A stretch of 64,000 nucleotides of DNA from Microlunatus flavus. Lineage in GTDB: Bacteria > Actinomycetota > Actinomycetes > Propionibacteriales > Propionibacteriaceae. Shown piece by piece: positions 1-64,000 of this stretch. The notes beneath the pieces were generated by a model. The model had not been told where the DNA came from. It made no database searches and worked only from the letters and a program-made list of their open reading frames with translations. Every line of letters starts with the position of its first letter. Within the stretch, counting starts at the first letter, position 1. The DNA lies in the NCBI RefSeq assembly GCF_900110855.1, contig NZ_FOFA01000004.1:186001-250000 (forward strand). Direction: 5' to 3'. The position numbers were made by a program, and so were the translations under genes.

Positions 1-209
1 ATGGTCAGGGCCACGCGGTAGGTCTGGGGCCGCTGGCCCGACCCCCTCGGCATGATCGACGAGACCAGGGCGAACGAGGCGACCGGCTCGTCGGGGCGCG
101 CGGCGAACGAGCGTCGTCGTCCGGCGTCGTGACCGCGGCGGTCGTCACCGCACACCGGGCAGAAGTGGGCGGTCTCGGGGATCTGCGCGTGGCAGCGCGG
201 ACACTCCAT
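1..209 (-). CDS. Zinc-ribbon protein, N-terminal part (runs off the window edge)
   Basis: Only the first 69 codons are inside the window. The product opens MECPRC...FCPVCG, two CxxC pairs (Cys3/Cys6 and Cys17/Cys20) that form a small treble-clef zinc ribbon, followed by a basic linker (about residues 22-32) and the beginning of another domain ending ...PQTYRVALT. The ATG at 209 has a strong GGAGG Shine-Dalgarno 5 nt upstream, so the start is secure. In actinobacteria an N-terminal ribbon like this is often fused to a multi-pass membrane protein, for example of the PrsW type, and the hydrophobic turn at the visible end would fit. The rest is not visible, so the function is left open. It lies downstream of coaE on the same strand with a gap of about 90 nt. 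Confidence 0.7.
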   Translation of the reverse strand, partial: MECPRCHAQIPETAHFCPVCGDDRRGHDAGRRRSFAARPDEPVASFALVSSIMPRGSGQRPQTYRVALT

Positions 210-299
210 CGGTCCTCCTCGGCCTGGCCGGCCCGGGGTCGTCACGGTGGCACCGGCCACACCTGACCGGCTCGGCACGGAGTATGGCAGCCCGCGGGA

Positions 300-917
300 T
301 CAGCGGGGGCGGATTCGCTCCCAGAGGTCGTCGACGTGTCGCGCGAGGTCGTCGGCGGTGCCGTTGTTGTCGACCACGACGTCGGCGACGGCCAGCCGGT
401 CCGCGCGCGAGGCCTGGGCGGCGATCCGGGCGTCGGCCTGCTCGGGGTCGAGCCCGCCGCGGGCGAGCAGCCGGGTGCGCTGCACCGCCGGGTCCACGTC
501 GACGACGACCACGAGGTCGAAGGACCCCGACCGGCCGGTCTCGACGAGCAGCGGGATGACGTGGACCACGACCTGGTCGAGCCCGGCCGAGGCCTCCAGC
601 TCCGCCGCCCGCGCCCGTACGGCGGGGTGCACCACGGCTTCCAGGTCGCGTCGCGCGGACCGTGCCGCCTCGTCGGCCCCGAACACCAGCCGGCCGAGCG
701 CGGGCCGGTCGAGGTGCCCGTCGGCGGTGAGGACGCCGGGGCCGAACCGCTCGACCAGGGCGGCGAGCCCCGGCGTGCCGGGCTCGACCACCTCGCGGGC
801 CAGGACGTCGGAGTCGATCAGCAGCGCGCCGCGCTCGGCCAGGAGGTCGGCCACCGTGGTCTTGCCCGACGCGATGCCGCCGGTCAGGCCGACGCGTCGT
901 ACGCCCGGGGTCGCCAC
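300..917 (-). CDS. coaE: Dephospho-CoA kinase
   Basis: Catalyses the last step of coenzyme A synthesis, ATP-dependent 3'-phosphorylation of dephospho-CoA in the cytosol. The 205-aa product matches the usual CoaE length. The P-loop GLTGGIASGKTT is at residues 10-21, followed by the acceptor-binding segment LIDSDVLAREVVEPG (about 33-47) and the lid/CoA-binding region rich in Arg. The GTG at 917 is preceded by TAGGCT at 929-924 with exactly 6 nt between, so the mRNA is probably leaderless. Its position beside rpsA and polA is the standard actinobacterial order (as in Mycobacterium tuberculosis Rv1629-Rv1631). Here a secreted-protein gene has come between coaE and rpsA. Identification is firm. 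Confidence 0.95.
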   Translation of the reverse strand: MATPGVRRVGLTGGIASGKTTVADLLAERGALLIDSDVLAREVVEPGTPGLAALVERFGPGVLTADGHLDRPALGRLVFGADEAARSARRDLEAVVHPAVRARAAELEASAGLDQVVVHVIPLLVETGRSGSFDLVVVVDVDPAVQRTRLLARGGLDPEQADARIAAQASRADRLAVADVVVDNNGTADDLARHVDDLWERIRPR

Positions 918-923
918 GGCCGG

Positions 924-929
924 AGCCTA
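924..929 (-). promoter_or_regulatory. -10 element of a probable leaderless coaE promoter
   Basis: On the minus strand TAGGCT ends 6 nt before the coaE GTG at 917. TAN3T plus 6-7 nt is the actinobacterial layout in which transcription starts at the first base of the start codon. No Shine-Dalgarno is seen. Confidence 0.5.
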
Positions 930-965
930 GCGCCGCCGGCTGCCGACACCCTCGGGCGCAGACGC

Positions 966-1004
966 GCACGGGCCCTCCCGCCAGGTCGGCGGGAGGGCCC
1001 GTGC
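966..1004 (-). terminator. Strong hairpin terminator after the secreted protein gene
   Basis: A perfect 17-bp stem (966-982 with 988-1004) closes a 5-nt loop, 17 nt after the stop of the 1021-2265 gene and upstream of coaE. There is no T-tract, which is usual for terminators in very GC-rich actinobacteria. Confidence 0.8.
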
Positions 1005-1020
1005 ACCCGGGGGGCGGGTG

Positions 1021-2265
1021 TCAGGCGGCGACGCGCGACTTGGCCGCGGCGACCTGGAGGACGGTCCCGGCCGCGAGGCCCGGCTGGTCGGAGCCGAGCC
1101 GGAGCTCCAGCCCGATCACGTCGAGTCCGGTGGCCTGCTTGACCGTCTTGCGCACGGTGAGCGTGCCCACGCCGGCGACGTCGACGGTCGCGTTGTCCTT
1201 CGTGGACAGGGTGACGCTCTTGCCCAGCACCTTGAGGCCGGTCACGACCGTGCCGTCGTCGGTGCTCGACAGGCCCGCCGCCGAGCGGGTGGTGGACGCC
1301 TTGACCGTGATCGCGTCAGCGGTGACCGCGCCGTTCAGGAGGTTCACTCCGGCGACGCTGCTGCTGAACGTCGCGGTCGTGCTCCCCGCGCCCTCGACGC
1401 TCTGGCCGGTGCTGGCGACGGTGCCGACCGTCGCGACGCCGGGCAGCGTGAGCCCGACGACCTTGTTCCTGCTCACGGCGCCGGCCGTGCCGCCGCACGG
1501 CATGCCCACGTACGCCGTCGGGCCGGAGGTGACCAGGCTGCCGACGTTCAGGGTGGTGCCGTACGCCTGCCCGCCCGCGGCGAAGGCCGTGGGCGCGGAC
1601 GCCCCGGTCGTCGACGAGCCGAGGACGATGGAGCCGGTCGGGAGCCCCAGCTTGTTGTCCTTGAGCAGGTCGACCCGGAGGGCGTCGACGGTGAGCTGCT
1701 TCGAGGCGAAGGTCGTGCTCCGGGTCTGGGCGTTGAAGGTGAGCGTGGCGACGCCCGGGACGACGATCGTGCTGCCGCTGCCGGCGGGGACCGTCCGAGG
1801 CAGGCCGGCGATGGTCAGCCCGGTGATCACCGTCGAGCCGGACGAGCTGACCTGGGAACCGGCGAGGGACGACGTCGAGGTCGAGGCGATCGCCTTGGCC
1901 TTGACGAGGCCGCCGAGCAGGCTGGTCTCCCCCGTCGTGCTGGTGGCGACCACGGAGCTGCCGCTGCGGGTCCCCGTGGTGACGACGGCGCCGACCTTGC
2001 CGAGCAGGCCGCCGAGGTCGGTGGCCGCGACCTGGGTGCCGTACGGGGTGCCGGCACCGGTCGAGCACGCGGAGAAGTAGGCGGTCTTGCCCGAGGAGAC
2101 GGCCCCGACCTTCGCGGTCGAGCCGTACGCCGAGGCGGCGAGGGACAGCGTCGACGGCGCGGTGGTGGCCGCGCCGGCGGGTGCGGCCGCGGCGAGCAGC
2201 AGTGCGGCGGCGCCGAGCGTGAGGCCGGTGCCGAGGGCGAGGGGACGGGTGGTGCGACGGTGCAT
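1021..2265 (-). CDS. Secreted choice-of-anchor-P-like protein
   Basis: A 414-aa exported protein. Residues 1-32 (MHRRTTRPLALG... ending APAGA) form a classic Sec signal peptide with a twin-Arg-free basic n-region, a poly-Ala/Leu core and an AxA cleavage site. The mature part is Ser/Thr/Gly/Val-rich, almost free of aromatic and charged residues, and built of repeated beta segments such as STVITGLTIAGL and GTVVTGLKVLGKSVTL. This resembles actinobacterial choice-of-anchor P proteins. No LPxTG motif or C-terminal membrane anchor is present, so it is probably released or loosely wall-attached. Function is unknown. ATG 2265 has a good GGAGG 7 nt upstream. It is a single-gene unit with its own terminator, lying between coaE and rpsA, genes that are usually adjacent. 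Confidence 0.7.
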   Translation of the reverse strand: MHRRTTRPLALGTGLTLGAAALLLAAAAPAGAATTAPSTLSLAASAYGSTAKVGAVSSGKTAYFSACSTGAGTPYGTQVAATDLGGLLGKVGAVVTTGTRSGSSVVATSTTGETSLLGGLVKAKAIASTSTSSLAGSQVSSSGSTVITGLTIAGLPRTVPAGSGSTIVVPGVATLTFNAQTRSTTFASKQLTVDALRVDLLKDNKLGLPTGSIVLGSSTTGASAPTAFAAGGQAYGTTLNVGSLVTSGPTAYVGMPCGGTAGAVSRNKVVGLTLPGVATVGTVASTGQSVEGAGSTTATFSSSVAGVNLLNGAVTADAITVKASTTRSAAGLSSTDDGTVVTGLKVLGKSVTLSTKDNATVDVAGVGTLTVRKTVKQATGLDVIGLELRLGSDQPGLAAGTVLQVAAAKSRVAA

Positions 2266-2496
2266 CGAAGGTCCTCCGGAGGAGAGGCTGCAGGCAGCAG
2301 CCAGGGCTGATGAGACGCGATCTCCCCCGAGGTACGCCGTGCGGCGCCGCGATCAGCCGGTGTTCGACGTCCTCCGCCCACCGGATTGCTACCGGCTGCG
2401 CTGTTATCCAACCGTGATGCAGAGGGCCCGTTTACGGCCGAGCCGCGCGCGACCTCTGCGGCGGCCGGCATCCTGTGCCGCCCGGGCCCGGACGCG

Positions 2497-2533
2497 GGAA
2501 GGCCCCGCTCCGACGTACGGAGCGGGGCCTTCC
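2497..2533 (-). terminator. rpsA terminator
   Basis: A perfect 16-bp stem (2497-2512 with 2518-2533) with a 5-nt loop lies 31 nt beyond the rpsA stop codon. The rest of the gap 2266-2563 should hold the promoter and leader of the secreted protein gene. I see its Shine-Dalgarno there but no convincing -35/-10 pair. Confidence 0.85.
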
Positions 2534-2563
2534 TGTGCTGCGTGCGGACGAACCGCGGGGGGC

Positions 2564-4048
2564 TCAGGCGTTGCCGGTGAGCTTCTCCCGCAGGGCCTGC
2601 AGGGCCTCGTCCGAGGCCAGCGAACCCTCCGGCGCGGCCGGGGCCGCGCTGTCTCCACCGGTCGAGCTGGTGCTCGGCGCGGCGGACGAGGAGGAGTAGG
2701 TCGACGGAGCCGCGGCGGCGCTGGCGCCCTCCTCGGCCTCGAGGACCTGCTTCTTGTGGGCCTCGAACCGGGCCTGGGCCTCGGCGTACTGGGCCTCCCA
2801 GGCGGCGCGCTGCTCGTCGTAGCCCTCGAGCCACTCGCCCGTCTCGGAGTCGAAGCCCTCCGGGTACAGGTAGTTGCCCTGCTCGTCGTAGCTCGCCGTC
2901 ATGCCGTAGAGCGTCGGGTCGAACTCCTCGGAGTTGACGTCGACACCCTCGTTGGCCTGCTTGAGCGACAGCGAGATGCGGCGACGCTCGAGGTCGATGT
3001 CGATGATCTTGACGAGCACCGAGTCGTTGACCTGCACGACCTGCTCGGGGATCTCGACGTGACGCTCGGCGAGCTCGGAGACGTGCACCAGACCCTCGAT
3101 GCCCTCCTCCACGCGGACGAACGCACCGAACGGCACCAGCTTGGTGACCTTGCCGGGCACGATCTGCCCGATCTGGTGCGTGCGGGCGAAGGCCTGCCAC
3201 GGGTCTTCCTTGGTCGCCTTGAGCGACAGGGAGACACGCTCGCGGTCCATGTCGACGTCGAGGACCTCGACGGTGACCTCCTGGCCGACCTCGACCACCT
3301 CGGACGGGTGGTCGATGTGCTTCCAGGACAGCTCCGACACGTGCACGAGGCCGTCCACGCCACCCAGGTCCACGAAGGCACCGAAGTTGACGATGGAGGA
3401 CACGACACCCTTGCGGATCTGGCCCTTCTGCAGCTGCGTGAGGAAGTTCTGGCGAACCTCGGACTGCGTCTGCTCGAGCCACGCGCGGCGGGACAGGACC
3501 ACGTTGTTGCGGTTCTTGTCCAGCTCGATGATCTTGGCCTCGAGCTCCATGCCGACGTACGGCTGGAGGTCGCGGACACGACGCATCTCGACCAGCGACG
3601 CGGGCAGGAAGCCGCGGAGGCCGATGTCGATGATCAGACCACCCTTGACGACCTCGATCACCGAACCGGTGACGACACCGTCCTCTTCCTTGATCTTCTC
3701 GATCGTGCCCCAGGCGCGCTCGTACTGAGCACGCTTCTTGGACAGGATCAGTCGACCCTCCTTGTCCTCCTTCTGCTGGACGAGGGCCTCGACCTCGTCG
3801 CCGACGGAGACCACGTCGAACGGGTCCACGTCGTGCTTGATGGAGAGCTCTTTGGAGGGGATGACCCCTTCGGTCTTGTAACCGATGTCGAGCAGGACCT
3901 CGTCCCGGTCGACCTTGACGACGGTGCCGCTGACGATGTCGCCGTCGTTGAAGTACTTGATGGTCGCGTCGATGGCGGCGAGGAAGGCCTCGTCCGACTC
4001 GAAGTCGTTGATCGCAACCTGGGGAGGAGCCTCGAGAGAGGACGTCAT
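2564..4048 (-). CDS. rpsA: 30S ribosomal protein S1
   Basis: RNA-binding protein of the small ribosomal subunit that helps load mRNA. The 494-aa product carries four S1 (OB-fold) domains: about residues 36-105 (DIVSGTVVKVDRDEVLLDIG), 122-190, 208-278 (VSSIVNFGAFVDLGGVDG) and 294-364 (GKVTKLVPFGAFVRVEEG). A low-complexity acidic/Ala-Ser tail of about 130 residues follows, as in actinobacterial S1, which has four domains rather than the six of E. coli. ATG 4048 (MTSSLEAPPQ) is chosen because homology starts there. The upstream in-frame extension to 4162 is low quality and lies in the leader. A consensus promoter at 4223-4252 gives an untranslated leader of roughly 165 nt, long enough for autogenous control. 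Confidence 0.97.
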   Translation of the reverse strand: MTSSLEAPPQVAINDFESDEAFLAAIDATIKYFNDGDIVSGTVVKVDRDEVLLDIGYKTEGVIPSKELSIKHDVDPFDVVSVGDEVEALVQQKEDKEGRLILSKKRAQYERAWGTIEKIKEEDGVVTGSVIEVVKGGLIIDIGLRGFLPASLVEMRRVRDLQPYVGMELEAKIIELDKNRNNVVLSRRAWLEQTQSEVRQNFLTQLQKGQIRKGVVSSIVNFGAFVDLGGVDGLVHVSELSWKHIDHPSEVVEVGQEVTVEVLDVDMDRERVSLSLKATKEDPWQAFARTHQIGQIVPGKVTKLVPFGAFVRVEEGIEGLVHVSELAERHVEIPEQVVQVNDSVLVKIIDIDLERRRISLSLKQANEGVDVNSEEFDPTLYGMTASYDEQGNYLYPEGFDSETGEWLEGYDEQRAAWEAQYAEAQARFEAHKKQVLEAEEGASAAAAPSTYSSSSAAPSTSSTGGDSAAPAAPEGSLASDEALQALREKLTGNA

Positions 4049-4222
4049 GTAGTAGGTGCTCCGGATGGTGGATGGTGGTGGAGTTGTCCGCTGCGACCCT
4101 GTCCGTACTGCACGACGAGGCTCAAGCGGCGCTTGGTGAGAACAACGCCGGACGACCACCATCTGATTCCGTACGAGCGCGACCTGCTCCCTTGGAGGTA
4201 ACGCAGGCCACAGCGACCCCCG

Positions 4223-4252
4223 ACACTACCCGCGCCCCGCGAAGAGGGTCAA
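4223..4252 (-). promoter_or_regulatory. Probable rpsA promoter (SigA-type)
   Basis: On the minus strand TTGACC (4252-4247), an 18-bp spacer and TAGTGT (4228-4223) form a near-consensus housekeeping promoter. The predicted start near 4215 leaves a leader of about 165 nt before rpsA. Confidence 0.65.
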
Positions 4253-4311
4253 TTCGCTCAAGCGTGCGGGGCCATGACGGCGGCCCGGAGCTGTGACGGC
4301 GCGCGCCCGTG

Positions 4312-4394
4312 CCGACCTGAGCGCGCCGGCCGTGAAGCACGCAGGACCCGACCAGAGCGGCCGCCGCGCTTCACGGGTGGCGTGCTCAGGTCGG
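4312..4394. repeat. Interrupted long inverted repeat between polA and rpsA
   Basis: Arms 4312-4322 with 4384-4394 (11 bp) and 4332-4338 with 4368-4374 (7 bp) pair, separated by 9-nt unpaired stretches on both sides and a 29-nt apical loop. It lies just after the polA stop (4432), so the simplest reading is the polA terminator. The remaining gap 4049-4431 holds the rpsA promoter and leader and no gene that I can support. Confidence 0.45.
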
Positions 4395-4431
4395 GACGGT
4401 GAGGCGTCCGCCGTCAGAGCGACCAGACCAT

Positions 4432-7191
4432 TCAGTGCGCGGCGTCGTGCCAGCTGCGACCCACGCCGACGGAGACGTCCAGCGGGACGCTCATCTCCAC
4501 CGCCTGGCCCATCTTGGTGCGGACCAGCTCCTCGAGGGCCTCGCGCTCCCCTGCGCCGACCTCGAACACGAGCTCGTCGTGCACCTGCAGCAGCATCCGG
4601 CTGCGCATCCCCGAGTCGTCGAGCGCCTGCTCGACGTCGAGCATCGCGACCTTGATGATGTCGGCCGCGGAACCCTGGATGGGCGCGTTCAGCGCCATCC
4701 GCTCGGCCATCTCGCGCCGCTGGCGGTTGTCGCTCATCAGGTCGGGCAGGTAGCGGCGCCGGCCGAGGATCGTCTCGGTGTACTCGGTGCGGCGGGCGTC
4801 CGCGACGAGGCCGTGCAGGTAGGTCCGCACGTCGCCGAACCGTTCGAAGTACTCGTCCATCAGCGCCTTGGCCTCGGACGTCTCGATGTGCAGCTGCTGG
4901 CTCAGCCCGAACGCGGACAGCCCGTAAGCGAGCCCGTAGTTCATCGCCTTGATCTTGGCCCGCTCGGCGCCGGTGACCGCGTCGGGATCGACGCCGAACA
5001 CCCGCGAGGCGGTGACGGTGTGGAAGTCCATGCCGGACTTGAAGGCCTCGATCAGCGCCTCGTCGTCGCTGGCGTGGGCCATGATCCGCATCTCGATCTG
5101 GCTGTAGTCGGCCGACATCAGCGACGCGTAGCCCGGCCCCACCACGAAGGCCTGCCGGATCCGGCGTCCCTCCTCGGTGCGGATGGGGATGTTCTGCAGG
5201 TTGGGGTCGGTGCTCGAGAGCCGGCCGGTCGCCGCGATCGTCTGCACGTACGTCGTGTGGATCCGCCCGTCGTCGGCGACCGACTTGAGCAGGCCCTCGA
5301 CGGTCTGCCGCAGCCGGATCGCGTCGCGGTGGGTGAGCAGGTGCTGCAGGAACGGGTGCTCGGTCTTGGCGTAGAGCGACTGCAGCGCCTCGGCGTCGGT
5401 GGTGTAGCCGGACTTGGTGCGCCGGGTCTTGGGCATGCCGAGCTCGTCGAACAGCACGACCTGCAGCTGCTTGGGCGAGCCGAGGTTGATCTGCTTGCCG
5501 AGGACCTCGTACGCCTCGGCCGCCGCCCGGCTGACCGTCGAGTCGAACTCCGCCTCGAGCGCGCGGAGGTGGTCGACGTCGACGGCTACGCCCGTGCGCT
5601 CCATCCGCGCCAGCGTGCGGAGCAGCGGGAGCTCGACGCCGTAGAGCAGGCTCGTGCCGCCGCGCTCCTCGATCTGGGTGTCGAGGGCGTCGGCCAGGTC
5701 GATCACGGCCCGGGCGCGCACCATCGACGCGTCGGCCGCGGTTTTCGCGCCGGAGTCGTCGTCGCCGAAGTCGAGGGCGTCCTGGTCGGGGTCGGTGACC
5801 TCCTCCTCGCCCTCGACCTTCAGCTCGCGCTTGAGGTAGCGCACCGTCAGGTCCGCGAGGTCGAAGGTGCGCTGGTCGGGCCGGACGAGGTAGGCCGCGA
5901 GCTGGGTGTCGGAGGTGAGGCCGGCGAGGTCCCACCCGCGCGCCCACGCGGCGAGCAGCGGGCCCTTGGCGTCGTGCATCGCCTTCGGCCGCGCCTCGTC
6001 GGCCAGCCACGCCGCCAGCACCTGCTCGTCGTCGGGCAGCAGCTCGGTGACGTCGACGTAGGCGGCCGCGCCGTCGGCCGCGGCGAGCGAGAGCGCCCGC
6101 ACGTCGCCGGACCCCGACCCCCAGTGCCCGACCACGTCCAGGCCCGTGCGCCCGTCGCCGGTGTGCTCCGCGAGCCAGCCCGCGAGCTGCCCCGCGGCCA
6201 GCTGCTCGCCGACCATGTCGAAGCCGCCCTCGGCGACCATCTCGTCGGAGTTCGGCAGGGCCTCCAGCAGCCGGTCGCGCAGCACGCGGAACTCGAGCCC
6301 GTCGAAGAGCGTGTGGACGGCCTCGCGGTTCCACGGCTTGCGCTCGAGGTCGTCGATGCCGACGGACAGCTCGAGGTCGCGGACCAGCGCGTTGACCTGC
6401 CGGTTGCGCAGCACGGACTCGGTGCGCTCCTGGAACGCCTGCGCCGCCTTGCCCTTGAGCTCGCCGGCGTGGGCGACGAGCGTCTCGAGGTCGCCGTACT
6501 GGTCGAGCCACTTCGCCGCGGTCTTCGGCCCGACGCCGGGGATGCCGGGGAGGTTGTCGCTCGTCTCCCCCACCAGCGCCGCGAGGTCGGGGTAGCGCTC
6601 CGGTGCCATGAGGTAGCGCTCCTGCACCGCCTCCGGCGTCATCCGGGCCAGGTCGGAGACGCCCTTGCGCGGGTAGAGGACGGTCACCTCCTCGCTGACC
6701 AGCTGGAACGCGTCGCGGTCACCCGTGCAGATCAGCACGTCCCAGCCGGCGTCGCGCGCCCGGGTGGTCAGGGTGCCGATGACGTCGTCGGCCTCGAACC
6801 CCGGCTTCTCGACGAAGGGGATGTTGAGGGCGATCAGCACCTCCTTGACCAGGTCGACCTGGCCGCGGAACTCGCTCGGGCTCTCCGACCGCGTCGCCTT
6901 GTACTCGCTGTAGATCTCGTTGCGGAAGGTCTGGCGGCTGACGTCGAAGGCCACGCCGACGTGGGTCGGGGCCTCGTCGCGCAGGACGTTGATGAGCATC
7001 GACGTGAAGCCGAAGACGCCGTTGGTGTGCTGGCCGGTCTGGGTCGAGAAGTTCTCGACCGGCAGCGCGAAGAACGCCCGGTAGGCGAGCGAGTGCCCGT
7101 CCAGGAGCAGCAGCTTGGGACGGGTCGGCTGGGCGGCCGCGCCCCCCTTGGCTCCCGCAGCCCCCGGCTTCGTCTTGGTCGCTGTCGGCAC
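4432..7191 (-). CDS. polA: DNA polymerase I
   Basis: Repair and Okazaki-fragment polymerase, 919 aa from GTG 7191. The N-terminal 5'-3' nuclease opens LLLLDGHSLAYRAFFALP and runs to about residue 310. The middle 3'-5' exonuclease-like domain (about 330-510) lacks the acidic DxE-type metal ligands, so proofreading is probably lost, as in most actinobacterial PolA. The C-terminal polymerase has motif A (SADYSQIEMRI), motif B (RAKIKAMNYGLAYG) and motif C (LQVHDELVFE). GTG 7191 is preferred over an in-frame GTG at 7233 because TAGAGT (7204-7199) lies exactly 7 nt upstream, which fits a leaderless transcript. The next gene diverges from this promoter region. Confidence 0.97.
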   Translation of the reverse strand: MPTATKTKPGAAGAKGGAAAQPTRPKLLLLDGHSLAYRAFFALPVENFSTQTGQHTNGVFGFTSMLINVLRDEAPTHVGVAFDVSRQTFRNEIYSEYKATRSESPSEFRGQVDLVKEVLIALNIPFVEKPGFEADDVIGTLTTRARDAGWDVLICTGDRDAFQLVSEEVTVLYPRKGVSDLARMTPEAVQERYLMAPERYPDLAALVGETSDNLPGIPGVGPKTAAKWLDQYGDLETLVAHAGELKGKAAQAFQERTESVLRNRQVNALVRDLELSVGIDDLERKPWNREAVHTLFDGLEFRVLRDRLLEALPNSDEMVAEGGFDMVGEQLAAGQLAGWLAEHTGDGRTGLDVVGHWGSGSGDVRALSLAAADGAAAYVDVTELLPDDEQVLAAWLADEARPKAMHDAKGPLLAAWARGWDLAGLTSDTQLAAYLVRPDQRTFDLADLTVRYLKRELKVEGEEEVTDPDQDALDFGDDDSGAKTAADASMVRARAVIDLADALDTQIEERGGTSLLYGVELPLLRTLARMERTGVAVDVDHLRALEAEFDSTVSRAAAEAYEVLGKQINLGSPKQLQVVLFDELGMPKTRRTKSGYTTDAEALQSLYAKTEHPFLQHLLTHRDAIRLRQTVEGLLKSVADDGRIHTTYVQTIAATGRLSSTDPNLQNIPIRTEEGRRIRQAFVVGPGYASLMSADYSQIEMRIMAHASDDEALIEAFKSGMDFHTVTASRVFGVDPDAVTGAERAKIKAMNYGLAYGLSAFGLSQQLHIETSEAKALMDEYFERFGDVRTYLHGLVADARRTEYTETILGRRRYLPDLMSDNRQRREMAERMALNAPIQGSAADIIKVAMLDVEQALDDSGMRSRMLLQVHDELVFEVGAGEREALEELVRTKMGQAVEMSVPLDVSVGVGRSWHDAAH

Positions 7192-7198
7192 CTGCCCG

Positions 7199-7204
7199 AC
7201 TCTA
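7199..7204 (-). promoter_or_regulatory. -10 element for leaderless polA
   Basis: TAGAGT on the minus strand ends 7 nt before GTG 7191. Its position decides between the two possible polA starts. Confidence 0.5.
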
Positions 7205-7262
7205 TCCGCGCCCACCGACAGGCCGGGCGCCACGAAGACCCCGTGCGTGGCAGGGTGCCCAG

Positions 7263-7721
7263 GTGAGCCAGACTCCCGCGCTGCCCGACTGGTGGGCCAC
7301 GACCGCCAGCGCGCTCGACACGAAGATGGGCCTCGAGGTCACCGAGCTGACGCCCGACCGCGTCGCCGGCTCCATGCCCGTCGAGGGGAACACGCAGCCG
7401 TACGGCCTGTGGCACGGCGGCGCCTCGTGCGTGCTGGCCGAGACCCTCGCCTCGATCGGCTCCTTCGCCCATGCGCACGCCCTCGCCCCGGGTTCGGTGG
7501 CCGTGGGGGTCGACCTCAACGCCACCCACCACCGCTCGGTCCGCAGCGGCCGGGTCAGCGGCGTCGCGACCGCGCTGCGGCTGGGCCGGCGCGTCACGTC
7601 GTACGAGGTCGTCCTCAGCGACGACCAGGGCCGCCGGGTGTGCACGGCCCGCGTGACCTGCCAGGTGCTGCCGCCCGAGCCCGCGGCGGACGGTCCGGGC
7701 CCGGCACCCGGCCGGGACTGA
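7263..7721 (+). CDS. PaaI-type hotdog-fold thioesterase
   Basis: A 152-aa single hotdog domain likely to hydrolyse an aromatic or other acyl-CoA. The pattern GNTQPYGLWHGGASCVLAETLASIG (about residues 42-66) holds the family HGG turn followed by the long central helix, and VGVDLNATHHRSVRSGRV is the typical mid-domain beta strand with the N-x-x-H segment. The length fits the PaaI/YdiI group. GTG 7263 follows CAGGGT by 6 nt, consistent with a leaderless start. The gene is transcribed divergently from polA, and the downstream SRPBCC gene starts 2 nt after its stop, so the two form a unit. The substrate cannot be predicted from sequence. Confidence 0.85.
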   Translation: MSQTPALPDWWATTASALDTKMGLEVTELTPDRVAGSMPVEGNTQPYGLWHGGASCVLAETLASIGSFAHAHALAPGSVAVGVDLNATHHRSVRSGRVSGVATALRLGRRVTSYEVVLSDDQGRRVCTARVTCQVLPPEPAADGPGPAPGRD

Positions 7722-7723
7722 GC

Positions 7724-8212
7724 GTGCCGCAGGTCGTGGCGGGGGCCTGGGTGCCGGCGCCTCCCGACGTCGCGTTCGCGGTCAGCCAGACGACCGGGGC
7801 CGTGCGGCTGCGCTGGGACCCCTTCATCCGCGAGCAGCACCTCCTCGACGCCGACGCCCCGGGCAAGGACGTGCGCACGCTGACCCGCTCGAGCGTCGGG
7901 CCCGGCCGCGGCCTGCGGATGGTCAGCCGCTACGTCTCCTACCGGCCCCCGACGTCGGTGGGGATGACGATGGAGGAAGGACCGTGGTTCTTCGCCTCGT
8001 TCGGGGGCGGGTGGCGCTTCGAGGCCCAGACCCGCGCCGGCGTCGCAGGGACGCTGGCGACCTGGAAGTACACCTACGCCGTCCGGCCGCGGCTGCTGCG
8101 CGGTGTCGCCGAGCCCCTGGGGCAGCGGCTGCTCGGCCGCGAGATCCGGGCCCGCATCGAGGCCTTCCGCACCGCGTGCGGCGACCCGGTCGTGCTCGCC
8201 GCCGCCACCTGA
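7724..8212 (+). CDS. SRPBCC (START/Bet v1-like) domain protein
   Basis: A 162-aa protein from GTG 7724, placed 2 nt after the thioesterase stop. The line VVAGAWVPAPPDVAFAVSQTTGAVRLRWDPFIREQHLL resembles the first strand and helix of polyketide-cyclase/SRPBCC proteins, where a W-D-P motif follows the second helix. The middle GPGRGLRMVSRYVSYRPP and WRFEAQTRAGVAGTLATWKYTYAVRP look like the antiparallel sheet, and a long C-terminal helix ends the protein. Members bind hydrophobic ligands. Its ligand is unknown, but co-transcription with a thioesterase hints at a lipid or acyl-CoA role. It has no signal peptide or membrane segment. Confidence 0.75.
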   Translation: MPQVVAGAWVPAPPDVAFAVSQTTGAVRLRWDPFIREQHLLDADAPGKDVRTLTRSSVGPGRGLRMVSRYVSYRPPTSVGMTMEEGPWFFASFGGGWRFEAQTRAGVAGTLATWKYTYAVRPRLLRGVAEPLGQRLLGREIRARIEAFRTACGDPVVLAAAT

Positions 8213-8304
8213 AGGCGTCCTCAGGAATCTGGCCGGACCCCTGGACAGACGAGCCCCGAGGCGCAAAGATGTTGCGCCGCTGAGGCGACCTCACGCAGGA
8301 ACTA

Positions 8305-8315
8305 TTGTCTGACAG
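8305..8315. promoter_or_regulatory. Operator-like site upstream of liv (one mismatch to TTGTCTGACAA)
   Basis: TTGTCTGACAG matches 10 of 11 bases of the palindrome present at 24955 and 40753. The TTGT-N3-ACAA form fits FCD-family GntR operators. A second GACAA half-site follows at 8318-8322. It is about 290 nt upstream of livK, so it might instead act on another transcript. Confidence 0.4.
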
Positions 8316-8355
8316 CCGACAAATGCATCTTCACGCGTTCCAACGTCATAACAAA

Positions 8356-8385
8356 CGGTAACAACGTGGTCATTTTCGGTAACAA
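8356..8385 (+). promoter_or_regulatory. Two CGGTAACAA direct repeats in the liv promoter region
   Basis: CGGTAACAA occurs at 8356-8364 and 8377-8385, 21 bp apart (two helical turns), with a weaker copy TCATAACAA at 8346-8354. This stretch is strikingly AT-rich for the window. A possible -10 (TATAAC, 8392-8397) follows at once, so a regulator bound here would sit next to RNA polymerase. The gap 8213-8597 otherwise holds only the palindrome at 8305 and the hairpin at 8486. Confidence 0.45.
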
Positions 8386-8485
8386 GTCGGATATAACCCT
8401 CCGTAAGGCTGCGGCAGCGCACCATGTCCGTCGACCCCCGGGTCGGCGGGCCCGGTCACTGCCGGGACGCCGTCCGGAACCCCCT

Positions 8486-8512
8486 GGCCGGCTCCTCGGA
8501 AAGGAGCCGGCC
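8486..8512 (+). other. Leader hairpin before livK
   Basis: A perfect 11-bp stem (8486-8496 with 8502-8512) with a 5-nt loop lies in the presumed liv leader, about 85 nt before the livK start. It could attenuate transcription or stabilise the mRNA end. There is no T-tract. Confidence 0.45.
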
Positions 8513-8597
8513 GCACCGCCGGGCGGGTGGCCGTACGACAAGCAATGCCCCGGTCGGCGCACGGTGTGCCGGCCGAGATGCACGAGGAGGAAATCCC

Positions 8598-9872
8598 TTG
8601 CCAGCACGAACCCTGACGCGCGTCGCGGCGCTGGGCGCGATCGCCGCCCTGTCCCTGACGGCGTGCGCCAACGGCACGAACGGTGGCGGTGACACCGGCA
8701 GCGGCGGGGGCACCCCGACCGACCTGATCATCTCGACCGACCTTCCGCTCCAGGGCGCGAGCGCGTCCACCAGCGAGTCGACCAACAACCTGATCCAGCT
8801 CTACCTCGACCAGGTGGGCAACAAGGCCGGCAACTACAACATCAAGCTGCAGACCTACGACGACTCCACCGCCGCCAAGGGCGCGTGGGACGACGCGGCC
8901 TGCGCCAAGAACGCGACCGACCACGTGGCCAACACCAACGAGGTCGCGGTCATGGGCACGTACAACTCCGGCTGCGCCAAGATCGAGCTGCCGACCCTCA
9001 ACCAGGACAACATGTTGATGGTCAGCCACGCCAACACCAACCCGGGCCTCACGAAGGCCTGGGACCCGGGCGAGCCCGACAAGTACTACCCGAGCGGCAC
9101 GCGCAACTTCGCCCGCACGATCACCACCGACGACTACCAGGGTGTCGGCGCGGCGGCGTTCGCGGCCAACGACCTCAAGGTCAAGAAGGCCTTCGTCCTC
9201 AACGACAACCAGACCTACGGCCTGGGTGTCGCGCGCGCCTTCGAGGAGAACGCGCAGAAGAACGGCATCGAGATCGTCGGCAAGCAGAGCTGGGACGCGA
9301 AGCAGCCGAACTACACCGCGCTCTTCCAGGCGGTCAAGGCCTCCGGCGCCGACATCGTCTACCTCGGCGGCATCTACGACAACAACGGCGGCCAGCTCGT
9401 CAAGGACAAGGTCTCGGTCCTCGGCCCGAACGACGGCGCGGTCAAGCTCCTCGCGCCGGACGGCTTCACCGGCTACCCCGACCTGCTCAAGCTGGACCAG
9501 TCGAAGGGCATGTACCTCACCTTCGCCGGTCTGACACAGGACCAGCTGGCCAAGGCCGGCGGCGCGGGCGCCAAGCTCCTCGACGCCTACAAGGCGAAGT
9601 ACAACAAGGCTCCGGACGGCTCGTACCCGCTGTACGGCGTCGCGGCGGTCCAGGTCATCCTCGACGCGATCGCCAAGTCCGACGGCACGCGCAAGAGCGT
9701 GACCGACCAGGTGCTGGGCGGCTCCGGGATCACCATCCCGGCCGACCAGTCGGTGCTCGGCAAGGAGATCAAGATCGACCCGACGACGGGTGACACGTCC
9801 GCGAAGGACCTCACCATCGAGGTCATCAAGGACAACGCGGAGACGTTCTTCAAGTCGCAGTCCATCTCCTGA
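8598..9872 (+). CDS. livK: Branched-chain amino acid ABC transporter, substrate-binding lipoprotein
   Basis: Extracytoplasmic receptor for a Liv/HAAT-type importer, 424 aa. Residues 1-23 form a lipoprotein signal peptide with lipobox LTAC, so Cys23 should be lipidated. A Gly/Asn-rich tether follows, then a type I periplasmic-binding fold (LIISTDLPLQGASA at the first strand, and FVLNDNQTYGLGVARAFEENAQKNG at the hinge, about residues 197-221). TTG 8598 is selected because GAGGAGG lies 7-8 nt upstream and the signal peptide starts there; the longer in-frame ATG at 8424 would bury the signal. It is the first gene of a livKHMGF operon. A hairpin with a T-run between it and livH should give the receptor a molar excess over the membrane complex. 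Confidence 0.92.
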   Translation: MPARTLTRVAALGAIAALSLTACANGTNGGGDTGSGGGTPTDLIISTDLPLQGASASTSESTNNLIQLYLDQVGNKAGNYNIKLQTYDDSTAAKGAWDDAACAKNATDHVANTNEVAVMGTYNSGCAKIELPTLNQDNMLMVSHANTNPGLTKAWDPGEPDKYYPSGTRNFARTITTDDYQGVGAAAFAANDLKVKKAFVLNDNQTYGLGVARAFEENAQKNGIEIVGKQSWDAKQPNYTALFQAVKASGADIVYLGGIYDNNGGQLVKDKVSVLGPNDGAVKLLAPDGFTGYPDLLKLDQSKGMYLTFAGLTQDQLAKAGGAGAKLLDAYKAKYNKAPDGSYPLYGVAAVQVILDAIAKSDGTRKSVTDQVLGGSGITIPADQSVLGKEIKIDPTTGDTSAKDLTIEVIKDNAETFFKSQSIS

Positions 9873-9877
9873 CGACG

Positions 9878-9917
9878 AACCCGCCGGGTCCGGCCTCGTG
9901 CCGGCCCGGCGGGTTTT
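9878..9917 (+). terminator. Intra-operon hairpin with T-run after livK
   Basis: A roughly 16-bp stem with one bulge (from 9878, closing at about 9915) ends in TTTT at 9914-9917, 5 nt after the livK stop. It is the only rho-independent terminator seen here with a T-run. Partial read-through would lower livHMGF relative to livK. Confidence 0.75.
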
Positions 9918-10033
9918 CTCGTCCCTGCCGCGGACGCGCCCCGGGCGCGCCGCACCGCCTGCCGCACCACCGCCGGGTCGCCCGACCCGGCACAGCCTCG
10001 GCGTCACCGGCGCCGTCGAAGAAAGGTTGACCC

Positions 10034-11086
10034 GTGGCCACAGCGTCGCTCGTCGTCGGGGGTACCCAGAGGAAGGCCAAGGTCCGGCTCGGACCCGTGG
10101 TCGAACGCATCCTGGGCTACGCCGTCCTCGCCCTGGTCCTGGTCTGGCTCGTCGCGAACATCGTCGCCGACCCCGACCGCTTCCTCGGCTCCCTGCTCGT
10201 GGGCCTGCAGAACGGCCTGCTCTACGCCCTCGTCGCCCTTGGCTACACGATGGTCTACGGCATCGTCGAGCTCATCAACTTCGCCCACGGCGACCTGTTC
10301 ATGCTCACCACGATCATCGCGGCGGGCCTCATGGTCACCCTGCTCGGCGTCACGCAGCTCACCGCGGTCAGCATCCTGGCGCTGCTGCTGGCCCTGGTGG
10401 TCTGCATGGCTGCGGGCGGCTTCATCAACATGTCGGCCGAGTTCCTCGCGTACCGCCGGCTGCGCTCGGCGCCCAAGCTGGCGCCGCTGATGACCGCGGT
10501 CGGGCTCTCCTTCATCTTCCGCGGCATCGCTCAGCAGGAGTACGTGAACGGCTCGGCGCAGAAGAACTGGCCGATCACCTGGGGCGGCCCGGTCATCGAG
10601 GGCGTCTACGTCTACAAGCTGGTCATGGTCCTCGCGGTCACCGTGCCGCTGCTGCTGCTCATGACCTGGATCGTGTCCCGCACCAAGATGGGCAAGGCCA
10701 TGCGCGCGGTCGCGCAGGACCAGGACGGCGCCCGGCTCATGGGCATCAACGTCAACGGCACGATCTCGTTCGTGTTCGGCCTGGGCGGTGCCCTGGCCGG
10801 CGCGGCGGGCGTCCTCTACTTCCTCTGCCAGACGCAGACCTACTACGACACCGGCACCCAGCTCGGCCTGATCGCCTTCACCTCCGCGGTGCTGGGCGGC
10901 ATCGGCAACCTGAGCGGCGCGGTCGTCGGCGGGCTGTCGATCGGCATCATCCAGGCCCTCAACGAGGGCGGTGCCTACGGCCTCGGCTCCACCTGGTCGC
11001 AGAGCGTCGTCTTCATCATCTTGATCATCCTGATGGTCTTCAAGCCCGAGGGCATCTTCGGGCGTCCGACGACGGAGAAGGTGTAG
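10034..11086 (+). CDS. livH: Branched-chain amino acid ABC transporter permease LivH
   Basis: Inner-membrane permease, 350 aa, with about eight hydrophobic helices. The diagnostic LivH segment LQNGLLYALVALGYTMVYGIVELINFAHGDLFML is at residues 56-90, with the catch motif NFAHGD. The cytoplasmic EAA-like loop TKMGKAMRAVAQDQDGARLMGINVN contacts the ATPases LivG/LivF. GTG 10034 has GAAAGG 7 nt upstream. The N-terminal 30 residues are a short polar extension. The livM ATG begins 4 nt after this stop codon, so the two permeases are translated together. Confidence 0.93.
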   Translation: MATASLVVGGTQRKAKVRLGPVVERILGYAVLALVLVWLVANIVADPDRFLGSLLVGLQNGLLYALVALGYTMVYGIVELINFAHGDLFMLTTIIAAGLMVTLLGVTQLTAVSILALLLALVVCMAAGGFINMSAEFLAYRRLRSAPKLAPLMTAVGLSFIFRGIAQQEYVNGSAQKNWPITWGGPVIEGVYVYKLVMVLAVTVPLLLLMTWIVSRTKMGKAMRAVAQDQDGARLMGINVNGTISFVFGLGGALAGAAGVLYFLCQTQTYYDTGTQLGLIAFTSAVLGGIGNLSGAVVGGLSIGIIQALNEGGAYGLGSTWSQSVVFIILIILMVFKPEGIFGRPTTEKV

Positions 11087-11090
11087 CGCC

Positions 11091-12467
11091 ATGGCTGCTG
11101 CTTCGCACGCCGCGCCGAGCTCCTCGGGGGGCCAGCGCTCGCTGGGGAGGCTCGCGTGGCCGATCGGCTACGTCGTCGTCATCCTCTTCCTGTTCTTCCT
11201 CTACTTCTCGATCCTGCCGAGCCTGGTCAAGCCGGTCTCGGCGCCGGTCCTCGCCTGGCTCCCGGTCGCGACGATCAACGAGTGCCTGATGTGGGCGATC
11301 ATGGCCCTGGGCCTGAACGTCGTCGTCGGCTACGCCGGTCTGCTCGACCTCGGCTACGTGGCCTTCTGGGCCCTCGGCGGCTACACCGCCGGCTGGCTGA
11401 TGGCGTTCCCGTTCAACTGGACGTGGGACTTCCACCTGTTCTCCCCGGTCAAGTCGACGCTGCCCGGCACGCACATCAACTTCTGGCTGGTGTGCATCGT
11501 CGCCGGCATCCTGTGCGCGATCCTCGGCCTGATCATCGGCGCCCCGACGCTGCGTCTGCGCGGTGACTACCTGGCCCTGGTGACCCTGGGCTTCGGCGAG
11601 GTCATCACGCAGTTCTTCCGCAACTCCGGCGACATCGCGGGCTTCAACCTGGCCAACGGCGACCCGGGCATCTCCCCCATCGACCCGATCGGCACCGGTC
11701 CCCTGGGCGCTGCCGGCATCGCCCCGCCGCTGCTGACCAACTCGGCCGCCGGCAACGTGTGGAAGATCCTCGTGCTCGGCCTGCTGGTCGGCATCTGCAT
11801 CTTCGTCTCGCTGCGCATCCGCGAGGGCCGGCTCGGCCGGGCCTGGCTCGCGCTGCGCGAGGACGAGCTGGCCGCCTCCATGATGGGCGTCCCGCTGGTC
11901 CGGGTGAAGCTGCTCGCGTACGCGGTCGGCGCCTTCTTCGGCGGCATCGGCGGCGTGGCGAACGCGTCCGCGATCACCACCGCGGTGTCCCCGTCCGGCT
12001 TCGACTTCGGCAAGTCGGTGCTGGTGCTGCTGATGGTCGTGCTCGGCGGCATGGGCAACGTCTGGGGCGTCACCATCGGTGCGTTCCTGCTGTCGTGGCT
12101 CAACAGCAACGGCCTCAAGCAGATCGGCGTGCAGATCGACGCGATCGCCGGCACCAACCTCGAGGCCAGCCTGCCCCGCTACAACTACGTCATCCTCGGC
12201 CTGCTGCTCGTGCTGATGATGCTGTTCCGCCGCGAGGGCCTGATCCCCGAGAGCCGCACCAAGGCCCTCATGCAGATGCCGTCGCGCACCGAGGCCGAGT
12301 CGCTCGGGGCCGACAGCCTCGAGGCCGAGGCCGAGACCGACGCGGTCGAGCACTCCGACGCCGGGGCCGACGCCAAGATCGCCGCGTCCGCGGCGGCCAT
12401 GGCCGGTTCCGGGGCGGCGGCGGGAGCCGGCACCAGTAGCGGTGCCCGACGAGAGGACGAGTCGTGA
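11091..12467 (+). CDS. livM: Branched-chain amino acid ABC transporter permease LivM with long polar tail
   Basis: Second membrane subunit, 458 aa. The core (about residues 20-395) has the LivM signature MALGLNVVVGYAGLLDLGYVAFWALGGY and the coupling-loop sequence ALREDELAASMMGVPLVRVKLLAYAVGA. After the last helix a hydrophilic tail of about 65 residues, rich in Ala, Glu and Ser, runs to the stop and is predicted disordered. It is longer than in typical LivM. The stop overlaps the livG GTG by 4 nt (GTGA). The tail together with the unusual LivG N-terminus suggests a pair of flexible extensions in this transporter. Confidence 0.92.
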   Translation: MAAASHAAPSSSGGQRSLGRLAWPIGYVVVILFLFFLYFSILPSLVKPVSAPVLAWLPVATINECLMWAIMALGLNVVVGYAGLLDLGYVAFWALGGYTAGWLMAFPFNWTWDFHLFSPVKSTLPGTHINFWLVCIVAGILCAILGLIIGAPTLRLRGDYLALVTLGFGEVITQFFRNSGDIAGFNLANGDPGISPIDPIGTGPLGAAGIAPPLLTNSAAGNVWKILVLGLLVGICIFVSLRIREGRLGRAWLALREDELAASMMGVPLVRVKLLAYAVGAFFGGIGGVANASAITTAVSPSGFDFGKSVLVLLMVVLGGMGNVWGVTIGAFLLSWLNSNGLKQIGVQIDAIAGTNLEASLPRYNYVILGLLLVLMMLFRREGLIPESRTKALMQMPSRTEAESLGADSLEAEAETDAVEHSDAGADAKIAASAAAMAGSGAAAGAGTSSGARREDES

Positions 12468-13540
12468 GCGAGCCCAGCCACGGTGCCGGCGAGAAGGTCC
12501 GCGAGGGCCTGAAGGAGACGCTGGCCGACACCACCCAGCTCGGCGGCACGCCGAACACCCCCGGCGACCCCAGCGGTGCCGCGGGGTACGGCCGGCCCGA
12601 CAGCACCGAGAGCGGCGTCGACGGTCCCGTCCGCCAGCCGGTCGTCCCGGGGACGCCGGCCGGGGTCGACCCCGTCGAGGCGAACGTCCTCTACGCCGAC
12701 CGCATCACCATCCGCTTCGGCGGCCTGACCGCGGTCGACAACGTGTCGTTCGCGATCCCGCCGAAGTCGGTCGTCAGCCTGATCGGGCCCAACGGTGCGG
12801 GGAAGACGACGTTCTTCAACGTGCTCACCGGCCTGTACGAGGCGACCGAGGGCGCGGTGTACCTGAACGGGAAGGACATCACCCCGGTCAAGCCGCACAA
12901 GCGGGCGGCGATGGGCCTGGCCCGGACGTTCCAGAACATCCGCCTCTTCGGTCTCATGACCGCCGAGGAGAACGTCATGGTCGCCATGCACTCCCACCTC
13001 AAGGCGGGGGTCATGTCGACGATCATCCGGACGCCCGGCCAGCGGCGCGAGGAGCGCGAGGCGCGGGAGACCGCCCGCGAGCTCCTCGACTACGTCGGCA
13101 TCGGCAAGACCGTCGGCGAGCTCGCCCGCAACCTCTCGTACGGCGACCAGCGCCGCCTGGAGATCGCCCGGGCCATGGCGCTCAAGCCCAAGGTGCTGCT
13201 GCTCGACGAGCCCACGGCCGGCATGAACCCGCAGGAGTCGGCGAACTTCAACGACTTCGTCTACCGGGTCCGGGACGAGAAGGACATCTCGGTGCTGCTG
13301 ATCGAGCACGACATGAGCGTGATCATGAAGATCAGCGAGCGCATCACGGTGCTCGACCGCGGCGCGATGATCGCCGAGGGCACGCCGGACGACATCCGCA
13401 ACAACCAGCAGGTGATCGAGGCCTACCTCGGCAAGACCGGGACCCGGGAGGGCAAGCGCCTCCCGAAGCCCGGGGACGCCCAGGCCGGCGGCGTGGCCGT
13501 CGCGGCACCGACCACCACCACGGACGGGGAGCAGGCATGA
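12464..13540 (+). CDS. livG: Branched-chain amino acid ABC transporter ATPase LivG with N-terminal extension
   Basis: 358-aa cytoplasmic ATPase subunit. Walker A GPNGAGKTT lies at about residues 108-116, the signature is LSYGDQRRLE, Walker B is VLLLDEPTAG and the switch His is in IEHDMSVIM. The LivG-specific insert for the C-terminal helix is present. The ATPase domain starts only at about residue 75. The first 70 residues are a polar Gly/Pro/Thr-rich stretch absent from most LivG proteins. GTG 12464 overlaps the livM stop (GTGA), and an internal start would destroy that coupling, so the long form is preferred although it cannot be proven. The livF ATG overlaps its stop by 4 nt. Confidence 0.92.
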   Translation: MSEPSHGAGEKVREGLKETLADTTQLGGTPNTPGDPSGAAGYGRPDSTESGVDGPVRQPVVPGTPAGVDPVEANVLYADRITIRFGGLTAVDNVSFAIPPKSVVSLIGPNGAGKTTFFNVLTGLYEATEGAVYLNGKDITPVKPHKRAAMGLARTFQNIRLFGLMTAEENVMVAMHSHLKAGVMSTIIRTPGQRREEREARETARELLDYVGIGKTVGELARNLSYGDQRRLEIARAMALKPKVLLLDEPTAGMNPQESANFNDFVYRVRDEKDISVLLIEHDMSVIMKISERITVLDRGAMIAEGTPDDIRNNQQVIEAYLGKTGTREGKRLPKPGDAQAGGVAVAAPTTTTDGEQA

Positions 13541-14325
13541 GCGCGCAGGCGCAGGACAGCGCGCAGGACTCCGTCGCGGCCCAGGGGGCCCGCTCGCGGG
13601 AGGCGGGCAAGGAGGTCATCCTCGAGCTCAAGGACCTCTCGGTCAGCTACGGCAACATCGCCGCGGTGCAGAACCTGTCGATGACCGTGCACCAGGGCGA
13701 GATCGTCACCCTGATCGGCTCCAACGGTGCCGGCAAGTCGACGACGCTGCGCACCATCTCGGGCCTGCTGCGGCCCAAGAGCGGGGACGTCGTCTTCGAG
13801 GGCAGCAAGATCAACGGCATCCCCGGCCACGAGGTGGTCAAGCTCGGGATCTGCCAGTCCCCCGAGGGCCGCAAGATCTTCCAGCGGATGACCGTGTCGG
13901 AGAACCTCGACCTCGGCGCCTTCACCCGCAAGGACACGGCGAAGATCGCGGAGGACCGCGAGAACGTCCTCGAGCTGTTCCCCCGGCTCCGCGAGCGGAT
14001 CAACCAGAAGGCCGGGACCATGTCCGGCGGCGAGCAGCAGATGCTCGCCGTCGCCCGCGCCCTCCTGGGCAACCCGCGCCTGCTGCTCCTGGACGAGCCC
14101 TCCATGGGTCTCGCCCCGGTGCTGGTCGACGTGATCTTCGAGACCATCGAGAAGATCCGCACGCAGGGCGTCACCGTCCTGCTCGTCGAGCAGAACGCCC
14201 TCGCGGCGCTCGAGATCGCCGACTACGCGTACGTCCTCGAGTCGGGCCGCCTCAACACCCAGGGCGAGGCGAGCAAGCTCCTCGACGACCCCTCGGTCAC
14301 CGCGGCGTACCTGGGCGGGCACTAG
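13537..14325 (+). CDS. livF: Branched-chain amino acid ABC transporter ATPase LivF
   Basis: 262-aa second ATPase of the importer. Walker A GSNGAGKST, signature MSGGEQQML, Walker B LLLLDEPSMG and EQNALAALEIAD (LivF-type H-loop region with Gln-Asn in place of His) identify it. The N-terminal 20 residues are a short Ala/Gln-rich extension. ATG 13537 overlaps the livG stop (ATGA). It is the last gene of the operon; downstream are a palindromic element at 14469-14515 and the convergent monooxygenase gene. Confidence 0.93.
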   Translation: MSAQAQDSAQDSVAAQGARSREAGKEVILELKDLSVSYGNIAAVQNLSMTVHQGEIVTLIGSNGAGKSTTLRTISGLLRPKSGDVVFEGSKINGIPGHEVVKLGICQSPEGRKIFQRMTVSENLDLGAFTRKDTAKIAEDRENVLELFPRLRERINQKAGTMSGGEQQMLAVARALLGNPRLLLLDEPSMGLAPVLVDVIFETIEKIRTQGVTVLLVEQNALAALEIADYAYVLESGRLNTQGEASKLLDDPSVTAAYLGGH

Positions 14326-14468
14326 CCCGGGAGCGCTTCCTCCCCTCACGCACGGACGGCGCACGGACCGCAGAGCCTCACGGCTGGGCGGGACGTGCGC
14401 CGTTCGCGTTCCTGCGTCCACGCCCGTGGCCCGTGCCCCCGTGGCCCGTTCCCCAACACCCGCCGAGC

Positions 14469-14515
14469 GGTAGGTTGCCGCGTCTGAAACGCCCCGTGGA
14501 GCGCGGCAACCTACC
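14469..14515. repeat. Palindromic intergenic element, copy 1
   Basis: Arms GGTAGGTTGCCGCG (14469-14482) and its complement (14502-14515) enclose a 19-nt loop. It lies between two convergent genes (livF and the flavin monooxygenase). The same arms with the same loop length recur at 32674-32734, again between convergent genes, so this looks like a bidirectional terminator cassette used more than once. Confidence 0.7.
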
Positions 14516-14532
14516 CCTCGACGGGAACACGG

Positions 14533-14560
14533 CGTGCTCCCCCGGAGTCGGTGGAGCACG
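14533..14560 (-). terminator. Hairpin just after the monooxygenase stop
   Basis: An 8-bp stem (14533-14540 with 14553-14560) begins 2 nt beyond the stop codon at 14563 on the minus strand. Confidence 0.55.
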
Positions 14561-14562
14561 GC

Positions 14563-15924
14563 TCAGCCGGCGACGGCCTCGTCGTAGCGGCCCGCCTCCG
14601 GCACCGCTTCGTGCGGCGGGTGCGGCGGGGCCGGGTCGAGCCGGGCCTGCAGCCCAACTCCGAGCCGCTGCACGAGCGCGCGGGTCGCCTCCATCTGCGC
14701 CTCCCAGGCCGGACGCAGCATGTCGATGCGCCGCTCGAAGGGCTGCTCGGCCTCGAGCGCCCCGGCGAGCGAGGAGTCGAGGCCCTGCTCCCAGAGCTCG
14801 GCCATCGCCAGCGCGAGCTCCGACTGGACGGGGTAGAGCGCGATCTGCGGGCCACGGGGCGCCGCCATCCCGATCAGGTAGAGCCGGTCCAGCCCGGCGG
14901 GCACGACGCCGCCGCCGGTGCGCAGCGGCACGCCGTCGTCGGTCTGCACGAGGGCGTCGTACAGGAACGGCAGGGACGGGTGGAAGCCGGTGGCCCACAG
15001 GACCGTGTCGTACTCGCGGCTGGTGCCGTCGCTGAAGTGGACCGTACGGCCCTCGAACCGCTCGATGCCGGGCACCACGGTGATGCGTCCGTGCTGGATC
15101 CAGTAGAGGAGCAGGTCGTTGACGACGGGCGCGCCCTCGGCGAGCGTGCGGAAGGGCGGTTCCGGCAGGCCCGGGTAGTTCTCCCAGGTGCCCTTGCTGA
15201 CCCGGATGAGCAGCCGGGTGAGCAGGTCCTGCTCCTCGAAGGTGAAGCCCTTGAGGAAGGACAGCTCCGAGCGCGGCACGCCGAAGAACGTCTTGGGCTG
15301 GAAGATGTGGCCCGAGCGGACGCAGATCGACACCTCGAGGCGGTGCTGCGCCGCGTCGGCGGCCAGGTCGCAGCCGGAGTTTCCGGAACCGACGACGAGG
15401 ACGCGCGTGCCCTCGACGTCGGCGGTGCTGGTGTACGAGCCGGAGTGGACCTGGGTGCCGGTGAACTCACCGGGCACGGCGGGGACGCGCTGGTCGTGCA
15501 GGTGCCCGTTCGCGACGAACACCCCGTCGTACGTCCGCTCGCGCCCGTCGGACGTGGTCACCACCCAGCCCGCCGACCCCGTCGAGCCCGAGGTGGGCAC
15601 CGGGACGACCGAGTCGACGCGCACGCCGAAGGTGATCCGGTCGCGCAGGCCGTGGGCGTCGGCGTACGCGCCGAGGTAGGCGTTCACCTGGTCGCGGGAG
15701 GGGAAGAGCGGGTAGTCCGCCGGCATCGGGAAGCCCGCGTAGCCGGTCACGTCGCGCGAGGTGATGAGGTGCAGGGCCTCGTAGTCGGTGTTCCAGTGCC
15801 CGCCGACGCGGTCGGTCGCCTCGAAGCAGTCGACCCGTCGACCGGCGGCGAGGAGCGTCTGCAGCGCGGCGAGGCCGGCGGCCCCGGCGCCGATGACGCA
15901 GTAGACGGGCGAGCCCTCGGGCAT
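14563..15924 (-). CDS. Flavin-containing monooxygenase
   Basis: A 453-aa class B flavin monooxygenase that should oxidise a soft nucleophile or a ketone with O2, FAD and NADPH. The FAD site is VIGAGAAGLAAL (about residues 11-22), the NADPH site VVGSGNSGCDLA, and the family fingerprint FTGTQVHSGSY (an F-x-G-x3-H-S-x2-Y form) lies between them. The closing ATGFHPSLPF motif is also present. The length is normal for FMO proteins. ATG 15924 has GGAAAGG upstream. An SDR gene ends 49 nt upstream on the same strand, so the two are probably co-transcribed, pairing an alcohol/ketone dehydrogenase with a monooxygenase, a typical arrangement for ketone or terpenoid degradation. Substrate unknown. Confidence 0.9.
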   Translation of the reverse strand: MPEGSPVYCVIGAGAAGLAALQTLLAAGRRVDCFEATDRVGGHWNTDYEALHLITSRDVTGYAGFPMPADYPLFPSRDQVNAYLGAYADAHGLRDRITFGVRVDSVVPVPTSGSTGSAGWVVTTSDGRERTYDGVFVANGHLHDQRVPAVPGEFTGTQVHSGSYTSTADVEGTRVLVVGSGNSGCDLAADAAQHRLEVSICVRSGHIFQPKTFFGVPRSELSFLKGFTFEEQDLLTRLLIRVSKGTWENYPGLPEPPFRTLAEGAPVVNDLLLYWIQHGRITVVPGIERFEGRTVHFSDGTSREYDTVLWATGFHPSLPFLYDALVQTDDGVPLRTGGGVVPAGLDRLYLIGMAAPRGPQIALYPVQSELALAMAELWEQGLDSSLAGALEAEQPFERRIDMLRPAWEAQMEATRALVQRLGVGLQARLDPAPPHPPHEAVPEAGRYDEAVAG

Positions 15925-15973
15925 GGTGGGTGTTCCTTTCCGGTGCGGACGGGCCGACGGGCACAGCGGGGCC

Positions 15974-16702
15974 TCAGCGGATGAGGCTGCCGCCGCTGAT
16001 CACGAGGGTCTCGCCGGTGACGTAGCTGCCGCCGCCGGCCAGCTGGACGACCCAGTGGGCGACCTCGGCGGGCTGCGCGACCCGGCGCAGCGGGATGGTC
16101 TGCGCCGCGCCCTCCATGCGGCCCGTCGCGGCGTTGCCGGGCGTGTCGACCCAGCCGGGCGCCACGGCGTTGACCGTGACGTCGTACGGCGCGAGCTCGA
16201 CGGCGAGCGAGCGGGTCAGGGCGGAGACGGCGGCCTTGGACGCGCTGTAGACCAGCTGGCCCGGGGAGACGGCGAGCGCGTCGACGGAGGAGAAGTTGAC
16301 GACGCCGCCCCCGCCGGCGGCCCGCAGCAGCGGGAGCGTCGCCCGGCAGACGTGGAGGATGCCGAGGACGTTGACGTCGAAGACCCGGCGGAACAGCGGG
16401 TCGGTGTAGTCGTCGAGCGTGCTGGGCGGGTAGATGCCGGCGGCGTTGACGACGACCCGGAGCGCGAGCCCGTCGGCGGCCGCGGTGACGGCGTCGGTCA
16501 GCGCCGCCTCGTCGGTGACGTCGGCGACGACCGGGACGAACCGCTCCCCCACCTCGGCCGCCGCCCGCTCCAGCGCGTCCGCGCTCGCGTCGAGGGCGAG
16601 GACCGTCCAGCCGTCCTCGGCGTAGCGGCGCGCGGTCGCCAGCCCCATGCCGCTGCCGGCGCCGGTCACCAGCGCCGCGTCCGTCGTCGACCCCTCGCTC
16701 AC
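15974..16702 (-). CDS. Short-chain dehydrogenase/reductase
   Basis: A 242-aa classical SDR. The nucleotide-binding TGAGSGMGLA is near residues 10-19, the structural NAAG motif is NAAGIYPPS, the catalytic Ser is in VNFSSVDAL, and the catalytic pair is YSASK. It ends VTGETLVISGGSLIR, typical of 3-oxoacyl-ACP reductase-like SDRs. GTG 16702 is chosen because the Rossmann fold starts at residue 8 and CAGGCT lies 6 nt upstream (leaderless). Longer in-frame starts would run back into the antiporter gene. It precedes the flavin monooxygenase by 49 nt, so the pair may interconvert an alcohol and the ketone that the monooxygenase attacks. That link is inference. Confidence 0.88.
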   Translation of the reverse strand: MSEGSTTDAALVTGAGSGMGLATARRYAEDGWTVLALDASADALERAAAEVGERFVPVVADVTDEAALTDAVTAAADGLALRVVVNAAGIYPPSTLDDYTDPLFRRVFDVNVLGILHVCRATLPLLRAAGGGGVVNFSSVDALAVSPGQLVYSASKAAVSALTRSLAVELAPYDVTVNAVAPGWVDTPGNAATGRMEGAAQTIPLRRVAQPAEVAHWVVQLAGGGSYVTGETLVISGGSLIR

Positions 16703-16756
16703 GGGTCCAGCCTGGTCGACGCCGCGCTGGAGGTGAAGGGGAATTCGGCGACCCCA

Positions 16757-16777
16757 GCCCAAGGACCGTCCTTGGGC
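16757..16777 (-). terminator. Antiporter terminator
   Basis: An 8-bp stem (16757-16764 with 16770-16777) with a 5-nt loop starts 4 nt after the antiporter stop codon and precedes the SDR promoter. Confidence 0.65.
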
Positions 16778-16781
16778 GGCG

Positions 16782-18029
16782 TCAGCGCGTCCCGGCGAGC
16801 TCCGGCTCGCGGTGCTCCTCGAGCGTCGACGGCTCCTCCGGACGACGGCGGAACGGTGCGGCGAGCGCCGGCAGGACACCGCGGCGGTTGACGACGAGCG
16901 CCGCCGCCGCGAGCACGGCGTACACGGCGGTGAGGACCAGGCGCCCGTGGGTGCCGGGCACGACGAACTGCACCGCGAACAGCGCCAGCAGCGTCCAGGC
17001 CGTCCAGCGCGGGAAGCGCAGGGTCATCAGCACCGCGATCCCCATCAGCGTCTGGGCGATGGTCAGGCTGAACTCCTCGACCTGCCGCGCGTCGAGGTGC
17101 AGCGACGTCGAGCCGCCGCCGGCCAGGTACGCGACCGGCAGGCTGCCGACGAGCAGGGTCCACTGGTTGACCTTGGCCGAGATCAGCAGGCCCAGGGCCG
17201 CGCCGCCCTTGCCGCGCAGCGCGAAGATCACGGCCACGATCAGCTCCGGCGCCTCCGACGCCAGCGGCGCCAGCCACTGCACGAGCAGGAACTGGTCGAT
17301 CCCGAGCGCCTGGCCGCTGGCGACGAGGGCCTCGGCGAAGGGTTCGGCGCTCAGGAGGATCACGCCGGCCGCCACGACGAACATCGAGATGACGACGACG
17401 CGACGGCTCCGGGTGGGCAGGACCCCGATGCGGGCGGCCGGCCCGACCAGATCGGGCTCCTCGTCGTCGCCGCCGGCGGCGACGCGGACGAGGTAGAAGA
17501 CGAAGACGCCCAGCAGCACGAGCCCGAGCACCAGCGGGATCTGCCCGGAGGCGGGCACGACGAGGGCGAGCAGCGAGGCGAGCGCCAGGAAGCCGATCTC
17601 CACCCGGTACGCGGGGTCGAGCACGAGCGCGCGGACGCTGCGGCCCGTGCGCCGCCGGGCCACGGCGAGGGCGATGATCACCACGACCGACCACCCCACG
17701 CCGAGCAGCAGCCGGTTGGAGCCGGTCATGTTGGCCGCCGCGAACTGCACGTACTCGGGCCGCGAGCCCGCCGTGTAGGCGAAGTACAGGTCGACGGCGT
17801 ACTCGGGCAGCACGGCGATGACCGCGAGCACGGCGATCGCGAGACCGCCGGAGATGTCGACCTCGGCCGCCTCGGCCGCCCAGGCGAGCACGAAGGAGGC
17901 CGCGACGACGCCGGCGCCGAAGAGCAGCAGCGCGAGCCCGGGGGCGAGCTCGACGTGCGTCAGCCGGACGACGACCGCCGGGGCGGCCACCGCCAGGCAG
18001 AGCAGGACGGGTCGGAGGGTGCGCAGCAC
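16782..18029 (-). CDS. CaCA-superfamily cation:proton antiporter (CaxA/YrbG-like)
   Basis: A 415-aa integral membrane protein with about eleven hydrophobic helices in two Na/Ca-exchanger halves. The alpha-repeat motifs AVIAVLPEYAVDLYFAYTAG in the first half and LAPLASEAPELIVAVIFALRG in the second carry the paired acidic residues that bind the cation. It should export Ca2+, Na+ or a heavier divalent metal in exchange for protons. GTG 18029 follows CAGGCT by 6 nt, supporting a leaderless start; longer in-frame starts run across the divergent ArsR gene. A 10-bp inverted repeat at 18046-18075 lies just upstream between this gene and the ArsR gene, which suggests metal-responsive control. Confidence 0.85.
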   Translation of the reverse strand: MLRTLRPVLLCLAVAAPAVVVRLTHVELAPGLALLLFGAGVVAASFVLAWAAEAAEVDISGGLAIAVLAVIAVLPEYAVDLYFAYTAGSRPEYVQFAAANMTGSNRLLLGVGWSVVVIIALAVARRRTGRSVRALVLDPAYRVEIGFLALASLLALVVPASGQIPLVLGLVLLGVFVFYLVRVAAGGDDEEPDLVGPAARIGVLPTRSRRVVVISMFVVAAGVILLSAEPFAEALVASGQALGIDQFLLVQWLAPLASEAPELIVAVIFALRGKGGAALGLLISAKVNQWTLLVGSLPVAYLAGGGSTSLHLDARQVEEFSLTIAQTLMGIAVLMTLRFPRWTAWTLLALFAVQFVVPGTHGRLVLTAVYAVLAAAALVVNRRGVLPALAAPFRRRPEEPSTLEEHREPELAGTR

Positions 18030-18045
18030 GACGCCAGCCTGCCAA

Positions 18046-18075
18046 CGTTTCGTCAGTCGCGCAAATGACGAAACG
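18046..18075. promoter_or_regulatory. Candidate ArsR operator
   Basis: CGTTTCGTCA (18046-18055) is followed after 10 bp by its exact complement TGACGAAACG (18066-18075). It overlaps the -35 zone of the antiporter promoter and lies about 80 nt before the ArsR gene, a normal place for an autoregulatory metal-sensor site. Confidence 0.6.
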
Positions 18076-18152
18076 GAGGCTGGCCACCGACCTGCAGCGC
18101 CGTCGTGGCGCAGACGGGCCCGCGGACGGCGCAGGACGGGCAGAATGCTCGC

Positions 18153-18509
18153 GTGACCGCCGAGCCGACGGAGCAGCAGCTGGACGTCGCGGCCCGGACC
18201 TTCGCGCTGCTGGCCGCCCCCGTGCGCCTGCACCTGGTGACGCTGGCCGCCGCCGGCGAGCACGACGTGGGCACCCTGTCGGAGAAGGCCGGGGTGAGCA
18301 TCGCGACCGCGAGCCAGCACCTGACCAAGCTCCGGCTGGCCGGCCTCGTCAGCGCTCGGCGCGACGGACGGCGGCAGATCTACACGGTCGACGACCCGCA
18401 CGTGCTGACCCTGATCCACCAGATCTTCGACCACGTGGCGCCGGACGGCACTCTCGCGCCCGACCCGCCGTTCCCCCTGGGAGACCCCCGGGCGCGGGGC
18501 GACGCCTGA
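18153..18509 (+). CDS. ArsR/SmtB-family winged-helix regulator
   Basis: A 118-aa DNA-binding protein. ARTFALLAAPVRLHLVTLAA and GEHDVGTLSEKAGVSIATASQHLTKLRLAGLVSARRDGRRQIYTV give the ArsR fold: helix alpha-3, the recognition helix (about residues 48-61) and the beta wing. The usual alpha-3 metal motif ELCVCDL is replaced by EHDVGTL, so no cysteine ligand is present there. A C-terminal site with His residues (DDPHVLTLIHQIFDHV, three His) could bind Zn, Ni or Co as in alpha-5 sensors. GTG 18153 follows CAGAAT by 6 nt (leaderless); a GTG at 18105 is possible. It diverges from the cation antiporter, its probable target. Confidence 0.85.
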   Translation: MTAEPTEQQLDVAARTFALLAAPVRLHLVTLAAAGEHDVGTLSEKAGVSIATASQHLTKLRLAGLVSARRDGRRQIYTVDDPHVLTLIHQIFDHVAPDGTLAPDPPFPLGDPRARGDA

Positions 18510-18707
18510 CCTGCGCCCGGAGCTCCCGCCGCAAGCCCTGCCCGGAAGGGCTACGACCATCGTCCACTGCCGCGCCGAGCCCGCCGGGCTTAGCGTCGGC
18601 CCTGAGGAACGGCGTACGCCGAGGTGCGTCCTCCACGGCCGGCCGGCCGAACAGCATGAGGCGGGTCGCCTGCCGGCCTGCCGCCCCCGAAGAGAAGAGA
18701 GAGCCTG

Positions 18708-19121
18708 ATGACCACCACCTCGCCCACCCCGACCCGCAGCGCCACCCGACCCGCGGGCGGGCTCGTCACGGCGCTCCGCGTCTTCGCCGCGCTGGCCGCG
18801 GTCGTCGTGCTCTGGCAGTTCGTGACGGCAGGGCAGCTCCTGCCCCGTGGCTCGGAGGGGGCGGAGACCGGCCACGCGGCCGGCGCCATCGTCCTGCACG
18901 TGGTCAGCGGGCTGGCCGCGATCGCCGCCGTCGTGCTGTGGCGCCAGGGCGTCGTGAGCCTCGGGCTGGCCGCGCTGGCTGCCGTCGTGTTCGCCTTCGG
19001 CTTCCTGCAGGCCGCGCTCGGCGGCTACGACTCGCTCTACGTCCACATCCCCGGCGCGATGCTGCTGACCACCGGCGTGGTCTGGCTGCTCGTCGCCGTG
19101 GTGCGCCTGCGGCGCGTCTGA
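18708..19121 (+). CDS. Small integral membrane protein, function unknown
   Basis: 137 aa with four hydrophobic helices (about residues 19-40, 57-76, 81-101 and 109-132) and a short Thr/Pro-rich N-terminus. Conserved-looking features are the polar GSEGAETGHAAGAIVLHVVSG before helix 2 and GGYDSLYVHIPGAMLL before helix 4, each with a His that could face a cofactor, as in small heme- or quinone-associated proteins. I do not recognise the family. ATG 18708 has GAAGAGAGAG upstream. It follows the ArsR gene by 198 nt and is convergent with the ANTAR regulator, sharing the terminator at 19129-19161. Confidence 0.65.
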   Translation: MTTTSPTPTRSATRPAGGLVTALRVFAALAAVVVLWQFVTAGQLLPRGSEGAETGHAAGAIVLHVVSGLAAIAAVVLWRQGVVSLGLAALAAVVFAFGFLQAALGGYDSLYVHIPGAMLLTTGVVWLLVAVVRLRRV

Positions 19122-19128
19122 CGCGAAC

Positions 19129-19161
19129 GGTCCGGGGCGCCCTCCACGGGCGCCCTGGACC
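19129..19161. terminator. Bidirectional terminator between convergent genes
   Basis: A 13-bp stem with one G-T wobble (19129-19141 with 19149-19161) and a 7-nt loop fills the gap between the membrane-protein stop at 19121 and the ANTAR regulator stop at 19165. Confidence 0.75.
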
Positions 19162-19164
19162 GGG

Positions 19165-19785
19165 CTACTTCTTCTTCGCCCCGCCCGCGCCGTGCTCGAT
19201 GACGCCCTCGGCCACCTCGCGCATCGACTTGCGCAGGTCCATCGCCGTCTTCTGGATCCAGCGGAACGCCTCGGGCTCGGTCAGCCCGAGGCCCGTCTGC
19301 AGCATCCCCTTGGCCCGGTCGACCGCCTTGCGCGACTCGAGCCGCTCGGTCAGGTCGCTGACCTCCGCCTCGACCGCGCTGATCTCCGCGAACCGCGCCT
19401 TGGCGATCTCGATCGCCGGGATCAGGTCGGCCTTGCCGAACGGCTTCACCACGTACGCCATCGCCCCGGCCGCCCGCGCGCGGTCGACCAGCTCGCGCTG
19501 GCTGAAGGCCGTGAGCATCACGACGGGCGCGATGCGGTCGGTCGCGATCTTCTCCGCCGCGCTGATGCCGTCGAGCTTGGGCATCTTGACGTCCATCACC
19601 ACCAGGTCCGGCCGGAGCTCGGTGGTCAGCTCCACGGCGGCCTCGCCGTCGCCCGCCTGACCGACGACCTCGTAGCCCTCCTCCGTCAGCATCTCGACCA
19701 GGTCGAGGCGGATGAGCGCCTCGTCCTCGGCCACGACGACACGGGTGGGGGCGGTCTCCGACGCTGGAGTGTCTGCGCTTGTCAC
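19165..19785 (-). CDS. pdtaR: ANTAR-domain response regulator (PdtaR-like)
   Basis: A 206-aa two-component output protein that works on RNA. The receiver domain is at residues 15-130: acidic pair ED (20-21), phospho-acceptor Asp65 in LVVMDVKMPKLDG, Thr in MLTAF and Lys in VVKPFG. The ANTAR domain at about 140-200 (RKAVDRAKGMLQTGLGLTEPEAFRWIQKTAMDLRKSM) binds tandem hexaloop RNA hairpins to prevent termination. In mycobacteria the partner kinase is PdtaS and is encoded elsewhere; no kinase is seen in this window. GTG 19785 lies 6 nt after TAGAGT (leaderless). Streptomyces has this gene next to pyk, but here about 31 kb separates them. Confidence 0.92.
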   Translation of the reverse strand: MTSADTPASETAPTRVVVAEDEALIRLDLVEMLTEEGYEVVGQAGDGEAAVELTTELRPDLVVMDVKMPKLDGISAAEKIATDRIAPVVMLTAFSQRELVDRARAAGAMAYVVKPFGKADLIPAIEIAKARFAEISAVEAEVSDLTERLESRKAVDRAKGMLQTGLGLTEPEAFRWIQKTAMDLRKSMREVAEGVIEHGAGGAKKK

Positions 19786-19791
19786 GGCGAC

Positions 19792-19797
19792 ACTCTA
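19792..19797 (-). promoter_or_regulatory. -10 element of the leaderless pdtaR promoter
   Basis: TAGAGT on the minus strand ends 6 nt before GTG 19785. The same hexamer precedes polA. Confidence 0.5.
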
Positions 19798-19915
19798 ACG
19801 AGTCGTTTGTTACGGGCCCGAGGCTCGACCACCGCAGCCCTCCCGCGAGCAGGGCCCGCGCGGCCGGCCGTGTGGGACACTGGCCGACGCTCCCGCCCGT
19901 ACGTGGTGGGTGGGG

Positions 19916-19998
19916 GCCGGGGTGGCGGAAAGGCATACGCGGACGGCTCAAACCCGTCTGTCCGAAAGGACTTGGGGGTTCGAATCCCCTCCCCGGCA
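19916..19998 (+). tRNA. tRNA-Leu (anticodon CAA)
   Basis: An 83-nt class II tRNA. The acceptor stem pairs GCCGGGG (19916-19922) with CCCCGGC (19991-19997), discriminator A is at 19998, the anticodon loop CTCAAAC holds anticodon CAA, a long variable arm (GTCCGAAAGGAC) marks Leu/Ser, and the T-arm is GGGGGTTCGAATCCCCT. The 3' CCA is not fully encoded (ACC then C). It decodes UUG, a rare codon in such GC-rich genomes. Its 3' end borders a region without genes and then the catabolic block. Confidence 0.95.
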
Positions 19999-20414
19999 CC
20001 CGGTTCGTGCGTGGGTCGCCCTGCGTGCCGGGCTCGTACGGTCGCTCCCGCCCCCGCCCTCGCGATTCCCTGGCGCTGACGCACCTCCGCGGCGAGGCTC
20101 CGGCCTCAGGTGGACCGCGCCCCGTCCCGCCCTCGCCGCTGTGCTCCGCACGCTCCGCACGGCGGCAAACGCCCGACCCACCCGGACGGGGCGCCGTCCA
20201 CCTGAGACCGGCACTTCGCTGCTCCCTCACCGGCACGCGGCACCGGCTTGTCCGGTCGCCCACCTTGGGTCCCTTCAGCCCCGCGCCGCACGGCCCGTCG
20301 GCCGCTTGCGTCGGCGCGTCGCACCCCTCGTCCCCCAGACTCCGATCGGGTTCGCGCTCGGTCTCGCGCAGAGCACCGGTGCGCCCGGGCCCCGCTCTCG
20401 GACCCCGCTCGCGT
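19999..20414. other. Gene-free stretch after tRNA-Leu
   Basis: About 415 nt without a credible gene. It holds an inverted repeat TCAGGTGGAC (20106-20115) with GTCCACCTGA (20196-20205), 80 nt apart. No integrase remnant or second copy of the tRNA 3' end was found by eye near the far end of the catabolic region (51.3-51.4 kb). Confidence 0.5.
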
Positions 20415-21584
20415 TCAGGCGGGGACGCGCAGGGAGGGGCGGGTCGGGTCGAAGAGGGTGATGTCGTGGGGCGTGCGGCCGTCGATCGTGAGGTCGGCGA
20501 GGATCTCGCCCATCACCGGCACGAACTTGAAGCCGTGGCCGGAGCAGACCGACGCCACGACGACCTGCGGGTGCTCGGGGAGCGGGCCGACGACGAAGTC
20601 GCGGTCGGGCGAGGTGGTGTAGAGGCAGGTCATCGCCTTGACCAGCGGGCCGGTGAGGTGCGGGAACAGCTGCCGCGCCCGTGCGCGGGTGGCTTCGGTC
20701 TCGACCTCGGTCGTGGTGCGGTCGACGGCGTCCGGGTCGGCCTGGGCGAAGGTGTTGAAGAAGGCGAGCTTGAGCCCGCCGGCGGGCCCGTCGACCATCG
20801 GGAAGCCGTAGATGTCGCGGTTGTGGTCGGTCTCCTCGATGTAGACCGGCAGGTCGCGCCAGTGCTCGTACGAAACCGTCGAGAAGTCCGGCGTGAACCA
20901 GCAGACGACCTGCCGCTCGACGCGCAGGGCCAGGCCGAGGTCGGTGAGCAGCCGCGGGGCCCAGGCGCCCGCGGCGACGACGAGCCGGTCGGCGCCGTAC
21001 GTGCCCTGGTCGGTGGTGACCTCCACGCCGCCGCCGGGCGTCGCGCGCCAGGAACGGACGGGCTCGTCGTAGCGCAGCTCGGCGCCGTGCCGCGCGGCCA
21101 GGTCGAGGTTCGCGAGGATCGTCTCCTCCGGCCGGACGAAGCCGGCGTTCTCCTCGAACAGCCCGAGCGCGTGCTCGGCCGGGTCCATCGCCGGGAACCG
21201 TGCCCGAATCGCGTCGGCGTCGAGCACCTCGTGGGCCAGCCCGTACGCCTCGGCGGACCGCTTCGCCCCCGCGAAGATCTTCGAGTCCGGGTCGCCGACG
21301 TAGAGGCCGCCGCAGAGCGTGAGCAGGTCGCGCCCGCTGTCCTCCTGCAGCTGGTGCCAGCCCTCGTACGCGCGCCGCAGCAGCGGCACGTAGGCGGGCC
21401 CCTCGAAGTAGGACTGCCGCACGATCCGGGTCTCACCGTGCCCGGACCCCTGGTCGTGCGCGGGCCAGAAGCGCTCGAGGCCGAGGACGGAGAGGCCACG
21501 GGCGGCGAGCTGGTGGGCCGCGGCCGAGCCCATCGAGCCCAGCCCGGCGACGATGACGTCGGCGTGCCGGTCGGTCGTGGTCAC
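20415..21584 (-). CDS. FAD-dependent MSOX/MTOX-family amine oxidase (N-methyltryptophan/sarcosine oxidase-like)
   Basis: A 389-aa soluble flavoenzyme. The FAD site VIVAGLGSMGSAAAHQLAARG is near residues 10-30, and the C-terminal CSGHGFKFVP carries the Cys that covalently holds FAD in monomeric sarcosine and N-methyltryptophan oxidases. Its length matches that group (about 390). It oxidises secondary amines, probably an N-methyl or cyclic amino acid. GTG 21584 overlaps the racemase stop by 4 nt (GTGA), so both are translated together. That pairing suggests the substrate is the product of the racemase-family enzyme, for example a proline derivative. E. coli SolA-type activity remains possible. 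Confidence 0.85.
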   Translation of the reverse strand: MTTTDRHADVIVAGLGSMGSAAAHQLAARGLSVLGLERFWPAHDQGSGHGETRIVRQSYFEGPAYVPLLRRAYEGWHQLQEDSGRDLLTLCGGLYVGDPDSKIFAGAKRSAEAYGLAHEVLDADAIRARFPAMDPAEHALGLFEENAGFVRPEETILANLDLAARHGAELRYDEPVRSWRATPGGGVEVTTDQGTYGADRLVVAAGAWAPRLLTDLGLALRVERQVVCWFTPDFSTVSYEHWRDLPVYIEETDHNRDIYGFPMVDGPAGGLKLAFFNTFAQADPDAVDRTTTEVETEATRARARQLFPHLTGPLVKAMTCLYTTSPDRDFVVGPLPEHPQVVVASVCSGHGFKFVPVMGEILADLTIDGRTPHDITLFDPTRPSLRVPA

Positions 21585-22669
21585 GAGCGGCCTCCCTGCG
21601 CGGCCGCGACCAGCCGGGCCGCGAGCGGCGACGGCGGGGCCGCGCCCCAGGTGTCGGCGAGGGCGTAGCCCTGCGGGAACGGGTCGGTCGGGTCGACCCC
21701 GACCTGGCAGAGCTGGGTGATCCACGCCTGCCCGGCGACGCTGGGGACGACCGCGGGGACGCCGCCGACGGTGGTGAGCGACTCGATCCGGCTGTCGAAC
21801 CGCGAGCCGATGATCGAGGTGTGGACGAAGTCCTCGCCGACCTCGACGAGGCCGCGGGCGTGCATGACGGCGAGCCGCGCGGAGGTGCCGGTGCCGCAGG
21901 GCGAGCGGTCGAGGCGCCCGGGGCTGACGACGACGGCGTTCGCGGCCGTCAGCACGCCGTCCGGCGTCCGCGAGAGCGGGCCGGTCCACTCGAAGTTCGT
22001 GATGCCCGGGAACTCGGGATGCTCGGGGTGCACGGCGCTCAGCTGCTCGGCCGCGGCGAGCTTGATCACCTCACCGACCACGCAGAGGTCGCGCCCCTCG
22101 TCCGGCGTGATGCCGAAGCCGAGCGTCGCCGCGTCGACGAGCACGTACGCCATCCCGCCCCAGGCCACGTCGACGGCGACGGTGCCGAGCCCGGCGACCT
22201 CGACGGGCGCGTCGAGGTGGTAGGTCAGCGCCGGCTGGTTGGTGAACCGGACGGAGGTGACCTTGCCGTCGGCGCAGGTGCACTCCACCCGGATGAGCCC
22301 GGCCGCCGACTCCAGGGTGAGGTGGGTGACCGGCTCGACCATGGGGAGCATCCCGGTCTCGAGCAGCGCGGTGGTCACGCAGATCGTGTTGCTGCCCGAC
22401 ATCACCGGGTACTCCGTCGACTCCGCGATCACGTAGCCGAGCTGCGCCTCGGGGTGGCGCGACGGCAGGACGAAGTCGGCGCTGTTGATCACGTTCCCGC
22501 GCGGCTCCTGCAGCAGCCGGAGCCGCAGCTCGTCGCGGTGCTCGGTGAGGTACGCCCGCTTGTCGAAGATCGTCTCGCCGGGGACGTCGCCGATCCCGCC
22601 GGTGACCACGCGGGCGTTCTCGCCCCCGCAGTGCACGTCGACCACGTTCAGCACCTGGCTCCAGCGCAT
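21581..22669 (-). CDS. Proline racemase-family enzyme (Ser/Cys type, hydroxyproline epimerase or dehydratase)
   Basis: A 362-aa member of the proline racemase/4-hydroxyproline epimerase/trans-3-hydroxyproline dehydratase family. The first active-site position is Ser (VMSGSNTICV) where classical racemases have Cys (MCGH-like), and the second is Cys (DRSPCGTGTSARL). Ser/Cys members have been linked to 3-hydroxyproline dehydration and weak 4-hydroxyproline epimerisation, not proline racemisation. ATG 22669 has GAGAGG upstream; a longer in-frame start at 22771 runs into the divergent MFS promoter. It is the first gene of a two-gene unit with the amine oxidase. The divergent MFS/ornithine-cyclodeaminase pair supplies a possible transporter and a pyrroline-carboxylate reductase. 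Confidence 0.88.
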   Translation of the reverse strand: MRWSQVLNVVDVHCGGENARVVTGGIGDVPGETIFDKRAYLTEHRDELRLRLLQEPRGNVINSADFVLPSRHPEAQLGYVIAESTEYPVMSGSNTICVTTALLETGMLPMVEPVTHLTLESAAGLIRVECTCADGKVTSVRFTNQPALTYHLDAPVEVAGLGTVAVDVAWGGMAYVLVDAATLGFGITPDEGRDLCVVGEVIKLAAAEQLSAVHPEHPEFPGITNFEWTGPLSRTPDGVLTAANAVVVSPGRLDRSPCGTGTSARLAVMHARGLVEVGEDFVHTSIIGSRFDSRIESLTTVGGVPAVVPSVAGQAWITQLCQVGVDPTDPFPQGYALADTWGAAPPSPLAARLVAAAQGGRS

Positions 22670-22773
22670 CGCGACCTCTCCGCCGACCTCACGGCCGTGC
22701 CGTGTCCGTCCCGGGTCCGTCTCGCCCCCCGAGGCTCCGGACGCTACCGCGACGGTTCGGCCAGACTGCACCG

Positions 22774-23994
22774 GTGACCACGGCCGCTCCCCCCACCGCC
22801 CGCGGCCTGTCGACCCTCGTGCTGGGCCTCAGCCTGCTCGTCGTCGCGGCGAACCTGCGTCCCACCCTCACCGCGCTCGGCCCGGTGCTCGGACTCGTCG
22901 CGCAGGACACCGGCCTCAGCCCGTCGACGCTCGGCCTGCTGGGCTCGGTGCCTCTGCTGGCCTTCGCCGGGGTGTCGCCGTTCGTGCAGCTGCTCAGCCG
23001 CCGGTGGGGGCCCGACCACACGGTCTTCGCCGCGACGACGGTGATGCTGCTCGCGACGGTGGTGCGCTCGCTGCCGGGCCAGACGGTGACGCTGTGGGCG
23101 GGCACCATCGCGCTCGGTGCCGGCATCGCCGTGTGCAACGTGCTCGTCCCGGCCCTGGTCAAGCGCGACTTCCCGCGCGAGGTCCCCCTGATGACCGGCG
23201 CGTACACCGCGACGCTGAGCCTGTCCGCCGCCCTGGCGTCGGGCCTGGCCCTGCCCATCGGCGAGCGCGGCGGCTGGCGCGTCGGCATCGCGGTCTGGGG
23301 CGTGGTCGGGGTGCTGGCGCTGCTCGCCTGGCTGCCCCGGCTCCGGCGCCACGAGCGCGACGTGCCCGTCCCCGTCGCCGTGGTCCTGCCGAGGCCGGGC
23401 GAGGGCCGGACGGGCCGGGGCCGCTCGATGTGGCGCTCCCCGCTGGCCTGGCAGGTGACCGCCTTCATGGGGACGCAGGCGATCTTCTTCTACCTGCTCG
23501 TCACCTGGCTCCCGAGCATCGAGGTGGCCCGCGGCGTCGGCCCGGTGGCGGCGGGCTGGCACCTGTTCCTGTTCCAGGCGACGGGCATCGCCGGCGGCCT
23601 GCTCGTCTCGCTGGCCATGCGCGGGCGCCGCGACCACCGCCTCGCCGGCGTGGGCGTCAGCCTCGGGATGGCGATCTCGATGACCGGCCTGCTGCTGCTA
23701 CCGGCGCTCGACCTGGGGTGGCTGGTCGTCGGCGGCCTGAGCAGCGGGGCGTCGCTCGTGGTGGCGCTCTCGCTGGTCGCCGAGCGCAGCCGCACCACGG
23801 CCGACGCCGCCCGGCTCTCCGGCATGGTGCAGAGCATCGGCTACCTGCTCGGGATCATCGGCCCGATCGGCGCCGGCGCGCTGTTCCAGGCGACCGGGAC
23901 GTGGAGCGCGGTGCTGGTCGGCGTGGTGGTCGTCAACCTCGTCCAGCTCCTGGTGTCGCTGCTCGCGGGCCGCGACGCGTACGTGGAAGTCTGA
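22774..23994 (+). CDS. MFS transporter, CynX/NimT type
   Basis: A 406-aa carrier with about 12 transmembrane helices. The opening LSLLVVAANLRPTLTALGPVLGLVAQDTGLS (about residues 15-46) is the typical CynX/NimT/YeaN start, with the NLRP motif in helix 1. A central basic loop (RRHERDVPVPVAVVLPRPGEGRTGRGRS) separates the two halves. The substrate is probably an organic or amino acid anion; divergent transcription from the racemase-family gene points to an imino acid. GTG 22774 follows CAGACT by 6 nt (leaderless); a longer in-frame start at 22702 would overlap the divergent promoter. The next gene starts 5 nt after its stop. Confidence 0.88.
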   Translation: MTTAAPPTARGLSTLVLGLSLLVVAANLRPTLTALGPVLGLVAQDTGLSPSTLGLLGSVPLLAFAGVSPFVQLLSRRWGPDHTVFAATTVMLLATVVRSLPGQTVTLWAGTIALGAGIAVCNVLVPALVKRDFPREVPLMTGAYTATLSLSAALASGLALPIGERGGWRVGIAVWGVVGVLALLAWLPRLRRHERDVPVPVAVVLPRPGEGRTGRGRSMWRSPLAWQVTAFMGTQAIFFYLLVTWLPSIEVARGVGPVAAGWHLFLFQATGIAGGLLVSLAMRGRRDHRLAGVGVSLGMAISMTGLLLLPALDLGWLVVGGLSSGASLVVALSLVAERSRTTADAARLSGMVQSIGYLLGIIGPIGAGALFQATGTWSAVLVGVVVVNLVQLLVSLLAGRDAYVEV

Positions 23995-23999
23995 GCCGC

Positions 24000-24935
24000 G
24001 TGACCCTTCCCCACCTCGACGAGGCGGCCGTCCTGGCGCTCGGCCCGGCGGCCGCGGCGGACGCCCTGGAGCAGGCGCTGCGCGACGGGCTCGACCCGGC
24101 GAAGGGCGTGCCGCGCTCGTTCGTCGACGTGCCCGCGGGCGAGCTGATCATCATGCCGGCGGCCGGTGCGCGCCACGTCGGCACCAAGCTCGTCGGCGTC
24201 GCGCCCCGCAACGCCGAGCGCGGGCTGCCGCGCATCGGCGCGGTCTACGTCCTCTTCGACGCGACGACGATGCAGCCGGTCGCGACCCTCGACGGCACCG
24301 CGCTGACCACGCTGCGCACGCCGGCCACGAGCGTCGTGGCGCTGCGGCCGTGGCTGCGCGCCCAGGACTCCCCCCGTGACGTCGTCGTCTTCGGCGCGGG
24401 ACCGCAGGGCGTCGGGCACGTCGACGCGCTGGCCGCGGAGGTGCCGCTCGGCACGGTGACGTTCGTGGTCCGGCGCCCGGACGCGGTGACGCTCCCGACG
24501 ACCGGCCCCGCGGCCGCAGCCGGGCTGCTCGCCTCCGACGACCCGCGCGTCGCCGAGGCGCTCGGCACGGCCGACGTCGTGGTGTGCGCGACGACGGCCC
24601 GGACGCCGGTGTTCGACCCCGGCCTCCTCGGCGCCGATCGCCCGGTGCTCGTCGCCGCGGTCGGGTCGCACGAGCCCGAGGCCGCCGAGGTCGACATCGC
24701 GTACACCCGCTCGGCGACGGTCGTCGTCGAGGACGTGGCGACGGCGCTGCGCGAGTGCGGCGACGTCGTCCAGGCCGTCGACGTCGGCGCGGTCTTCGAG
24801 CGCGACCTGGTGCCGCTCGCCGCGGTCGCGCGAGGCGAGGCGCCCGTCGGCAGCGGCCGGGTGCTGTTCAAGGGCAGCGGCATGGCCTGGCAGGACCTCG
24901 TCGTGGCCGAGGCGGTCCTGGACGCGTACCGCTGA
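24000..24935 (+). CDS. Ornithine cyclodeaminase/mu-crystallin-family enzyme (possible pyrroline-2-carboxylate reductase)
   Basis: A 311-aa NAD(P)-binding protein. VVVFGAGPQGVGHVDALA (about residues 125-142) is the Rossmann GxGxxG, followed by FVVRRP at the end of the second strand. The N-terminal substrate half contains RSFVDVPAGELIIMPA and GTKLVGVAPRNAERGLPRIGAVYVLFD, with the Lys-x-Val/Arg pattern of the family. Members are ornithine cyclodeaminase, alanine dehydrogenase or delta1-pyrroline-2-carboxylate reductase. Next to a Ser/Cys racemase-family dehydratase the last is the best guess: trans-3-hydroxyproline to pyrroline-2-carboxylate to L-proline. GTG 24000 begins 5 nt after the MFS stop. 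Confidence 0.8.
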   Translation: MTLPHLDEAAVLALGPAAAADALEQALRDGLDPAKGVPRSFVDVPAGELIIMPAAGARHVGTKLVGVAPRNAERGLPRIGAVYVLFDATTMQPVATLDGTALTTLRTPATSVVALRPWLRAQDSPRDVVVFGAGPQGVGHVDALAAEVPLGTVTFVVRRPDAVTLPTTGPAAAAGLLASDDPRVAEALGTADVVVCATTARTPVFDPGLLGADRPVLVAAVGSHEPEAAEVDIAYTRSATVVVEDVATALRECGDVVQAVDVGAVFERDLVPLAAVARGEAPVGSGRVLFKGSGMAWQDLVVAEAVLDAYR

Positions 24936-24954
24936 CGCGTTGCCCGCCTGCTGA

Positions 24955-24965
24955 TTGTCTGACAA
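24955..24965. promoter_or_regulatory. GntR-type operator before the aminotransferase
   Basis: The perfect 11-bp palindrome TTGTCTGACAA lies about 55-65 nt upstream of the predicted transcription start at 25021. It is identical to the core of the site overlapping the promoter of the 39988-40731 GntR gene, so that regulator probably controls this aminotransferase as well. Confidence 0.6.
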
Positions 24966-25007
24966 CCTTGGTCCGAGCCCGCACGCATCCGCGTCGGTCC
25001 CGAGGTC

Positions 25008-25013
25008 GAGAAT
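25008..25013 (+). promoter_or_regulatory. -10 element for leaderless aminotransferase mRNA
   Basis: GAGAAT ends 7 nt before ATG 25021. No Shine-Dalgarno is present. It supports 25021 over the in-frame ATG at 25012. Confidence 0.45.
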
Positions 25014-25020
25014 GGACGAC

Positions 25021-26457
25021 ATGAGCCTGACGAGCACCGCGAACGAGACCCTGGTCGAGCACGCCGACGCGGCGGCCACCGACGCGCAGCAGCCCGACGG
25101 CCAGCAGCCGACCGGCCCGCAGGACGCCGGGCCCGCCACCGGCGCGCAGGCCGACGGCCGCTCCAACGCCGAGGTCGGCGCCGACGACGCCTCGGTCGTC
25201 TTCCACTCGTGGTCCAAGCAGGGCGGGCTCAAGCCCCTCCCCCTGGCCGGCGGCCAGGGCACGACCGTCTGGGACCACGACGGCAACCGCTACCTCGACT
25301 TCTCCACCCAGCTCGTGTTCACGAACATGGGCCACCAGCACCCCAAGATCATCGCCGGGATCACCGAGCAGCTGGGCACGCTCGCGACCGTCGCCCCCGC
25401 GCACGGGAACGCCACCCGGGCCGAGGCCGCCCGGCTGATCCTGCAGCGCGCGCCCGAGGGCTTCGAGAAGGTCTTCTTCACCAACGGCGGCGCCGACGCC
25501 AACGAGAACGCCATCCGCATGGCGCGCCTCGTGACCGGCCGCACCAAGGTGCTGTCGCGCTACCGCTCGTACCACGGCAACACCGGCGCGGCGATCGTTG
25601 CGACGGGCGACTGGCGCCGCATCCCCAACGAGCACGCCACCGGCCACGTGCACTTCTTCGGCCCCTACCTCTACCGCAGCGAGTTCTGGGCCTCCACGCC
25701 CGAGGAGGAGTGCGCCCGCGCGCTGCACCACCTCGAGCGCACCGTGCAGGCGGAGGGGCCGGAGAGCATCGCGGCGATCCTGCTCGAGTCCGTGCCCGGC
25801 ACCGCCGGGATCATGGTGCCCCCGCCCGGCTACCTGTCGGGCGTCCGCGCGATCTGCGACCGCTACGACATCAAGCTGATCCTCGACGAGGTGATGGCGG
25901 GCTTCGGGCGTACGGGTGAGTGGTTCGCGTTCGACGCTCACGACGTCCGCCCCGACCTGATCACCTTCGCCAAGGGCGTCAACTCCGGCTACGTCCCGGT
26001 CGGCGGCGTGATCATCTCCTCCGACATCGCCCACGCCTTCGACGACCGGGTCTTCCCGGGCGGCCTCACCTACTCCGGCCACCCGCTCGCCGCGGCGAGC
26101 ATCGTCGCGACCCAGCGGGCGATGGCCGAGGAGGGCGCGGTCGAGAACGCGAGGCGCATCGGCGCCGACGTGCTCGGCCCGGCCCTGGTCGAGCTCGGCG
26201 CCAAGCACGACGTCATCGGCGAGGTCCGCGGCACCGGCGTGTTCTGGGCGCTGGAGCTCGTCGCCGACCCGGAGACCCGCGAGCCGCTCCCGACGCCGAC
26301 GGTCGCCGCCCTCAAGTCCGACCTCATCAGCCGCGGCCTGCTGCCCTTCGCCACGGACAACCGCATCCACGTCGTCCCGCCGATCAACGTCACCGACGAC
26401 GAGGTCGCCCGCGCCCTCGCGATCTACGACGAGGCCTTCACGGCCTTCCGCCCCTGA
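25021..26457 (+). CDS. Class III PLP-dependent aminotransferase
   Basis: A 478-aa fold-type I transaminase. The PLP-phosphate loop is FTNGGADANENAIRMAR, the PLP-stacking Tyr is in RYRSYHGNTG, the pyridine-N Asp is in LILDEVMAGFGRTG, and the Schiff-base Lys is in LITFAKGVNSGYVPVGG. Its substrate should be an amino acid or diamine with a terminal or alpha amino group (omega-amino acid:pyruvate type). The first 60 residues are a low-complexity Ala/Gln/Gly extension before the catalytic domain. It stands alone between the OCD-family gene and the old-yellow-enzyme gene. The upstream TTGTCTGACAA ties it to the hydroxyproline operon regulator. It might serve 2-aminoadipate in the lysine/pipecolate branch, which lacks a transaminase of its own here; that is inference. 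Confidence 0.9.
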   Translation: MSLTSTANETLVEHADAAATDAQQPDGQQPTGPQDAGPATGAQADGRSNAEVGADDASVVFHSWSKQGGLKPLPLAGGQGTTVWDHDGNRYLDFSTQLVFTNMGHQHPKIIAGITEQLGTLATVAPAHGNATRAEAARLILQRAPEGFEKVFFTNGGADANENAIRMARLVTGRTKVLSRYRSYHGNTGAAIVATGDWRRIPNEHATGHVHFFGPYLYRSEFWASTPEEECARALHHLERTVQAEGPESIAAILLESVPGTAGIMVPPPGYLSGVRAICDRYDIKLILDEVMAGFGRTGEWFAFDAHDVRPDLITFAKGVNSGYVPVGGVIISSDIAHAFDDRVFPGGLTYSGHPLAAASIVATQRAMAEEGAVENARRIGADVLGPALVELGAKHDVIGEVRGTGVFWALELVADPETREPLPTPTVAALKSDLISRGLLPFATDNRIHVVPPINVTDDEVARALAIYDEAFTAFRP

Positions 26458-26497
26458 CGCACCTGTCCCACCCGGCGCTCACCTCGGACCTCAGGAG

Positions 26498-26577
26498 TTT
26501 CACGTTCACGTGAAGCTCCGGTACTTCACCCAGCAGATCTGCTGGGTGAAGTCGAGGTCTTTCACGTGAACGTGAAA
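26498..26577. repeat. Nested palindromes between convergent genes
   Basis: Outer arms 26498-26514 and 26561-26577 are perfect 17-bp complements with the core TTCACGTGAACGTGAA. Inside them lies a perfect loop-less 28-bp palindrome at 26524-26551 centred on AGATCT. It sits between the convergent aminotransferase and old-yellow-enzyme genes, so it may be a double terminator or cruciform. Confidence 0.7.
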
Positions 26578-26602
26578 AACCGGTGACTCGAGCTGGTCGG
26601 CG

Positions 26603-28663
26603 TTAGCCGGCGCCGACGACGGCGGGCGGTTCGGCGGAGACCTCGGGCTTGGGCCAGCCGGCCCCGGCGCGGGCGCCCTCGGCGGCCGCGTCGAGGAGGT
26701 GCCGCGGGGCGAGGGCGTCGCCGACGAGCACGATCTTCAGGCCCGGCCGCTCGCGGCGGAGCAGGTCGCTGAGCCGGTCGGCGGAGCGGCGTACGCCAGC
26801 CAGCACGACCAGGTCGACCCGGCCGGCGGGGCGAGCGAGGTCGGACTCGAGGTCGAGCAGCGACCACGACGTGCCGTCGTGGGTCGGCACGACGGTGTCG
26901 ATGAGCTCGATCCCCTTCTGCTTGAGCCGGCGGCGCACCCACCAGACCTGGGTGTCGTCGACCTCGGCGGCGACGGAGGCCAGGCTCGTGGCGATGCGGA
27001 CGGTCCAGCCCGCCTCCTCCAGCGCCTCGGCCGCGGTCGGCGCGACGAACCCGCCCTCGTCGTCGACGACGAGGGCCACCTGGCCCGGCCCGTCGGGCAG
27101 CGGTGTCTTGGCGACGACCGTGTCAGCGTCGACGACCGCCGTCGGCGCCCCGTCGACCCAGTCGGGCCAGCGCGGCACCGAACCCGTGGCCACGACGACG
27201 GCGTCGGGGTCGAGCGCGAGGACGTCCGCGGCGCTCGGGTCGACGCCGAGCCGGACGTCGACGCCGGTCTCGGCGAGCCGGCGCTCGAGCCAGCGCAGGT
27301 AGAGGTCCCAGCGCTCACGACCCTTGCGGGTCCCGGCCAGCGCGGCGCGGCCGCCGATGCGGTCGCCGCGCTCGATCAGGGTGACCCGGCGGCCCCGCTC
27401 GGCGGCCCGGTACGCGGCCTCGGCGCCGGCGACGCCGCCGCCCAGCACCACCAGCCGCGGCTCCGGCAGGTCGTCCGCGGGCCGGGCGGGCACGTCGTCC
27501 ACCTCCGGCTCCCGGATGCCCGGGTTGACCGAGCACCACATGGGCCGGCCCTGGTAGAGCCGTCCGATGCAGCCCTCGTTGAGGCTGATGCACGGCCGCG
27601 GGTCGCCCCCGGTCGCGGAGGTCACCGGCAGGCGCGGGTCGGCGATCAGCGCGCGGGTCATGGCCACGAGGTCGACGCCGTTCTCGACCAGGGCACGCTC
27701 GGCGGTGTCGGCGTCGAGGATCCGCCCGGCCACCACGACCGGCACGCCGGTCTCGCGGCGCATCCGTCCGGCGTGCGCGCCGTTGACGTTCTCGTGCACG
27801 GCGTCGCCGGGCACGAACACCGCGCTGCTCCGCATCGAGTAGCCGGTTCCCCCGGAGATGCTGAGCAGGTCGACCGCGCCACCGGCGGTGAGCGCCTGGG
27901 CGACCTCGACCAGGTCGTCGTCGGTCATGCCGGTGCCCTCGGGCAGCCCGTGGTACGCCGACATCCGGAACCCGACCACGAACTCCTCCGACGTCCAGGC
28001 GCGCACGGACGCCAGCACCTCGCGGCCGAAGCGCAGCCGGTTCTCGACGCTGCCGCCGTAGCGGTCGGTGCGGTCGTTGACGTTCGGGTCGTAGAACTGC
28101 TCGATCAGGTGGCCGCCGTGCGACGTCACCTCCGCCCCGTCCCAGCCGAGCTCCTGCAGCCGACGGGCCGCGTGCCCGAAGCGGTCGACGAGCACGCCGA
28201 TCTCGGCCTCGGTGAGCACGGCCGGGACCTCCCGGTGCACGCCCTCGGGCAGGTCGGACGCCGCCTTCAGCGCCACGCCGGAGTAGAACGAGTTGCCCCG
28301 GCGGCCCATGTGCGTCATCTGCGACATGATCAGCGCGCCGTGCTCGTGGACGCGGTCGGCGAGCTGGCGCAGCAGGTCGTCGTTGCGCGGGTCCCACAGC
28401 GAGATCGAGCCGTACGAGGCCGCGCTCTCCGGGTCGACCGAGGCGGACCCGAAGGTCATCACGAGCCCGACGCCGCCCGCTGCCTTGCGCACGTGGTAGT
28501 CGACCTCGGCCTGGGTCAGCAGGCCGTCGTGGCCCCAGCCGGTCGAGTGCGGGGTCGAGGTGATCCGGTTGCGGACCGTGCGCCGGCCGAGCCGGACCGG
28601 GGAGAAGAGGGTCGGCCAGCGCGTCGCGCCGGGCGAGGTGGCGATCAGGTCGTGCACGGTCAT
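26603..28663 (-). CDS. Old-yellow-enzyme oxidoreductase, FadH/TMADH type
   Basis: A 686-aa two-part flavoenzyme. Residues 1-360 form the FMN TIM barrel (TLFSPVRLGRRTVRNRITSTPHSTG, and the HGGHLIEQFYDPNVNDRTDRYGG barrel motif). The C-terminal half has FAD/NAD(P) folds (LVVLGGGVAGAEAAYRAAERG, LVVLAGVRRS). The Fe-S region reads CISLNEGC...MWC, in which Leu stands where FadH and trimethylamine dehydrogenase have their second Cys, so three of four usual ligands are visible. Homologues reduce dienoyl-CoA or demethylate trimethylamine, dimethylglycine or N-methylproline. The neighbouring imino-acid genes make an N-methylproline or betaine demethylase attractive but unproven. ATG 28663 has GGAAGG upstream; it is divergent from a GntR gene. 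Confidence 0.88.
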   Translation of the reverse strand: MTVHDLIATSPGATRWPTLFSPVRLGRRTVRNRITSTPHSTGWGHDGLLTQAEVDYHVRKAAGGVGLVMTFGSASVDPESAASYGSISLWDPRNDDLLRQLADRVHEHGALIMSQMTHMGRRGNSFYSGVALKAASDLPEGVHREVPAVLTEAEIGVLVDRFGHAARRLQELGWDGAEVTSHGGHLIEQFYDPNVNDRTDRYGGSVENRLRFGREVLASVRAWTSEEFVVGFRMSAYHGLPEGTGMTDDDLVEVAQALTAGGAVDLLSISGGTGYSMRSSAVFVPGDAVHENVNGAHAGRMRRETGVPVVVAGRILDADTAERALVENGVDLVAMTRALIADPRLPVTSATGGDPRPCISLNEGCIGRLYQGRPMWCSVNPGIREPEVDDVPARPADDLPEPRLVVLGGGVAGAEAAYRAAERGRRVTLIERGDRIGGRAALAGTRKGRERWDLYLRWLERRLAETGVDVRLGVDPSAADVLALDPDAVVVATGSVPRWPDWVDGAPTAVVDADTVVAKTPLPDGPGQVALVVDDEGGFVAPTAAEALEEAGWTVRIATSLASVAAEVDDTQVWWVRRRLKQKGIELIDTVVPTHDGTSWSLLDLESDLARPAGRVDLVVLAGVRRSADRLSDLLRRERPGLKIVLVGDALAPRHLLDAAAEGARAGAGWPKPEVSAEPPAVVGAG

Positions 28664-28722
28664 GTCGGACCTTCCGGACGCGGCGGGCGCGCGGTCGATC
28701 GGCGCGGCACGCCGAACTCTAG

Positions 28723-28734
28723 ATGTGATCACAT
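28723..28734. promoter_or_regulatory. Operator in the oye/gntR divergent promoter
   Basis: The perfect 12-bp palindrome ATGTGATCACAT sits 36 nt before the GntR ATG (over its -35 zone) and 60 nt before the oxidoreductase start. This is a classic position for a GntR protein repressing both genes. Confidence 0.65.
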
Positions 28735-28756
28735 ATCAGAAGCAAGCCTCTCGGAG

Positions 28757-28762
28757 TACGCT
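28757..28762 (+). promoter_or_regulatory. -10 element of leaderless gntR (28770)
   Basis: TACGCT ends 7 nt before ATG 28770. With the palindrome at 28723-28734 just upstream, bound regulator would block polymerase. Confidence 0.55.
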
Positions 28763-28769
28763 CTCTCCC

Positions 28770-29459
28770 ATGACCGCCCTGGCGCCGCTCGGCGAGCCCT
28801 CGCTGCTCACGGACCGCGTCTACGGAGCGATCCGCGAGGCGATCCGCAGCGGCGAGATCGGCGCCGGCGAGCGGCTGCGCCTGCGTGACCTGGCCACCAA
28901 GCTGGGCACCAGCCCGATGCCGGTGCGCGAGGCCATCGGCCGCCTGGAGCAGAACGGCCTCGTGGTCCGCGTCCCCCACCGCGGTGCCGTGGTCGCGGAC
29001 CTCACCCCGGCGGAGCTGAGCCACGTCTACACGACCCGGCTGCTGCTCGAGGTCGAGGCGACCCGCCTGGGCTGCGCGGGTGTGACCGCCACCGACGTGC
29101 GGAGGATGCGGGCGGCGTACGACGGCATGCGCGCGGCGGTCGGTGCCGGTCGCGTCGGCGAGGCCCTGGACCGCGACGAGGAGCTGCTCACCGTCCTCTA
29201 CGCGGCCGGCGGCAACCCCGTCCTGCTCGGCCTGGTGCAGGACCTGTGGCAGCGCTGCCGCGCGTTCAAGCTGCTCGGCGCGGACGGGGCCGGCTCGGCC
29301 GGGCCCGACGAGGGCGCGTGGGCGACGCAGCGGCGGCTGCTGGAGGCTGTCGAGTCCAGCGACGCGGAGGCCGCCGTGGCGGTCACCCGCGAGTCGCTCG
29401 AGTCGGCGCAGCAGCGGATCCGAGCCCTGCTCGACGAGGGCGCCCCCTCCGCCGGCTGA
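28770..29459 (+). CDS. GntR-family regulator, FCD type
   Basis: A 229-aa transcription factor. The N-terminal winged helix (residues 12-78) contains LTDRVYGAIREAIRSGEIGAGERLRLRDLATKLGTSPMPVREAIGRLEQNGLV, a textbook GntR HTH. The C-terminal all-helical FCD domain (about 85-220) carries the ligand or metal site. The start at ATG 28770 lies 7 nt after TACGCT (leaderless). It is divergent from the old-yellow-enzyme gene and separated from it by a palindrome, so it likely senses that enzyme's substrate and represses both. The 222-nt gap to the next gene holds only weak inverted repeats, for example GTTAC-N8-GTAAC at 29566-29583. Confidence 0.88.
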   Translation: MTALAPLGEPSLLTDRVYGAIREAIRSGEIGAGERLRLRDLATKLGTSPMPVREAIGRLEQNGLVVRVPHRGAVVADLTPAELSHVYTTRLLLEVEATRLGCAGVTATDVRRMRAAYDGMRAAVGAGRVGEALDRDEELLTVLYAAGGNPVLLGLVQDLWQRCRAFKLLGADGAGSAGPDEGAWATQRRLLEAVESSDAEAAVAVTRESLESAQQRIRALLDEGAPSAG

Positions 29460-29681
29460 CCGCCCGCCGAACCTCCCGCGCACCGACGTCAGCTCACGAC
29501 GCGCGCGGGCCTGTCGTGCGCGACCAAAGTCGGCGTGCTGCTCTGGACTGCTTCGATCGCCGCAGGTTACGGTCGCTCGTAACGCAGGTCACACCCGCCG
29601 CCCCGGTCGCCAGCACACCGGGTCGGGCGTGCGCCCCCCGGTGCTGGACGGCTCAGCGCTCAGCAGAGCGCGGACATCGAC

Positions 29682-30737
29682 ATGGAGGTCGAGTTGTACG
29701 AGCACAGCGGCGAGAAGTACTTCGTGGTGGACGCGCACATCGCGCTCTGGGACGCCCGTCCGGAGAACCAGCGGAACATCCACGGCAAGCAGTTCATCGA
29801 CTGCTTCTACGACTACCACCGCAACCTCAGCCCGGCGTCGGAGCTGTGGAGCTACGAGCAGTACCTCTACTACGCCGACCGGCTGATGAAGGACCTGTTC
29901 ACCGACGGCTACGTCGACCACGCGATCTTCCAGCCGGCCTACCTCGGCGAGTTCTACCATCGCGGCTTCGGGCAGACCGAGGAGGCGTGGGCCCTGACCC
30001 AGCAGCACCCGGACCAGCTCACGTACAACCACTGCTACGACCCGCGCAACGGCGAGGCCGGCCTCGACCAGCTCCGGCTGGACGCGGAGCGCTTCGGCCT
30101 CAAGGGCATCAAGCTCTACACCGCGGAGTGGCACGGCGAGTCGCGCGGCTACAAGCTGACCGACCCCTGGTCGCGCCGCTATCTCGAGCTCTGCCAGGAG
30201 CTCGGCATCAAGAATATCCACGTCCACAAGGGCCCGACCATCCGCCCGCTCGACCGCGACGCCTTCGACGTCGCCGACATCGACGGGGTCGCCAGCGACT
30301 ACACAGACCTCAACTTCGTCGTCGAGCACGTCGGCCTGCCGCGGCTCGAGGACTTCTGCTGGATCGCGACGCAGGAGCCCAACGTGTACGGCGGCCTGGC
30401 CGTCGCGATCCCCTTCATGCACACCCGCCCGCGCTACTTCGCGCAGATCATGGGTGAGCTCCTCTACTGGATCGGCGAGGACCGCATCCTCTTCTCCAGC
30501 GACTACGCGCTGTGGACGCCGAAATGGCTCGTCGAGCAGTTCGTGGAGTTCCAGATCCCCGAGGACATGCAGCCCGAGTACTCCCCGATCACCACCGCCC
30601 AGCGCAAGAAGATCCTCGGCCTCAACGCCGCTGCCCTGTACGACATCCCGGTGCCCGAGGAGCTGCAGATCAGGGCCGCCCCGGACGAGGTGCCTGTCGC
30701 CTCCGAGGCGCCGGACCTGCGCGTGCCGGTCGCGTGA
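29682..30737 (+). CDS. Amidohydrolase-family protein (propane-monooxygenase-cluster type)
   Basis: A 351-aa amidohydrolase-2 TIM barrel. VVDAHIALWD (residues 15-24) is the first metal strand, with only one His in place of the usual HxH. NIHVHKG and VVEHVGLP supply the later His ligands, and LFSSDYALW the final Asp. It is unlikely to be a simple hydrolase; the same protein type is encoded directly after the four monooxygenase subunits in mimABCD/prmABCD operons of mycobacteria and rhodococci, where its role is in making active enzyme. Here the monooxygenase genes are absent. The next two genes overlap by 4 nt each, forming a tight three-gene operon. Confidence 0.82.
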   Translation: MEVELYEHSGEKYFVVDAHIALWDARPENQRNIHGKQFIDCFYDYHRNLSPASELWSYEQYLYYADRLMKDLFTDGYVDHAIFQPAYLGEFYHRGFGQTEEAWALTQQHPDQLTYNHCYDPRNGEAGLDQLRLDAERFGLKGIKLYTAEWHGESRGYKLTDPWSRRYLELCQELGIKNIHVHKGPTIRPLDRDAFDVADIDGVASDYTDLNFVVEHVGLPRLEDFCWIATQEPNVYGGLAVAIPFMHTRPRYFAQIMGELLYWIGEDRILFSSDYALWTPKWLVEQFVEFQIPEDMQPEYSPITTAQRKKILGLNAAALYDIPVPEELQIRAAPDEVPVASEAPDLRVPVA

Positions 30738-31576
30738 CCGCGGTCGACTCCCCGCTCACCCCGTCGTCCCACCCGCGTGCGGGCCGTGCCCCCGGCCCGC
30801 ACGACGGGGTGGTCGCCGACGCCGTGCGGGCGGCGCTCGGGACCGTCATGGACCCCGAGCTCGACGAGCCGATCACCGACCTGGGCTTCGTGTCCGAACA
30901 GCGGATCGACGAGGTCGGCGACGGCCGGGTGGACGTCGAGGTGCACCTGCGGCTCCCGACGTCCTTCTGCGCGCCGAACTTCGCCTACCTGATGGCGGCC
31001 GACGCGCAGGACGCGCTCGGCCGGATCGACGCGGTCCGCGAGATCGCGATCTTCCTCGACGACCACCACGACTCGACGAAGATCAACTCCGGGCTCGCAG
31101 CAGGCGGCGGCTACCGGGGCACGTTCGCGCACGAGGCCGACGACAGCCTCGACGAGCTCCGGATGATCTTCCGCCGCAAGGCGCACACGGCCGCGATGGA
31201 GCGGTCGTGCTCGGCCTTGATCAGGGCGGGCGCGCGTACGGTCGAGGACCTGCACAGCCTGAGGGTCGGCGACCTGCCGAAGGACGCGTCGACCGACGCG
31301 CTGCTGCGACGGCGCCTCGACCTGGGCTTCTCGAACGCACCCGAGGCCCTGGTCATGGTCGACGACCGCGGGGCGCCGATCCCCGAGGACCAGGTGCCGC
31401 TGCGGCTGCGCTTCGCGCGCACCACGCGCATCTCGATCGACGGCAACGCGCACTTCTGCCGCGGCCTCCTGCGCACCCGCTACCCGGGTTCGGGGGACGA
31501 CCAGACCGCCCGGGCCGACGACCCCGACCTGACCCTCCGCGACTCCCACCCCACGACCCCCGAGAGCGAGCGATGA
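30734..31576 (+). CDS. MIP18/DUF59-family metal-sulfur assembly-like protein
   Basis: A 280-aa protein whose residues 30-130 form a MIP18 (DUF59) domain: VADAVRAALGTVMDPELDEPITDLGFV with the DPE and D-L-G-F motifs, then SFCAPNFAYLMAADA with the conserved Cys. The C-terminal 150 residues are an all-alpha region special to the monooxygenase-cluster version. Such proteins assist maturation of diiron or Fe-S proteins. GTG 30734 overlaps the amidohydrolase stop (GTGA), and its own stop overlaps the dehydrogenase ATG (ATGA). The client protein is not encoded next door, which is unusual. Confidence 0.82.
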   Translation: MTAVDSPLTPSSHPRAGRAPGPHDGVVADAVRAALGTVMDPELDEPITDLGFVSEQRIDEVGDGRVDVEVHLRLPTSFCAPNFAYLMAADAQDALGRIDAVREIAIFLDDHHDSTKINSGLAAGGGYRGTFAHEADDSLDELRMIFRRKAHTAAMERSCSALIRAGARTVEDLHSLRVGDLPKDASTDALLRRRLDLGFSNAPEALVMVDDRGAPIPEDQVPLRLRFARTTRISIDGNAHFCRGLLRTRYPGSGDDQTARADDPDLTLRDSHPTTPESER

Positions 31577-32601
31577 TGCGCGCCGTCCAGGTGACCGGCT
31601 ACCACGACAAGCTGCAGATGAGCGAGGTCCCCGACCCGACGCCGAGCGGTCCGCTCGACGTCGTCGTCAAGATCGGCGGCGCCGGCGTCTGCCGCACCGA
31701 CCTGCACATCCTCGAGGGCCAGTGGGCCGAGAAGTCGCAGGTGCAGCTGCCGTACACGATCGGCCACGAGAACGCCGGCTGGGTGCACGCGGTCGGCGAT
31801 GCCGTCACCAACGTGGCGGTCGGCGACCCGGTGATCCTGCACCCGCTGGTGACCTGCGGGCTGTGCCGCGCGTGCCGGTTCGGCGACGACGTGCACTGCG
31901 AGAACAGCCGGTTCCCGGGCATCGACACGGACGGCGGGTACGCCGACTACCTCCTCACGAACGCCCGCAGCGTGGTCAAACTCGACCCGAGCCTGGAGCC
32001 GGCCGCCGTCGCGGCGCTGGCCGACGCCGGGCTGACGGCGTACCACGCTGCGGCCAAGGCGGCTCGGGCGCTGCACCCCGGCGACTTCTGCGTCATGATC
32101 GGCGCCGGCGGCCTCGGCCACATCGGCGTGCAGGTCATGAGGGCGATCTCGGCCGCGACGCTCGTCGTCGTCGACCGCAACCCGGACGCCCTCGCGCTGG
32201 CGGCCGAGATCGGCGCCGACCAGACCGTCCTCGCCGACGGTGACCACGTGGAGAAGGTTCTCGAGATCACTGGCGGCAAGGGTGCCGAAGCGGTGATCGA
32301 CTTCGTCGGCGAAGGCGGCGCGACGGCGGAGGGCGTGGCGATGCTGCGGCGCGCCGGGAACTACTACGTGGTCGGCTACGGCGAGAACATCAGCGTTCCC
32401 ACGATCGACATCGTGTCGACGGAGATCAACATCATCGGCAACCTGGTCGGCTCCTACAACGACCTCGTCGAGCTGATGGCGCTCGCCGCCCGGGGGAAGG
32501 TGAAGCTCCACACGAGCACGTACGCGCTGGACGACTTCCAGACCGCCATCGACGACCTCGACCACGGACGCGTCCGCGGGCGGGCGATCTTGATTCCCTG
32601 A
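31573..32601 (+). CDS. Zinc-dependent NAD(P)+ alcohol dehydrogenase
   Basis: A 342-aa medium-chain dehydrogenase. The catalytic zinc ligands lie in GAGVCRTDLHI (Cys) and IGHENAGWV (His-Glu), the structural zinc Cys lobe is CGLCRACRFGDDVHC (four Cys), and the cofactor motif is VMIGAGGLGHIGVQVMRA. VVVDRNPDALALA after the second strand, with Asp, favours NAD+. In propane-type clusters this gene oxidises the alcohol made by the monooxygenase. Here it closes the amidohydrolase/MIP18/ADH operon, ATG 31573 overlapping the previous stop. A palindromic terminator-like element follows at 32674. Confidence 0.92.
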   Translation: MMRAVQVTGYHDKLQMSEVPDPTPSGPLDVVVKIGGAGVCRTDLHILEGQWAEKSQVQLPYTIGHENAGWVHAVGDAVTNVAVGDPVILHPLVTCGLCRACRFGDDVHCENSRFPGIDTDGGYADYLLTNARSVVKLDPSLEPAAVAALADAGLTAYHAAAKAARALHPGDFCVMIGAGGLGHIGVQVMRAISAATLVVVDRNPDALALAAEIGADQTVLADGDHVEKVLEITGGKGAEAVIDFVGEGGATAEGVAMLRRAGNYYVVGYGENISVPTIDIVSTEINIIGNLVGSYNDLVELMALAARGKVKLHTSTYALDDFQTAIDDLDHGRVRGRAILIP

Positions 32602-32673
32602 CCGCGCCCGTTCCTGGACGACCCGCACCGGCCCCCACCGACCCCCACCGACCCCCACCGAGCCCCACCGACC

Positions 32674-32734
32674 GCCGAGCGGTAGGTTGCCGCGCCTTTT
32701 CGCACCCGAAGTTCGCGGCAACCTACCGCTCGGC
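32674..32734. repeat. Palindromic intergenic element, copy 2
   Basis: Perfect 21-bp arms (32674-32694 and 32714-32734) with core GGTAGGTTGCCGCG and a 19-nt loop lie between the convergent alcohol dehydrogenase and SDR genes. The 14-bp core and loop length match 14469-14515. A run of CCCCACCGA-type tandem units (about 32630-32672) precedes it. Confidence 0.75.
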
Positions 32735-32791
32735 GCGGTGGAGGGGCGCTCGGAGGGGATGGGCGGAGGGGGGACGGAGCGAGGGGGCACG

Positions 32792-33556
32792 TCAGCGGAC
32801 GTAGTCGGCGCCGGTCACGTCGATGGTCGCGCCGCTGGTGTGCGGGGCGCGGCCGGAGGCCAGGAAGGCGATCACCTCGGCCACGTCCTCCGGCGGGGTG
32901 ATCTCCCCCATCGGCATGGTCGCGGCGAGGGCGTCGGCGTCGGGTCCCATCATGTCGGTGAGCACCCAGCCGGGAGCGATGTCGTACGCCAGGATCCGGT
33001 CCCGCGCGAACGCCCGGGCGATGCCCTTGGTCAGCGACTGCAGCCCGCCCTTCGCCGCCCCGTACGCGAGGTGGTCGGCGTCGTCGCCCCGGTGCGCGGC
33101 GCGGCTGGTGACGTTGACGACGATGCCGCCCCCGGCACGACCCGGCTCGCGCCAGTGCGCGACCGCGAGGCGGCAGAGCTCGGCGGGCGCGAGCAGGTTG
33201 ACCGTGAGGTTGTCCGCCCAGCCCGAGGTCCACGCGGCGTCGTCGTCGAGGGGCGAGGCCAGGTAGATCCCGGCGTTGTTGACCAGCACGTCGACGTGGC
33301 CGCGCCAGGCCACGGCCTCGCGCCACAGCCGCTCGGGCTCGCCGGGCTGCGCCAGGTCGGCCCGGAGCACGTGGACCCGACTCTGTCCCGTACCGGCGCC
33401 GAGCTCGTCGGCCAGGGCCTGCGCCGCCTCCGCGGAGGCGCGGTGGTGCAGGACGACGTGGGCGCCCTCACGGTGCAGCGCGCGGACGGCGGCGCGGCCG
33501 ATACCGCGCGACCCTCCGGTGACCAGGACGACGCGGTCGGGCTCCGGCGTGCTCAT
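32792..33556 (-). CDS. Short-chain dehydrogenase/reductase
   Basis: A 254-aa classical SDR: TGGSRGIGRAAVRAL near residue 14 (cofactor), NNAGIYLASP, catalytic Ser in VVNVTSRAAH, and the catalytic pair in YGAAKGG. VLHHRASAE after the second strand, with Arg, suggests NADP(H). ATG 33556 has AGGAG upstream. It is the last gene of the eight-gene operon that starts with gntR at 40731. Its exact step is not evident; it may reduce or oxidise a hydroxy or keto intermediate. It ends with a tail VTGADYVR instead of the more common D-GG. Confidence 0.88.
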   Translation of the reverse strand: MSTPEPDRVVLVTGGSRGIGRAAVRALHREGAHVVLHHRASAEAAQALADELGAGTGQSRVHVLRADLAQPGEPERLWREAVAWRGHVDVLVNNAGIYLASPLDDDAAWTSGWADNLTVNLLAPAELCRLAVAHWREPGRAGGGIVVNVTSRAAHRGDDADHLAYGAAKGGLQSLTKGIARAFARDRILAYDIAPGWVLTDMMGPDADALAATMPMGEITPPEDVAEVIAFLASGRAPHTSGATIDVTGADYVR

Positions 33557-33597
33557 GGGTTGCTCCTCGGGCTGGTCGGGGGCGCTCGGGCGACGGC

Positions 33598-34380
33598 TCA
33601 GGCCACTGCTTGCGCGCCGGTGATCTCGACGGCGGCACCGCAGAGGTAGGGCGCCTCGTCCGAGGCGAGGAACGCGACGAGCGCGGCGACCTCCTCGGGG
33701 TACCCGACGCGACCGTACGGGACCAGCGCGTCGAGGTCGGCCTTGGTCCGGCCGGTGCGGGCGAGGTTCGCCGCGACCATCGGGGTGAAGATCTCGCCGG
33801 GGCAGACCGCGTTGACCCGGACCCCGGCGGGCGCGTAGTCCCGCGCGAGGCTCTGCGTCAGCGACACGACCGCCGCCTTGGAGGCGTTGTAGGCGACGTG
33901 GCCCGGCGCCGGGTGCAGGCCCCACTGCGACGCCGTGTTGACGACCGCCCCCTGCCCCGCGGCGACCATGACCGGCAGCGCGGCCCGGCAAAGGTGCGCA
34001 ACGGCGTCGACGTTCACCGCGAAGGTCAGGTCCCAGTCCTCGGGGGCGAGGTCGAGCAGGGCGCCGCGCCGGTTGACCCCGGCGTTGTTCACCAGCACGT
34101 CGAGGCGGTCGTGGTCGTTCACGACGTCGTCCACGGCGGACGCGCAGGCGCCGGGGTCGGTGACGTCGAAGACGCGCGGGACAGCGCGGCCGCCGGCGAG
34201 CACGACGTCCTCGACCACACGACCGACGGCGACCGGGTCGAGGTCGGCGACCTGGACGACCGCCCCCTCCGCGGCCAGCCGGTGGGCGATCGCCGACCCG
34301 ATGCCGCCCGAGGCACCGGTGACCAGGCAGACCCGGTCGACGAAGCGTCGCGCCGAGGACGGCTGCGGGTCCTTGATCAC
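33598..34380 (-). CDS. Short-chain dehydrogenase/reductase
   Basis: A 260-aa classical SDR, with TGASGGIGSAIAHRL at residue 17 onward, NNAGVNRRGAL, Ser in VVNTASQWG and the pair YNASK. Asp-Leu-Asp after the second strand (VQVADLDPVAV) favours NAD(H). GTG 34380 overlaps the aldehyde dehydrogenase stop by 4 nt (GTGA), so it is coupled to that gene. The next SDR starts 41 nt downstream. Two SDRs at the end of a hydroxyproline-type operon exceed the textbook four-enzyme route and hint at an extra substrate or a side pathway. Confidence 0.88.
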   Translation of the reverse strand: MIKDPQPSSARRFVDRVCLVTGASGGIGSAIAHRLAAEGAVVQVADLDPVAVGRVVEDVVLAGGRAVPRVFDVTDPGACASAVDDVVNDHDRLDVLVNNAGVNRRGALLDLAPEDWDLTFAVNVDAVAHLCRAALPVMVAAGQGAVVNTASQWGLHPAPGHVAYNASKAAVVSLTQSLARDYAPAGVRVNAVCPGEIFTPMVAANLARTGRTKADLDALVPYGRVGYPEEVAALVAFLASDEAPYLCGAAVEITGAQAVA

Positions 34381-35867
34381 GACGCCTGGCCCTCCGGCAG
34401 GGTGAAGATCGTCCGGTGCCACGGCTTGGCCGCGACCCCGGTGAGGTCGAACATCACGTGCTTGACCACCGTGTAGTCCTCGAAGGAGTAGGTCGACATG
34501 TCCTTGCCGAAGCCCGACTCCTTCATCCCGCCGTGCGGCATCTCGCTGATGATCGGGATGTGGTCGTTGACCCACACGCAGCCCGCGCGGATCTCCCGGG
34601 TGGCGCGCAGCGCGCGGTAGAGGTCGCGGGTCCAGGCCGAGGCGGCGAGCCCGTACGGGGTGTCGTTGGCCAGCGTGATCGCCTCGTCGTCGGTGTCGAA
34701 GGGCAGCACGACGAGCACGGGCCCGAAGATCTCGTCGCGCACGACCTCGGTGGTCTTGCCGGCGTCGGTGATCAGGGTCGGCGCGTAGTACGAGCCCCGC
34801 GCCAGCGCGCCGCCCGGGGCCTGGCCTCCGGTGACGACCTTCGCGTACGCGCGAGAGCGGTCGACCAGCGCCCCGATCCGGTCGCGGTGGGCGGTGCTGA
34901 TCACCGGGCCGAGGTCGGTGGCGGGGTCGTCGGTCGGGCCCAGCCGCACGGCCGCGAACAGGTCGGCGACGCCGGAGACGAAGGCGTCGTGGAGCGAGCG
35001 GTGGACGATAGCCCGGGTCGCGGCGGTGCAGTCCTGGCCGGAGTTGATCAGGCTCGCGGCGACGACGCCCTGGATCGCGGCGTCGAGGTCGGCGTCGTCG
35101 AACACGACGAACGGGGCCTTGCCCCCGAGCTCGAGGTGGACGCGCTTGGCGTTGGTCGCGGCGGCCTCGAGCACGGTGCGGCCGACCTTGGTCGAGCCGG
35201 TGAAGGAGACCATGTCGACGTCGCGGTGGCGCAGCAGCGGGGCGCCGGCGTCGACGCCGGTCCCGGTGAGGACGTTGAAGACCCCGTCGGGGAGGCCGGC
35301 CTGCGTGGCCAGCTCGGCGAACCGCAGCGTGGTCAGCGGCGTCAGCTCCGACGGCTTCAGCACGATGGTGTTGCCGGCGGCGACCGCCGGCAGGACCTTC
35401 CAGGCGGCCATCTGCAGCGGGTAGTTCCAGGGCGCGATCGAGCCGACGACGCCCACGGGTTCGCGGCGGATCGAGCTCGTGTGGTCGGCCGAGTACTCGG
35501 CGGTCGCCTGCCCCTCGAGGGTGCGGGCGGCACCGGCGAAGAACGCGGTGTTGTCGATCGTCCCGGGGACGTCGAACTCGCGCGCCAGCCGGATCGGCTT
35601 GCCCGCCTGCCGGCTCTCGGTCCGGGCGAGGTCCTCGGCCTCGGCCTCGAGCAGCCCGGCGAGCGTGTGCAGCACCGCCGACCGCTCCCCCGGCGTCGCG
35701 CCGGACCAGGCCGGGAAGGCCGCCCGGGCCGCGGCGACCGCGGCGTCGACGTCGTCGGCGCCCGCGAGGCTGATCTCGGCCACCATCTCGCCGGTCGAGG
35801 GGTCGCGGACCACGTCGCTGGTTCCGGTCAGCGCCTCCCGGCGCTTCCCACCGATGTACTGGCTCAC
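34377..35867 (-). CDS. Aldehyde dehydrogenase (gamma-aminobutyraldehyde or 2-oxoglutarate semialdehyde type)
   Basis: A 496-aa NAD(P)+-dependent dehydrogenase. The catalytic Glu is in RVHLELGGKAP, the nucleophile Cys in NSGQDCTAATR, the cofactor segment is SFTGSTKVG and the oxyanion Asn is in IAPWNYPLQM. N-[SA]-GQ-DCTA is typical of the gamma-aminobutyraldehyde branch (PatD/PuuC-like). In its operon, beside an epimerase, an oxidase and a DapA-family deaminase, the expected job is oxidation of 2-oxoglutarate semialdehyde to 2-oxoglutarate. ATG 35867 starts the C-terminal part of the operon after a 180-nt gap that contains the inverted repeats at 35907-36027. Confidence 0.9.
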   Translation of the reverse strand: MSQYIGGKRREALTGTSDVVRDPSTGEMVAEISLAGADDVDAAVAAARAAFPAWSGATPGERSAVLHTLAGLLEAEAEDLARTESRQAGKPIRLAREFDVPGTIDNTAFFAGAARTLEGQATAEYSADHTSSIRREPVGVVGSIAPWNYPLQMAAWKVLPAVAAGNTIVLKPSELTPLTTLRFAELATQAGLPDGVFNVLTGTGVDAGAPLLRHRDVDMVSFTGSTKVGRTVLEAAATNAKRVHLELGGKAPFVVFDDADLDAAIQGVVAASLINSGQDCTAATRAIVHRSLHDAFVSGVADLFAAVRLGPTDDPATDLGPVISTAHRDRIGALVDRSRAYAKVVTGGQAPGGALARGSYYAPTLITDAGKTTEVVRDEIFGPVLVVLPFDTDDEAITLANDTPYGLAASAWTRDLYRALRATREIRAGCVWVNDHIPIISEMPHGGMKESGFGKDMSTYSFEDYTVVKHVMFDLTGVAAKPWHRTIFTLPEGQAS

Positions 35868-35906
35868 TTGTCCTCCACGTCTCCGGTCGTCACGCCAACC
35901 CCTTCG

Positions 35907-36027
35907 GGGCCCTTCGACAAGCTCAGGGAGCGTTCCTCTGCGGCCTCTTCGACGAGCTCGGGGAGCGCTTCCTGCTCACGCCACTGGCGCTCGCCCGGAG
36001 ACGCTCCCTGAGCTTGTCGAAGGGCCC
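35907..36027. repeat. TTCGACAAGCTCAGGGAGC-type repeats, inverted pair plus a degenerate copy
   Basis: Two 27-bp copies in opposite orientation (35907-35933 and 36001-36027) are perfect complements built on TTCGACAAGCTCAGGGAGC. A third, degenerate direct copy (35942-35967) lies between. They fill the intra-operon gap between the racemase-family gene and aldh and could fold into a long stem that lowers read-through. The motif recurs at 43137, 43191 and 46716. Confidence 0.8.
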
Positions 36028-36045
36028 GGAACGGGTGAGCGGTCT

Positions 36046-37107
36046 TCACAACCCCGGCGCCCAGATGTCGCCGACGCTGAAGCCGGCGGGAAAGGGGTCG
36101 GTGTCGTCGAGGACCCACGTCGAGCGGCCGGTGATCCAGCCGCTGCCGGTGATCGTCGGGAGGACCGCGTCGTACGCGCCGAGGGTCGTCGTCCCCGTCA
36201 GCTCGCCGACGAACTCGGTGCCGATGACGCTGCGGTGGCTGAACTTCTCGCCGACCGCCAGCTCGCCGCGGGCGTGCAGGGCCGCCATCCGCCCGCAGGT
36301 GCCGGTGCCGCAGGGCGAGCGGTCGAGCGCGCCGGTCCACGTGCTGGGGTCGTCCGCGCGCAGCGGACCCTGGGTGAGGACGACCGCGTTGCGGTCCTGC
36401 ACGCCGGGCTGCCGGTCGCCGGAGTGCAGCATGATGTTGCCGACCGCGTTGATGTCGGGGTTCAGCGGGTGCCGGACGTCGAGCTGCTCGAGGGCGGCGA
36501 GCTTGAGCAGGGCACCCGCCCGCGTGAGCTCGCGGCCGCGGTCCGGGTGGATCTCGAGGCCGAGCGCCGCGGCGGGTGCCTGGACGAAGAAGCCGCCGCC
36601 GAACACGACGTCGACCGCGACCGTCCCGAAGGTGGGCACCTCGAGCGGGACGTCGAGCCCGACGACGAACGCCGGCACGTTGGCGACGGTGACGCTGCGC
36701 ACCTTGCCGCCGGAGACACCCGCCTCGGCCTCGATGGGGCCCACGGCGGTGTCGATGCGGACCCGGGTGACCGGCTCGACCATCGGCACGAGGCCGCTCT
36801 CCAGGACCGCGGTGACGGTGCAGATGGTGTTGCTGCCCGACATCGCCGTGAACCCGCCCTGCTCGAGCACGATGATCCCGAGGTCGGAGCCCGGCTCGAC
36901 GGGCGGCAGCACGAAGACCGCGCAGAGGCCCGGGAACCCTCGCGGCTCCCGCAGCAGGAAGCGCCGTACGTGGTCGAGGTGGTCACGGCAGTAGGCGAAC
37001 CGCTCGGCCATGGTCTCGCCGTGCACGAGGCCGGCTGCGTTGATCACGACCCGTCCGGCCTCGCCCTCGGCGTGGGCCTCGATCGTCTGGAGCTCGAGCC
37101 GGGGCAT
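36046..37107 (-). CDS. Proline racemase-family enzyme (predicted hydroxyproline 2-epimerase)
   Basis: A 353-aa paralogue of the 21581-22669 protein. The active-site positions are Ser in AMSGSNTICTV and Cys in DRSPCGTGTCGRM, with the His-bearing segment VINAAGLVHGETMAER between them in the fold. Next to an FAD oxidase, a DapA-family enzyme and an aldehyde dehydrogenase the natural reaction is trans-4-hydroxy-L-proline to cis-4-hydroxy-D-proline. The Ser/Cys pair, not Cys/Cys, warns that trans-3-hydroxyproline dehydration is an alternative. ATG 37107 begins 1 nt after the dapA-family stop, so translation is coupled. The two racemase paralogues have clearly diverged. Confidence 0.88.
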   Translation of the reverse strand: MPRLELQTIEAHAEGEAGRVVINAAGLVHGETMAERFAYCRDHLDHVRRFLLREPRGFPGLCAVFVLPPVEPGSDLGIIVLEQGGFTAMSGSNTICTVTAVLESGLVPMVEPVTRVRIDTAVGPIEAEAGVSGGKVRSVTVANVPAFVVGLDVPLEVPTFGTVAVDVVFGGGFFVQAPAAALGLEIHPDRGRELTRAGALLKLAALEQLDVRHPLNPDINAVGNIMLHSGDRQPGVQDRNAVVLTQGPLRADDPSTWTGALDRSPCGTGTCGRMAALHARGELAVGEKFSHRSVIGTEFVGELTGTTTLGAYDAVLPTITGSGWITGRSTWVLDDTDPFPAGFSVGDIWAPGL

Positions 37108-37108
37108 C

Positions 37109-38014
37109 TCAGGCCTGCGCCGCGACGAAGGGCTCGAGGACGGCGGCCAGCCCGGCGCGCTGCTCGGCCGAGAGCGGCTGCACCGGGGCCCGCGTGGGAC
37201 CGGCCGGGTGGCCGAGGACCTCGAGGGCAGCCTTGACGCCCGCGACGTAGTTCACCGACTCCAGGTAGGAGCTCAGCGCCCACAGGTCGCGCCACTGCTC
37301 GCGCGCCGCGCCCAGGTCGCCCTTCACGGCCAAGGTGTCCCACAGCGCCACGGCCTGCTCGGGCACGAGCCCCGCGACGCCCCACACCGACGCCTCGGCG
37401 CCGAGCGCGAGGCCCGCGAACGTGAGGGTGTCCCAGCCGTTGAACGCCTTGATCCGCGACCCGCGGCTGACGATCAGGTCGGTCAGGGCGACGGCGTCAC
37501 CCGAGGTGTCCTTGAGGTAGTCGACGCCCTCGATGTCGCCCAGCTCGGCCACCTGGGCGGCGTCGAGCCGGATCCCGGTGGCGCCCGGGACGTTGTAGTA
37601 CATGATCGGCAGGCTCGTCGCCGCGGCGACGTCGGCCAGGAACACCTTGAGGGTCGCGAGGTCGAGCGGGTCGTAGAAGGGCGGGACGAGCATGACCGCG
37701 TCCGCGCCCACCTGCTCGGCGTGCTGCACGAGGCTGATGGCTCCCGCGGTCGTCAGCGAACCGACGCCCGCCACGACGGGCACCCGCCCCGCCGCGGCGG
37801 AGACGTACAGCTCGACGACGCGGCGGTGCTCCTCGGGGCTGAGGCTCGTGAACTCGCCGGTCGTGCCGCACGGGACGAGGCCGTGGACGCCGGCGCCGAC
37901 GAGACGGTCGACGAGCGCGACGAGCGCGTCCTCGTCGACGGCCGAGCCGTCGGCGCTGAACGGGGTGGGGACGGCGGCGAGGATGCCGGTCAGGTGGACC
38001 TGCTTGCGGGGCAC
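37109..38014 (-). CDS. DapA/NAL-family lyase (predicted pyrroline-hydroxycarboxylate deaminase)
   Basis: A 301-aa class I aldolase-type TIM barrel. LVPCGTTGEFTSLSPEEH carries the carboxylate-binding GTTGE loop, MYYNVPGATG the proton-relay Tyr, and VDYLKDTSGD the Schiff-base Lys (about residue 168). Biosynthetic DapA is an unlikely assignment because the gene sits in a catabolic operon between an FAD oxidase and a racemase-family gene. Delta1-pyrroline-4-hydroxy-2-carboxylate deaminase, which gives 2-oxoglutarate semialdehyde, fits the context. ATG 38014; the stop is 1 nt before the epimerase start. Confidence 0.88.
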   Translation of the reverse strand: MPRKQVHLTGILAAVPTPFSADGSAVDEDALVALVDRLVGAGVHGLVPCGTTGEFTSLSPEEHRRVVELYVSAAAGRVPVVAGVGSLTTAGAISLVQHAEQVGADAVMLVPPFYDPLDLATLKVFLADVAAATSLPIMYYNVPGATGIRLDAAQVAELGDIEGVDYLKDTSGDAVALTDLIVSRGSRIKAFNGWDTLTFAGLALGAEASVWGVAGLVPEQAVALWDTLAVKGDLGAAREQWRDLWALSSYLESVNYVAGVKAALEVLGHPAGPTRAPVQPLSAEQRAGLAAVLEPFVAAQA

Positions 38015-38073
38015 TACGGCTCTCCTGGGTTCGACGGGTCGGGTCGGGCTCGGGGGTCGAGCGGGGCGGGCGG

Positions 38074-39378
38074 TCAGGCGGAGACGAGGCTCCGCGTCGG
38101 CGTCCTGCGGACGAGCGCTCGGGTGAAGCGCTGGGGCGCGAAGGGCACGAGCACGTCGGGCGTCTCGCCGGTCAGCACGAGCCGGCTGAGCGCGAGGGCC
38201 GAGCCCGGGCCGAGGGTGACGCCCTGCATGCCGTGCCCGCTCGAGACGTACGTGTTGGCGAGGTCGCCGAGGCGGCCGATCACGGGGATGCCGTCCGGGG
38301 TCATGGGGCGGATGCCCGCCCTCGGCGTCACCGGCCCGGCGGGCGGGGTCCAGTCCCGGAAGTACGCGGACGGGGCGCGCAGGATGGCGCCGATGCGCAC
38401 CTGGTTGAGCTCCTCGTCCAGCCCGGCGAACTCCATCGTCCCGGCGAGGCGCAGGTTGCGGGTCAGGGGCGTGACCGCGACCTTCGCGTCGGAGAGGTTG
38501 ACCGAGCTGCGCAGGTCGAACGGCTCGACGTCGATGCTGTAGCCCTTGCCGGGGCGCACGGGCAGCGGGACGCCGAGGAGCCGCGAGATGGGCCCGGTCC
38601 AGGCGCCGGCCGCGAGCACGAAGGCGTCGGCGCCGACGCGCTCCTGCCCCGCCACGATGGTGCGCAGCCCCTCGCCGCCGGGCACAGCCCCGTGCTCCGC
38701 CCCGTTGATCGGCGCGCCCTCGAGGATCGTCACGCCGAGCTCCACCAGGCGGCGGTGGAGCGCACGCATCAGGGCGGGCGGGTCGAGGTGGTCCTCGCGC
38801 GGCAGGTAGATGGCGCCGTGCACGCGGTCGGAGAGCTGCGGCTCCTGCGCGCGGGCGTCGTCGCCGAGGAGGACCTGCGGTTCACGGTCGTAGCGCCGGG
38901 CGAGGTCGAGCAGGCCGCGGTGGTGCTCGAGGTTCTCCTCCTCGAGGAAGGCCATCAGCAGGCCGTCGTGGCGCAGCTCGAAGTCCAGTCCGTCCGAGCG
39001 GTAGCGGTCGTACGCCTCCCCGCTGCTCTGGGCCAGCCGCAGGTGGGCCTCGAAGCCGGCCTGCTGCGCGGGCCCGTTGCAGGCGCGCCACATGCCGAGC
39101 ATGAACTTGACGAACTGCGGGTCCAGCGAGGGGCGGATGTAGAGCGGGCTGTCTCGGCGCAGCATCCACCTCCGGGAGGTGCTGATCATCCCGGGCCCGG
39201 GCACCGGCGCGGACTCGGCCGGGCAGACCCACCCGGCGTTGACCTCGGCGGCGCCGCGGCCGGTCTGGCGGGCGTCGACGAGCGTCACCCGGGCCCCGTC
39301 GACGGCGAGCTGGTAGGCGGTGGTGAGCCCGATGACCCCGCCGCCGATCACGACGACGTGCGTCCCGGTGCCCGCCAC
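38074..39378 (-). CDS. FAD-dependent D-amino acid dehydrogenase-like oxidoreductase (DadA type)
   Basis: A 434-aa DAO-family flavoprotein. VVVIGGGVIGLTTAYQLAVDGARVTLVDAR (residues 7-36) binds FAD, GRGAAEVNAGWVCPAES is the DadA-type second motif, and GIRPMTPDGIPVIGRLGDLANTYVSSGHGMQGVTLGPGS the C-terminal FAD-binding end. In this operon it should oxidise cis-4-hydroxy-D-proline to a pyrroline-4-hydroxy-2-carboxylate, passing electrons to the respiratory chain or O2. GTG 39378 starts 1 nt after the SDR-like gene's stop. The dapA-family gene follows after 59 nt. Confidence 0.88.
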   Translation of the reverse strand: MAGTGTHVVVIGGGVIGLTTAYQLAVDGARVTLVDARQTGRGAAEVNAGWVCPAESAPVPGPGMISTSRRWMLRRDSPLYIRPSLDPQFVKFMLGMWRACNGPAQQAGFEAHLRLAQSSGEAYDRYRSDGLDFELRHDGLLMAFLEEENLEHHRGLLDLARRYDREPQVLLGDDARAQEPQLSDRVHGAIYLPREDHLDPPALMRALHRRLVELGVTILEGAPINGAEHGAVPGGEGLRTIVAGQERVGADAFVLAAGAWTGPISRLLGVPLPVRPGKGYSIDVEPFDLRSSVNLSDAKVAVTPLTRNLRLAGTMEFAGLDEELNQVRIGAILRAPSAYFRDWTPPAGPVTPRAGIRPMTPDGIPVIGRLGDLANTYVSSGHGMQGVTLGPGSALALSRLVLTGETPDVLVPFAPQRFTRALVRRTPTRSLVSA

Positions 39379-39379
39379 G

Positions 39380-39991
39380 TCAGCGCCCGTCCAGCGCGTG
39401 GACCTGGCCGGTCTGCACCCCGTGGACGGCCTTGACGAACGCCTGGCCGACCTCGGCCGCGCTCACCTGGGCGAAGCCGGGGAAGAACGGGTGGTAGCCG
39501 GTGGCCTCCACGAGGACGGTCGGGCTCACGGCGTTGATGCGCAGCCCGCGCGGCAGCTCGGCCGCGGCGCTGACGACGAACGACTCGACCGCGCCGTTGG
39601 CGAGGGCGGCGGCGGCGCCGGTCCGGATGGGTTCGCGGGCGAGGACGCCGGTGGTGAGCGTGATCGACCCGGCGTCGACGAGGTGGGGCGTCGCGAGCCG
39701 GGTGACGTCGACCTGGCTGGCGACCTTGCCGCGGTAGGCCGCGAGGTAGTCCTCCGCGCCCAGGTCGGCGAGCGGCTTGAACGGCACGGAGCCGACCGCG
39801 CAGACCACCGCGTCGAGCGGGCCGTCGGTGGTGACCCGGTCGAGCAGCGCGGCGACCGAGGAGGCGTCGAGCACGTCGACCGCCAAGGCGGAGCTCTGCG
39901 AGGCCCTCAGCACCTCGTCGCCGTACGCCTCCAGCGCGTCGGCCGCGGCGCCGCCGACCAGGCCGGTGGCGCCGATCACGAGCGTTCTCAT
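39380..39991 (-). CDS. SDR-like Rossmann protein lacking the catalytic Tyr
   Basis: A 203-aa short Rossmann-fold protein. LVIGATGLVGGAAADALEAYG is the cofactor loop, and the tail half (ITLTTGVLAREPIRTGAAAALANGAVESFVVSAAAELPRGLRINAVSPTVLVEA) aligns with the SDR helix and PG-loop region. The YxxxK pair is absent: RTGAAAALANG occupies that place. The NNAG motif is also altered (VVCAVGSVPF). Either catalysis uses other residues or the protein is a sensor or helper. ATG 39991 overlaps the GntR stop by 4 nt, so it is made together with the regulator. It is about 40-50 residues shorter than active SDRs. Confidence 0.8.
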   Translation of the reverse strand: MRTLVIGATGLVGGAAADALEAYGDEVLRASQSSALAVDVLDASSVAALLDRVTTDGPLDAVVCAVGSVPFKPLADLGAEDYLAAYRGKVASQVDVTRLATPHLVDAGSITLTTGVLAREPIRTGAAAALANGAVESFVVSAAAELPRGLRINAVSPTVLVEATGYHPFFPGFAQVSAAEVGQAFVKAVHGVQTGQVHALDGR

Positions 39992-40731
39992 GCGATGGTC
40001 CTCTCGTCGTGCCCCGAGCCTGAGGCCCCGTCCGCGTCGTCCGGCGGGCGGCGCAGGGCGATCAGCTCGTCGGCGCTGGTGATGCTGTGCTCGCGGAACG
40101 TCTGCTCGACGCGGGCCTCGTCGCCGCTCTCCAGGGCGTCGACGAGCGCACGGTGCAGCCGGTGCGCACGGTCGGGGTCGTGACGCACCGCCTGGTCCTG
40201 CGCGAGCGCGATGGTGAGGTGCGCGGAGATGACGGGCCAGAGCTGGTCGAGCACGACGTTCTCGGCGGCGGACCACACGGCGCGGTGGAACGCGAGGTGC
40301 CCCTCGTGGCGGGCGACGGGGTCGGCGTCGAAGGCCGAGGTCTCGAAGTCGCTCCAGGCCCTGCGGACCGCGGCGAGCCGGGCACCGCTGGTGTCGGCGA
40401 GGATGTCGCGCGCCGCGAGCACGTCGAGGGCCGCGCGGGTCCGGGCGAGGTCGCGCAGCGCGGCCCCGTCGAGGTCGGCGACCCGCAGGCCCCGGTAGGG
40501 CTCGGAGACGACCAGGCCCTCGCGGGCGAGCTGACCCAGCGCCTCCCGCACGGTGGCGCGGCTGACCTGCAGGTCGGCGGCGAGCGCCAGCTCGGTGAGC
40601 TTGTCCCCCGGCCGCAGCGCGCCGGCGACGATGCCGCGGCGGATCTGCGCGAGCACGGCCTCGCGCCGGGAGACCGACGCGACGGGTGCGAGCGGGCGTC
40701 GCTCTCCGCCGGCGGCGCCCAACGTGATCAT
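39988..40731 (-). CDS. GntR-family regulator of the hydroxyproline operon, FCD type
   Basis: A 247-aa regulator. The winged helix (about residues 23-88) has SRREAVLAQIRRGIVAGALRPGDKLTELALAADLQVSRATVREALGQLAREGLV. The FCD domain follows (about 95-230) with GHLAFHRAVWSAAEN, where the FH segment belongs to the metal/ligand pocket. ATG 40731 is set by TAGCGT lying 7 nt upstream (leaderless) and by homology beginning there; a longer in-frame start would swallow the palindrome. A perfect 15-bp palindrome (40751-40765) overlaps its own promoter, so it should be autoregulated. It heads the eight-gene operon down to 32792. Confidence 0.9.
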   Translation of the reverse strand: MITLGAAGGERRPLAPVASVSRREAVLAQIRRGIVAGALRPGDKLTELALAADLQVSRATVREALGQLAREGLVVSEPYRGLRVADLDGAALRDLARTRAALDVLAARDILADTSGARLAAVRRAWSDFETSAFDADPVARHEGHLAFHRAVWSAAENVVLDQLWPVISAHLTIALAQDQAVRHDPDRAHRLHRALVDALESGDEARVEQTFREHSITSADELIALRRPPDDADGASGSGHDERTIA

Positions 40732-40738
40732 GGCCCGC

Positions 40739-40765
40739 ACGCTAGCAGTCGATTGTCTGACAATC
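40739..40765 (-). promoter_or_regulatory. gntR promoter with autoregulatory palindrome
   Basis: The perfect palindrome GATTGTCTGACAATC (40751-40765) lies 7 nt upstream of the -10 TAGCGT (40744-40739), which is itself 7 nt before ATG 40731. Bound GntR would cover the -35 region. The core TTGTCTGACAA recurs at 24955 and, with one mismatch, at 8305. Confidence 0.7.
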
Positions 40766-40899
40766 AACGGACTGCTCGTCGACGTGCCCTGTCGGTGCGG
40801 TCGAGGCCTCACCGCTCGCCCGAGTCCTCGGTTGGCGCCCGTCGTAGCGTGGGCGGACGGAGCGGATGGCGGACGGGCCTTCCGACCGGAGAGGCTCGG

Positions 40900-42468
40900 A
40901 TGCGGGACGGCGACACGGACCTCGCCGGCACGTCGCGGTCGAGCGGACCGACGGCGCCTGCGGGCTCCGCGACGACCGACGAGCTGGACCCCCGACGCTG
41001 GCGGGCCCTGTTCGTCATGCTCATGGGCCAGTTCTGCGCCCTGCTCGACGTGAGCGTGACCAACGTCGCCCTGCCGTCGATCGGACGCTCGACCGGCGCC
41101 GGGCCGACGGAGCTGCAGTGGGTGGTGAGCGGCTACATCCTCGCCTTCGGGCTGATGCCCGTGATCGGCGGCCGGCTGGGCGACGCGACCGGGCGGAGGC
41201 GGATGTTCGTCGTCGGGGTGTCCGGCTTCGTCGTCGCCAGCGCGGCGGCCGGGCTGGCGCCCTCACCGGGGGCGCTGATCGCGGTGCGGGTCGTGCAGGG
41301 CCTGTTCGGCGGAGTGATCGGCCCGCAGGTGTCCGGCTTCATCCAGAACACGTTCCCGCGGGCCGAACGCGGGCGGGCGTTCGGGCGGCTGGGCCTCACC
41401 GTCGGCGTGGGCACCGCCCTGGGACCGGTCGTCGGCGGGCTGCTCATCGCCGCGGGCGGGCCCGAGTACGGGTGGCGGCTGGTGTTCTTCATCAACGTGC
41501 CGATCGGTCTGGTCGCCGTGCTGCTGGCCCGCGCGTGGGTGCCGGTCGTCCGCCCCCGCGCCGCCTCGAGCAGCCGGCTCGACCTCCTCGGGGCGCTGCT
41601 CCTGGGCACGGGTCTGCTCTGCGTGCTCTTCCCGATCGTCGAGATCAACCAGCTGCACGACGTCCGGCTGTTCCTGCTGCTCGTCCCGGCCGCGGGCCTC
41701 CTGCTGATGTTCGTGCGGCGCGAGGCGCACCTCACCCGCGCGGACGCCGGGCCGCTGCTGGACCTGCGGCTGTTCCGGGTCCCGACCTTCGTCACCGGCG
41801 TGGTCTTCGCGGTGGTGTTCTTCTGCAGCAACACCGGGATCCCGCTGGTGCTGTCCCTCTACTACCAGGACGGGCTCGGGTTCACCGCTCTGCACTCCGG
41901 GCTCGGGGTGACCGCCCTCGCCCTCGGGTCCGTCCTCGGCGCCCCGCTCGCCGGCCGGCTGGTGCAGCGGGTCGGTCGTCCGCTCGTCGTCGGGGCCGTC
42001 CTCGTCTTCTTCCTCGCCACCACGGTGATCGGCGTCGTCCTCCTGCTGGACCCGGTGGTGACCCCGCTCCAGGTCGGCCTGCGGCTCGCGCTGCCGCTCT
42101 TCGCGCTCGGCATCGCCGGCGGGTCGATCGTCACGCCCAACCAGACCCTCACCCTCGCCGAGGTCGACCCCGTCCGCGGAGGAGCCGCCGGCGGGGTCCT
42201 GCAGACCGCTCAGCGGGTCGGTTCGGCCACCGGGCAGACCGTGCTCGGCACCGTCTTCGTCGCGGCGCTCGGCGCCGGTGCCGCAGCGGGGACCGCCGGT
42301 CGGCCCGGGCCGTACACGGGGGCCGTCACCTCGGCCCTCGCGGTGTCCCTGGTGTTCTCCGGCGCGGCGCTCGTGCTGAGCGTGGTCGAGCTCCGTCGCG
42401 CGAGACGGCGGGCCGCGGTCAGGGCGCACGAGGACGGGCGTCAGGTCCCGGACCCCTCGGCGCCCTAG
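40900..42468 (+). CDS. DHA2-family (EmrB/QacA) MFS exporter
   Basis: A 522-aa, 14-helix proton-driven drug exporter. Helix 1 contains MLMGQFCALLDVSVTNVALPSIG (the D-x-T-x-V-N-V-A-L-P motif of DHA2 pumps), motif A is GGRLGDATGRRR, and motif C is GLTVGVGTALGPVVGGLL. The last 30 residues are a basic cytoplasmic tail. ATG 40900 has GGAGAGG 6 nt upstream. It is divergent from the gntR/hydroxyproline operon with a 168-nt gap, but no palindrome faces it apart from the gntR operator. Its substrate is unknown. The stop codon is reused as the -10 of the next gene. Confidence 0.9.
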   Translation: MRDGDTDLAGTSRSSGPTAPAGSATTDELDPRRWRALFVMLMGQFCALLDVSVTNVALPSIGRSTGAGPTELQWVVSGYILAFGLMPVIGGRLGDATGRRRMFVVGVSGFVVASAAAGLAPSPGALIAVRVVQGLFGGVIGPQVSGFIQNTFPRAERGRAFGRLGLTVGVGTALGPVVGGLLIAAGGPEYGWRLVFFINVPIGLVAVLLARAWVPVVRPRAASSSRLDLLGALLLGTGLLCVLFPIVEINQLHDVRLFLLLVPAAGLLLMFVRREAHLTRADAGPLLDLRLFRVPTFVTGVVFAVVFFCSNTGIPLVLSLYYQDGLGFTALHSGLGVTALALGSVLGAPLAGRLVQRVGRPLVVGAVLVFFLATTVIGVVLLLDPVVTPLQVGLRLALPLFALGIAGGSIVTPNQTLTLAEVDPVRGGAAGGVLQTAQRVGSATGQTVLGTVFVAALGAGAAAGTAGRPGPYTGAVTSALAVSLVFSGAALVLSVVELRRARRRAAVRAHEDGRQVPDPSAP

Positions 42469-42471
42469 GTT
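42466..42471 (+). promoter_or_regulatory. -10 element overlapping the MFS stop codon
   Basis: TAGGTT begins with the MFS TAG stop and ends 7 nt before ATG 42479, so the next gene can have its own leaderless transcript. Confidence 0.5.
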
Positions 42472-42478
42472 GTCGCGC

Positions 42479-43024
42479 ATGAGCGCGACGCAGGAGCTGG
42501 CCGAGGCCGTCCGGGCCCGGGCGCAGGGGACGCCGTACGTGGTGGAGCCGACGCCGTCCGGGTTCGACGTCCGGCTCGCGCTGGAGGACCCGCAGTGGTT
42601 CGGGACGTTCCGGGAGTGGCGGCTGGTCCAGGCGTCGGTGCACCACGTGCGCACCGAAGAGGCGCGGCGCACGGTGGGCGTGGAGGACGAGCTCCGGACG
42701 CTGACCTGGCAGGCCGGTGTCGACGGCCGGGAGCGCCCGACGCTGGGTGCTGCGGTCGGGGTGCAGCGCGGCAGGGTCGTGAGCAAGAGCGTCCAGCGGA
42801 CCTACTCCCTCGGAGGCGGGGGCCTTCGGAAGGAGTCGGAGCGCAGCTTCGACTCCGGCGTCGGGCGACGGCTCGTCGAGGACAGCGCCAAGGCGCTGGG
42901 CTGGAAGCAGGAGCGCAGCCTCAACGAGAAGATCGGCCTCTACGTCGGGCTGGGCACCATCGCGCTGCTCGTGCTCGCCGGCATCGTCGTCGGGATCGTG
43001 GCCCTGGCCGGCGGGTTCGGCTGA
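42479..43024 (+). CDS. Hypothetical protein with C-terminal membrane anchor
   Basis: A 181-aa protein I do not recognise. Residues 1-150 are soluble and mixed alpha/beta, with RLALEDPQWFGTFREWRLVQASVHHVRTEEARRTVGVEDELRTLTWQAG and SYSLGG-like polar turns. Residues 157-178 (IGLYVGLGTIALLVLAGIVVGIVALAGGF) are a single transmembrane helix, so the N-terminal domain should face the cytoplasm in a tail-anchored arrangement. Its start is supported by a -10 exactly 7 nt upstream. It lies between the exporter and a block of duplicated repeats. Confidence 0.65.
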   Translation: MSATQELAEAVRARAQGTPYVVEPTPSGFDVRLALEDPQWFGTFREWRLVQASVHHVRTEEARRTVGVEDELRTLTWQAGVDGRERPTLGAAVGVQRGRVVSKSVQRTYSLGGGGLRKESERSFDSGVGRRLVEDSAKALGWKQERSLNEKIGLYVGLGTIALLVLAGIVVGIVALAGGFG

Positions 43025-43042
43025 GGGGACCAGCCCCTGGGC

Positions 43043-43303
43043 ATGACGAGAGGCAGCGAATGCCTGCTCGGGGGTTCAGGTAGTCGCTGCCTCTCGACCC
43101 CTTCATCGCTCGCGGCGGGGGAAGCGTTACAGCGGGCCCTTCGACAAGATCGGGGAACGTGGTCGCGTGGCGCGAGGAGCGTCACCGCAGGCGCTTCGAC
43201 ACGCTCAGGGGACATGGTCGCGCAGCGGCTGGAGACATGACGAGAGGCAGCGAATGCCTGCTCGGGGGTTCAGGTACTCGCTGCCTCTCGACCCCTTCAT
43301 CGC
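43043..43303. repeat. Tandemly duplicated hairpin unit
   Basis: A 67-bp segment at 43043-43109 is repeated at 43237-43303 with one mismatch (43083 G, 43277 C). Each copy contains a 13-bp perfect stem CGAGAGGCAGCGA with its complement. Between them are two diverged TTCGACA-type repeats (43137-43166 and 43191-43221). GCGTTACAG follows both units; in the second it is the end of the lysR gene. The gap 43025-43320 holds no gene. Confidence 0.85.
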
Positions 43304-43320
43304 CCATCCCATCTCCCGCG

Positions 43321-44235
43321 TTACAGCCCCGGCGAACCTTTCTCGCGGCCGAACGCCTCGACCAGCGCCGAGCGCACCCGGACCACGCCCGCCCGCTGCA
43401 GCGCGGAGGTCCGGACGAGCGCGACGACGTCGCGGGTCGAGGGTCCGGGCAGGGGCACGGTGGGGGCCGTCGTCGCGCGCATCGCCAGCATGAGCGGGGT
43501 GACCAGGGTGATGCCCAGGCCTGCCTCGGCCAGCGCGATCGACACGGCGGTGTCGGTGACGAGGTGCCGTTCGCGCGGCGCGATCCCGGCCCGGGCGCAG
43601 GCCGCGCGGACCGCCCGGCCGAACGTCGACGTCGCCGGGGGCAGGATCCAGTCCGTCGCGTCGGCGTACGCGCGCACCTCCTCGGCCGACGTGAGGTCGG
43701 CGCCGCCACCGGGTGGGAGCACCAGCAGGAACCGTTCGCGGTGCAGCCGCGCGACGTCGAGGCCGCGACGCGGCGGGAGCGGGGCGTCGGAGTAGTCGAG
43801 GCCCAGCGCGAGGTCGATCTCGTCGCGCAGGACCGCGTCCGGCATCGCCTCCACGTCGACCTCGACGGCCTGGAGCGCGACCGTCGGGTCGTCGGCCAGC
43901 AACACCTGGGCGGCGGGCAGGCCGACCACGGCGGCCGAGCCGAACACTCCCAGCCGTACGGCGGCCGCCGGCGACGGCCCGCGCACCACGGCCGACGCGC
44001 GCCTCTCGGCCTCGAGCACGAGCCGCGCCTGCTCGAGGAGCACGCGCCCGTCGTCGGACAGCACGAGCCGGACCCCGTCGCGCACGAACAGGGTCCTGCC
44101 CACCGCGCGTCCGAGCGCCGCCATCTGCTGCGACACCGCCCCGGTCGTGTAGCCGAGGGACGCCGCCGCGCCGCTCATCGTGCCCTCGTCGGCGACCGCG
44201 ACGAGCGTCCGGAGCTGGTCGAGCGTCCACCTCAT
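43321..44235 (-). CDS. LysR-family transcriptional regulator
   Basis: A 304-aa LysR protein. The N-terminal HTH is MRWTLDQLRTLVAVADEGTMSGAAASLGYTTGAVSQQMAALGRAVGRTLFVR (residues 1-52), and the effector domain is about 90-295. In place of the usual S-x-P-A-V-S-x-x-I helix it has T-x-x-A-V-S-Q-Q-M, still a good recognition helix. It is divergent from the FAD oxidase/hglS/amaB operon with an 88-nt gap and probably activates that operon when pipecolate, lysine or 2-aminoadipate is present. ATG 44235 follows GAGACT by 6 nt. The C-terminus borders the duplicated repeat. Confidence 0.9.
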   Translation of the reverse strand: MRWTLDQLRTLVAVADEGTMSGAAASLGYTTGAVSQQMAALGRAVGRTLFVRDGVRLVLSDDGRVLLEQARLVLEAERRASAVVRGPSPAAAVRLGVFGSAAVVGLPAAQVLLADDPTVALQAVEVDVEAMPDAVLRDEIDLALGLDYSDAPLPPRRGLDVARLHRERFLLVLPPGGGADLTSAEEVRAYADATDWILPPATSTFGRAVRAACARAGIAPRERHLVTDTAVSIALAEAGLGITLVTPLMLAMRATTAPTVPLPGPSTRDVVALVRTSALQRAGVVRVRSALVEAFGREKGSPGL

Positions 44236-44323
44236 GCTCGCAGTCTCGTACAGGAACGCTCAACGGTGCGTCGAGCAGGTGTCGATTGTGCTGAACGAAG
44301 GACCACGAGACGATGGAAGCGAG

Positions 44324-45535
44324 ATGACCGAGCCCTCCCGACCTGCCCGCGACGACCGCGACCCCCTACCCCGGCACGCCGAGGTGGTCGTCGTCGGCGG
44401 CGGGGTGATGGGCACGAGCATCGCCTTCCACCTCGCCGAGGCCGGCGTCCGCGACGTCGTGGTGCTGGAGCAGGGCACGCTGGGCTGCGGCTCGTCGGCC
44501 AAGCCCTTCGGCGGGGTGCGCGCCACCTTCTCCGACCCCGGCAACGTGCAGCTCGGCCAGCGGAGCCTGGAGACCTTCGAGCGGTTCGCCGCTGACTTCT
44601 CGACCGACATCGGCCTGCGCCAGGTCGGCTACCTCTTCCTGTGCCGCAGCGACGCCGAGGTCGCCTCCGTCGAGGCCAGCACCGCGCTGCAGCGGAGCCT
44701 GGGCGGCAGCGGCCGGATGATCACGCCGGCGCAGGCGGTCGAGCTGAATCCGCTGGTCGACGGCAGCGTCCTCACCGGCGCCTCCTTCTCCGCGCGCGAC
44801 GGCTACGCCGAACCCGCCCGGGTCGTCGCCGCGTACGCCACCGCCCTCACCGCGCTCGGGGGCCACGTCGCCGAGGGCACGACGGTGACGGGGATCGAGA
44901 CCACCGGCGGCGCCGTCAGCGCGGTCGAGACCGACCGCGGCACGATCCGTACGGGGGCGGTCGTCGTCGCCGCCGGCGCCTGGTCGGCCCGGCTGGGCGC
45001 GATGGCCGGGGTGGACCTGCCGGTGGTCCCCGTCCGGCGTCAGATCGGGTTCACGCCGCAGGACGCGAACCCGGGTGGACGCCCCTTCCCCACCGTGCCC
45101 TTCACCCTCGACCTGTCGACGACGCTCTACTTCCACAACTACCCGGCGGGGATGCTGCTCGGCATCTCCAACGCCGACGAGCCGGAGGGCTTCGACCGGG
45201 TGTTCGACGACGCGTGGGTGCCGGCGTTCGACGCCGCGGCCCGGGTCGTGGCCCCGTCCCTGGTCGGGCGTCCGCTGGCCGGCGGTTGGGCCGGTCTCTA
45301 CGAGAACACCCCGGATCACAACGCAATCATTGGCGCGTCGCGACGTCTCGACGGCTTTTTCTACGCCACGGGGTTCTCGGGGCACGGATTCTTGCAGGCG
45401 CCCGCGGTTGGAGAAGTCGTCCGCGACCTCTACCGTGGTGTCGAGCCGTTCCTCGACGTGACGCCCTTCGACGTGGCACGGTTCGACCCCGACCCGGCCG
45501 GGCACGCGCTGCTGGCCGAGGTCCACATCATCTGA
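44324..45535 (+). CDS. FAD-dependent oxidase, predicted L-pipecolate oxidase (AmaA-like)
   Basis: A 403-aa DAO-family flavoenzyme. AEVVVVGGGVMGTSIAFHLAEAGVRDVVVLEQG (from residue about 23) binds FAD, and GCGSSAKPFGGVRATFSDPGN is the next loop. The C-terminal PDHNAIIGASRRLDGFFYATGFSGHGFLQAPAVGE carries the FSGHGF signature of sarcosine-oxidase-like enzymes. Oxidation of L-pipecolate to delta1-piperideine-6-carboxylate is inferred from the downstream genes: amaB encodes the next step and hglS a later one. Sarcosine or dimethylglycine oxidation is the alternative. ATG 44324 has GGAAG upstream. The stop is followed by the short duplication CATCATCTGACG. Confidence 0.82.
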   Translation: MTEPSRPARDDRDPLPRHAEVVVVGGGVMGTSIAFHLAEAGVRDVVVLEQGTLGCGSSAKPFGGVRATFSDPGNVQLGQRSLETFERFAADFSTDIGLRQVGYLFLCRSDAEVASVEASTALQRSLGGSGRMITPAQAVELNPLVDGSVLTGASFSARDGYAEPARVVAAYATALTALGGHVAEGTTVTGIETTGGAVSAVETDRGTIRTGAVVVAAGAWSARLGAMAGVDLPVVPVRRQIGFTPQDANPGGRPFPTVPFTLDLSTTLYFHNYPAGMLLGISNADEPEGFDRVFDDAWVPAFDAAARVVAPSLVGRPLAGGWAGLYENTPDHNAIIGASRRLDGFFYATGFSGHGFLQAPAVGEVVRDLYRGVEPFLDVTPFDVARFDPDPAGHALLAEVHII

Positions 45536-45568
45536 CGGTCCCCATCATCTGACGAAGGAGCTCCGACC

Positions 45569-47107
45569 ATGAGTGCGCCCTCGGTCCTCCGGCAGGCTCC
45601 GGACCCCGCCCCGGCGCTCGTCCCGCAGTGGGAGCTGCGGGCCCGCTTCGCGGTGTCGCTCGCGACGCTCTACGGCCGCGAGGTCCCGGCGTACACGACG
45701 CTGGTCGACGTCTCGCGCGCCGTGAACGAGGACTTCGTCGCCGAGCACGGCGCCGACGCGGAGCGGCTCGGGTCGATCAGCCGCGTCACCGCCGAGCGGC
45801 ACGGGGCGATCCGCGTCGGGTCCCCGGCCGAGATGGCCCAGGTCGCCCGGCTGTTCGCGGGCTTCGGGATGCACCCGGTCGGCTTCTACGACCTGCGCGA
45901 CGCGTCCGCCAGCTCGGTCCCGGTCGTGTCCACCGCCTTCCGCCCGACCGACGTCGACGAGCTGGCGCGCAACCCCTTCCGCGTCTTCACCTCGATGCTC
46001 GTGACCGACGACCGGCGCTTCTTCGACGCCGAGACCCAGGAGCGCCTCGAGTCGTTCGTCGCCGCCCGCGAGCTCTTCGCCCCCGACGCGCTTGCCCTCG
46101 CCGACCTCGCCGTGGCCCAGGGCGGGCTGGCCGGCGCCGACGCCGAGCGGTTCCTCGAGCTCGCGACCGCCTCGTTCGCGCTCTCCACCGAACCCATCGA
46201 CCGCGCCTGGTACGCCCACCTCGAGGCGATCTCGGCCGTCGCGGCCGACATCGGCGGCGTCCCGGCCACCCACATCAACCACCTCACGCCGCGGGTCCTC
46301 GACATCGACGACCTCTACGCCCGCATGAGCGCGCTGGGCATCACGATGATCCCGGAGATCCAGGGCCCGCCCGGATGGGAGGGCCCCGACGTCCTGCTGC
46401 GGCAGACGTCGTTCAAGGCGCTCGCCGAGCCGCGGGCGTTCCGCGAGGCCGACGGGACCATCAGCAGCGGCGAGCTGCGGGTGCGCTTCGGGGAGGTCGA
46501 GCAGCGCGGGATCGCGCTGACCACGGCCGGGCGCGACCTCTACGACACGCTGACCGCCGAGGTCGACCGGCGGCTGGCCGCCGCACCGGAGGGCACCACC
46601 CGCGTCGAGGTCGCCGCCGACGTCTGGCGCGAGCACCTGCCGGCGACCGAGACCGGCCTCGCGCTCGCGGGCCTCGGGTTCTTCCGGTTCCGTGTCGCTG
46701 ACGGGGGCGCGCGCCCTTCGACAGGCTCAGGGAGCGTGGCGACAGGCTCAGGGAGCGCGGCGACAGGCACAGGGAGCGTGGCGCTGGGCGACCTGCTCGC
46801 GTCCGGCGCGCTCGTCGCCGAACCGATCGTCTACGAGGACTTCCTCCCCCGCTCGGCGGCCGGGATCTTCCAGTCCAACCTCACCGACGAGGGCTCGCGC
46901 GACGACGAGCAGCTCGGGACGCCGTACGACCTCGAGCGCCTGAGCGCCGTCGTGGGCATCCCGATCGCCGACCCGAACGACCTCTACGCCGCTCAGCAGG
47001 CCGCCTCGCTCGCCGAGGCCGAGGCCGCGCTGGGCCTCACCATCCGGTTCACGACCGCCACGACGCCCGCACCGCTCAGCCAGACCCAGGAGAACGCACC
47101 CGCATGA
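45569..47107 (+). CDS. hglS: 2-oxoadipate dioxygenase/decarboxylase (DUF1338, HglS)
   Basis: A 512-aa non-heme-iron VOC-type enzyme that converts 2-oxoadipate to D-2-hydroxyglutarate. His78 and Arg82 (ISRVTAERHGAIRVG) reproduce the H-x3-R pair of Pseudomonas HglS. ATHINHLTPRVLDIDDLY gives the second His, and the downstream GFFRFRV strand is conserved. A 63-nt in-frame tandem repeat inserts three seven-residue units (TGSGSVA-like) at about residues 385-405, in a loop before GDLLASGALVAEPIVYEDFLP. The C-terminal 30 residues are Ala/Thr-rich. ATG 45569; the stop overlaps the amaB ATG by 4 nt. In the lysine/pipecolate route it follows a transaminase that is not in this operon. Confidence 0.85.
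   Translation: MSAPSVLRQAPDPAPALVPQWELRARFAVSLATLYGREVPAYTTLVDVSRAVNEDFVAEHGADAERLGSISRVTAERHGAIRVGSPAEMAQVARLFAGFGMHPVGFYDLRDASASSVPVVSTAFRPTDVDELARNPFRVFTSMLVTDDRRFFDAETQERLESFVAARELFAPDALALADLAVAQGGLAGADAERFLELATASFALSTEPIDRAWYAHLEAISAVAADIGGVPATHINHLTPRVLDIDDLYARMSALGITMIPEIQGPPGWEGPDVLLRQTSFKALAEPRAFREADGTISSGELRVRFGEVEQRGIALTTAGRDLYDTLTAEVDRRLAAAPEGTTRVEVAADVWREHLPATETGLALAGLGFFRFRVADGGARPSTGSGSVATGSGSAATGTGSVALGDLLASGALVAEPIVYEDFLPRSAAGIFQSNLTDEGSRDDEQLGTPYDLERLSAVVGIPIADPNDLYAAQQAASLAEAEAALGLTIRFTTATTPAPLSQTQENAPA
46720..46782 (+). repeat. 21-bp tandem repeat inside hglS
   Basis: Three 21-bp units starting GACAGGCTCAGGGAGCG (46720-46740, 46741-46761, 46762-46782) lie in the hglS reading frame and encode seven-residue Thr/Gly/Ser/Val units. 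They belong to the TTCGACAAGCTCAGGGAGC family seen in intergenic DNA at 35.9 and 43.1 kb. Confidence 0.85.
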
Positions 47108-48642
47108 CCGAGACCCTCACCCGTACGAGCTCCGCCTCCCCGCTGGCCGACGACGTCCGCGCTGCGCTCGAGGCCTGCGGCGTCGACCTCACCGCCGTCG
47201 GCGGCGACAGCACCGTGGCCAGCCCGATCACCGGCGAGCCGCTCGTCGGCACCCGGCTCGACTCCACGGACGCCATCGACGCCGCCGTCGGGCGCGCGGC
47301 CGCGGCGTTCCCGGCGTGGCGCGACACCCCGGCGCCGCTGCGCGGCCAGGTGGTCAAGCGCTGGGGCGAGCTGCTCACCGAGCACAAGCAGCACCTCGCC
47401 ACCCTCGTCACCGCCGAGGTCGGCAAGACGCCGTCCGAGGCGCTCGGCGAGGTGCAGGAGATGATCGACATCGCCGACCTGGCCGTGGGCCAGTCGCGCC
47501 AGCTCTTCGGCAAGACGATGCCCTCCGAGCGTCCCGGGCACCGCCTGCAGGAGGTGTGGCACCCCCTCGGCGTCGTCGGCGTCATCTCCGCGTTCAACTT
47601 CCCCGTCGCGGTCTACGCCTGGAACACCGCGCTCGCGCTCGTCTGCGGCGACACCGTCGTGTGGAAGCCGGCCGACGTCACCCGCCTCTCGGCCATCGCC
47701 GTCGACGCGCTGCTGGCCCGGGCCGTCGCCGAGTCGGGTGCGCCGGAGGGCATCCACCAGCTGCTCCTCACCGACGCCGACGGCAGCAAGCGCATGGTCG
47801 CCGACCGCCGCGTCGCGCTCGTCTCGGCCACCGGCTCGGTCCGGATGGGCCGCGAGGTCGGCCCGGTCGTCGCCGAGCGCTTCGGCCGGACGCTGCTCGA
47901 GCTCGGCGGCAACAACGGCGCGATCATCGCCCCGTCGGCCGACCTCGACCTGGCCCTGCGCGGCGTCGTCTTCGCCGCCGCCGGCACCGCCGGCCAGCGC
48001 TGCACCACCCTGCGCCGCCTCTTCGTGCACTCCTCGGTCGCCGACCAGCTGACCAAGCGGGTCGTGGCCGCGTACGAGACGCTCGCCGTCGGCGACCCCC
48101 GCACCGAGGGCGTCCTCGTCGGACCGCTCGTCAACCGACGCTCGTTCGAGGCGCAGCAGGCCGCGCTGGCCGCCGCGCAGGAGCAGGGCGGCACCGTCCT
48201 CGTCGGCGGCGACCGCGAGCTCGCCGACGAGCACCCCGACGCGTACTACGTCCGCCCGGCCGTGGTCTCGATGCCGTCGCAGACGCCGATCGTGCACGAG
48301 GAGACGTTCGCGCCGATCCTCTACGTGATGACCTACGACGACCTCGACGTGGTGGTCGCGGAGCACAACGCCGTCCCGCAGGGCCTGTCGTCGGCGATCT
48401 TCACCTCCGACCAGGCCGAGGCGGAGCGGTTCCTGTCGGCGGCCGGCTCGGACTGCGGCATCGCCAACGTCAACATCGGCACCTCGGGCGCCGAGATCGG
48501 CGGCGCCTTCGGCGGCGAGAAGGAGACCGGCGGCGGTCGCGAGTCGGGCTCCGACGCCTGGAAGGCGTACATGCGCCCCTCGACGCAGACGATCAACTAC
48601 TCGGGGCAGCTGCCGCTGGCGCAGGGCGTCACCTTCATCTGA
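47104..48642 (+). CDS. amaB: L-aminoadipate-semialdehyde/piperideine-6-carboxylate dehydrogenase (AmaB, ALDH7 family)
   Basis: A 512-aa ALDH7-type enzyme. The catalytic Cys is in GTAGQRCTTLRR, the Glu in TLLELGGNNGAI and the Asn in SAFNFPVAVYAWN. The C-terminal GGAFGGEKETGGGRESGSDAWKAYMRPSTQTINYS is diagnostic of ALDH7/antiquitin, which oxidises 2-aminoadipate semialdehyde to 2-aminoadipate. ATG 47104 overlaps the hglS stop (ATGA). With the FAD oxidase and hglS it forms a pipecolate/lysine degradation operon under the divergent LysR. A transaminase for 2-aminoadipate is not in this operon; the aminotransferase at 25021 is a candidate. Confidence 0.92.
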   Translation: MTETLTRTSSASPLADDVRAALEACGVDLTAVGGDSTVASPITGEPLVGTRLDSTDAIDAAVGRAAAAFPAWRDTPAPLRGQVVKRWGELLTEHKQHLATLVTAEVGKTPSEALGEVQEMIDIADLAVGQSRQLFGKTMPSERPGHRLQEVWHPLGVVGVISAFNFPVAVYAWNTALALVCGDTVVWKPADVTRLSAIAVDALLARAVAESGAPEGIHQLLLTDADGSKRMVADRRVALVSATGSVRMGREVGPVVAERFGRTLLELGGNNGAIIAPSADLDLALRGVVFAAAGTAGQRCTTLRRLFVHSSVADQLTKRVVAAYETLAVGDPRTEGVLVGPLVNRRSFEAQQAALAAAQEQGGTVLVGGDRELADEHPDAYYVRPAVVSMPSQTPIVHEETFAPILYVMTYDDLDVVVAEHNAVPQGLSSAIFTSDQAEAERFLSAAGSDCGIANVNIGTSGAEIGGAFGGEKETGGGRESGSDAWKAYMRPSTQTINYSGQLPLAQGVTFI

Positions 48643-48684
48643 TTCCTTCACCTCTCGGCTGAAGTTCTCACGCTGTGGGAGGGT

Positions 48685-48701
48685 GGTTCCTCTCAGGAAC
48701 C
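48685..48701 (+). other. Small hairpin before the FG-GAP gene
   Basis: GGTTCCT (48685-48691) and AGGAACC (48695-48701) pair around a 3-nt loop, just before the Shine-Dalgarno GAGGAGG (48703-48709 region). It may limit translation. It lies 43 nt after the amaB stop. Confidence 0.4.
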
Positions 48702-48713
48702 GAGGAGGCCGAG

Positions 48714-50225
48714 ATGGCACGTCGGGCACTGGTGACCCTGTTCGCTGCGATGGTGACCGGCGTGGTCGCCGGACCGCTCGGACCCCTGACGACGTCGGGT
48801 CCGACGGCCTCGGCGGCCACGCAGCTCGCCGAGCCGTACGACTTCGACGGCGACGGCCGTCAGGACCTGGTCGCCGGCGCGCCGGGCCTGAAGGTCGGCA
48901 GCATGGGCTGGGAGGCGGGCGGCGTCGTCGTCCTGCCGACCTCCGAGGACGGGCTCGTGCCGGAGGCCCGCCTCCTGACCCAGGCGCTGCCCGAGCTCGG
49001 CGACTACGTGATCGAAGGAGGTCGCTTCGGCTCGGGGCTGACCAGCGCCGACTTCGACCGCGACGGGTACGCCGACCTGGTCGCCTGGACGCCGGTCGCC
49101 CTCGGAGCCGCCACGAGCACCAGCGTGCTCAGCATCGTGCCCGGGTCACCGAGCGGGCTCGACCTCAGCCGACTGAGCTCGCGCGGCAACCCTGACCCCG
49201 ACGACGACCTGCTCGGCCTCCGGAGCACGGTGGCGACAGGCGACTTCACCGGCGACGGCTACCCCGACCTGGCGGTCGGTACCCAGAATGACTACGTGCC
49301 CGTGGCCGGGGATCGCGGCGCGAGCGGGACCGTGCTGGTCTTCTCGGGCGGCAGCGGCGGGCTGAGCAGGAACCCGGTGCGGACGCTGCACCGCCAAGGG
49401 CTGGGCGGCGGTCACCAGGACTGGGACAGCGGCTTCGGCGCCACCCTGGGCGCGGGCGACCTGAACGGCGACGGCGTCACCGACCTCGTGGTCGGTTCCT
49501 CCGGGGCGAACGACCAGCACGCCGTCTACCCCGGCTCGGTCAGCGTCTGCCCGGGCGCCGTCGGCGGACCCGCCGGGTGCACGCGGCTCGCCCACTCCCT
49601 CGACTACGTGGACGCGGCCGCGCTCGCGGTCGGGCACGTGACCGGCTCGTCCCGGCCCGAGGTCGTCGTCGCCCTGCCCCGACCGGCGGCCGGCGCGCCA
49701 GGGTCGGTGCGCATCCTCGGGCTGAAGCCGACGGGACCTCTCGCCCTGGACCGGACGCTCGTGCTCACCCAGGCCAGCCGGGGCGTCCCGGGCGTCGACG
49801 AGCCGGACGACGCCTTCGGCAGCGCCCTCGCGCTGGCCGACCTGGACCGCGACGGACGCACCGACCTCGTCGTCGGGGCGCCCGGGGAGAACGACGGCAA
49901 GGGCCGCGTGACGATCGTCCACGGTGCCGGCGCCGGCTGGCGCACCAGGGGGAACCTGACCCTCGACCAGCACACGAGGGGCGTCCCGGGCACGGCGCAG
50001 CGCGGCGACGCCTTCGGCAGCGCCCTCGCGCTGCTCGACCACGACGGCGACGGGCGGCTGGACCTCGACGTCGGCGTCCCGGGCGAGGACGGCACCGGGC
50101 TGGTCGTGGCCCTGCGCGGAAAGGGCAAGGGCTTCACCACGAAGAAGGCGAAGACCTTCACGCTGGGCGCCCTCGGCGTCCCCGAGCCCGAGCGAGCCGG
50201 GTTCGGCGCGGTGCTCGGCGGCTGA
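48714..50225 (+). CDS. Secreted FG-GAP/VCBS repeat protein
   Basis: A 503-aa exported beta-propeller. Residues 1-34 form a Sec signal peptide (MARRALVTLFAAMVTGVVAG ... ASA). Six calcium-binding loops are visible: DFDGDGRQD, DFDRDGYAD, DFTGDGYPD, DLNGDGVTD, DLDRDGRTD and DHDGDGRLD, each followed by an LVVG-like strand, the integrin-alpha-type seven-bladed fold. No anchor or enzymatic domain is present, so it may bind an extracellular ligand or matrix. ATG 48714 has GAGGAGG upstream. It follows amaB by 71 nt but has no obvious link to lysine catabolism. Confidence 0.88.
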   Translation: MARRALVTLFAAMVTGVVAGPLGPLTTSGPTASAATQLAEPYDFDGDGRQDLVAGAPGLKVGSMGWEAGGVVVLPTSEDGLVPEARLLTQALPELGDYVIEGGRFGSGLTSADFDRDGYADLVAWTPVALGAATSTSVLSIVPGSPSGLDLSRLSSRGNPDPDDDLLGLRSTVATGDFTGDGYPDLAVGTQNDYVPVAGDRGASGTVLVFSGGSGGLSRNPVRTLHRQGLGGGHQDWDSGFGATLGAGDLNGDGVTDLVVGSSGANDQHAVYPGSVSVCPGAVGGPAGCTRLAHSLDYVDAAALAVGHVTGSSRPEVVVALPRPAAGAPGSVRILGLKPTGPLALDRTLVLTQASRGVPGVDEPDDAFGSALALADLDRDGRTDLVVGAPGENDGKGRVTIVHGAGAGWRTRGNLTLDQHTRGVPGTAQRGDAFGSALALLDHDGDGRLDLDVGVPGEDGTGLVVALRGKGKGFTTKKAKTFTLGALGVPEPERAGFGAVLGG

Positions 50226-50319
50226 CGGGCGGTCCTGCGGAACATCCCGGCGCGGAAAGGACTTGTGCGCTGGCGGAGGCCGAGGCGTCCGCCCGGTCCA
50301 CGCGCACAAGGAGCACCCC

Positions 50320-51258
50320 GTGAAGGCAGCCGTCGTCCACGACACCGAGCAGGCCCCCCGCTACGACGACTTCGCCGACCCGGTCGTGGGCGAGGGCCGC
50401 GTCGAGGCCGAGGTCCTGGCCTCCGCGGTCCACGTGATCGTGCGCACCATCGCCGCCGGGCGCCACTACAGCGCGAGCACGAAGCCGCCCTTCGTGCCCG
50501 GCCTGGACGGGGTCGTCCGGCTGCCCGACGGCCGTCGGGTGTACGCGGCCGGCGTCCAGGCCCCGTACGGCATGCTCGCCGAGCGGGTCTCGCTGCCCCA
50601 GGGCGCCGGGGTCGAGGTCCCCGAGGGGCTGTCCTCCGCAACCGCCGCCGCGCTGGTGAACCCGGCCGGCTCGTCCTGGATCCCCCTGAGCCGCATCGGC
50701 GCCGAGGGCAAGACCGTGCTCGTGGTCGGCGCGACCGGCACCTCCGGCCTGCTGGCCGTGCAGGCGGCCAAGGCCCAGGGCGCGGCCCGCGTCGTCGCCC
50801 TCGGCCGCAACGCCGAGGGGCTGGCCCGCGCGGCCGAGCTCGGCGCCGACGCCACCGTGACGCTCGCCGACGACCTCGCCGCGCCGCTGGCCGAGGCGGC
50901 CGGCCCGGACGGCGCGTACGACATCGTCCTGGACTACCTCTGGGGTCAGCCGGCGCGCGCGGTCCTCGACGCGCTGGTGGCCAACAAGGTCGACCCGCAC
51001 CGACCCGTACGGTTCGTCAACATCGGGAACCTGGCCGGCGCCGAGCTCGCCCTCCCGGCTCCGGTCATCCGCAGCAGCGCCATCGAGATCTCGGGCAACG
51101 GCATCGGCAGCTTCCCCCTCGAGCTGGCCCCGGCGGCCACGAAGGCCATGTTCGCCGCGGCGCTCGAGGGCCACCTGACCGTCGACTTCGAGGAGCACCC
51201 CCTCAGCGAGGTCGAGTCCGCCTGGGACCTCCCCGTCCGCCTCGTCCTGGTCCCGTAG
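50320..51258 (+). CDS. Quinone oxidoreductase-like medium-chain dehydrogenase
   Basis: A 312-aa zinc-free MDR protein. The N-terminal GroES-like domain (VKAAVVHDTEQAPRYDDFADP ... PFVPGLDGVVRLPDGRRVY) lacks the cysteine lobe of zinc ADHs. The cofactor motif is VLVVGATGTSGLLAVQAAKAQGA (about residues 130-152), with ALGRNAEGL after the second strand, which suits NADPH. It probably reduces quinones or enones. GTG 50320 has AAGGAG 6 nt upstream. It is the last gene of the catabolic region, convergent with pyk; the hairpins at 51317-51389 separate them. Confidence 0.88.
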   Translation: MKAAVVHDTEQAPRYDDFADPVVGEGRVEAEVLASAVHVIVRTIAAGRHYSASTKPPFVPGLDGVVRLPDGRRVYAAGVQAPYGMLAERVSLPQGAGVEVPEGLSSATAAALVNPAGSSWIPLSRIGAEGKTVLVVGATGTSGLLAVQAAKAQGAARVVALGRNAEGLARAAELGADATVTLADDLAAPLAEAAGPDGAYDIVLDYLWGQPARAVLDALVANKVDPHRPVRFVNIGNLAGAELALPAPVIRSSAIEISGNGIGSFPLELAPAATKAMFAAALEGHLTVDFEEHPLSEVESAWDLPVRLVLVP

Positions 51259-51316
51259 CCTCGCACGGGCGTCCGGCTCACACTCAGGCCTGGCCAGCCG
51301 CCCAGCTGGCTCAGGT

Positions 51317-51389
51317 TGCACGGGCTCTGCTCGTCCTGCAGATGTGGCAGAGCCCGTGCATTTCACGTTGTCGTGAAATGCACGGGCTC
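51317..51389. terminator. Competing bidirectional hairpins between the MDR gene and pyk
   Basis: Arm 51347-51360 can pair with 51317-51330 (14 bp, 16-nt loop). An overlapping arm 51350-51367 pairs with 51372-51389 (18 bp perfect, loop TTGT). The two structures exclude each other. The region lies between convergent genes, so it should end transcripts from both sides. Confidence 0.8.
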
Positions 51390-51437
51390 GGGAGCCGGAA
51401 GGCAGGAGCGTCCGGCGTAGCCCGGGCGCGAGGAGGA

Positions 51438-52853
51438 CTACAGCGGCGCCCCGATCCGGCGGACCCGGATCATGTTCGTGTGGCCGGTGACGCCGGGCGG
51501 GGAGCCGGCGACGATGATCACGAGCTCGCCCTCGGTGATCAGGCCCGACTGCGTCAGGGCCAGGTCGACCTGGCGGATCATGTCGTCGGTGTGGCCGACC
51601 ATCGGGACGAGGAAGGTCTCGACGCCCCAGGTCAGGGTGAGCTCCGCCTGCGTCTGCTCGATCGGGGTGAAGGCGAGGATCGGGATCTCGGAGCGCAGCC
51701 GCGAGAGGCGGCGGGCCGAGTCGCCCGAGTGGGTGAAGGCGACCATGAACTTGGCGCCCAGGCGGTGCGCCACCTGCTCGGCGGAGAGGGTGATGACGCC
51801 GCTGGTGGTGTGCGGGTCCCAGTCGACGTCGCTGATCTGGGTCAGCCCGTGCTTCTCGGTGTTCTCGACGATGCGGGCCATCGTCTGCACGGTGACCACG
51901 GGGTAGTCGCCCACGCTGGTCTCGCCGGAGAGCATGACCGCGTCGGCGCCGTCGAGGATCGCGTTGGCGACGTCCGAGGCCTCGGCCCGGGTCGGGCGCG
52001 GCGCGCTGATCATGGACTCGAGCATCTGGGTAGCGACGATGACGGGCTTGGCCCAGCGGCGGGCCGCGGTCACGATCTGCTTCTGGACCAGCGGCACCTC
52101 CTCCAGCGGCAGCTCGACGCCGAGGTCGCCGCGCGCGACCATGATCGCGTCGAAGGCGTCGACGATCCCGTCGAGGTTCTCGACGGCCTGCGGCTTCTCG
52201 ATCTTGGCGATGACGGGGACCCGACGGCCCTCCTCGTCCATGATCTGGTGCACGAGCTTGATGTCGTCGGCGCTGCGGACGAAGGACAGCGCCACCATGT
52301 CGACGCCGTTGCGCAGCGCCCAGCGCAGGTCGTCGGAGTCCTTCTCGCTCATGGCCGGGACGCTCATGGCCACGCCGGGCAGGTTGAGGCCCTTGTTGTT
52401 GCTGACGGGCCCGCCGACGACGACCTCGGTCACGACGTCGGTGTCGGTCACCTCGACGGCCTTGAGCGTGAGCTTGCCGTCGTCGACCAGGATCAGGTCG
52501 CCGGGCGAGACGTCGCCGGGCAGGCCCTTGTACGTCGTCCCGCACCGCTGCACGTCGCCCTGCACGTCGTCGGTCGTGATCGTGAAGCGGGCCCCGACCT
52601 CGAGCTGCTCCGGGCCGTCCGCGAACCGTCCGAGCCGGATCTTCGGCCCCTGCAGGTCGGCGAGCACGCCCACCGGCCGGCCCACGGCCTTGGCCGCGGC
52701 GCGGGTGTTCTCCAGCCGCATGAGGTGGTCGGCGTAGCCGCCGTGGCTCATGTTGAGCCGGGCCACGTCCATGCCCGCCTCGACGAGCTCGATCAAGCGC
52801 TCCGGAGCCTCCGCGGCCGGCCCGAGCGTGCACACGATGTTGGCTCTTCGCAC
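51438..52853 (-). CDS. pyk: Pyruvate kinase
   Basis: Final glycolytic enzyme, phosphoenolpyruvate + ADP to pyruvate + ATP; 471 aa. Visible motifs are ANIVCTLGPAAEAPERL at the N-terminus, LNMSHGGYADH, DLQGPKIRLG, VIAKIEKPQAVENLDGI (active-site Lys), IMVARGDLGVELP (metal-binding) and ATQMLESMI. GTG 52853 is preceded by TAGGGT (52866-52861) with 7 nt between, which makes the mRNA probably leaderless and rules out longer in-frame starts that cross the CGNR gene. In related actinobacteria pyk lies next to pdtaR; here the catabolic region separates them. Confidence 0.96.
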   Translation of the reverse strand: MRRANIVCTLGPAAEAPERLIELVEAGMDVARLNMSHGGYADHLMRLENTRAAAKAVGRPVGVLADLQGPKIRLGRFADGPEQLEVGARFTITTDDVQGDVQRCGTTYKGLPGDVSPGDLILVDDGKLTLKAVEVTDTDVVTEVVVGGPVSNNKGLNLPGVAMSVPAMSEKDSDDLRWALRNGVDMVALSFVRSADDIKLVHQIMDEEGRRVPVIAKIEKPQAVENLDGIVDAFDAIMVARGDLGVELPLEEVPLVQKQIVTAARRWAKPVIVATQMLESMISAPRPTRAEASDVANAILDGADAVMLSGETSVGDYPVVTVQTMARIVENTEKHGLTQISDVDWDPHTTSGVITLSAEQVAHRLGAKFMVAFTHSGDSARRLSRLRSEIPILAFTPIEQTQAELTLTWGVETFLVPMVGHTDDMIRQVDLALTQSGLITEGELVIIVAGSPPGVTGHTNMIRVRRIGAPL

Positions 52854-52860
52854 GCGGTCG

Positions 52861-52866
52861 ACCCTA
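52861..52866 (-). promoter_or_regulatory. -10 element of leaderless pyk
   Basis: TAGGGT on the minus strand ends 7 nt before GTG 52853. It fixes the pyk start. Confidence 0.55.
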
Positions 52867-52930
52867 GCCGACCTGAGCAGGCCCGTCGGTCGCCGTCCGG
52901 CGGCCCCGGGAACGGTTGCACAGGGCGTGC

Positions 52931-53482
52931 TCAGGCGGGTCGCCCTCGCTCGTCCGCCCGCCCGGCCCGCTTGCGGTACGCCCGCATCGACTTCTCGCGG
53001 GCGCCGCAGATCGTGCTGTGGCACCAGCGGGAGCTGTTGTTGCGCGAGTGGTCGTAGAAGGCCCAGCGGCACGAGCTGCGGCTGCAGATCTTGAGCCGCT
53101 TCCAGTCGTCGACGCGCACGGCCTCGCGGACGCCCTCGACCACGTCGGCGACGAGCCGGCCGAACGGGGTCGCCGACGTCGTCCGCAGCCGGCCGTCGAC
53201 CACCTCCACCCGGAGGGCGGCGTGGGCGACGGCGGCCTCGACGGGACCGGGAACCCGCTCGGCGTGGTCGCCCACCCAGGCGCGCAGGTCCTCGCGGAGC
53301 CGCTGGAGGCGTACGCGGTCGTCCTCCCCGGCGTCGGTGACGCCGCGCGCCCCGGCCCAGGCCGCGAACCGGGCCGCCGCGAGCTCGTCGGCCTCGGACT
53401 CGAGGTCGACGGTGTTCAGCAGGTCCTGCAGCGGCTGCAGGTGCGCCGGCGCGGGCTGGCGGCCCCCGGGCTGCTGCATCAT
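52931..53482 (-). CDS. CGNR zinc-finger regulator
   Basis: A 183-aa protein. The C-terminal CGNR finger (WKRLKICSRSSCRWAFYDHSRNNSSRWCHSTICGAREKSMRAYRKR, about residues 127-172) has the C-x4-C and C-x3-C zinc ligands and the R-N-N-S-S-R-W-C signature, with Ile-Cys-Gly in place of the CGN triad. The N-terminal 110 residues form the ABATE-type ligand-binding domain, starting LLNTVDLESEADELA. Such proteins are stress-linked regulators. ATG 53482 (a second ATG is 3 nt inside) is divergent from the ABC exporter operon 81 nt away, with an inverted repeat at 53494-53516, so it may control that exporter. Confidence 0.88.
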   Translation of the reverse strand: MMQQPGGRQPAPAHLQPLQDLLNTVDLESEADELAAARFAAWAGARGVTDAGEDDRVRLQRLREDLRAWVGDHAERVPGPVEAAVAHAALRVEVVDGRLRTTSATPFGRLVADVVEGVREAVRVDDWKRLKICSRSSCRWAFYDHSRNNSSRWCHSTICGAREKSMRAYRKRAGRADERGRPA

Positions 53483-53493
53483 GCCCCATGCTT

Positions 53494-53516
53494 ACCACCG
53501 ACAACGTTTTGGTGGT
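53494..53516. promoter_or_regulatory. Inverted repeat between the CGNR regulator and the ABC exporter
   Basis: ACCACC (53494-53499) and GGTGGT (53511-53516) flank an 11-bp AT-rich centre containing AACGTTTT. Lying in an 81-nt divergent promoter, it is a candidate binding site for the CGNR regulator. Confidence 0.45.
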
Positions 53517-53563
53517 TAGATGCCGAGCACGACGGGTCGACGGGGACCGGCAAGGAGGTCGAG

Positions 53564-56500
53564 GTGGGCGAGCTGGCGCTGGCCTGGGCGGGGCTGCGGC
53601 ACCGGCCCGGCTCGTGGCTCCTGCTGGCCCTGGGCGCCGCGCTCGCCGCGGTGATGCCGCTCGCCGCCGTCGGGCTCCAGGAGCGCGCCGCCGTCGGCGC
53701 GGTGGAGCAGGCGGTCGCCGCCGTGCCCGACGCGTCGCGCGGGGTCCTCGCGGTGACCTCCCGGGACCTGCGCGGCCCCGAGCTGACCGGGGTCTCGGGC
53801 CGGGTGCAGGCCGGGTTCGCCGACGCCGGGCTGCTCGCCCCGACACGGGCCCTCGCGTTCCGGGCCCTCTCGCTGCAGGGCACCGACACCACCGTCGCCG
53901 CGCTCGACCCGCTCGCCGACGAGGTCGCCCTCGCCTCCGGGCGACTGCCGGCGTCCTGCGCCCCGACCGCGTGCGAGGTGCTCGCGGTGAGCAGCGGCGG
54001 CGTCGCCGACGCGGACCTCGCCGCGCTGACCGGGCCGGCGCGCGGCCTGGGCCTGGTCGTCACCGGGACCGCCACCCTCCGCGAACCCCTGCTCGTCGGC
54101 CTGGGCCTCGTCGCCCCGGGCCAGCCGCTGCTCCTCGGCGCCGACCCCGGCGCGATGGCCGACCTCGAGGGGTTGACGCTCTACGGACGCAACCTCGCCT
54201 GGTTCGCCCCCCTCGACCCCGCCGTCGTGGCGACCCGCGGCGCCGACCGGCTCGCCGGCTCGCTCGACCGGCTCTCCGCCGAGGTCGGCCTGGTCTCCGG
54301 TCCCCTGAACCTCGTCTGGCCCGACGCCGCCGTCCTCGACGCGGCCGCGCGCGGCCAGGACTCCGCCGGCAGGTTCGCCGTGCTGGGCGTCGGGGCGGGC
54401 GCCCTCCAGCTCGGCTTCTGCCTCGTGCTCGCCGCGGGCCGCCGACCCTCGGCCCGCCAGCACGGGACCCTCCTCGGCCGCCGCGGCGCCCGGCCCGCGC
54501 AGGTGCTCGCCGTCGCCGCGCTCCAGGCCGGGATCGCGGTGCTGGCCGGCGTCGTCGTGGGCGTGCTCGGCGGCCTCGGTGTCGTGCTCGCGCTCGGCGG
54601 CGCCTCGAGCGTGGCCGGCGCGTCCGCGGCGCTGGGGCGCGCGTGGCCGGTCGTGCTCGGTCTGGGCGTGGCGGCGGTCCTCGGCAGCCTGGCGGTCGCC
54701 GTGGGCCCGACGGTGCGGCCGCGCACCGTGCGCCTCGGGCTCGTCGCGATGGTCGTCGTCGCCGGCGGGCTCGCCCTGCTCGCCCTCGTCCGCCCGACCT
54801 CCGACCCGCGCGCGCCGCTGCCGGTCGCCGCCCTCGTCGCGCTCACGCTCGCCGTCGGGCTCGTCGCCGCGCTCCTGTGGACCCCGGTCGTCGCGCTCCT
54901 GGGACGGACGGGCGGTGCCGTGCGCCACCCGGGGCGCCGGCCGCTCCACCGCATCACGCTCCTCGCCGCCCGCCGGCCCCTCCTGCCCAGCCTGACGGCG
55001 GGCTTCCTCGCGGCCACGCTGGCCACCGCCCTGCTGGCCGGCTCCTGGTCGGAGTCGACGCGCCGCTCGGCCGAGGACCGGGCCGCGGCGGCCGTACCGC
55101 TGGACGTCCGTGTCTCGCCCGGCACCCAGGTCCCGCTGCCCGCGACGGTCGTGGACGCGCAGCGGCTGACGTCGGTCTCCCCCGAGGTCGTCGTCTCGGG
55201 GGTCACGAGCACCACCGTGGGCGCCTTCGCCGGCAGCAGCGGCGCGGTGTCCCTCCCGCTCGCCGGCGTCGACCCCGCCGTGCTGCCGCTGGTGCACCGC
55301 TGGCCGACGGTCACGGGCAGCGACGTCGGCGCCGCCGAGCTGGCCGCGCGGCTGCGGACGTCCGCGCCACCACCCGACGGCCCGACGGTGCCGGCCGGCA
55401 CGCGACGGCTGGTCCTCGACGTCCGCGGCCTCGACCCCGACGTCACGCTGGGCGTCTGGCTCGCGGGGCCGGACGGCCAGGAGCGCCAGGCGCGCCTGCT
55501 GCAGCAAGGTCCGGACGAGGCGTACGCCGACCTCCCGGGAGGACCCGCCCAGACCGTGCGGGCCCTGGAGATCGGCGAGTCGGCCGACCACATCACCCAC
55601 CGCCAGCACGGCATCGGCGAGGGCAGCACCGACCGGCAGCTGCCGGCCGGGACGTTGCGGTTCGGCGGCGTGCGGGCCGACCGGCACGCCCTGCCGTGGT
55701 CCTGGGCGGGCTGGGGCGCGGACTCCGTCGACGTACGGGCGGACGGGCAGGGGGCGCTCTCCGCGCGCTACCAGATCCGCGACGCCCGCGCGGTGCTCCA
55801 GCCCGGATGGCTGCCCCGCGAGCGGCGCCCGGTGCTGCCGGTCGCCGTCGACCCCGTCACCGCCGCGCGTGCCGGCAGCCGGGGCACCCTCGGCGTGACG
55901 GTCAACCAGACGACCGTGCCCGTCCGCGTCGTCGCCGTGCTGCCCCGGATGCCCACCCTGGGCGAACGCTTCGTGCTGGCCGACCGGGCGGCCGTGTCCG
56001 CGCTCGTCGACGCGCAGGCGCCGGGCACGGCGCCCGTGCTGCAGGTCTGGGTCTCCGCCCCGGGCGAGAGCCGCGCCGGGGTCCGCGACGCGCTCGCCGC
56101 GACGGCGTCGGGAGCGACGGTGTCGGACCGCGTCGACCTCGCCCGGACCTTCGCGGCCGACCCGGTGACCCGCGGCTTCGTCGCGCTGCTGGGCACGGCG
56201 GGCGCGGTGGCGTTCCTGCTCGCGCTGGTCGCCGTGGTCGGCGGACTGCGTGGCGAGCGCGAGACGGCGGCGGCGGACCTGTTCGCGCTCGAGGTCGACG
56301 GGGTCGTCCCGGCCTCGCTGCGCCGGGTGCTGCTCGCCCGGGCCGGACTGGTGCTCGCGGTCGGCCTGCCGGTGGGCGTGCTGGGCGGGGTCGGGCTGGC
56401 GCTCGCCACCGCCCGCCTGCTCGCCACCGGGCCGGACGGCCGGCCCCTGTCGCCGCCGCTGCACATCGTCCTCCTCTCGGGCCCCACCGGCCTGGTGCTG

Positions 56501-56599
56501 CTGCTGGCGGTCGCCGGGCCCGTGCTCGCCGCCCTGGTCACCGCCGGCCTCACCCTCCGCGAGCCCCGCCTCGCCCCTCCCGAGCTGGACCTGCGGTGA
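53564..56599 (+). CDS. FtsX-family ABC transporter permease
   Basis: A 1,011-aa membrane protein of the MacB/FtsX type, with about ten transmembrane helices. An N-terminal helix (GSWLLLALGAALAAVMPLAAVGL, residues 17-39) is followed by a 250-residue extracytoplasmic domain, a cluster of helices near 285-475, a second large soluble domain (about 520-830), and a final helix bundle (870-1000). Such permeases do not pump small molecules through a channel but act mechanically on lipoproteins, peptides or the wall. GTG 53564 has AAGGAGG 5 nt upstream. The stop overlaps the ATPase GTG by 4 nt. Confidence 0.85.
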   Translation: MGELALAWAGLRHRPGSWLLLALGAALAAVMPLAAVGLQERAAVGAVEQAVAAVPDASRGVLAVTSRDLRGPELTGVSGRVQAGFADAGLLAPTRALAFRALSLQGTDTTVAALDPLADEVALASGRLPASCAPTACEVLAVSSGGVADADLAALTGPARGLGLVVTGTATLREPLLVGLGLVAPGQPLLLGADPGAMADLEGLTLYGRNLAWFAPLDPAVVATRGADRLAGSLDRLSAEVGLVSGPLNLVWPDAAVLDAAARGQDSAGRFAVLGVGAGALQLGFCLVLAAGRRPSARQHGTLLGRRGARPAQVLAVAALQAGIAVLAGVVVGVLGGLGVVLALGGASSVAGASAALGRAWPVVLGLGVAAVLGSLAVAVGPTVRPRTVRLGLVAMVVVAGGLALLALVRPTSDPRAPLPVAALVALTLAVGLVAALLWTPVVALLGRTGGAVRHPGRRPLHRITLLAARRPLLPSLTAGFLAATLATALLAGSWSESTRRSAEDRAAAAVPLDVRVSPGTQVPLPATVVDAQRLTSVSPEVVVSGVTSTTVGAFAGSSGAVSLPLAGVDPAVLPLVHRWPTVTGSDVGAAELAARLRTSAPPPDGPTVPAGTRRLVLDVRGLDPDVTLGVWLAGPDGQERQARLLQQGPDEAYADLPGGPAQTVRALEIGESADHITHRQHGIGEGSTDRQLPAGTLRFGGVRADRHALPWSWAGWGADSVDVRADGQGALSARYQIRDARAVLQPGWLPRERRPVLPVAVDPVTAARAGSRGTLGVTVNQTTVPVRVVAVLPRMPTLGERFVLADRAAVSALVDAQAPGTAPVLQVWVSAPGESRAGVRDALAATASGATVSDRVDLARTFAADPVTRGFVALLGTAGAVAFLLALVAVVGGLRGERETAAADLFALEVDGVVPASLRRVLLARAGLVLAVGLPVGVLGGVGLALATARLLATGPDGRPLSPPLHIVLLSGPTGLVLLLAVAGPVLAALVTAGLTLREPRLAPPELDLR

Positions 56600-58212
56600 G
56601 CGCGCAGCCCGAGCGCGGCCGCGCGGTCGTCACGGTCACCGACGTCTTCGTCGCCTACCGCAGCGGCGCGGAACCCGTCATGGCCCTGCGCGGCGCGGAC
56701 CTCACGCTGGCGCCCGGGGAACGGCTCCTGGTCGCCGGGCCGAACGGGTCGGGCAAGTCGACGCTGCTGCGCGTGGTCACGGGCGACCAGCCGGTCCTCG
56801 CCGGGCGGGTCGAGGTCGGCGGGACCGCCGTGCACGCGATGGACGAGGCCGCCCGCCGGCGCTGGCGCAGCACGGCGCTCGGCTTCGTCGACCAGCACGC
56901 GCGCCGCAACCTGCTGCCCGAGCTCGACGTGCGCGACAACGTCGCCCTGCAGCTGCGGCTCACCGGTACGCGTGCCGCGGCGGCGCGGGCGCGGGCGGAA
57001 GCGACGCTCGAGCGGCTGGGCCTCGCCCGTCTGGCCTCGTCCGACGTGCGCCGGCTCTCCGGCGGCGAGGCGCAGCGGGTCGCGCTGTGCGCCGCCGTGG
57101 CGCACGGTCCGGCGCTGGTGCTCGCCGACGAACCCACCGGGGAGCTGGACGACGACGCCGCCCGGGAGGTCTTCGGGCTGCTGGAGGCCGTGGCCGCCGA
57201 CGGGACGGGGGTGGTCCTCGTGAGCCACGACCCGCGCTCCCACGGCTTCGTCGACCGGGCCGTCCGGCTGCGCGACGGGCGCCTCGCCGAGGAGTGGGTG
57301 CCCCGGCACGGCGAGACGGTCGCCCCCGACCTCGTCGCCGACAGCCGCGGCTGGGTGCGCCTGCCCGCCGAGCTCGTCGGCGGCGCACCGCGGCGGGCGA
57401 GCTGGCGGGCGCGCGGCGACGGCGGGTCGCTCGTGCTCCAGCCCCGCACGCCACCGGCACCGGTCGTCCCCGCAACCCCGGGCCCCAGACCGCTGACGGC
57501 GCCGGCCGCTGCCACGGACGAGTGCCCGCTGGTCGCGCTCGCGGACGTACGGGCGGGGTACGGCGAGCGGTGGCTGCTCGACGGACTGGACCTCCAGCTC
57601 GCCCCCGGATCGTGGACCACGGTGCGCGGCCCCTCGGGCAGCGGCAAGACCACCCTGCTGACGCTGGTCACCGGCCTGGCCGACCCCGTAGCGGGCCGGG
57701 TGGAGGTCGGCGGAACGTCCTGGGCCGGGCTCGACCGTCCGGCGCGGGCCGCGCACCGGCGCACCTGGCTGGCGTACGCGCTGCAGCGCGCGAACCTCGT
57801 CGAGACGATGACCGTGGCCGAGAACGTCGCCCTCGCGGCCGCCCTGCGCGGGCGGGACGTCGAGGCGGACGAGGTCACCGACCTCCTCGACCGGCTCGGC
57901 CTGCGCGCCCAGCTCCGGACCCCGGCGGGCGTGCTCTCCGGCGGCGAGCGCCAGCGCGCCTCGCTCGCCCGGGTCCTGGTCTCGGCGGCACCGGTGCTCG
58001 TGCTCGACGAGCCGACGTCGCAGCAGGACGAGGCGTCGGCCTCCCGCGTCGTGGCCGCGCTCGCCGACGCGACGGCCCGCGGTGCGGCGGTCCTGGTCGC
58101 CTCGCACGACCCGGTGGTGCTCGACCGCGCCACGGCGACGGTCCGGCTCGGAGCAGGCCCGGCTCAGGCCTCGGAGACGATCGCCAGCGCGCGGGCGAGG
58201 TCGGCCGGGTAG
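56596..58212 (+). CDS. ABC transporter ATPase with two fused nucleotide-binding domains
   Basis: A 538-aa protein holding two complete LolD/MacB-type ATPase domains. Domain 1 has Walker [10 protein letters not shown], signature LSGGEAQR, Walker [10 protein letters not shown] and H-loop SHDPRS; domain 2 has [25 protein letters not shown] and SHDPVV. A Pro/Ala-rich linker joins them (about residues 275-310). FtsX-type systems normally use a homodimer of a 230-aa ATPase, so a fused pair is unusual. GTG 56596 overlaps the permease stop. Its 3' end overlaps the convergent rluD 3' end by 49 nt (58164-58212). Confidence 0.88.
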
Positions 58213-59090
58213 TCCGACTCAAATTCGACGGGCTCCCCCGTCCCGGGGTGGACGAACCCGAGCCGCTTGGCGTGCAGCCACTGCCGCTCGAGGCCGAGGC
58301 GGGCCGCGAGGACCGGGTCCGACCCGTACGTCGGGTCGCCCACGCAGGGGTGGTGGATGGCGGCCATGTGCACGCGGATCTGGTGGGTCCGGCCGGTCTC
58401 GAGGCCGATCTGCAGCAGCGTCGTGCCCACGAAGGCGTCGAGGGTGTCGTAGTGCGTGACGCTCGGCCGGCCGCCCGCCACCACCGCCATGCGCCACTCC
58501 GAGCCCGGGTGCCGGGCGATGGGCGCGTCGACCGTCCCCGTGAACGGGTCGGGGTGGCCCTGCACGAGCGCGTGGTAGGTCTTGGTCACCGAGCGCGACT
58601 TGAAGGCCCGCTTGAGCACCGAGTAGGCGTGCTCGCTCTTGGCCACCACCATCAGGCCCGAGGTGCCGACGTCGAGGCGCTGCACGATGCCGCGCCGTTC
58701 TGCCGCGCCGGACGTCGCGATGGAGACGCCGGCGGCCGCCAGGGCGCCGAGCACGTCGGGTCCGTCCCAGCCGAGGCTCGGGTGCGCGGCCACGCCGGCC
58801 GGCTTGTCCACGACCACGAGGTCGGCGTCCTCGTGGAGGATCGACAGGCCCGGCACCGCCCGCGCGACCACCACGGGCCCCGCCGGCTCCTCGTCGAGCT
58901 CGACCTCGAGCATCGCGCCGCCGCGGGCCCGCTCGGACTTGGCGACCTCCGCCCCGTCGAGCCGTACGCGGCCGGCGGCGATCAGGTCGGCGCTGCGCCC
59001 GCGCGACAGCCCGAGCACGCGCGCGAGGACGGCGTCGACGCGCTCGCCCTCCAGCCCGTCGGGGACGAGCAGGACCTTCGCCTCAGCCAC
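58164..59090 (-). CDS. rluD: RluA/RluD-family 23S rRNA pseudouridine synthase
   Basis: A 308-aa synthase that isomerises uridines in rRNA. The N-terminal S4 domain is at residues 10-75 ([31 protein letters not shown]). The catalytic domain contains [14 protein letters not shown], the active Asp in [18 protein letters not shown], then ALVQGHP and the C-terminal [27 protein letters not shown] 59090 is 9 nt after the lspA stop, with GAGGAC before it. The actinobacterial order divIVA-dksA-lspA-rluD is preserved. Its 3' end overlaps the ABC ATPase gene on the other strand by 49 nt, leaving no room for a terminator. Confidence 0.93.
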
Positions 59091-59099
59091 GGCCCGTCC

Positions 59100-59705
59100 T
59101 CATTCCGGCGCCGCGTCGGACGACGCCCCGCGACGAGCGGTCTGCGGGGCCGGGTCGTCCTCCCCGGGTCGGCGCCCGTCGATGCCGACGTTCTTGAGGA
59201 CGGAGAGCACCACGACCATGACCGCCGCGGCGCAGATGCACATGTCGGCGACGTTGAAGATCGGCCAGTGCGGCAGCTGCAGGAAGTCGACCACGTGCCC
59301 GCGGAACGGTCCCGGAGCACGGACGAGCCGGTCGAGCAGGTTGCCGCTGACACCGGCGACGAGCAGGCCGAGCGCGACGGCCCAGCCGACGTGGCCGAGC
59401 CGCGGCACGAGCCGGACGAGGACGAACCCGACGACGAGGATCGCGGCGACGGCGAACACCCAGGTGAAGCCCTCGCCCTGGCTGAAGGCGGCGCCCGGGT
59501 TGCGGATCAGCCGGAAGCTCAGGAGGGGTCCGAGCACCCGTACTGGCACGTTCGGCTCGAGGCGCTCGACGGCCTCCCACTTGGTGGCGACGTCGAGCCC
59601 GAGGCCGACGAGCGCCACCATGCCGAACAGAGGCCACAACCGCGGGCGTGGCTGGACCGCCTCCGCAGCGGCGTCCGTCCCTGCGTCCGCCGGGTCGGCT
59701 CGCAC
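59100..59705 (-). CDS. lspA: Lipoprotein signal peptidase (signal peptidase II)
   Basis: A 201-aa membrane aspartyl protease that cleaves lipoprotein signal peptides after lipid attachment, for instance on the LivK lipoprotein. Four hydrophobic helices lie at about residues 25-45, 80-100, 105-125 and 150-172. The catalytic Asp residues are in VSGNLLDRLVR and FNVADMCI; LIRNPGAAFSQGEGFTW is the N-P-G-A-A-F family motif. Polar tails of about 20 residues at the N-terminus and 25 at the C-terminus are longer than in E. coli. GTG 59705; the gap to the upstream dksA-like gene is 92 nt. Confidence 0.95.
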   Translation of the reverse strand: MRADPADAGTDAAAEAVQPRPRLWPLFGMVALVGLGLDVATKWEAVERLEPNVPVRVLGPLLSFRLIRNPGAAFSQGEGFTWVFAVAAILVVGFVLVRLVPRLGHVGWAVALGLLVAGVSGNLLDRLVRAPGPFRGHVVDFLQLPHWPIFNVADMCICAAAVMVVVLSVLKNVGIDGRRPGEDDPAPQTARRGASSDAAPE

Positions 59706-59797
59706 GTCGTCCCCGGGTGCCCTCTCCGCTGCGGCCTGCTCCTCGGCGGCCCCCGTCTCCCCCGGCTCGGAGCCGGGTGCGACGGGGGTCGACGGGC

Positions 59798-60316
59798 TCA
59801 GCGTCGCTCTTCGCGCTGCTTGCAGCTCACGCAGAGCGTGGCGCGCGGGAAGGCCTGGAGACGGCCCTTGCCGATCGGCTGGCCGCAGTTGTCGCAGCGG
59901 CCGTAGACGCCCAGCTCGATGTGGCGCAGCGCGAGCTGCGACTGGTCGAGCATCTCGCGGGCGTTGTTGGCCAGGCTCATCTCGGCGTCGCGCTCGAAGT
60001 TCGCGGAACCGACGTCGGCCGGGTCACGACCCGCGCCCTCGGTGCCGTCGCGGAGCAGGTTGTGCAGCTCCGCGTTCGAGGTGGCGACCTGCTCGGAGAA
60101 GCGCTCGACGTCCTCGGTCAGCGTGGTGCGGACCTCGTCGAGCTCCTCCTCCGTCCACGGGTCCTCGCCCGGGCGGACCGGGAGGCTGGCCGGGTCGACC
60201 TGCACACCCGGACGGTCGGCGTGCTGGACCGGGAGCGCGTGGACGCTCGGGGCGACCCGCTGACCCGTCGCCGACGGGTTGGCCACGGAGGTGCCCGTGG
60301 TCTTGGTGGTGCTCAT
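59798..60316 (-). CDS. TraR/DksA-type zinc-finger protein
   Basis: A 172-aa DksA/TraR-family protein. The C4 finger is at the C-terminus: YGRCDNCGQPIGKGRLQAFPRATLCVSCKQREE. Upstream, EEELDEVRTTLTEDVERFSEQVATSNAELHNLLRDG is the coiled-coil helix pair that reaches into the RNA polymerase secondary channel. The first 45 residues are a disordered Thr/Pro/Val-rich segment. ATG 60316 has GAGGGG 7 nt upstream and a strong promoter at 60346-60374. The conserved position before lspA in actinobacteria supports a role tied to growth control. The canonical acidic tip of DksA (DxxDxA) is only partly recognisable, so (p)ppGpp synergy cannot be claimed. Confidence 0.9.
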   Translation of the reverse strand: MSTTKTTGTSVANPSATGQRVAPSVHALPVQHADRPGVQVDPASLPVRPGEDPWTEEELDEVRTTLTEDVERFSEQVATSNAELHNLLRDGTEGAGRDPADVGSANFERDAEMSLANNAREMLDQSQLALRHIELGVYGRCDNCGQPIGKGRLQAFPRATLCVSCKQREERR

Positions 60317-60345
60317 GAAGGGTCCCCTCGCTCGATGTCGCAGAG

Positions 60346-60374
60346 ACAGTAGGCGGTCGTCTGCGTTTCTTCAA
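60346..60374 (-). promoter_or_regulatory. SigA-type promoter of the DksA-family gene
   Basis: On the minus strand TTGAAG (60374-60369), a 17-bp spacer and TACTGT (60351-60346) make one of the best -35/-10 pairs in the window. The predicted start near 60339 leaves a 22-nt leader with Shine-Dalgarno GAGGGG. Confidence 0.7.
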
Positions 60375-60461
60375 CGACGAAGAACCCCGGGTCGTCCCCG
60401 AGGAGGGTCCTGCGTCAGGCCCGGCACGTCCGGGTGCGTCCCGGCTCCGGCCGGCGTGCCT

Positions 60462-60489
60462 GCCGCGGCGCCCGTCAGGACGCCGCGGC
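60462..60489 (-). terminator. divIVA terminator
   Basis: A 9-bp GC-only stem (60462-60470 with 60481-60489) and a 10-nt loop begin 17 nt after the divIVA stop. Confidence 0.55.
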
Positions 60490-60506
60490 GAGGTGTCTCG
60501 GTCGGG

Positions 60507-61448
60507 TCAGCGCTGCTCGCCGAGCAGCGCGTCCAGGCGCGGGGTCGCGCTGCTCTGGCCGTTGTCGGACGACGAGCCGTCGTCCTGCTTCGCGTGGGCG
60601 TCGGGCTCCGCGGGCCGGACGCTGGTCTCGTCCTGGCCCTGGGGAGCGGCGTCGCCGCCCTCACGCGGAGCGGTGCGCTCGGGGCCGCCCTCCGGCTCGA
60701 GGCCGAGGTGGTCGAGGGACTCCAGCTGGCCGCGCAGGTGGTCGCCGAGGTTGGAGCGGTAGCGCTGCTCGAAGTCGCGCAGGCGGGCCACGGTGTCAGT
60801 CAGGCTGGCGCGCTCGCGGTCGAGGTCGCCGAAGAGCTGCGTACGCCGCTCCGACAGCTCGCGCTCGAGGGACTCGGAGCGGTTCTGCGCCTCGGTCTGG
60901 ACGCGCTCGGCGTTCACGCGGGCCTCGGACTCGACGCGGTCGGCCCGCGTACGGGCGTCCTCGGTGACCTGCTGCGCGTTGCGGTTGGCGTCGTCGCGGA
61001 TCCGCGACGCCTCCTCGTTGGCCTCGCGGACCAGGTGCTCGGCCTGCTCGGTCGACAGCTGGACCAGGCGCACGACCGCGCTGCTGGCCTCGGCGCTCGT
61101 GGTGACGACGATGTGCTCGGCGTCGCGGGTCGGCGCGCTCGGCGCCTGCTGCGCCGTCGGCTGCGTGGACTGCTGCGTGGACTGCTGGGCGGCGACGGGC
61201 TGGTCCGCCTCGACGGCGGCGGGCGCCTCGGTGGGCGTGCTCGTCTCCGCGGCCTGCGTCGGGGCCTGGTCGCCGGAGGACGACTTCAGCGCGTCGACCT
61301 GCTTCTTGAGGTTGGCGTTCTCCTCGAACAGCTGCGCGAAGCTCTCCTCCACCTCGTCGACGAACTCGTCCACCTCGAGGACCTCGTAGCCGCCCTTGCG
61401 GGCCATGCGGAACCTCTTGTTGCGAACATCGTCGAGCGACAGCGTCAT
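60507..61448 (-). CDS. divIVA: DivIVA-domain cell polarity/division protein (Wag31-like)
   Basis: A 313-aa coiled-coil protein that marks poles and septa and guides peptidoglycan synthesis. The N-terminal lipid-binding domain is MTLSLDDVRNKRFRMARKGGYEVLEVDEFVDEVEESF (residues 1-37), with the VRNKRF loop. A Gln/Ala/Thr-rich linker follows (about 60-115), then a long coiled coil (about 120-235, ASSAVVRLVQLSTEQAEHLVREANEEASRIRDDANRNAQQ) and an acidic disordered tail. ATG 61448 is chosen over 61457 because DivIVA homologues begin MTL or MPL at that point. It lies in the order ftsZ-sepF-yggT-divIVA, with one extra gene on the opposite strand between yggT and divIVA. Confidence 0.94.
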   Translation of the reverse strand: MTLSLDDVRNKRFRMARKGGYEVLEVDEFVDEVEESFAQLFEENANLKKQVDALKSSSGDQAPTQAAETSTPTEAPAAVEADQPVAAQQSTQQSTQPTAQQAPSAPTRDAEHIVVTTSAEASSAVVRLVQLSTEQAEHLVREANEEASRIRDDANRNAQQVTEDARTRADRVESEARVNAERVQTEAQNRSESLERELSERRTQLFGDLDRERASLTDTVARLRDFEQRYRSNLGDHLRGQLESLDHLGLEPEGGPERTAPREGGDAAPQGQDETSVRPAEPDAHAKQDDGSSSDNGQSSATPRLDALLGEQR

Positions 61449-61630
61449 CGGACACACCTCAGAACTTCGTGGAGACAGAGCGGTACCGGGCCCTTCGACC
61501 CGCCGACCACCGTATCCGACGTCACCCGTGTCCGGGATCGACCGCCCTCCGCCTTTGCTGTGGAGCGACGTACGCTCGACTGAGCGACTCTCAGCCTTGA
61601 CGGTCGTTCTCGAGCGAGGCAGGCCCCAGC

Positions 61631-62050
61631 ATGAGCCGCAGCACCCACTGGTCGACCATCGCGTCGATGGGTCCCGACCTCGACGCGGACCGGTTGGCCG
61701 AGGAGCTGGCGTCGCTGCGCGACAGCGAGCTCGACGCCTTCTGCATCTGGCTGGACGAGGTGCTGGCCTCGCTCAACACCGCCGACCACCGTGCGGAGGC
61801 CGCGTACGCCTTCGAGACGGCCCGCGACGGCGACCACGCCCGTTCCTGGGCGGCGCCGGAGCTGGCGTGCCCTGTCGACTTCACCGAGCTGCGCGCCACG
61901 GTGGTCGCCCACGGCGAGGACGCCTGGCGCGTCGTCCTGGCCGAGCCCGCTCTGCTTCCCGGCGGCTGGCCGACCGGCCTGGGACGCCAGCTGCTGGAGA
62001 CGGTCGGCGCCGTGCTGCGCGACTCGCTCGCCCACCGCGTCCTCGGCTGA
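61631..62050 (+). CDS. Hypothetical protein on the opposite strand between divIVA and yggT
   Basis: A 139-aa acidic soluble protein, with no signal or membrane segment. LDADRLAEELASLRDSELDAFCIWLDEVLASLNTADHRAEAAYAFETARDGDHA looks like an alpha-helical bundle; the second half (PVDFTELRATVVAHGEDAWRVVLAEPALLPGGWPTGLGRQLLETVGAVLRDSLAHRV) mixes beta and helix. I do not recognise the family, though the opening THWSTIASMGP resembles small DUF proteins with a helix-W-x-I start. ATG 61631 lacks a good Shine-Dalgarno. Both neighbours run the other way, so it has its own promoter. Confidence 0.6.
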   Translation: MSRSTHWSTIASMGPDLDADRLAEELASLRDSELDAFCIWLDEVLASLNTADHRAEAAYAFETARDGDHARSWAAPELACPVDFTELRATVVAHGEDAWRVVLAEPALLPGGWPTGLGRQLLETVGAVLRDSLAHRVLG

Positions 62051-62152
62051 GCCGGCGTGACCGCCGTGCGCCGGCCAGAGCTCTGACGTCGCGCCGCCGA
62101 GGCATCGGGAACGACCAGCGCCAGGCTCAGGGGCGAGGTCAGCGGGGACCGG

Positions 62153-62171
62153 ACCCTCAGGGCGAGGGTCG
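62153..62171. terminator. Hairpin between yggT and the opposing hypothetical gene
   Basis: A 7-bp stem (62153-62159 with 62165-62171) with a 5-nt loop lies 14 nt after the yggT stop, between convergent genes. Confidence 0.5.
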
Positions 62172-62185
62172 GAGGCCGATCGACC

Positions 62186-62482
62186 TCAGTAGCTGTAGAA
62201 CACCGCGCGGTTGACCTGCATGAGGATACTCACGAGCAGGAACAGCGCGATGAAGGCCAGGTCGAGGCTCATGTTGCCGACCCGGACCGGCTTGAGGACC
62301 TTGCGCAGCGCACGCAGCGGCGGGTCGGTGATCGAGTAGACGACCTCCGCCAGCACCAGCAGCGGGCCGCGCGGCTGCCAGTCGCGCACGAGCACGGGCA
62401 CCCAGGACAGGATCATGCGGGCGAACAGGACGAGCATGAAGATCCACAGGACCCAGCCGATGATGACGCCGACCAGCACCAC
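62186..62482 (-). CDS. yggT: YggT-family membrane protein
   Basis: A 98-aa protein with two hydrophobic helices (GVIIGWVLWIFMLVLFARMILSWV, residues 5-28, and LAFIALFLLVSILMQVNRAVF, 74-94). The YggT pattern ARMILSWVP plus YSITDPPLRALRKVLKP (about 49-65, the I-T-D-P-x-L-R motif) is complete. It is widely conserved beside sepF and divIVA, and a role in division or envelope assembly is assumed. GTG 62482 has GAGGAG 4-5 nt upstream. The gap to sepF is 157 nt. Confidence 0.92.
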   Translation of the reverse strand: MVLVGVIIGWVLWIFMLVLFARMILSWVPVLVRDWQPRGPLLVLAEVVYSITDPPLRALRKVLKPVRVGNMSLDLAFIALFLLVSILMQVNRAVFYSY

Positions 62483-62639
62483 GCGCTCCTCACCTCTTCC
62501 GGTCCTCGGGCTCCACGCTCCTCGGACGTCTCCAGTCTAGGTCGACCCGGAGGACGTGGCGCCGGCTCCGGCGACCCGCTCCGCCACCACGCTGCCGCCG
62601 GGGGCTGGCGGTGCGCGGCCGGCCGTGGTCGGGCCGGGG

Positions 62640-63221
62640 TCAGCTCTGGTTGAAGAACCCGCCCGCGATGCGTTCCTTGTCCTCGGCCGTGACGGTGACG
62701 TTCTGCGGGGAGAGCAGGAACACCTTGCTGGTCACGCGCTCGATGGTGCCGTGCAGCCCGAAGATCAGGCCGGCGGCGAAGTCGACGAGCCGCTTGGCGT
62801 CGACGTCCTCCATCTGCGAGAGGTTCATGATCACGGGGACGCCGTCGCGGAAGTGCTCGCCGATCGTGCGGGCCTCGTTGTACGTGCGCGGGTGGACCGT
62901 CGTGATGCGGGACAGGTCGGCGGTGCGGGCCCGCGGGGCGGCGGCCGGCAGCTGCGTGGGGACCGGCGCGGCGGCCTGGGCGGCGACCGGCGCGACGTGG
63001 GCCGGGGCGATCGTCGTGGTGGAGGGGCGCTTGCTCTGCAGCGTGGTCACGCTGCCGCCACCGGCCGTACCGGTGGCCCGCTCGCGCTCCTGGGCCCCGA
63101 TGAGCTCCTCGCGGCTGATGCCCTCGGTGCGCTCGGCGTCGTCGACCTCGTACTCGGCATAGCGGTCGTCTTCGGTCCACAGGCCCAGCCATGCGCCGGC
63201 CCGCTTGAGTCTGTCCGCCAT
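62640..63221 (-). CDS. sepF: SepF, FtsZ membrane anchor
   Basis: A 193-aa protein that binds FtsZ and the membrane. The N-terminal [15 protein letters not shown] (residues 1-15) is an amphipathic membrane-binding helix. A Thr/Ala-rich linker (about 35-85) leads to the SepF core, residues 100-190, with [53 protein letters not shown] 63221 has GAGGGG upstream and gives the amphipathic helix at the very start; the longer in-frame version would hide it. In most actinobacteria one or two genes (PgeF/YfiH and the YggS PLP protein) lie between ftsZ and sepF. Here none does; the gap is 137 nt. Confidence 0.95.
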
Positions 63222-63358
63222 CGTCGCCCCTCGGTCTTGTCGGCGCTGTCTCGTCACTGGTCGTCACGACGCCGCCCCTCCCTCGCGGGAGCAGCGGCGT
63301 CGTCGACACTACCGGCCGGCCGGCGGCCCTCCGGGCACGCCGACCGTCGACACGCGGC

Positions 63359-64000
63359 CTACTTCAAGAAGTCGGGGACGTCCAGGTCGTCGTCGGCCGG
63401 CGGGCTCGGCGGGCGCAGCGGAGCGGGCCGCTGGGCCTGGGCCGGAGCGGCGGCAGCACCGCTCGGCGTCGCCGCCGGGACGGGGCGCGGGGACTCGAAC
63501 GAGGGTGCCTGGGCGGGCGCCGAGGAGTACGGGCGCTGGCCCGCGCCATGCTGGCCGCCGCCCTGCTGACCCTGCTGGCCGCCCTGCTGGCCGCTGCTGC
63601 GCAGGTCCGCCGCCCGGCTGACGCCCGGCTGGCGACGCGGGGGCTGGCCGCCCTCGAAGCCCGCGGCGATGACGGTCACGCGGACCTCGTCGCCGAGGGC
63701 GTCGTCGATCACGGTGCCGAAGATGATGTTCGCGTCCTCGTGCGCGGCCGCCTGGATGAGGTCGGCGGCGTTCGACACCTCGAACAGACCGAGGTCGGAA
63801 CCACCGGCGATCGACAGCAGCACGCCGTGCGCGCCCTCGATGCTGGCCTCCAGCAGGGGCGAGCTCACGGCCATCTCGGCCGCGGCGCGGGCCCGGTCCT
63901 CGCCCCGCGCGGAGCCGATGCCCATCAGGGCGGAGCCGGCGTTCGACATGACCGCCTTGACGTCGGCGAAGTCGAGGTTGATCAGGCCCGGGGTGGTGAT
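63359..64000 (-). CDS. ftsZ: FtsZ, C-terminal part (5' end outside the window)
   Basis: The visible 213 residues are in frame to the window edge. They start ITTPGLINLDFADVKAVMSNAGSALMGIG, the GTPase-domain T7/synergy region that completes the GTP site of the next subunit, and continue through the C-terminal GTPase subdomain (NIIFGTVIDDALGDEVRVTVIAAG). A disordered Gln/Gly/Pro/Ala-rich linker follows (about 105-200 of the visible part, with QQGGQQGQQGGG). The protein ends DDDLDVPDFLK, the conserved tail that SepF and other partners bind. The N-terminal nucleotide-binding half lies beyond base 64000. Confidence 0.97.
   Translation of the reverse strand: MTTPGLINLDFADVKAVMSNAGSALMGIGSARGEDRARAAAEMAVSSPLLEASIEGAHGVLLSIAGGSDLGLFEVSNAADLIQAAAHEDANIIFGTVIDDALGDEVRVTVIAAGFEGGQPPRRQPGVSRAADLRSSGQQGGQQGQQGGGQHGAGQRPYSSAPAQAPSFESPRPVPAATPSGAAAAPAQAQRPAPLRPPSPPADDDLDVPDFLK

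Follow-up and report, generated by a model that had tools for sequence, protein, structure and literature searches.

The window, as we call the whole stretch of 64,000 nucleotides analysed here, has a G+C content of 73% and carries a gene for a GntR-type regulator followed by genes of families associated with hydroxyproline breakdown (Table 1). Domain matches above the cut-off (PF00392, 60.8 bits; PF07729, 57.5 bits) placed the 247-aa regulator in the FadR (FCD) subfamily. Residues 145-149 of its FCD domain read HLAFH; the first position is His in the regulator and in six aligned orthologues, and Asp in 10 and His in 2 of the 13 FCD paralogues of the same genome (counted by eye), Asp at this position being a probable metal ligand in FCD proteins. 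Members of the epimerase, oxidoreductase, deaminase and aldehyde dehydrogenase families lie beside gntR, which is the gene neighbourhood of a HypR-type regulator if the activities are as the families suggest; these four make up the usual set for trans-4-hydroxyproline breakdown (PMC5343134). The aldehyde dehydrogenase gene, on the same strand as gntR, is separated from the proline racemase family gene by a gap of about 180 bp, and the NCBIfam subfamily that it matched above cut-off is NF010000, named aminobutyraldehyde dehydrogenase. Gene order in the operon is identical in two relatives, the sister genome G074 and G097. The divergent MFS transporter gene, which may also be under the gntR operator, lies beside gntR in G074 and was not found within 7 kb beyond the operator in G097. 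Farther along the window, at 44180-48642, consecutive genes encode a DAO-family oxidoreductase, an HglS-type 2-oxoadipate dioxygenase/decarboxylase and an L-piperidine-6-carboxylate dehydrogenase, a probable pipecolate/lysine breakdown cluster next to the hydroxyproline operon; relatives of all three are also found near that operon in the genome G041.

Table 1. Genes and candidate regulatory elements in the window, with the basis of each assignment.
Feature	Position	Strand	Basis
Trans-3-hydroxy-L-proline dehydratase-like protein (T3HypD-like), proline racemase family	21581..22669	-	NF047722 398.6 bits, below cut-off 550; start chosen
MFS transporter, CynX/NimT-like	22702..23994	+	273 bits, below model cut-off 406; longest ORF, start provisional
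Ornithine cyclodeaminase/mu-crystallin family, possible pyrroline-2-carboxylate reductase	24000..24935	+	Profile match, scanned from 23991; putative role
Second operator copy GATTGTCTGACAACC	24953..24967		Candidate; exact core, identical in G074
Class III aminotransferase, NF004718 family	25012..26457	+	Closest solved structure 6jix
Conserved element AGATGTGATCACATATCAGA, candidate gntR2 operator	28721..28740		Own/G074/G097 alignment; one base differs in G097
gntR2, second FCD-family GntR in the window	28770..29459	+	PF07729 match G000:C13:215025-215402; ATG start chosen
Motif copy TATTGTCTGACAGCC upstream of livK, the third; rejected as part of the system	8303..8317		Site not kept in G074 or G097
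Aldehyde dehydrogenase, possible alpha-ketoglutarate semialdehyde dehydrogenase	34377..35867	-	Putative role
Proline racemase family, probable 4-hydroxyproline epimerase	36046..37107	-	Six NCBIfam matches, none reaching its cut-off
DHDPS-family protein, probable pyrroline-4-hydroxy-2-carboxylate deaminase	37109..38014	-	Family match; putative role
DAO-family FAD oxidoreductase, probable D-hydroxyproline dehydrogenase	38074..39378	-	Family match; role suggested by the operon
Short-chain dehydrogenase family protein, operon gene 2	39380..39991	-	Family match
GntR, FCD family, 247 aa, proposed repressor	39988..40731	-	Pfam GntR E 1e-16, FCD E 2.4e-15
Predicted gntR promoter	40739..40767	-	Read off own/G074/G097 alignment
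Operator of the hydroxyproline-operon GntR, GATTGTCTGACAATC	40751..40765		Candidate; sequence and conservation
MFS transporter, divergent from gntR	40900..42468	+	Family match

The 15-mer GATTGTCTGACAATC is a perfect odd palindrome, with 7-nt arms around a central T, and it lies where the original prediction had placed a palindrome overlapping the gntR promoter, amid presumptive -35 and -10 boxes. As read off the alignment of our genome with G074 and G097, the boxes in the window would be TTGATT (40767-40762) and TAGCGT (40744-40739), with most of the operator in the 17-nt spacer between them. Across the three genomes the spacer is 17 nt (18 in G074), the -10 box reads TAGCGT or TAGCCT, and an in-frame gntR ATG follows 6 to 7 nt past it. 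Because the ATG is only 7 nt past the presumptive -10 box in the window, the gntR mRNA probably has a very short leader or is leaderless. A strict sigma-70 promoter scan returned nothing at the gntR site or at the aminotransferase site, so the gntR boxes are to be taken as a reading of the alignment. A similar layout (TTGATG, 17 nt, TAGGCT) was seen in G077, which belongs to another genus and in which, however, the estimated gntR start is farther downstream, 65 bp from the core. Half-sites and spacing are those anticipated for an FCD-type GntR protein: the palindrome contains TTGT-CTG-ACAA, which agrees with the FadR-subfamily consensus TKGT/ACMA and with the 3 nt that usually separate GT from AC, as given in PMC4494728; binding of the palindrome by the protein is predicted.

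Exact copies of the core TTGTCTGACAA were found at two places in the 4.79-Mb genome, at 24955 and 40753 of the window, against 0 for the control. Chance frequency across the genome, which the original prediction had named as fatal to it, therefore does not apply to the exact motif. With up to one mismatch, the window gave 5 rows, corresponding to 3 places because two palindromic places are counted on both strands; shuffled windows (n = 100) gave a mean of 0.10 rows and none reached 5. The whole genome gave 12 rows at 9 places with the same tolerance, compared with 3 control rows. The loose form TTGTNNNACAA occurs at 5 places in the genome and its control at 10, so that, taken by itself, the loose form shows no enrichment and is in fact less frequent than the control. 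Across the genus (20 genomes), the exact core was found 11 times, in 8 genomes, and its control 4 times. The sites at gntR and at the aminotransferase in our genome (G000), G074 and G097 account for five of these matches; the remaining six lie elsewhere and are close in number to the control. Clustering at amino acid genes, which had been suggested as a check, was not seen. Outside the window the core occurs with one mismatch at six places: two lie at another FCD GntR gene near ABC transporter genes (C16:533.4-533.5 kb), a third precedes a TetR gene, a fourth is within an IS481-type transposase gene, a fifth coincides with the start of an ORF on contig C15 and the last is some 80 bp upstream of a PspA-type ORF.

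The palindrome at gntR is conserved in relatives. The 15-mer is identical in our genome, G074 and G097, and in the alignment of the three upstream regions the blocks GTTGATTGTCAGACAATC and CTGCTAGC are distinct from diverged flanks. A search of 391 genomes across the order recovered gntR orthologues (E values up to 1e-40) in 7 of them. A core with at most two mismatches lies within 300 bp upstream of six of the seven orthologues including our own (five of six without it), compared with 3 of 37 other FCD GntR genes; in this count, start codons of orthologues and controls were estimated from alignment ends, the upstream stretches were 400 bp for the 13 paralogues of our own genome and 300 bp for the other 24 controls, and the loci L040 (at a contig end) and L096-L108 were omitted. 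The six orthologues carry 0, 0, 0, 1, 1 and 2 mismatches, with one each in G041 and G077 and two in G086, whose site taken alone is weak (shuffle frequency 0.04). The most distant orthologue, in G177, had no site within 300 bp of gntR, the best match there having 4 mismatches.

A matrix was trained on 6 distinct sites. Four of them lie at gntR: that of the window, which G074 and G097 share unchanged, and those of G041, G077 and G086. The other two precede the DAO gene of G041 and the T3HypD-like gene of G086. The aminotransferase and livK sites were excluded from training. The training sites' own scores are not independent, because the matrix was built from them. In G041, the site before DAO scores 22.5 (training site) and a site before a pair of PNPOx and proline-racemase genes scores 19.9 (outside the training set). 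In G086, the best-scoring site (27.1, training site) precedes the T3HypD-like gene, whose product is 60% identical to the T3HypD-like protein of the window and 40% to the other racemase. Two weaker sites upstream of DAO in G086 (18.3 and 17.9, outside the training set) also fall inside the 5' part of an opposite zinc-dehydrogenase ORF, and the gntR site of G086 (L119:17422) scores 16.4 (training site). A further G086 match, GATTGTATGACAAAC at L119 8725-8739 (19.8, outside the training set), was seen about 360 bp before the ORF of an SNF-family symporter, which is possibly a hydroxyproline importer. Sites at the regulator's own promoter in six of seven orthologues and at pathway promoters in G041 and G086 together form the pattern of a HypR-type regulator. 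Judging from its sequence and conservation, the site at 40751 very probably serves the FCD-type GntR that heads the hydroxyproline operon as its autoregulatory operator. In the window itself, the three top-scoring places were gntR (29.0, training site), the aminotransferase site (26.2) and the livK site (21.4), the next place scoring 10.5. Neither 29.0 nor 26.2 was reached in 5 Mb of first-order Markov sequence, and 21.4 was reached once.

We compared the system with regulators described in the literature. The HypR protein of Streptomyces coelicolor (SCO6294) is also of the FadR/FCD subfamily, controls hydroxyproline genes (epimerase, deaminase) and has a site in its own promoter, which it autorepresses (PMC6608401). 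The two differ in the site, which is TACAATGTCAC or CTNTGC(A/C)ATGTCAC for the Streptomyces protein and the palindrome TTGTCTGACAA here, and in the putative D-hydroxyproline dehydrogenase, which is three-subunit there, unlike here; the main text of PMC6608401 contains no occurrence of the word 'aminotransferase'. By operator sequence, our regulator does not fit the S. coelicolor HypR type, the conserved site here being TTGTCTGACAA rather than one resembling TACAATGTCAC. With the proteobacterial HypR regulators it has in common the GntR type and the hydroxyproline core genes (PMC5343134, PMC4494728). Those regulons are autoregulated in 32 of 46 genomes, have hypE, hypO, hypD and hypH as their core, include ornithine cyclodeaminase in some cases, and show taxon-specific changes in their motifs (PMC5343134). 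The spacing between GT and AC is 2 nt in several FadR-subfamily groups, including the HypR orthologous group (PMC4494728), whereas it is 3 nt here (GT-CTG-AC). The identical TTGTCTGACAA is covered by a DNase I footprint in the promoter of lhgR in Pseudomonas putida W619; LhgR is likewise a GntR protein, but it regulates L-2-hydroxyglutarate breakdown and responds to L-2-hydroxyglutarate, and the likeness noted here is one of operator letters (PMC8206213). The same 11-mer also occurs in oligonucleotides of an alkB2 promoter from work on the LysR-family protein CrgA (PMC6422896), so its letters do not by themselves prove a GntR protein. Among the open-access papers listed by our searches, we recognised no report of this regulator and operator.

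The second exact copy of the core lies at 24955-24965, before the class III aminotransferase, as predicted; the 15-mer around it, GATTGTCTGACAACC, falls between the stop codon of the cyclodeaminase gene (24933-24935) and the aminotransferase ATG (25012). The description of this aminotransferase as a lone gene proved wrong: it is the last gene of a same-strand run in which CynX-type MFS and ornithine-cyclodeaminase-family genes precede it, and the run is divergent from the T3HypD-like gene. In the intergenic region between the T3HypD-like and MFS genes of the window, no site was found among the 15 top matrix places or in the alignment. The closest solved homologue of the aminotransferase is the taurine:2-oxoglutarate aminotransferase 6jix (375.6 bits, E 3e-111; the next scores 244.4).

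Whether this copy is functional is less certain than for gntR. It is unlikely, in our estimate, that only the gntR site works and that the aminotransferase copy is a chance match or a relic, shared with G074 by recent common descent. This reading draws on the distribution of the site, which was found at 2 of 22 aminotransferase loci (the window and G074) and at none of the other 20, one of the 22 (L068) being without upstream sequence and another (L063) having about 380 bp. G097 has no site within 2 mismatches upstream of its gene, whose first in-frame start is a GTG 57 bp past the cyclodeaminase stop, and in G041 no site precedes the aminotransferase gene, the site there following it and lying before gntR. 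In addition, the flanks of the G074 copy are fairly similar too. Against this reading, the score of the site was absent from the 5 Mb of Markov sequence, and in both the window and G074 the 15-mer sits in the small gap that separates the cyclodeaminase and aminotransferase genes (76 and 88 bp, respectively). The gene is also linked to the regulator. Of the 20 genomes of the genus, the 4 that have the regulator (at least 60% identity) are also those that have the aminotransferase (at least 73%), and in each the two genes lie at most 17 kb apart, about 125 bp in G041, although this co-occurrence is not independent evidence because the four genomes may be close kin. In a sample of the family, the regulator (at least 48%) was found in 5 and the aminotransferase (at least 55%) in 21 of 97 genomes, and G086 has the regulator without the aminotransferase. 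Taken together, the link is credible but confined to one lineage, and the aminotransferase site is plausibly a lineage-specific target of the hydroxyproline GntR.

The site could instead be owned by another FCD GntR protein of overlapping specificity, either gntR2 or a paralogue such as that at C16:533.8 kb, which we consider quite improbable. The genome has 14 FCD matches, and two paralogues suggest that another regulator could bind: the C16 protein has near-identical copies of the core, TTGTCTGACAC and TTGTGTGACAA, by its own start, and the paralogue at C13:60 kb shares the stretch VSRATVREA with our regulator. However, the 3.4-kb C13:60 kb locus yielded no match to the palindrome arms with one mismatch or fewer, and the C16 paralogue is on another contig beside ABC transporter genes. 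As for gntR2, the conserved element AGATGTGATCACATATCAGA between the OYE-family gene and gntR2 contains the palindrome TGTGATCACA (28724-28733), which is unlike TTGTCTGACAA, and AGATGTGATCACATATCAGA is probably the gntR2 operator; this difference in palindrome was the reason for rejecting gntR2 as the regulator to which the aminotransferase site belongs. The two C16 copies (L001 4897-4907 and 5047-5057; G000 C16:533396 and 533546) are 150 bp apart and one overlaps a probable GTG start; cross-talk with this regulator, or its being a sister regulator, is possible.

A core with one mismatch is present upstream of livK, at 8305-8315, as had been stated. The name livK itself rests on a match below the curated cut-off (84 versus 477 bits). 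The 15-mer of the window is TATTGTCTGACAGCC; the corresponding letters are TATCGTTCGACAGCC in G074 and TTTTGTCTGCCGACC in G097. That a single regulator serves all three loci, livK included, is very unlikely: only two places in the window score above the livK site, about 0.013 matches of that score are expected per 64 kb (from the one match in 5 Mb of Markov sequence), and G097 retains the half TTGTCTG, but the score falls from 21.4 in the window to 7.5 in G074 and 9.8 in G097 despite long conserved stretches in the neighbouring upstream sequence of all three genomes, and about one livK-grade match per genome is expected by chance. We therefore rejected livK as a target, the site being degraded in both relatives checked, and its motif copy is probably a coincidence. 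At 8260-8278 and 8345-8388 of the window, the livK upstream region also has a conserved inverted repeat, GGCGCAAAGATGTTGCGCC (G097 differs by one base), and two GTCAT...CGGTAACA elements adjoining a conserved TATAAC. As elements controlling livK, these would be stronger candidates than the TTGTCTGACAG site.

We consider it likely that TTGTCTGACAA is the operator of the hydroxyproline GntR, serving autorepression and, in this species and G074, control of the aminotransferase, with livK excluded; this is the best explanation of what we observed, namely where the sites lie, how they are conserved and how the genes are linked. A GntR dimer would bind the palindrome inside its own promoter and cover part of the presumptive -35 box and the spacer, so that gntR and the downstream hydroxyproline genes would be repressed until an intermediate of the hydroxyproline pathway released the protein. 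In this species and its sister G074, the second copy would place the class III aminotransferase under the same GntR. Of the proposal that one regulator joins three loci, the gntR part holds, the aminotransferase part holds with less certainty, on the identity of the G074 copy and the gene linkage, and the livK part does not.

The outcome is a well-supported, if ordinary, autoregulatory operator that has one additional target specific to a lineage, a three-locus regulon being reduced to two. Autoregulation by GntR proteins is common, and the finding is accordingly modest. The comparison with relatives was what separated two credible sites from one coincidence. A broader idea, which we hold to be doubtful, is that a single FCD-type GntR runs a joint regulon for trans-4- and trans-3-hydroxyproline into which a taurine-transaminase-like enzyme was recruited in one lineage; if true, nitrogen compounds typical of animal tissue would be switched on together. 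For hydroxyproline use in high-GC bacteria, of which Streptomyces offers a published example with a HypR protein that binds a different sequence, the analysis provides an operator and a regulon that can be tested, and it predicts that the transaminase of this cluster belongs with imino-acid breakdown.
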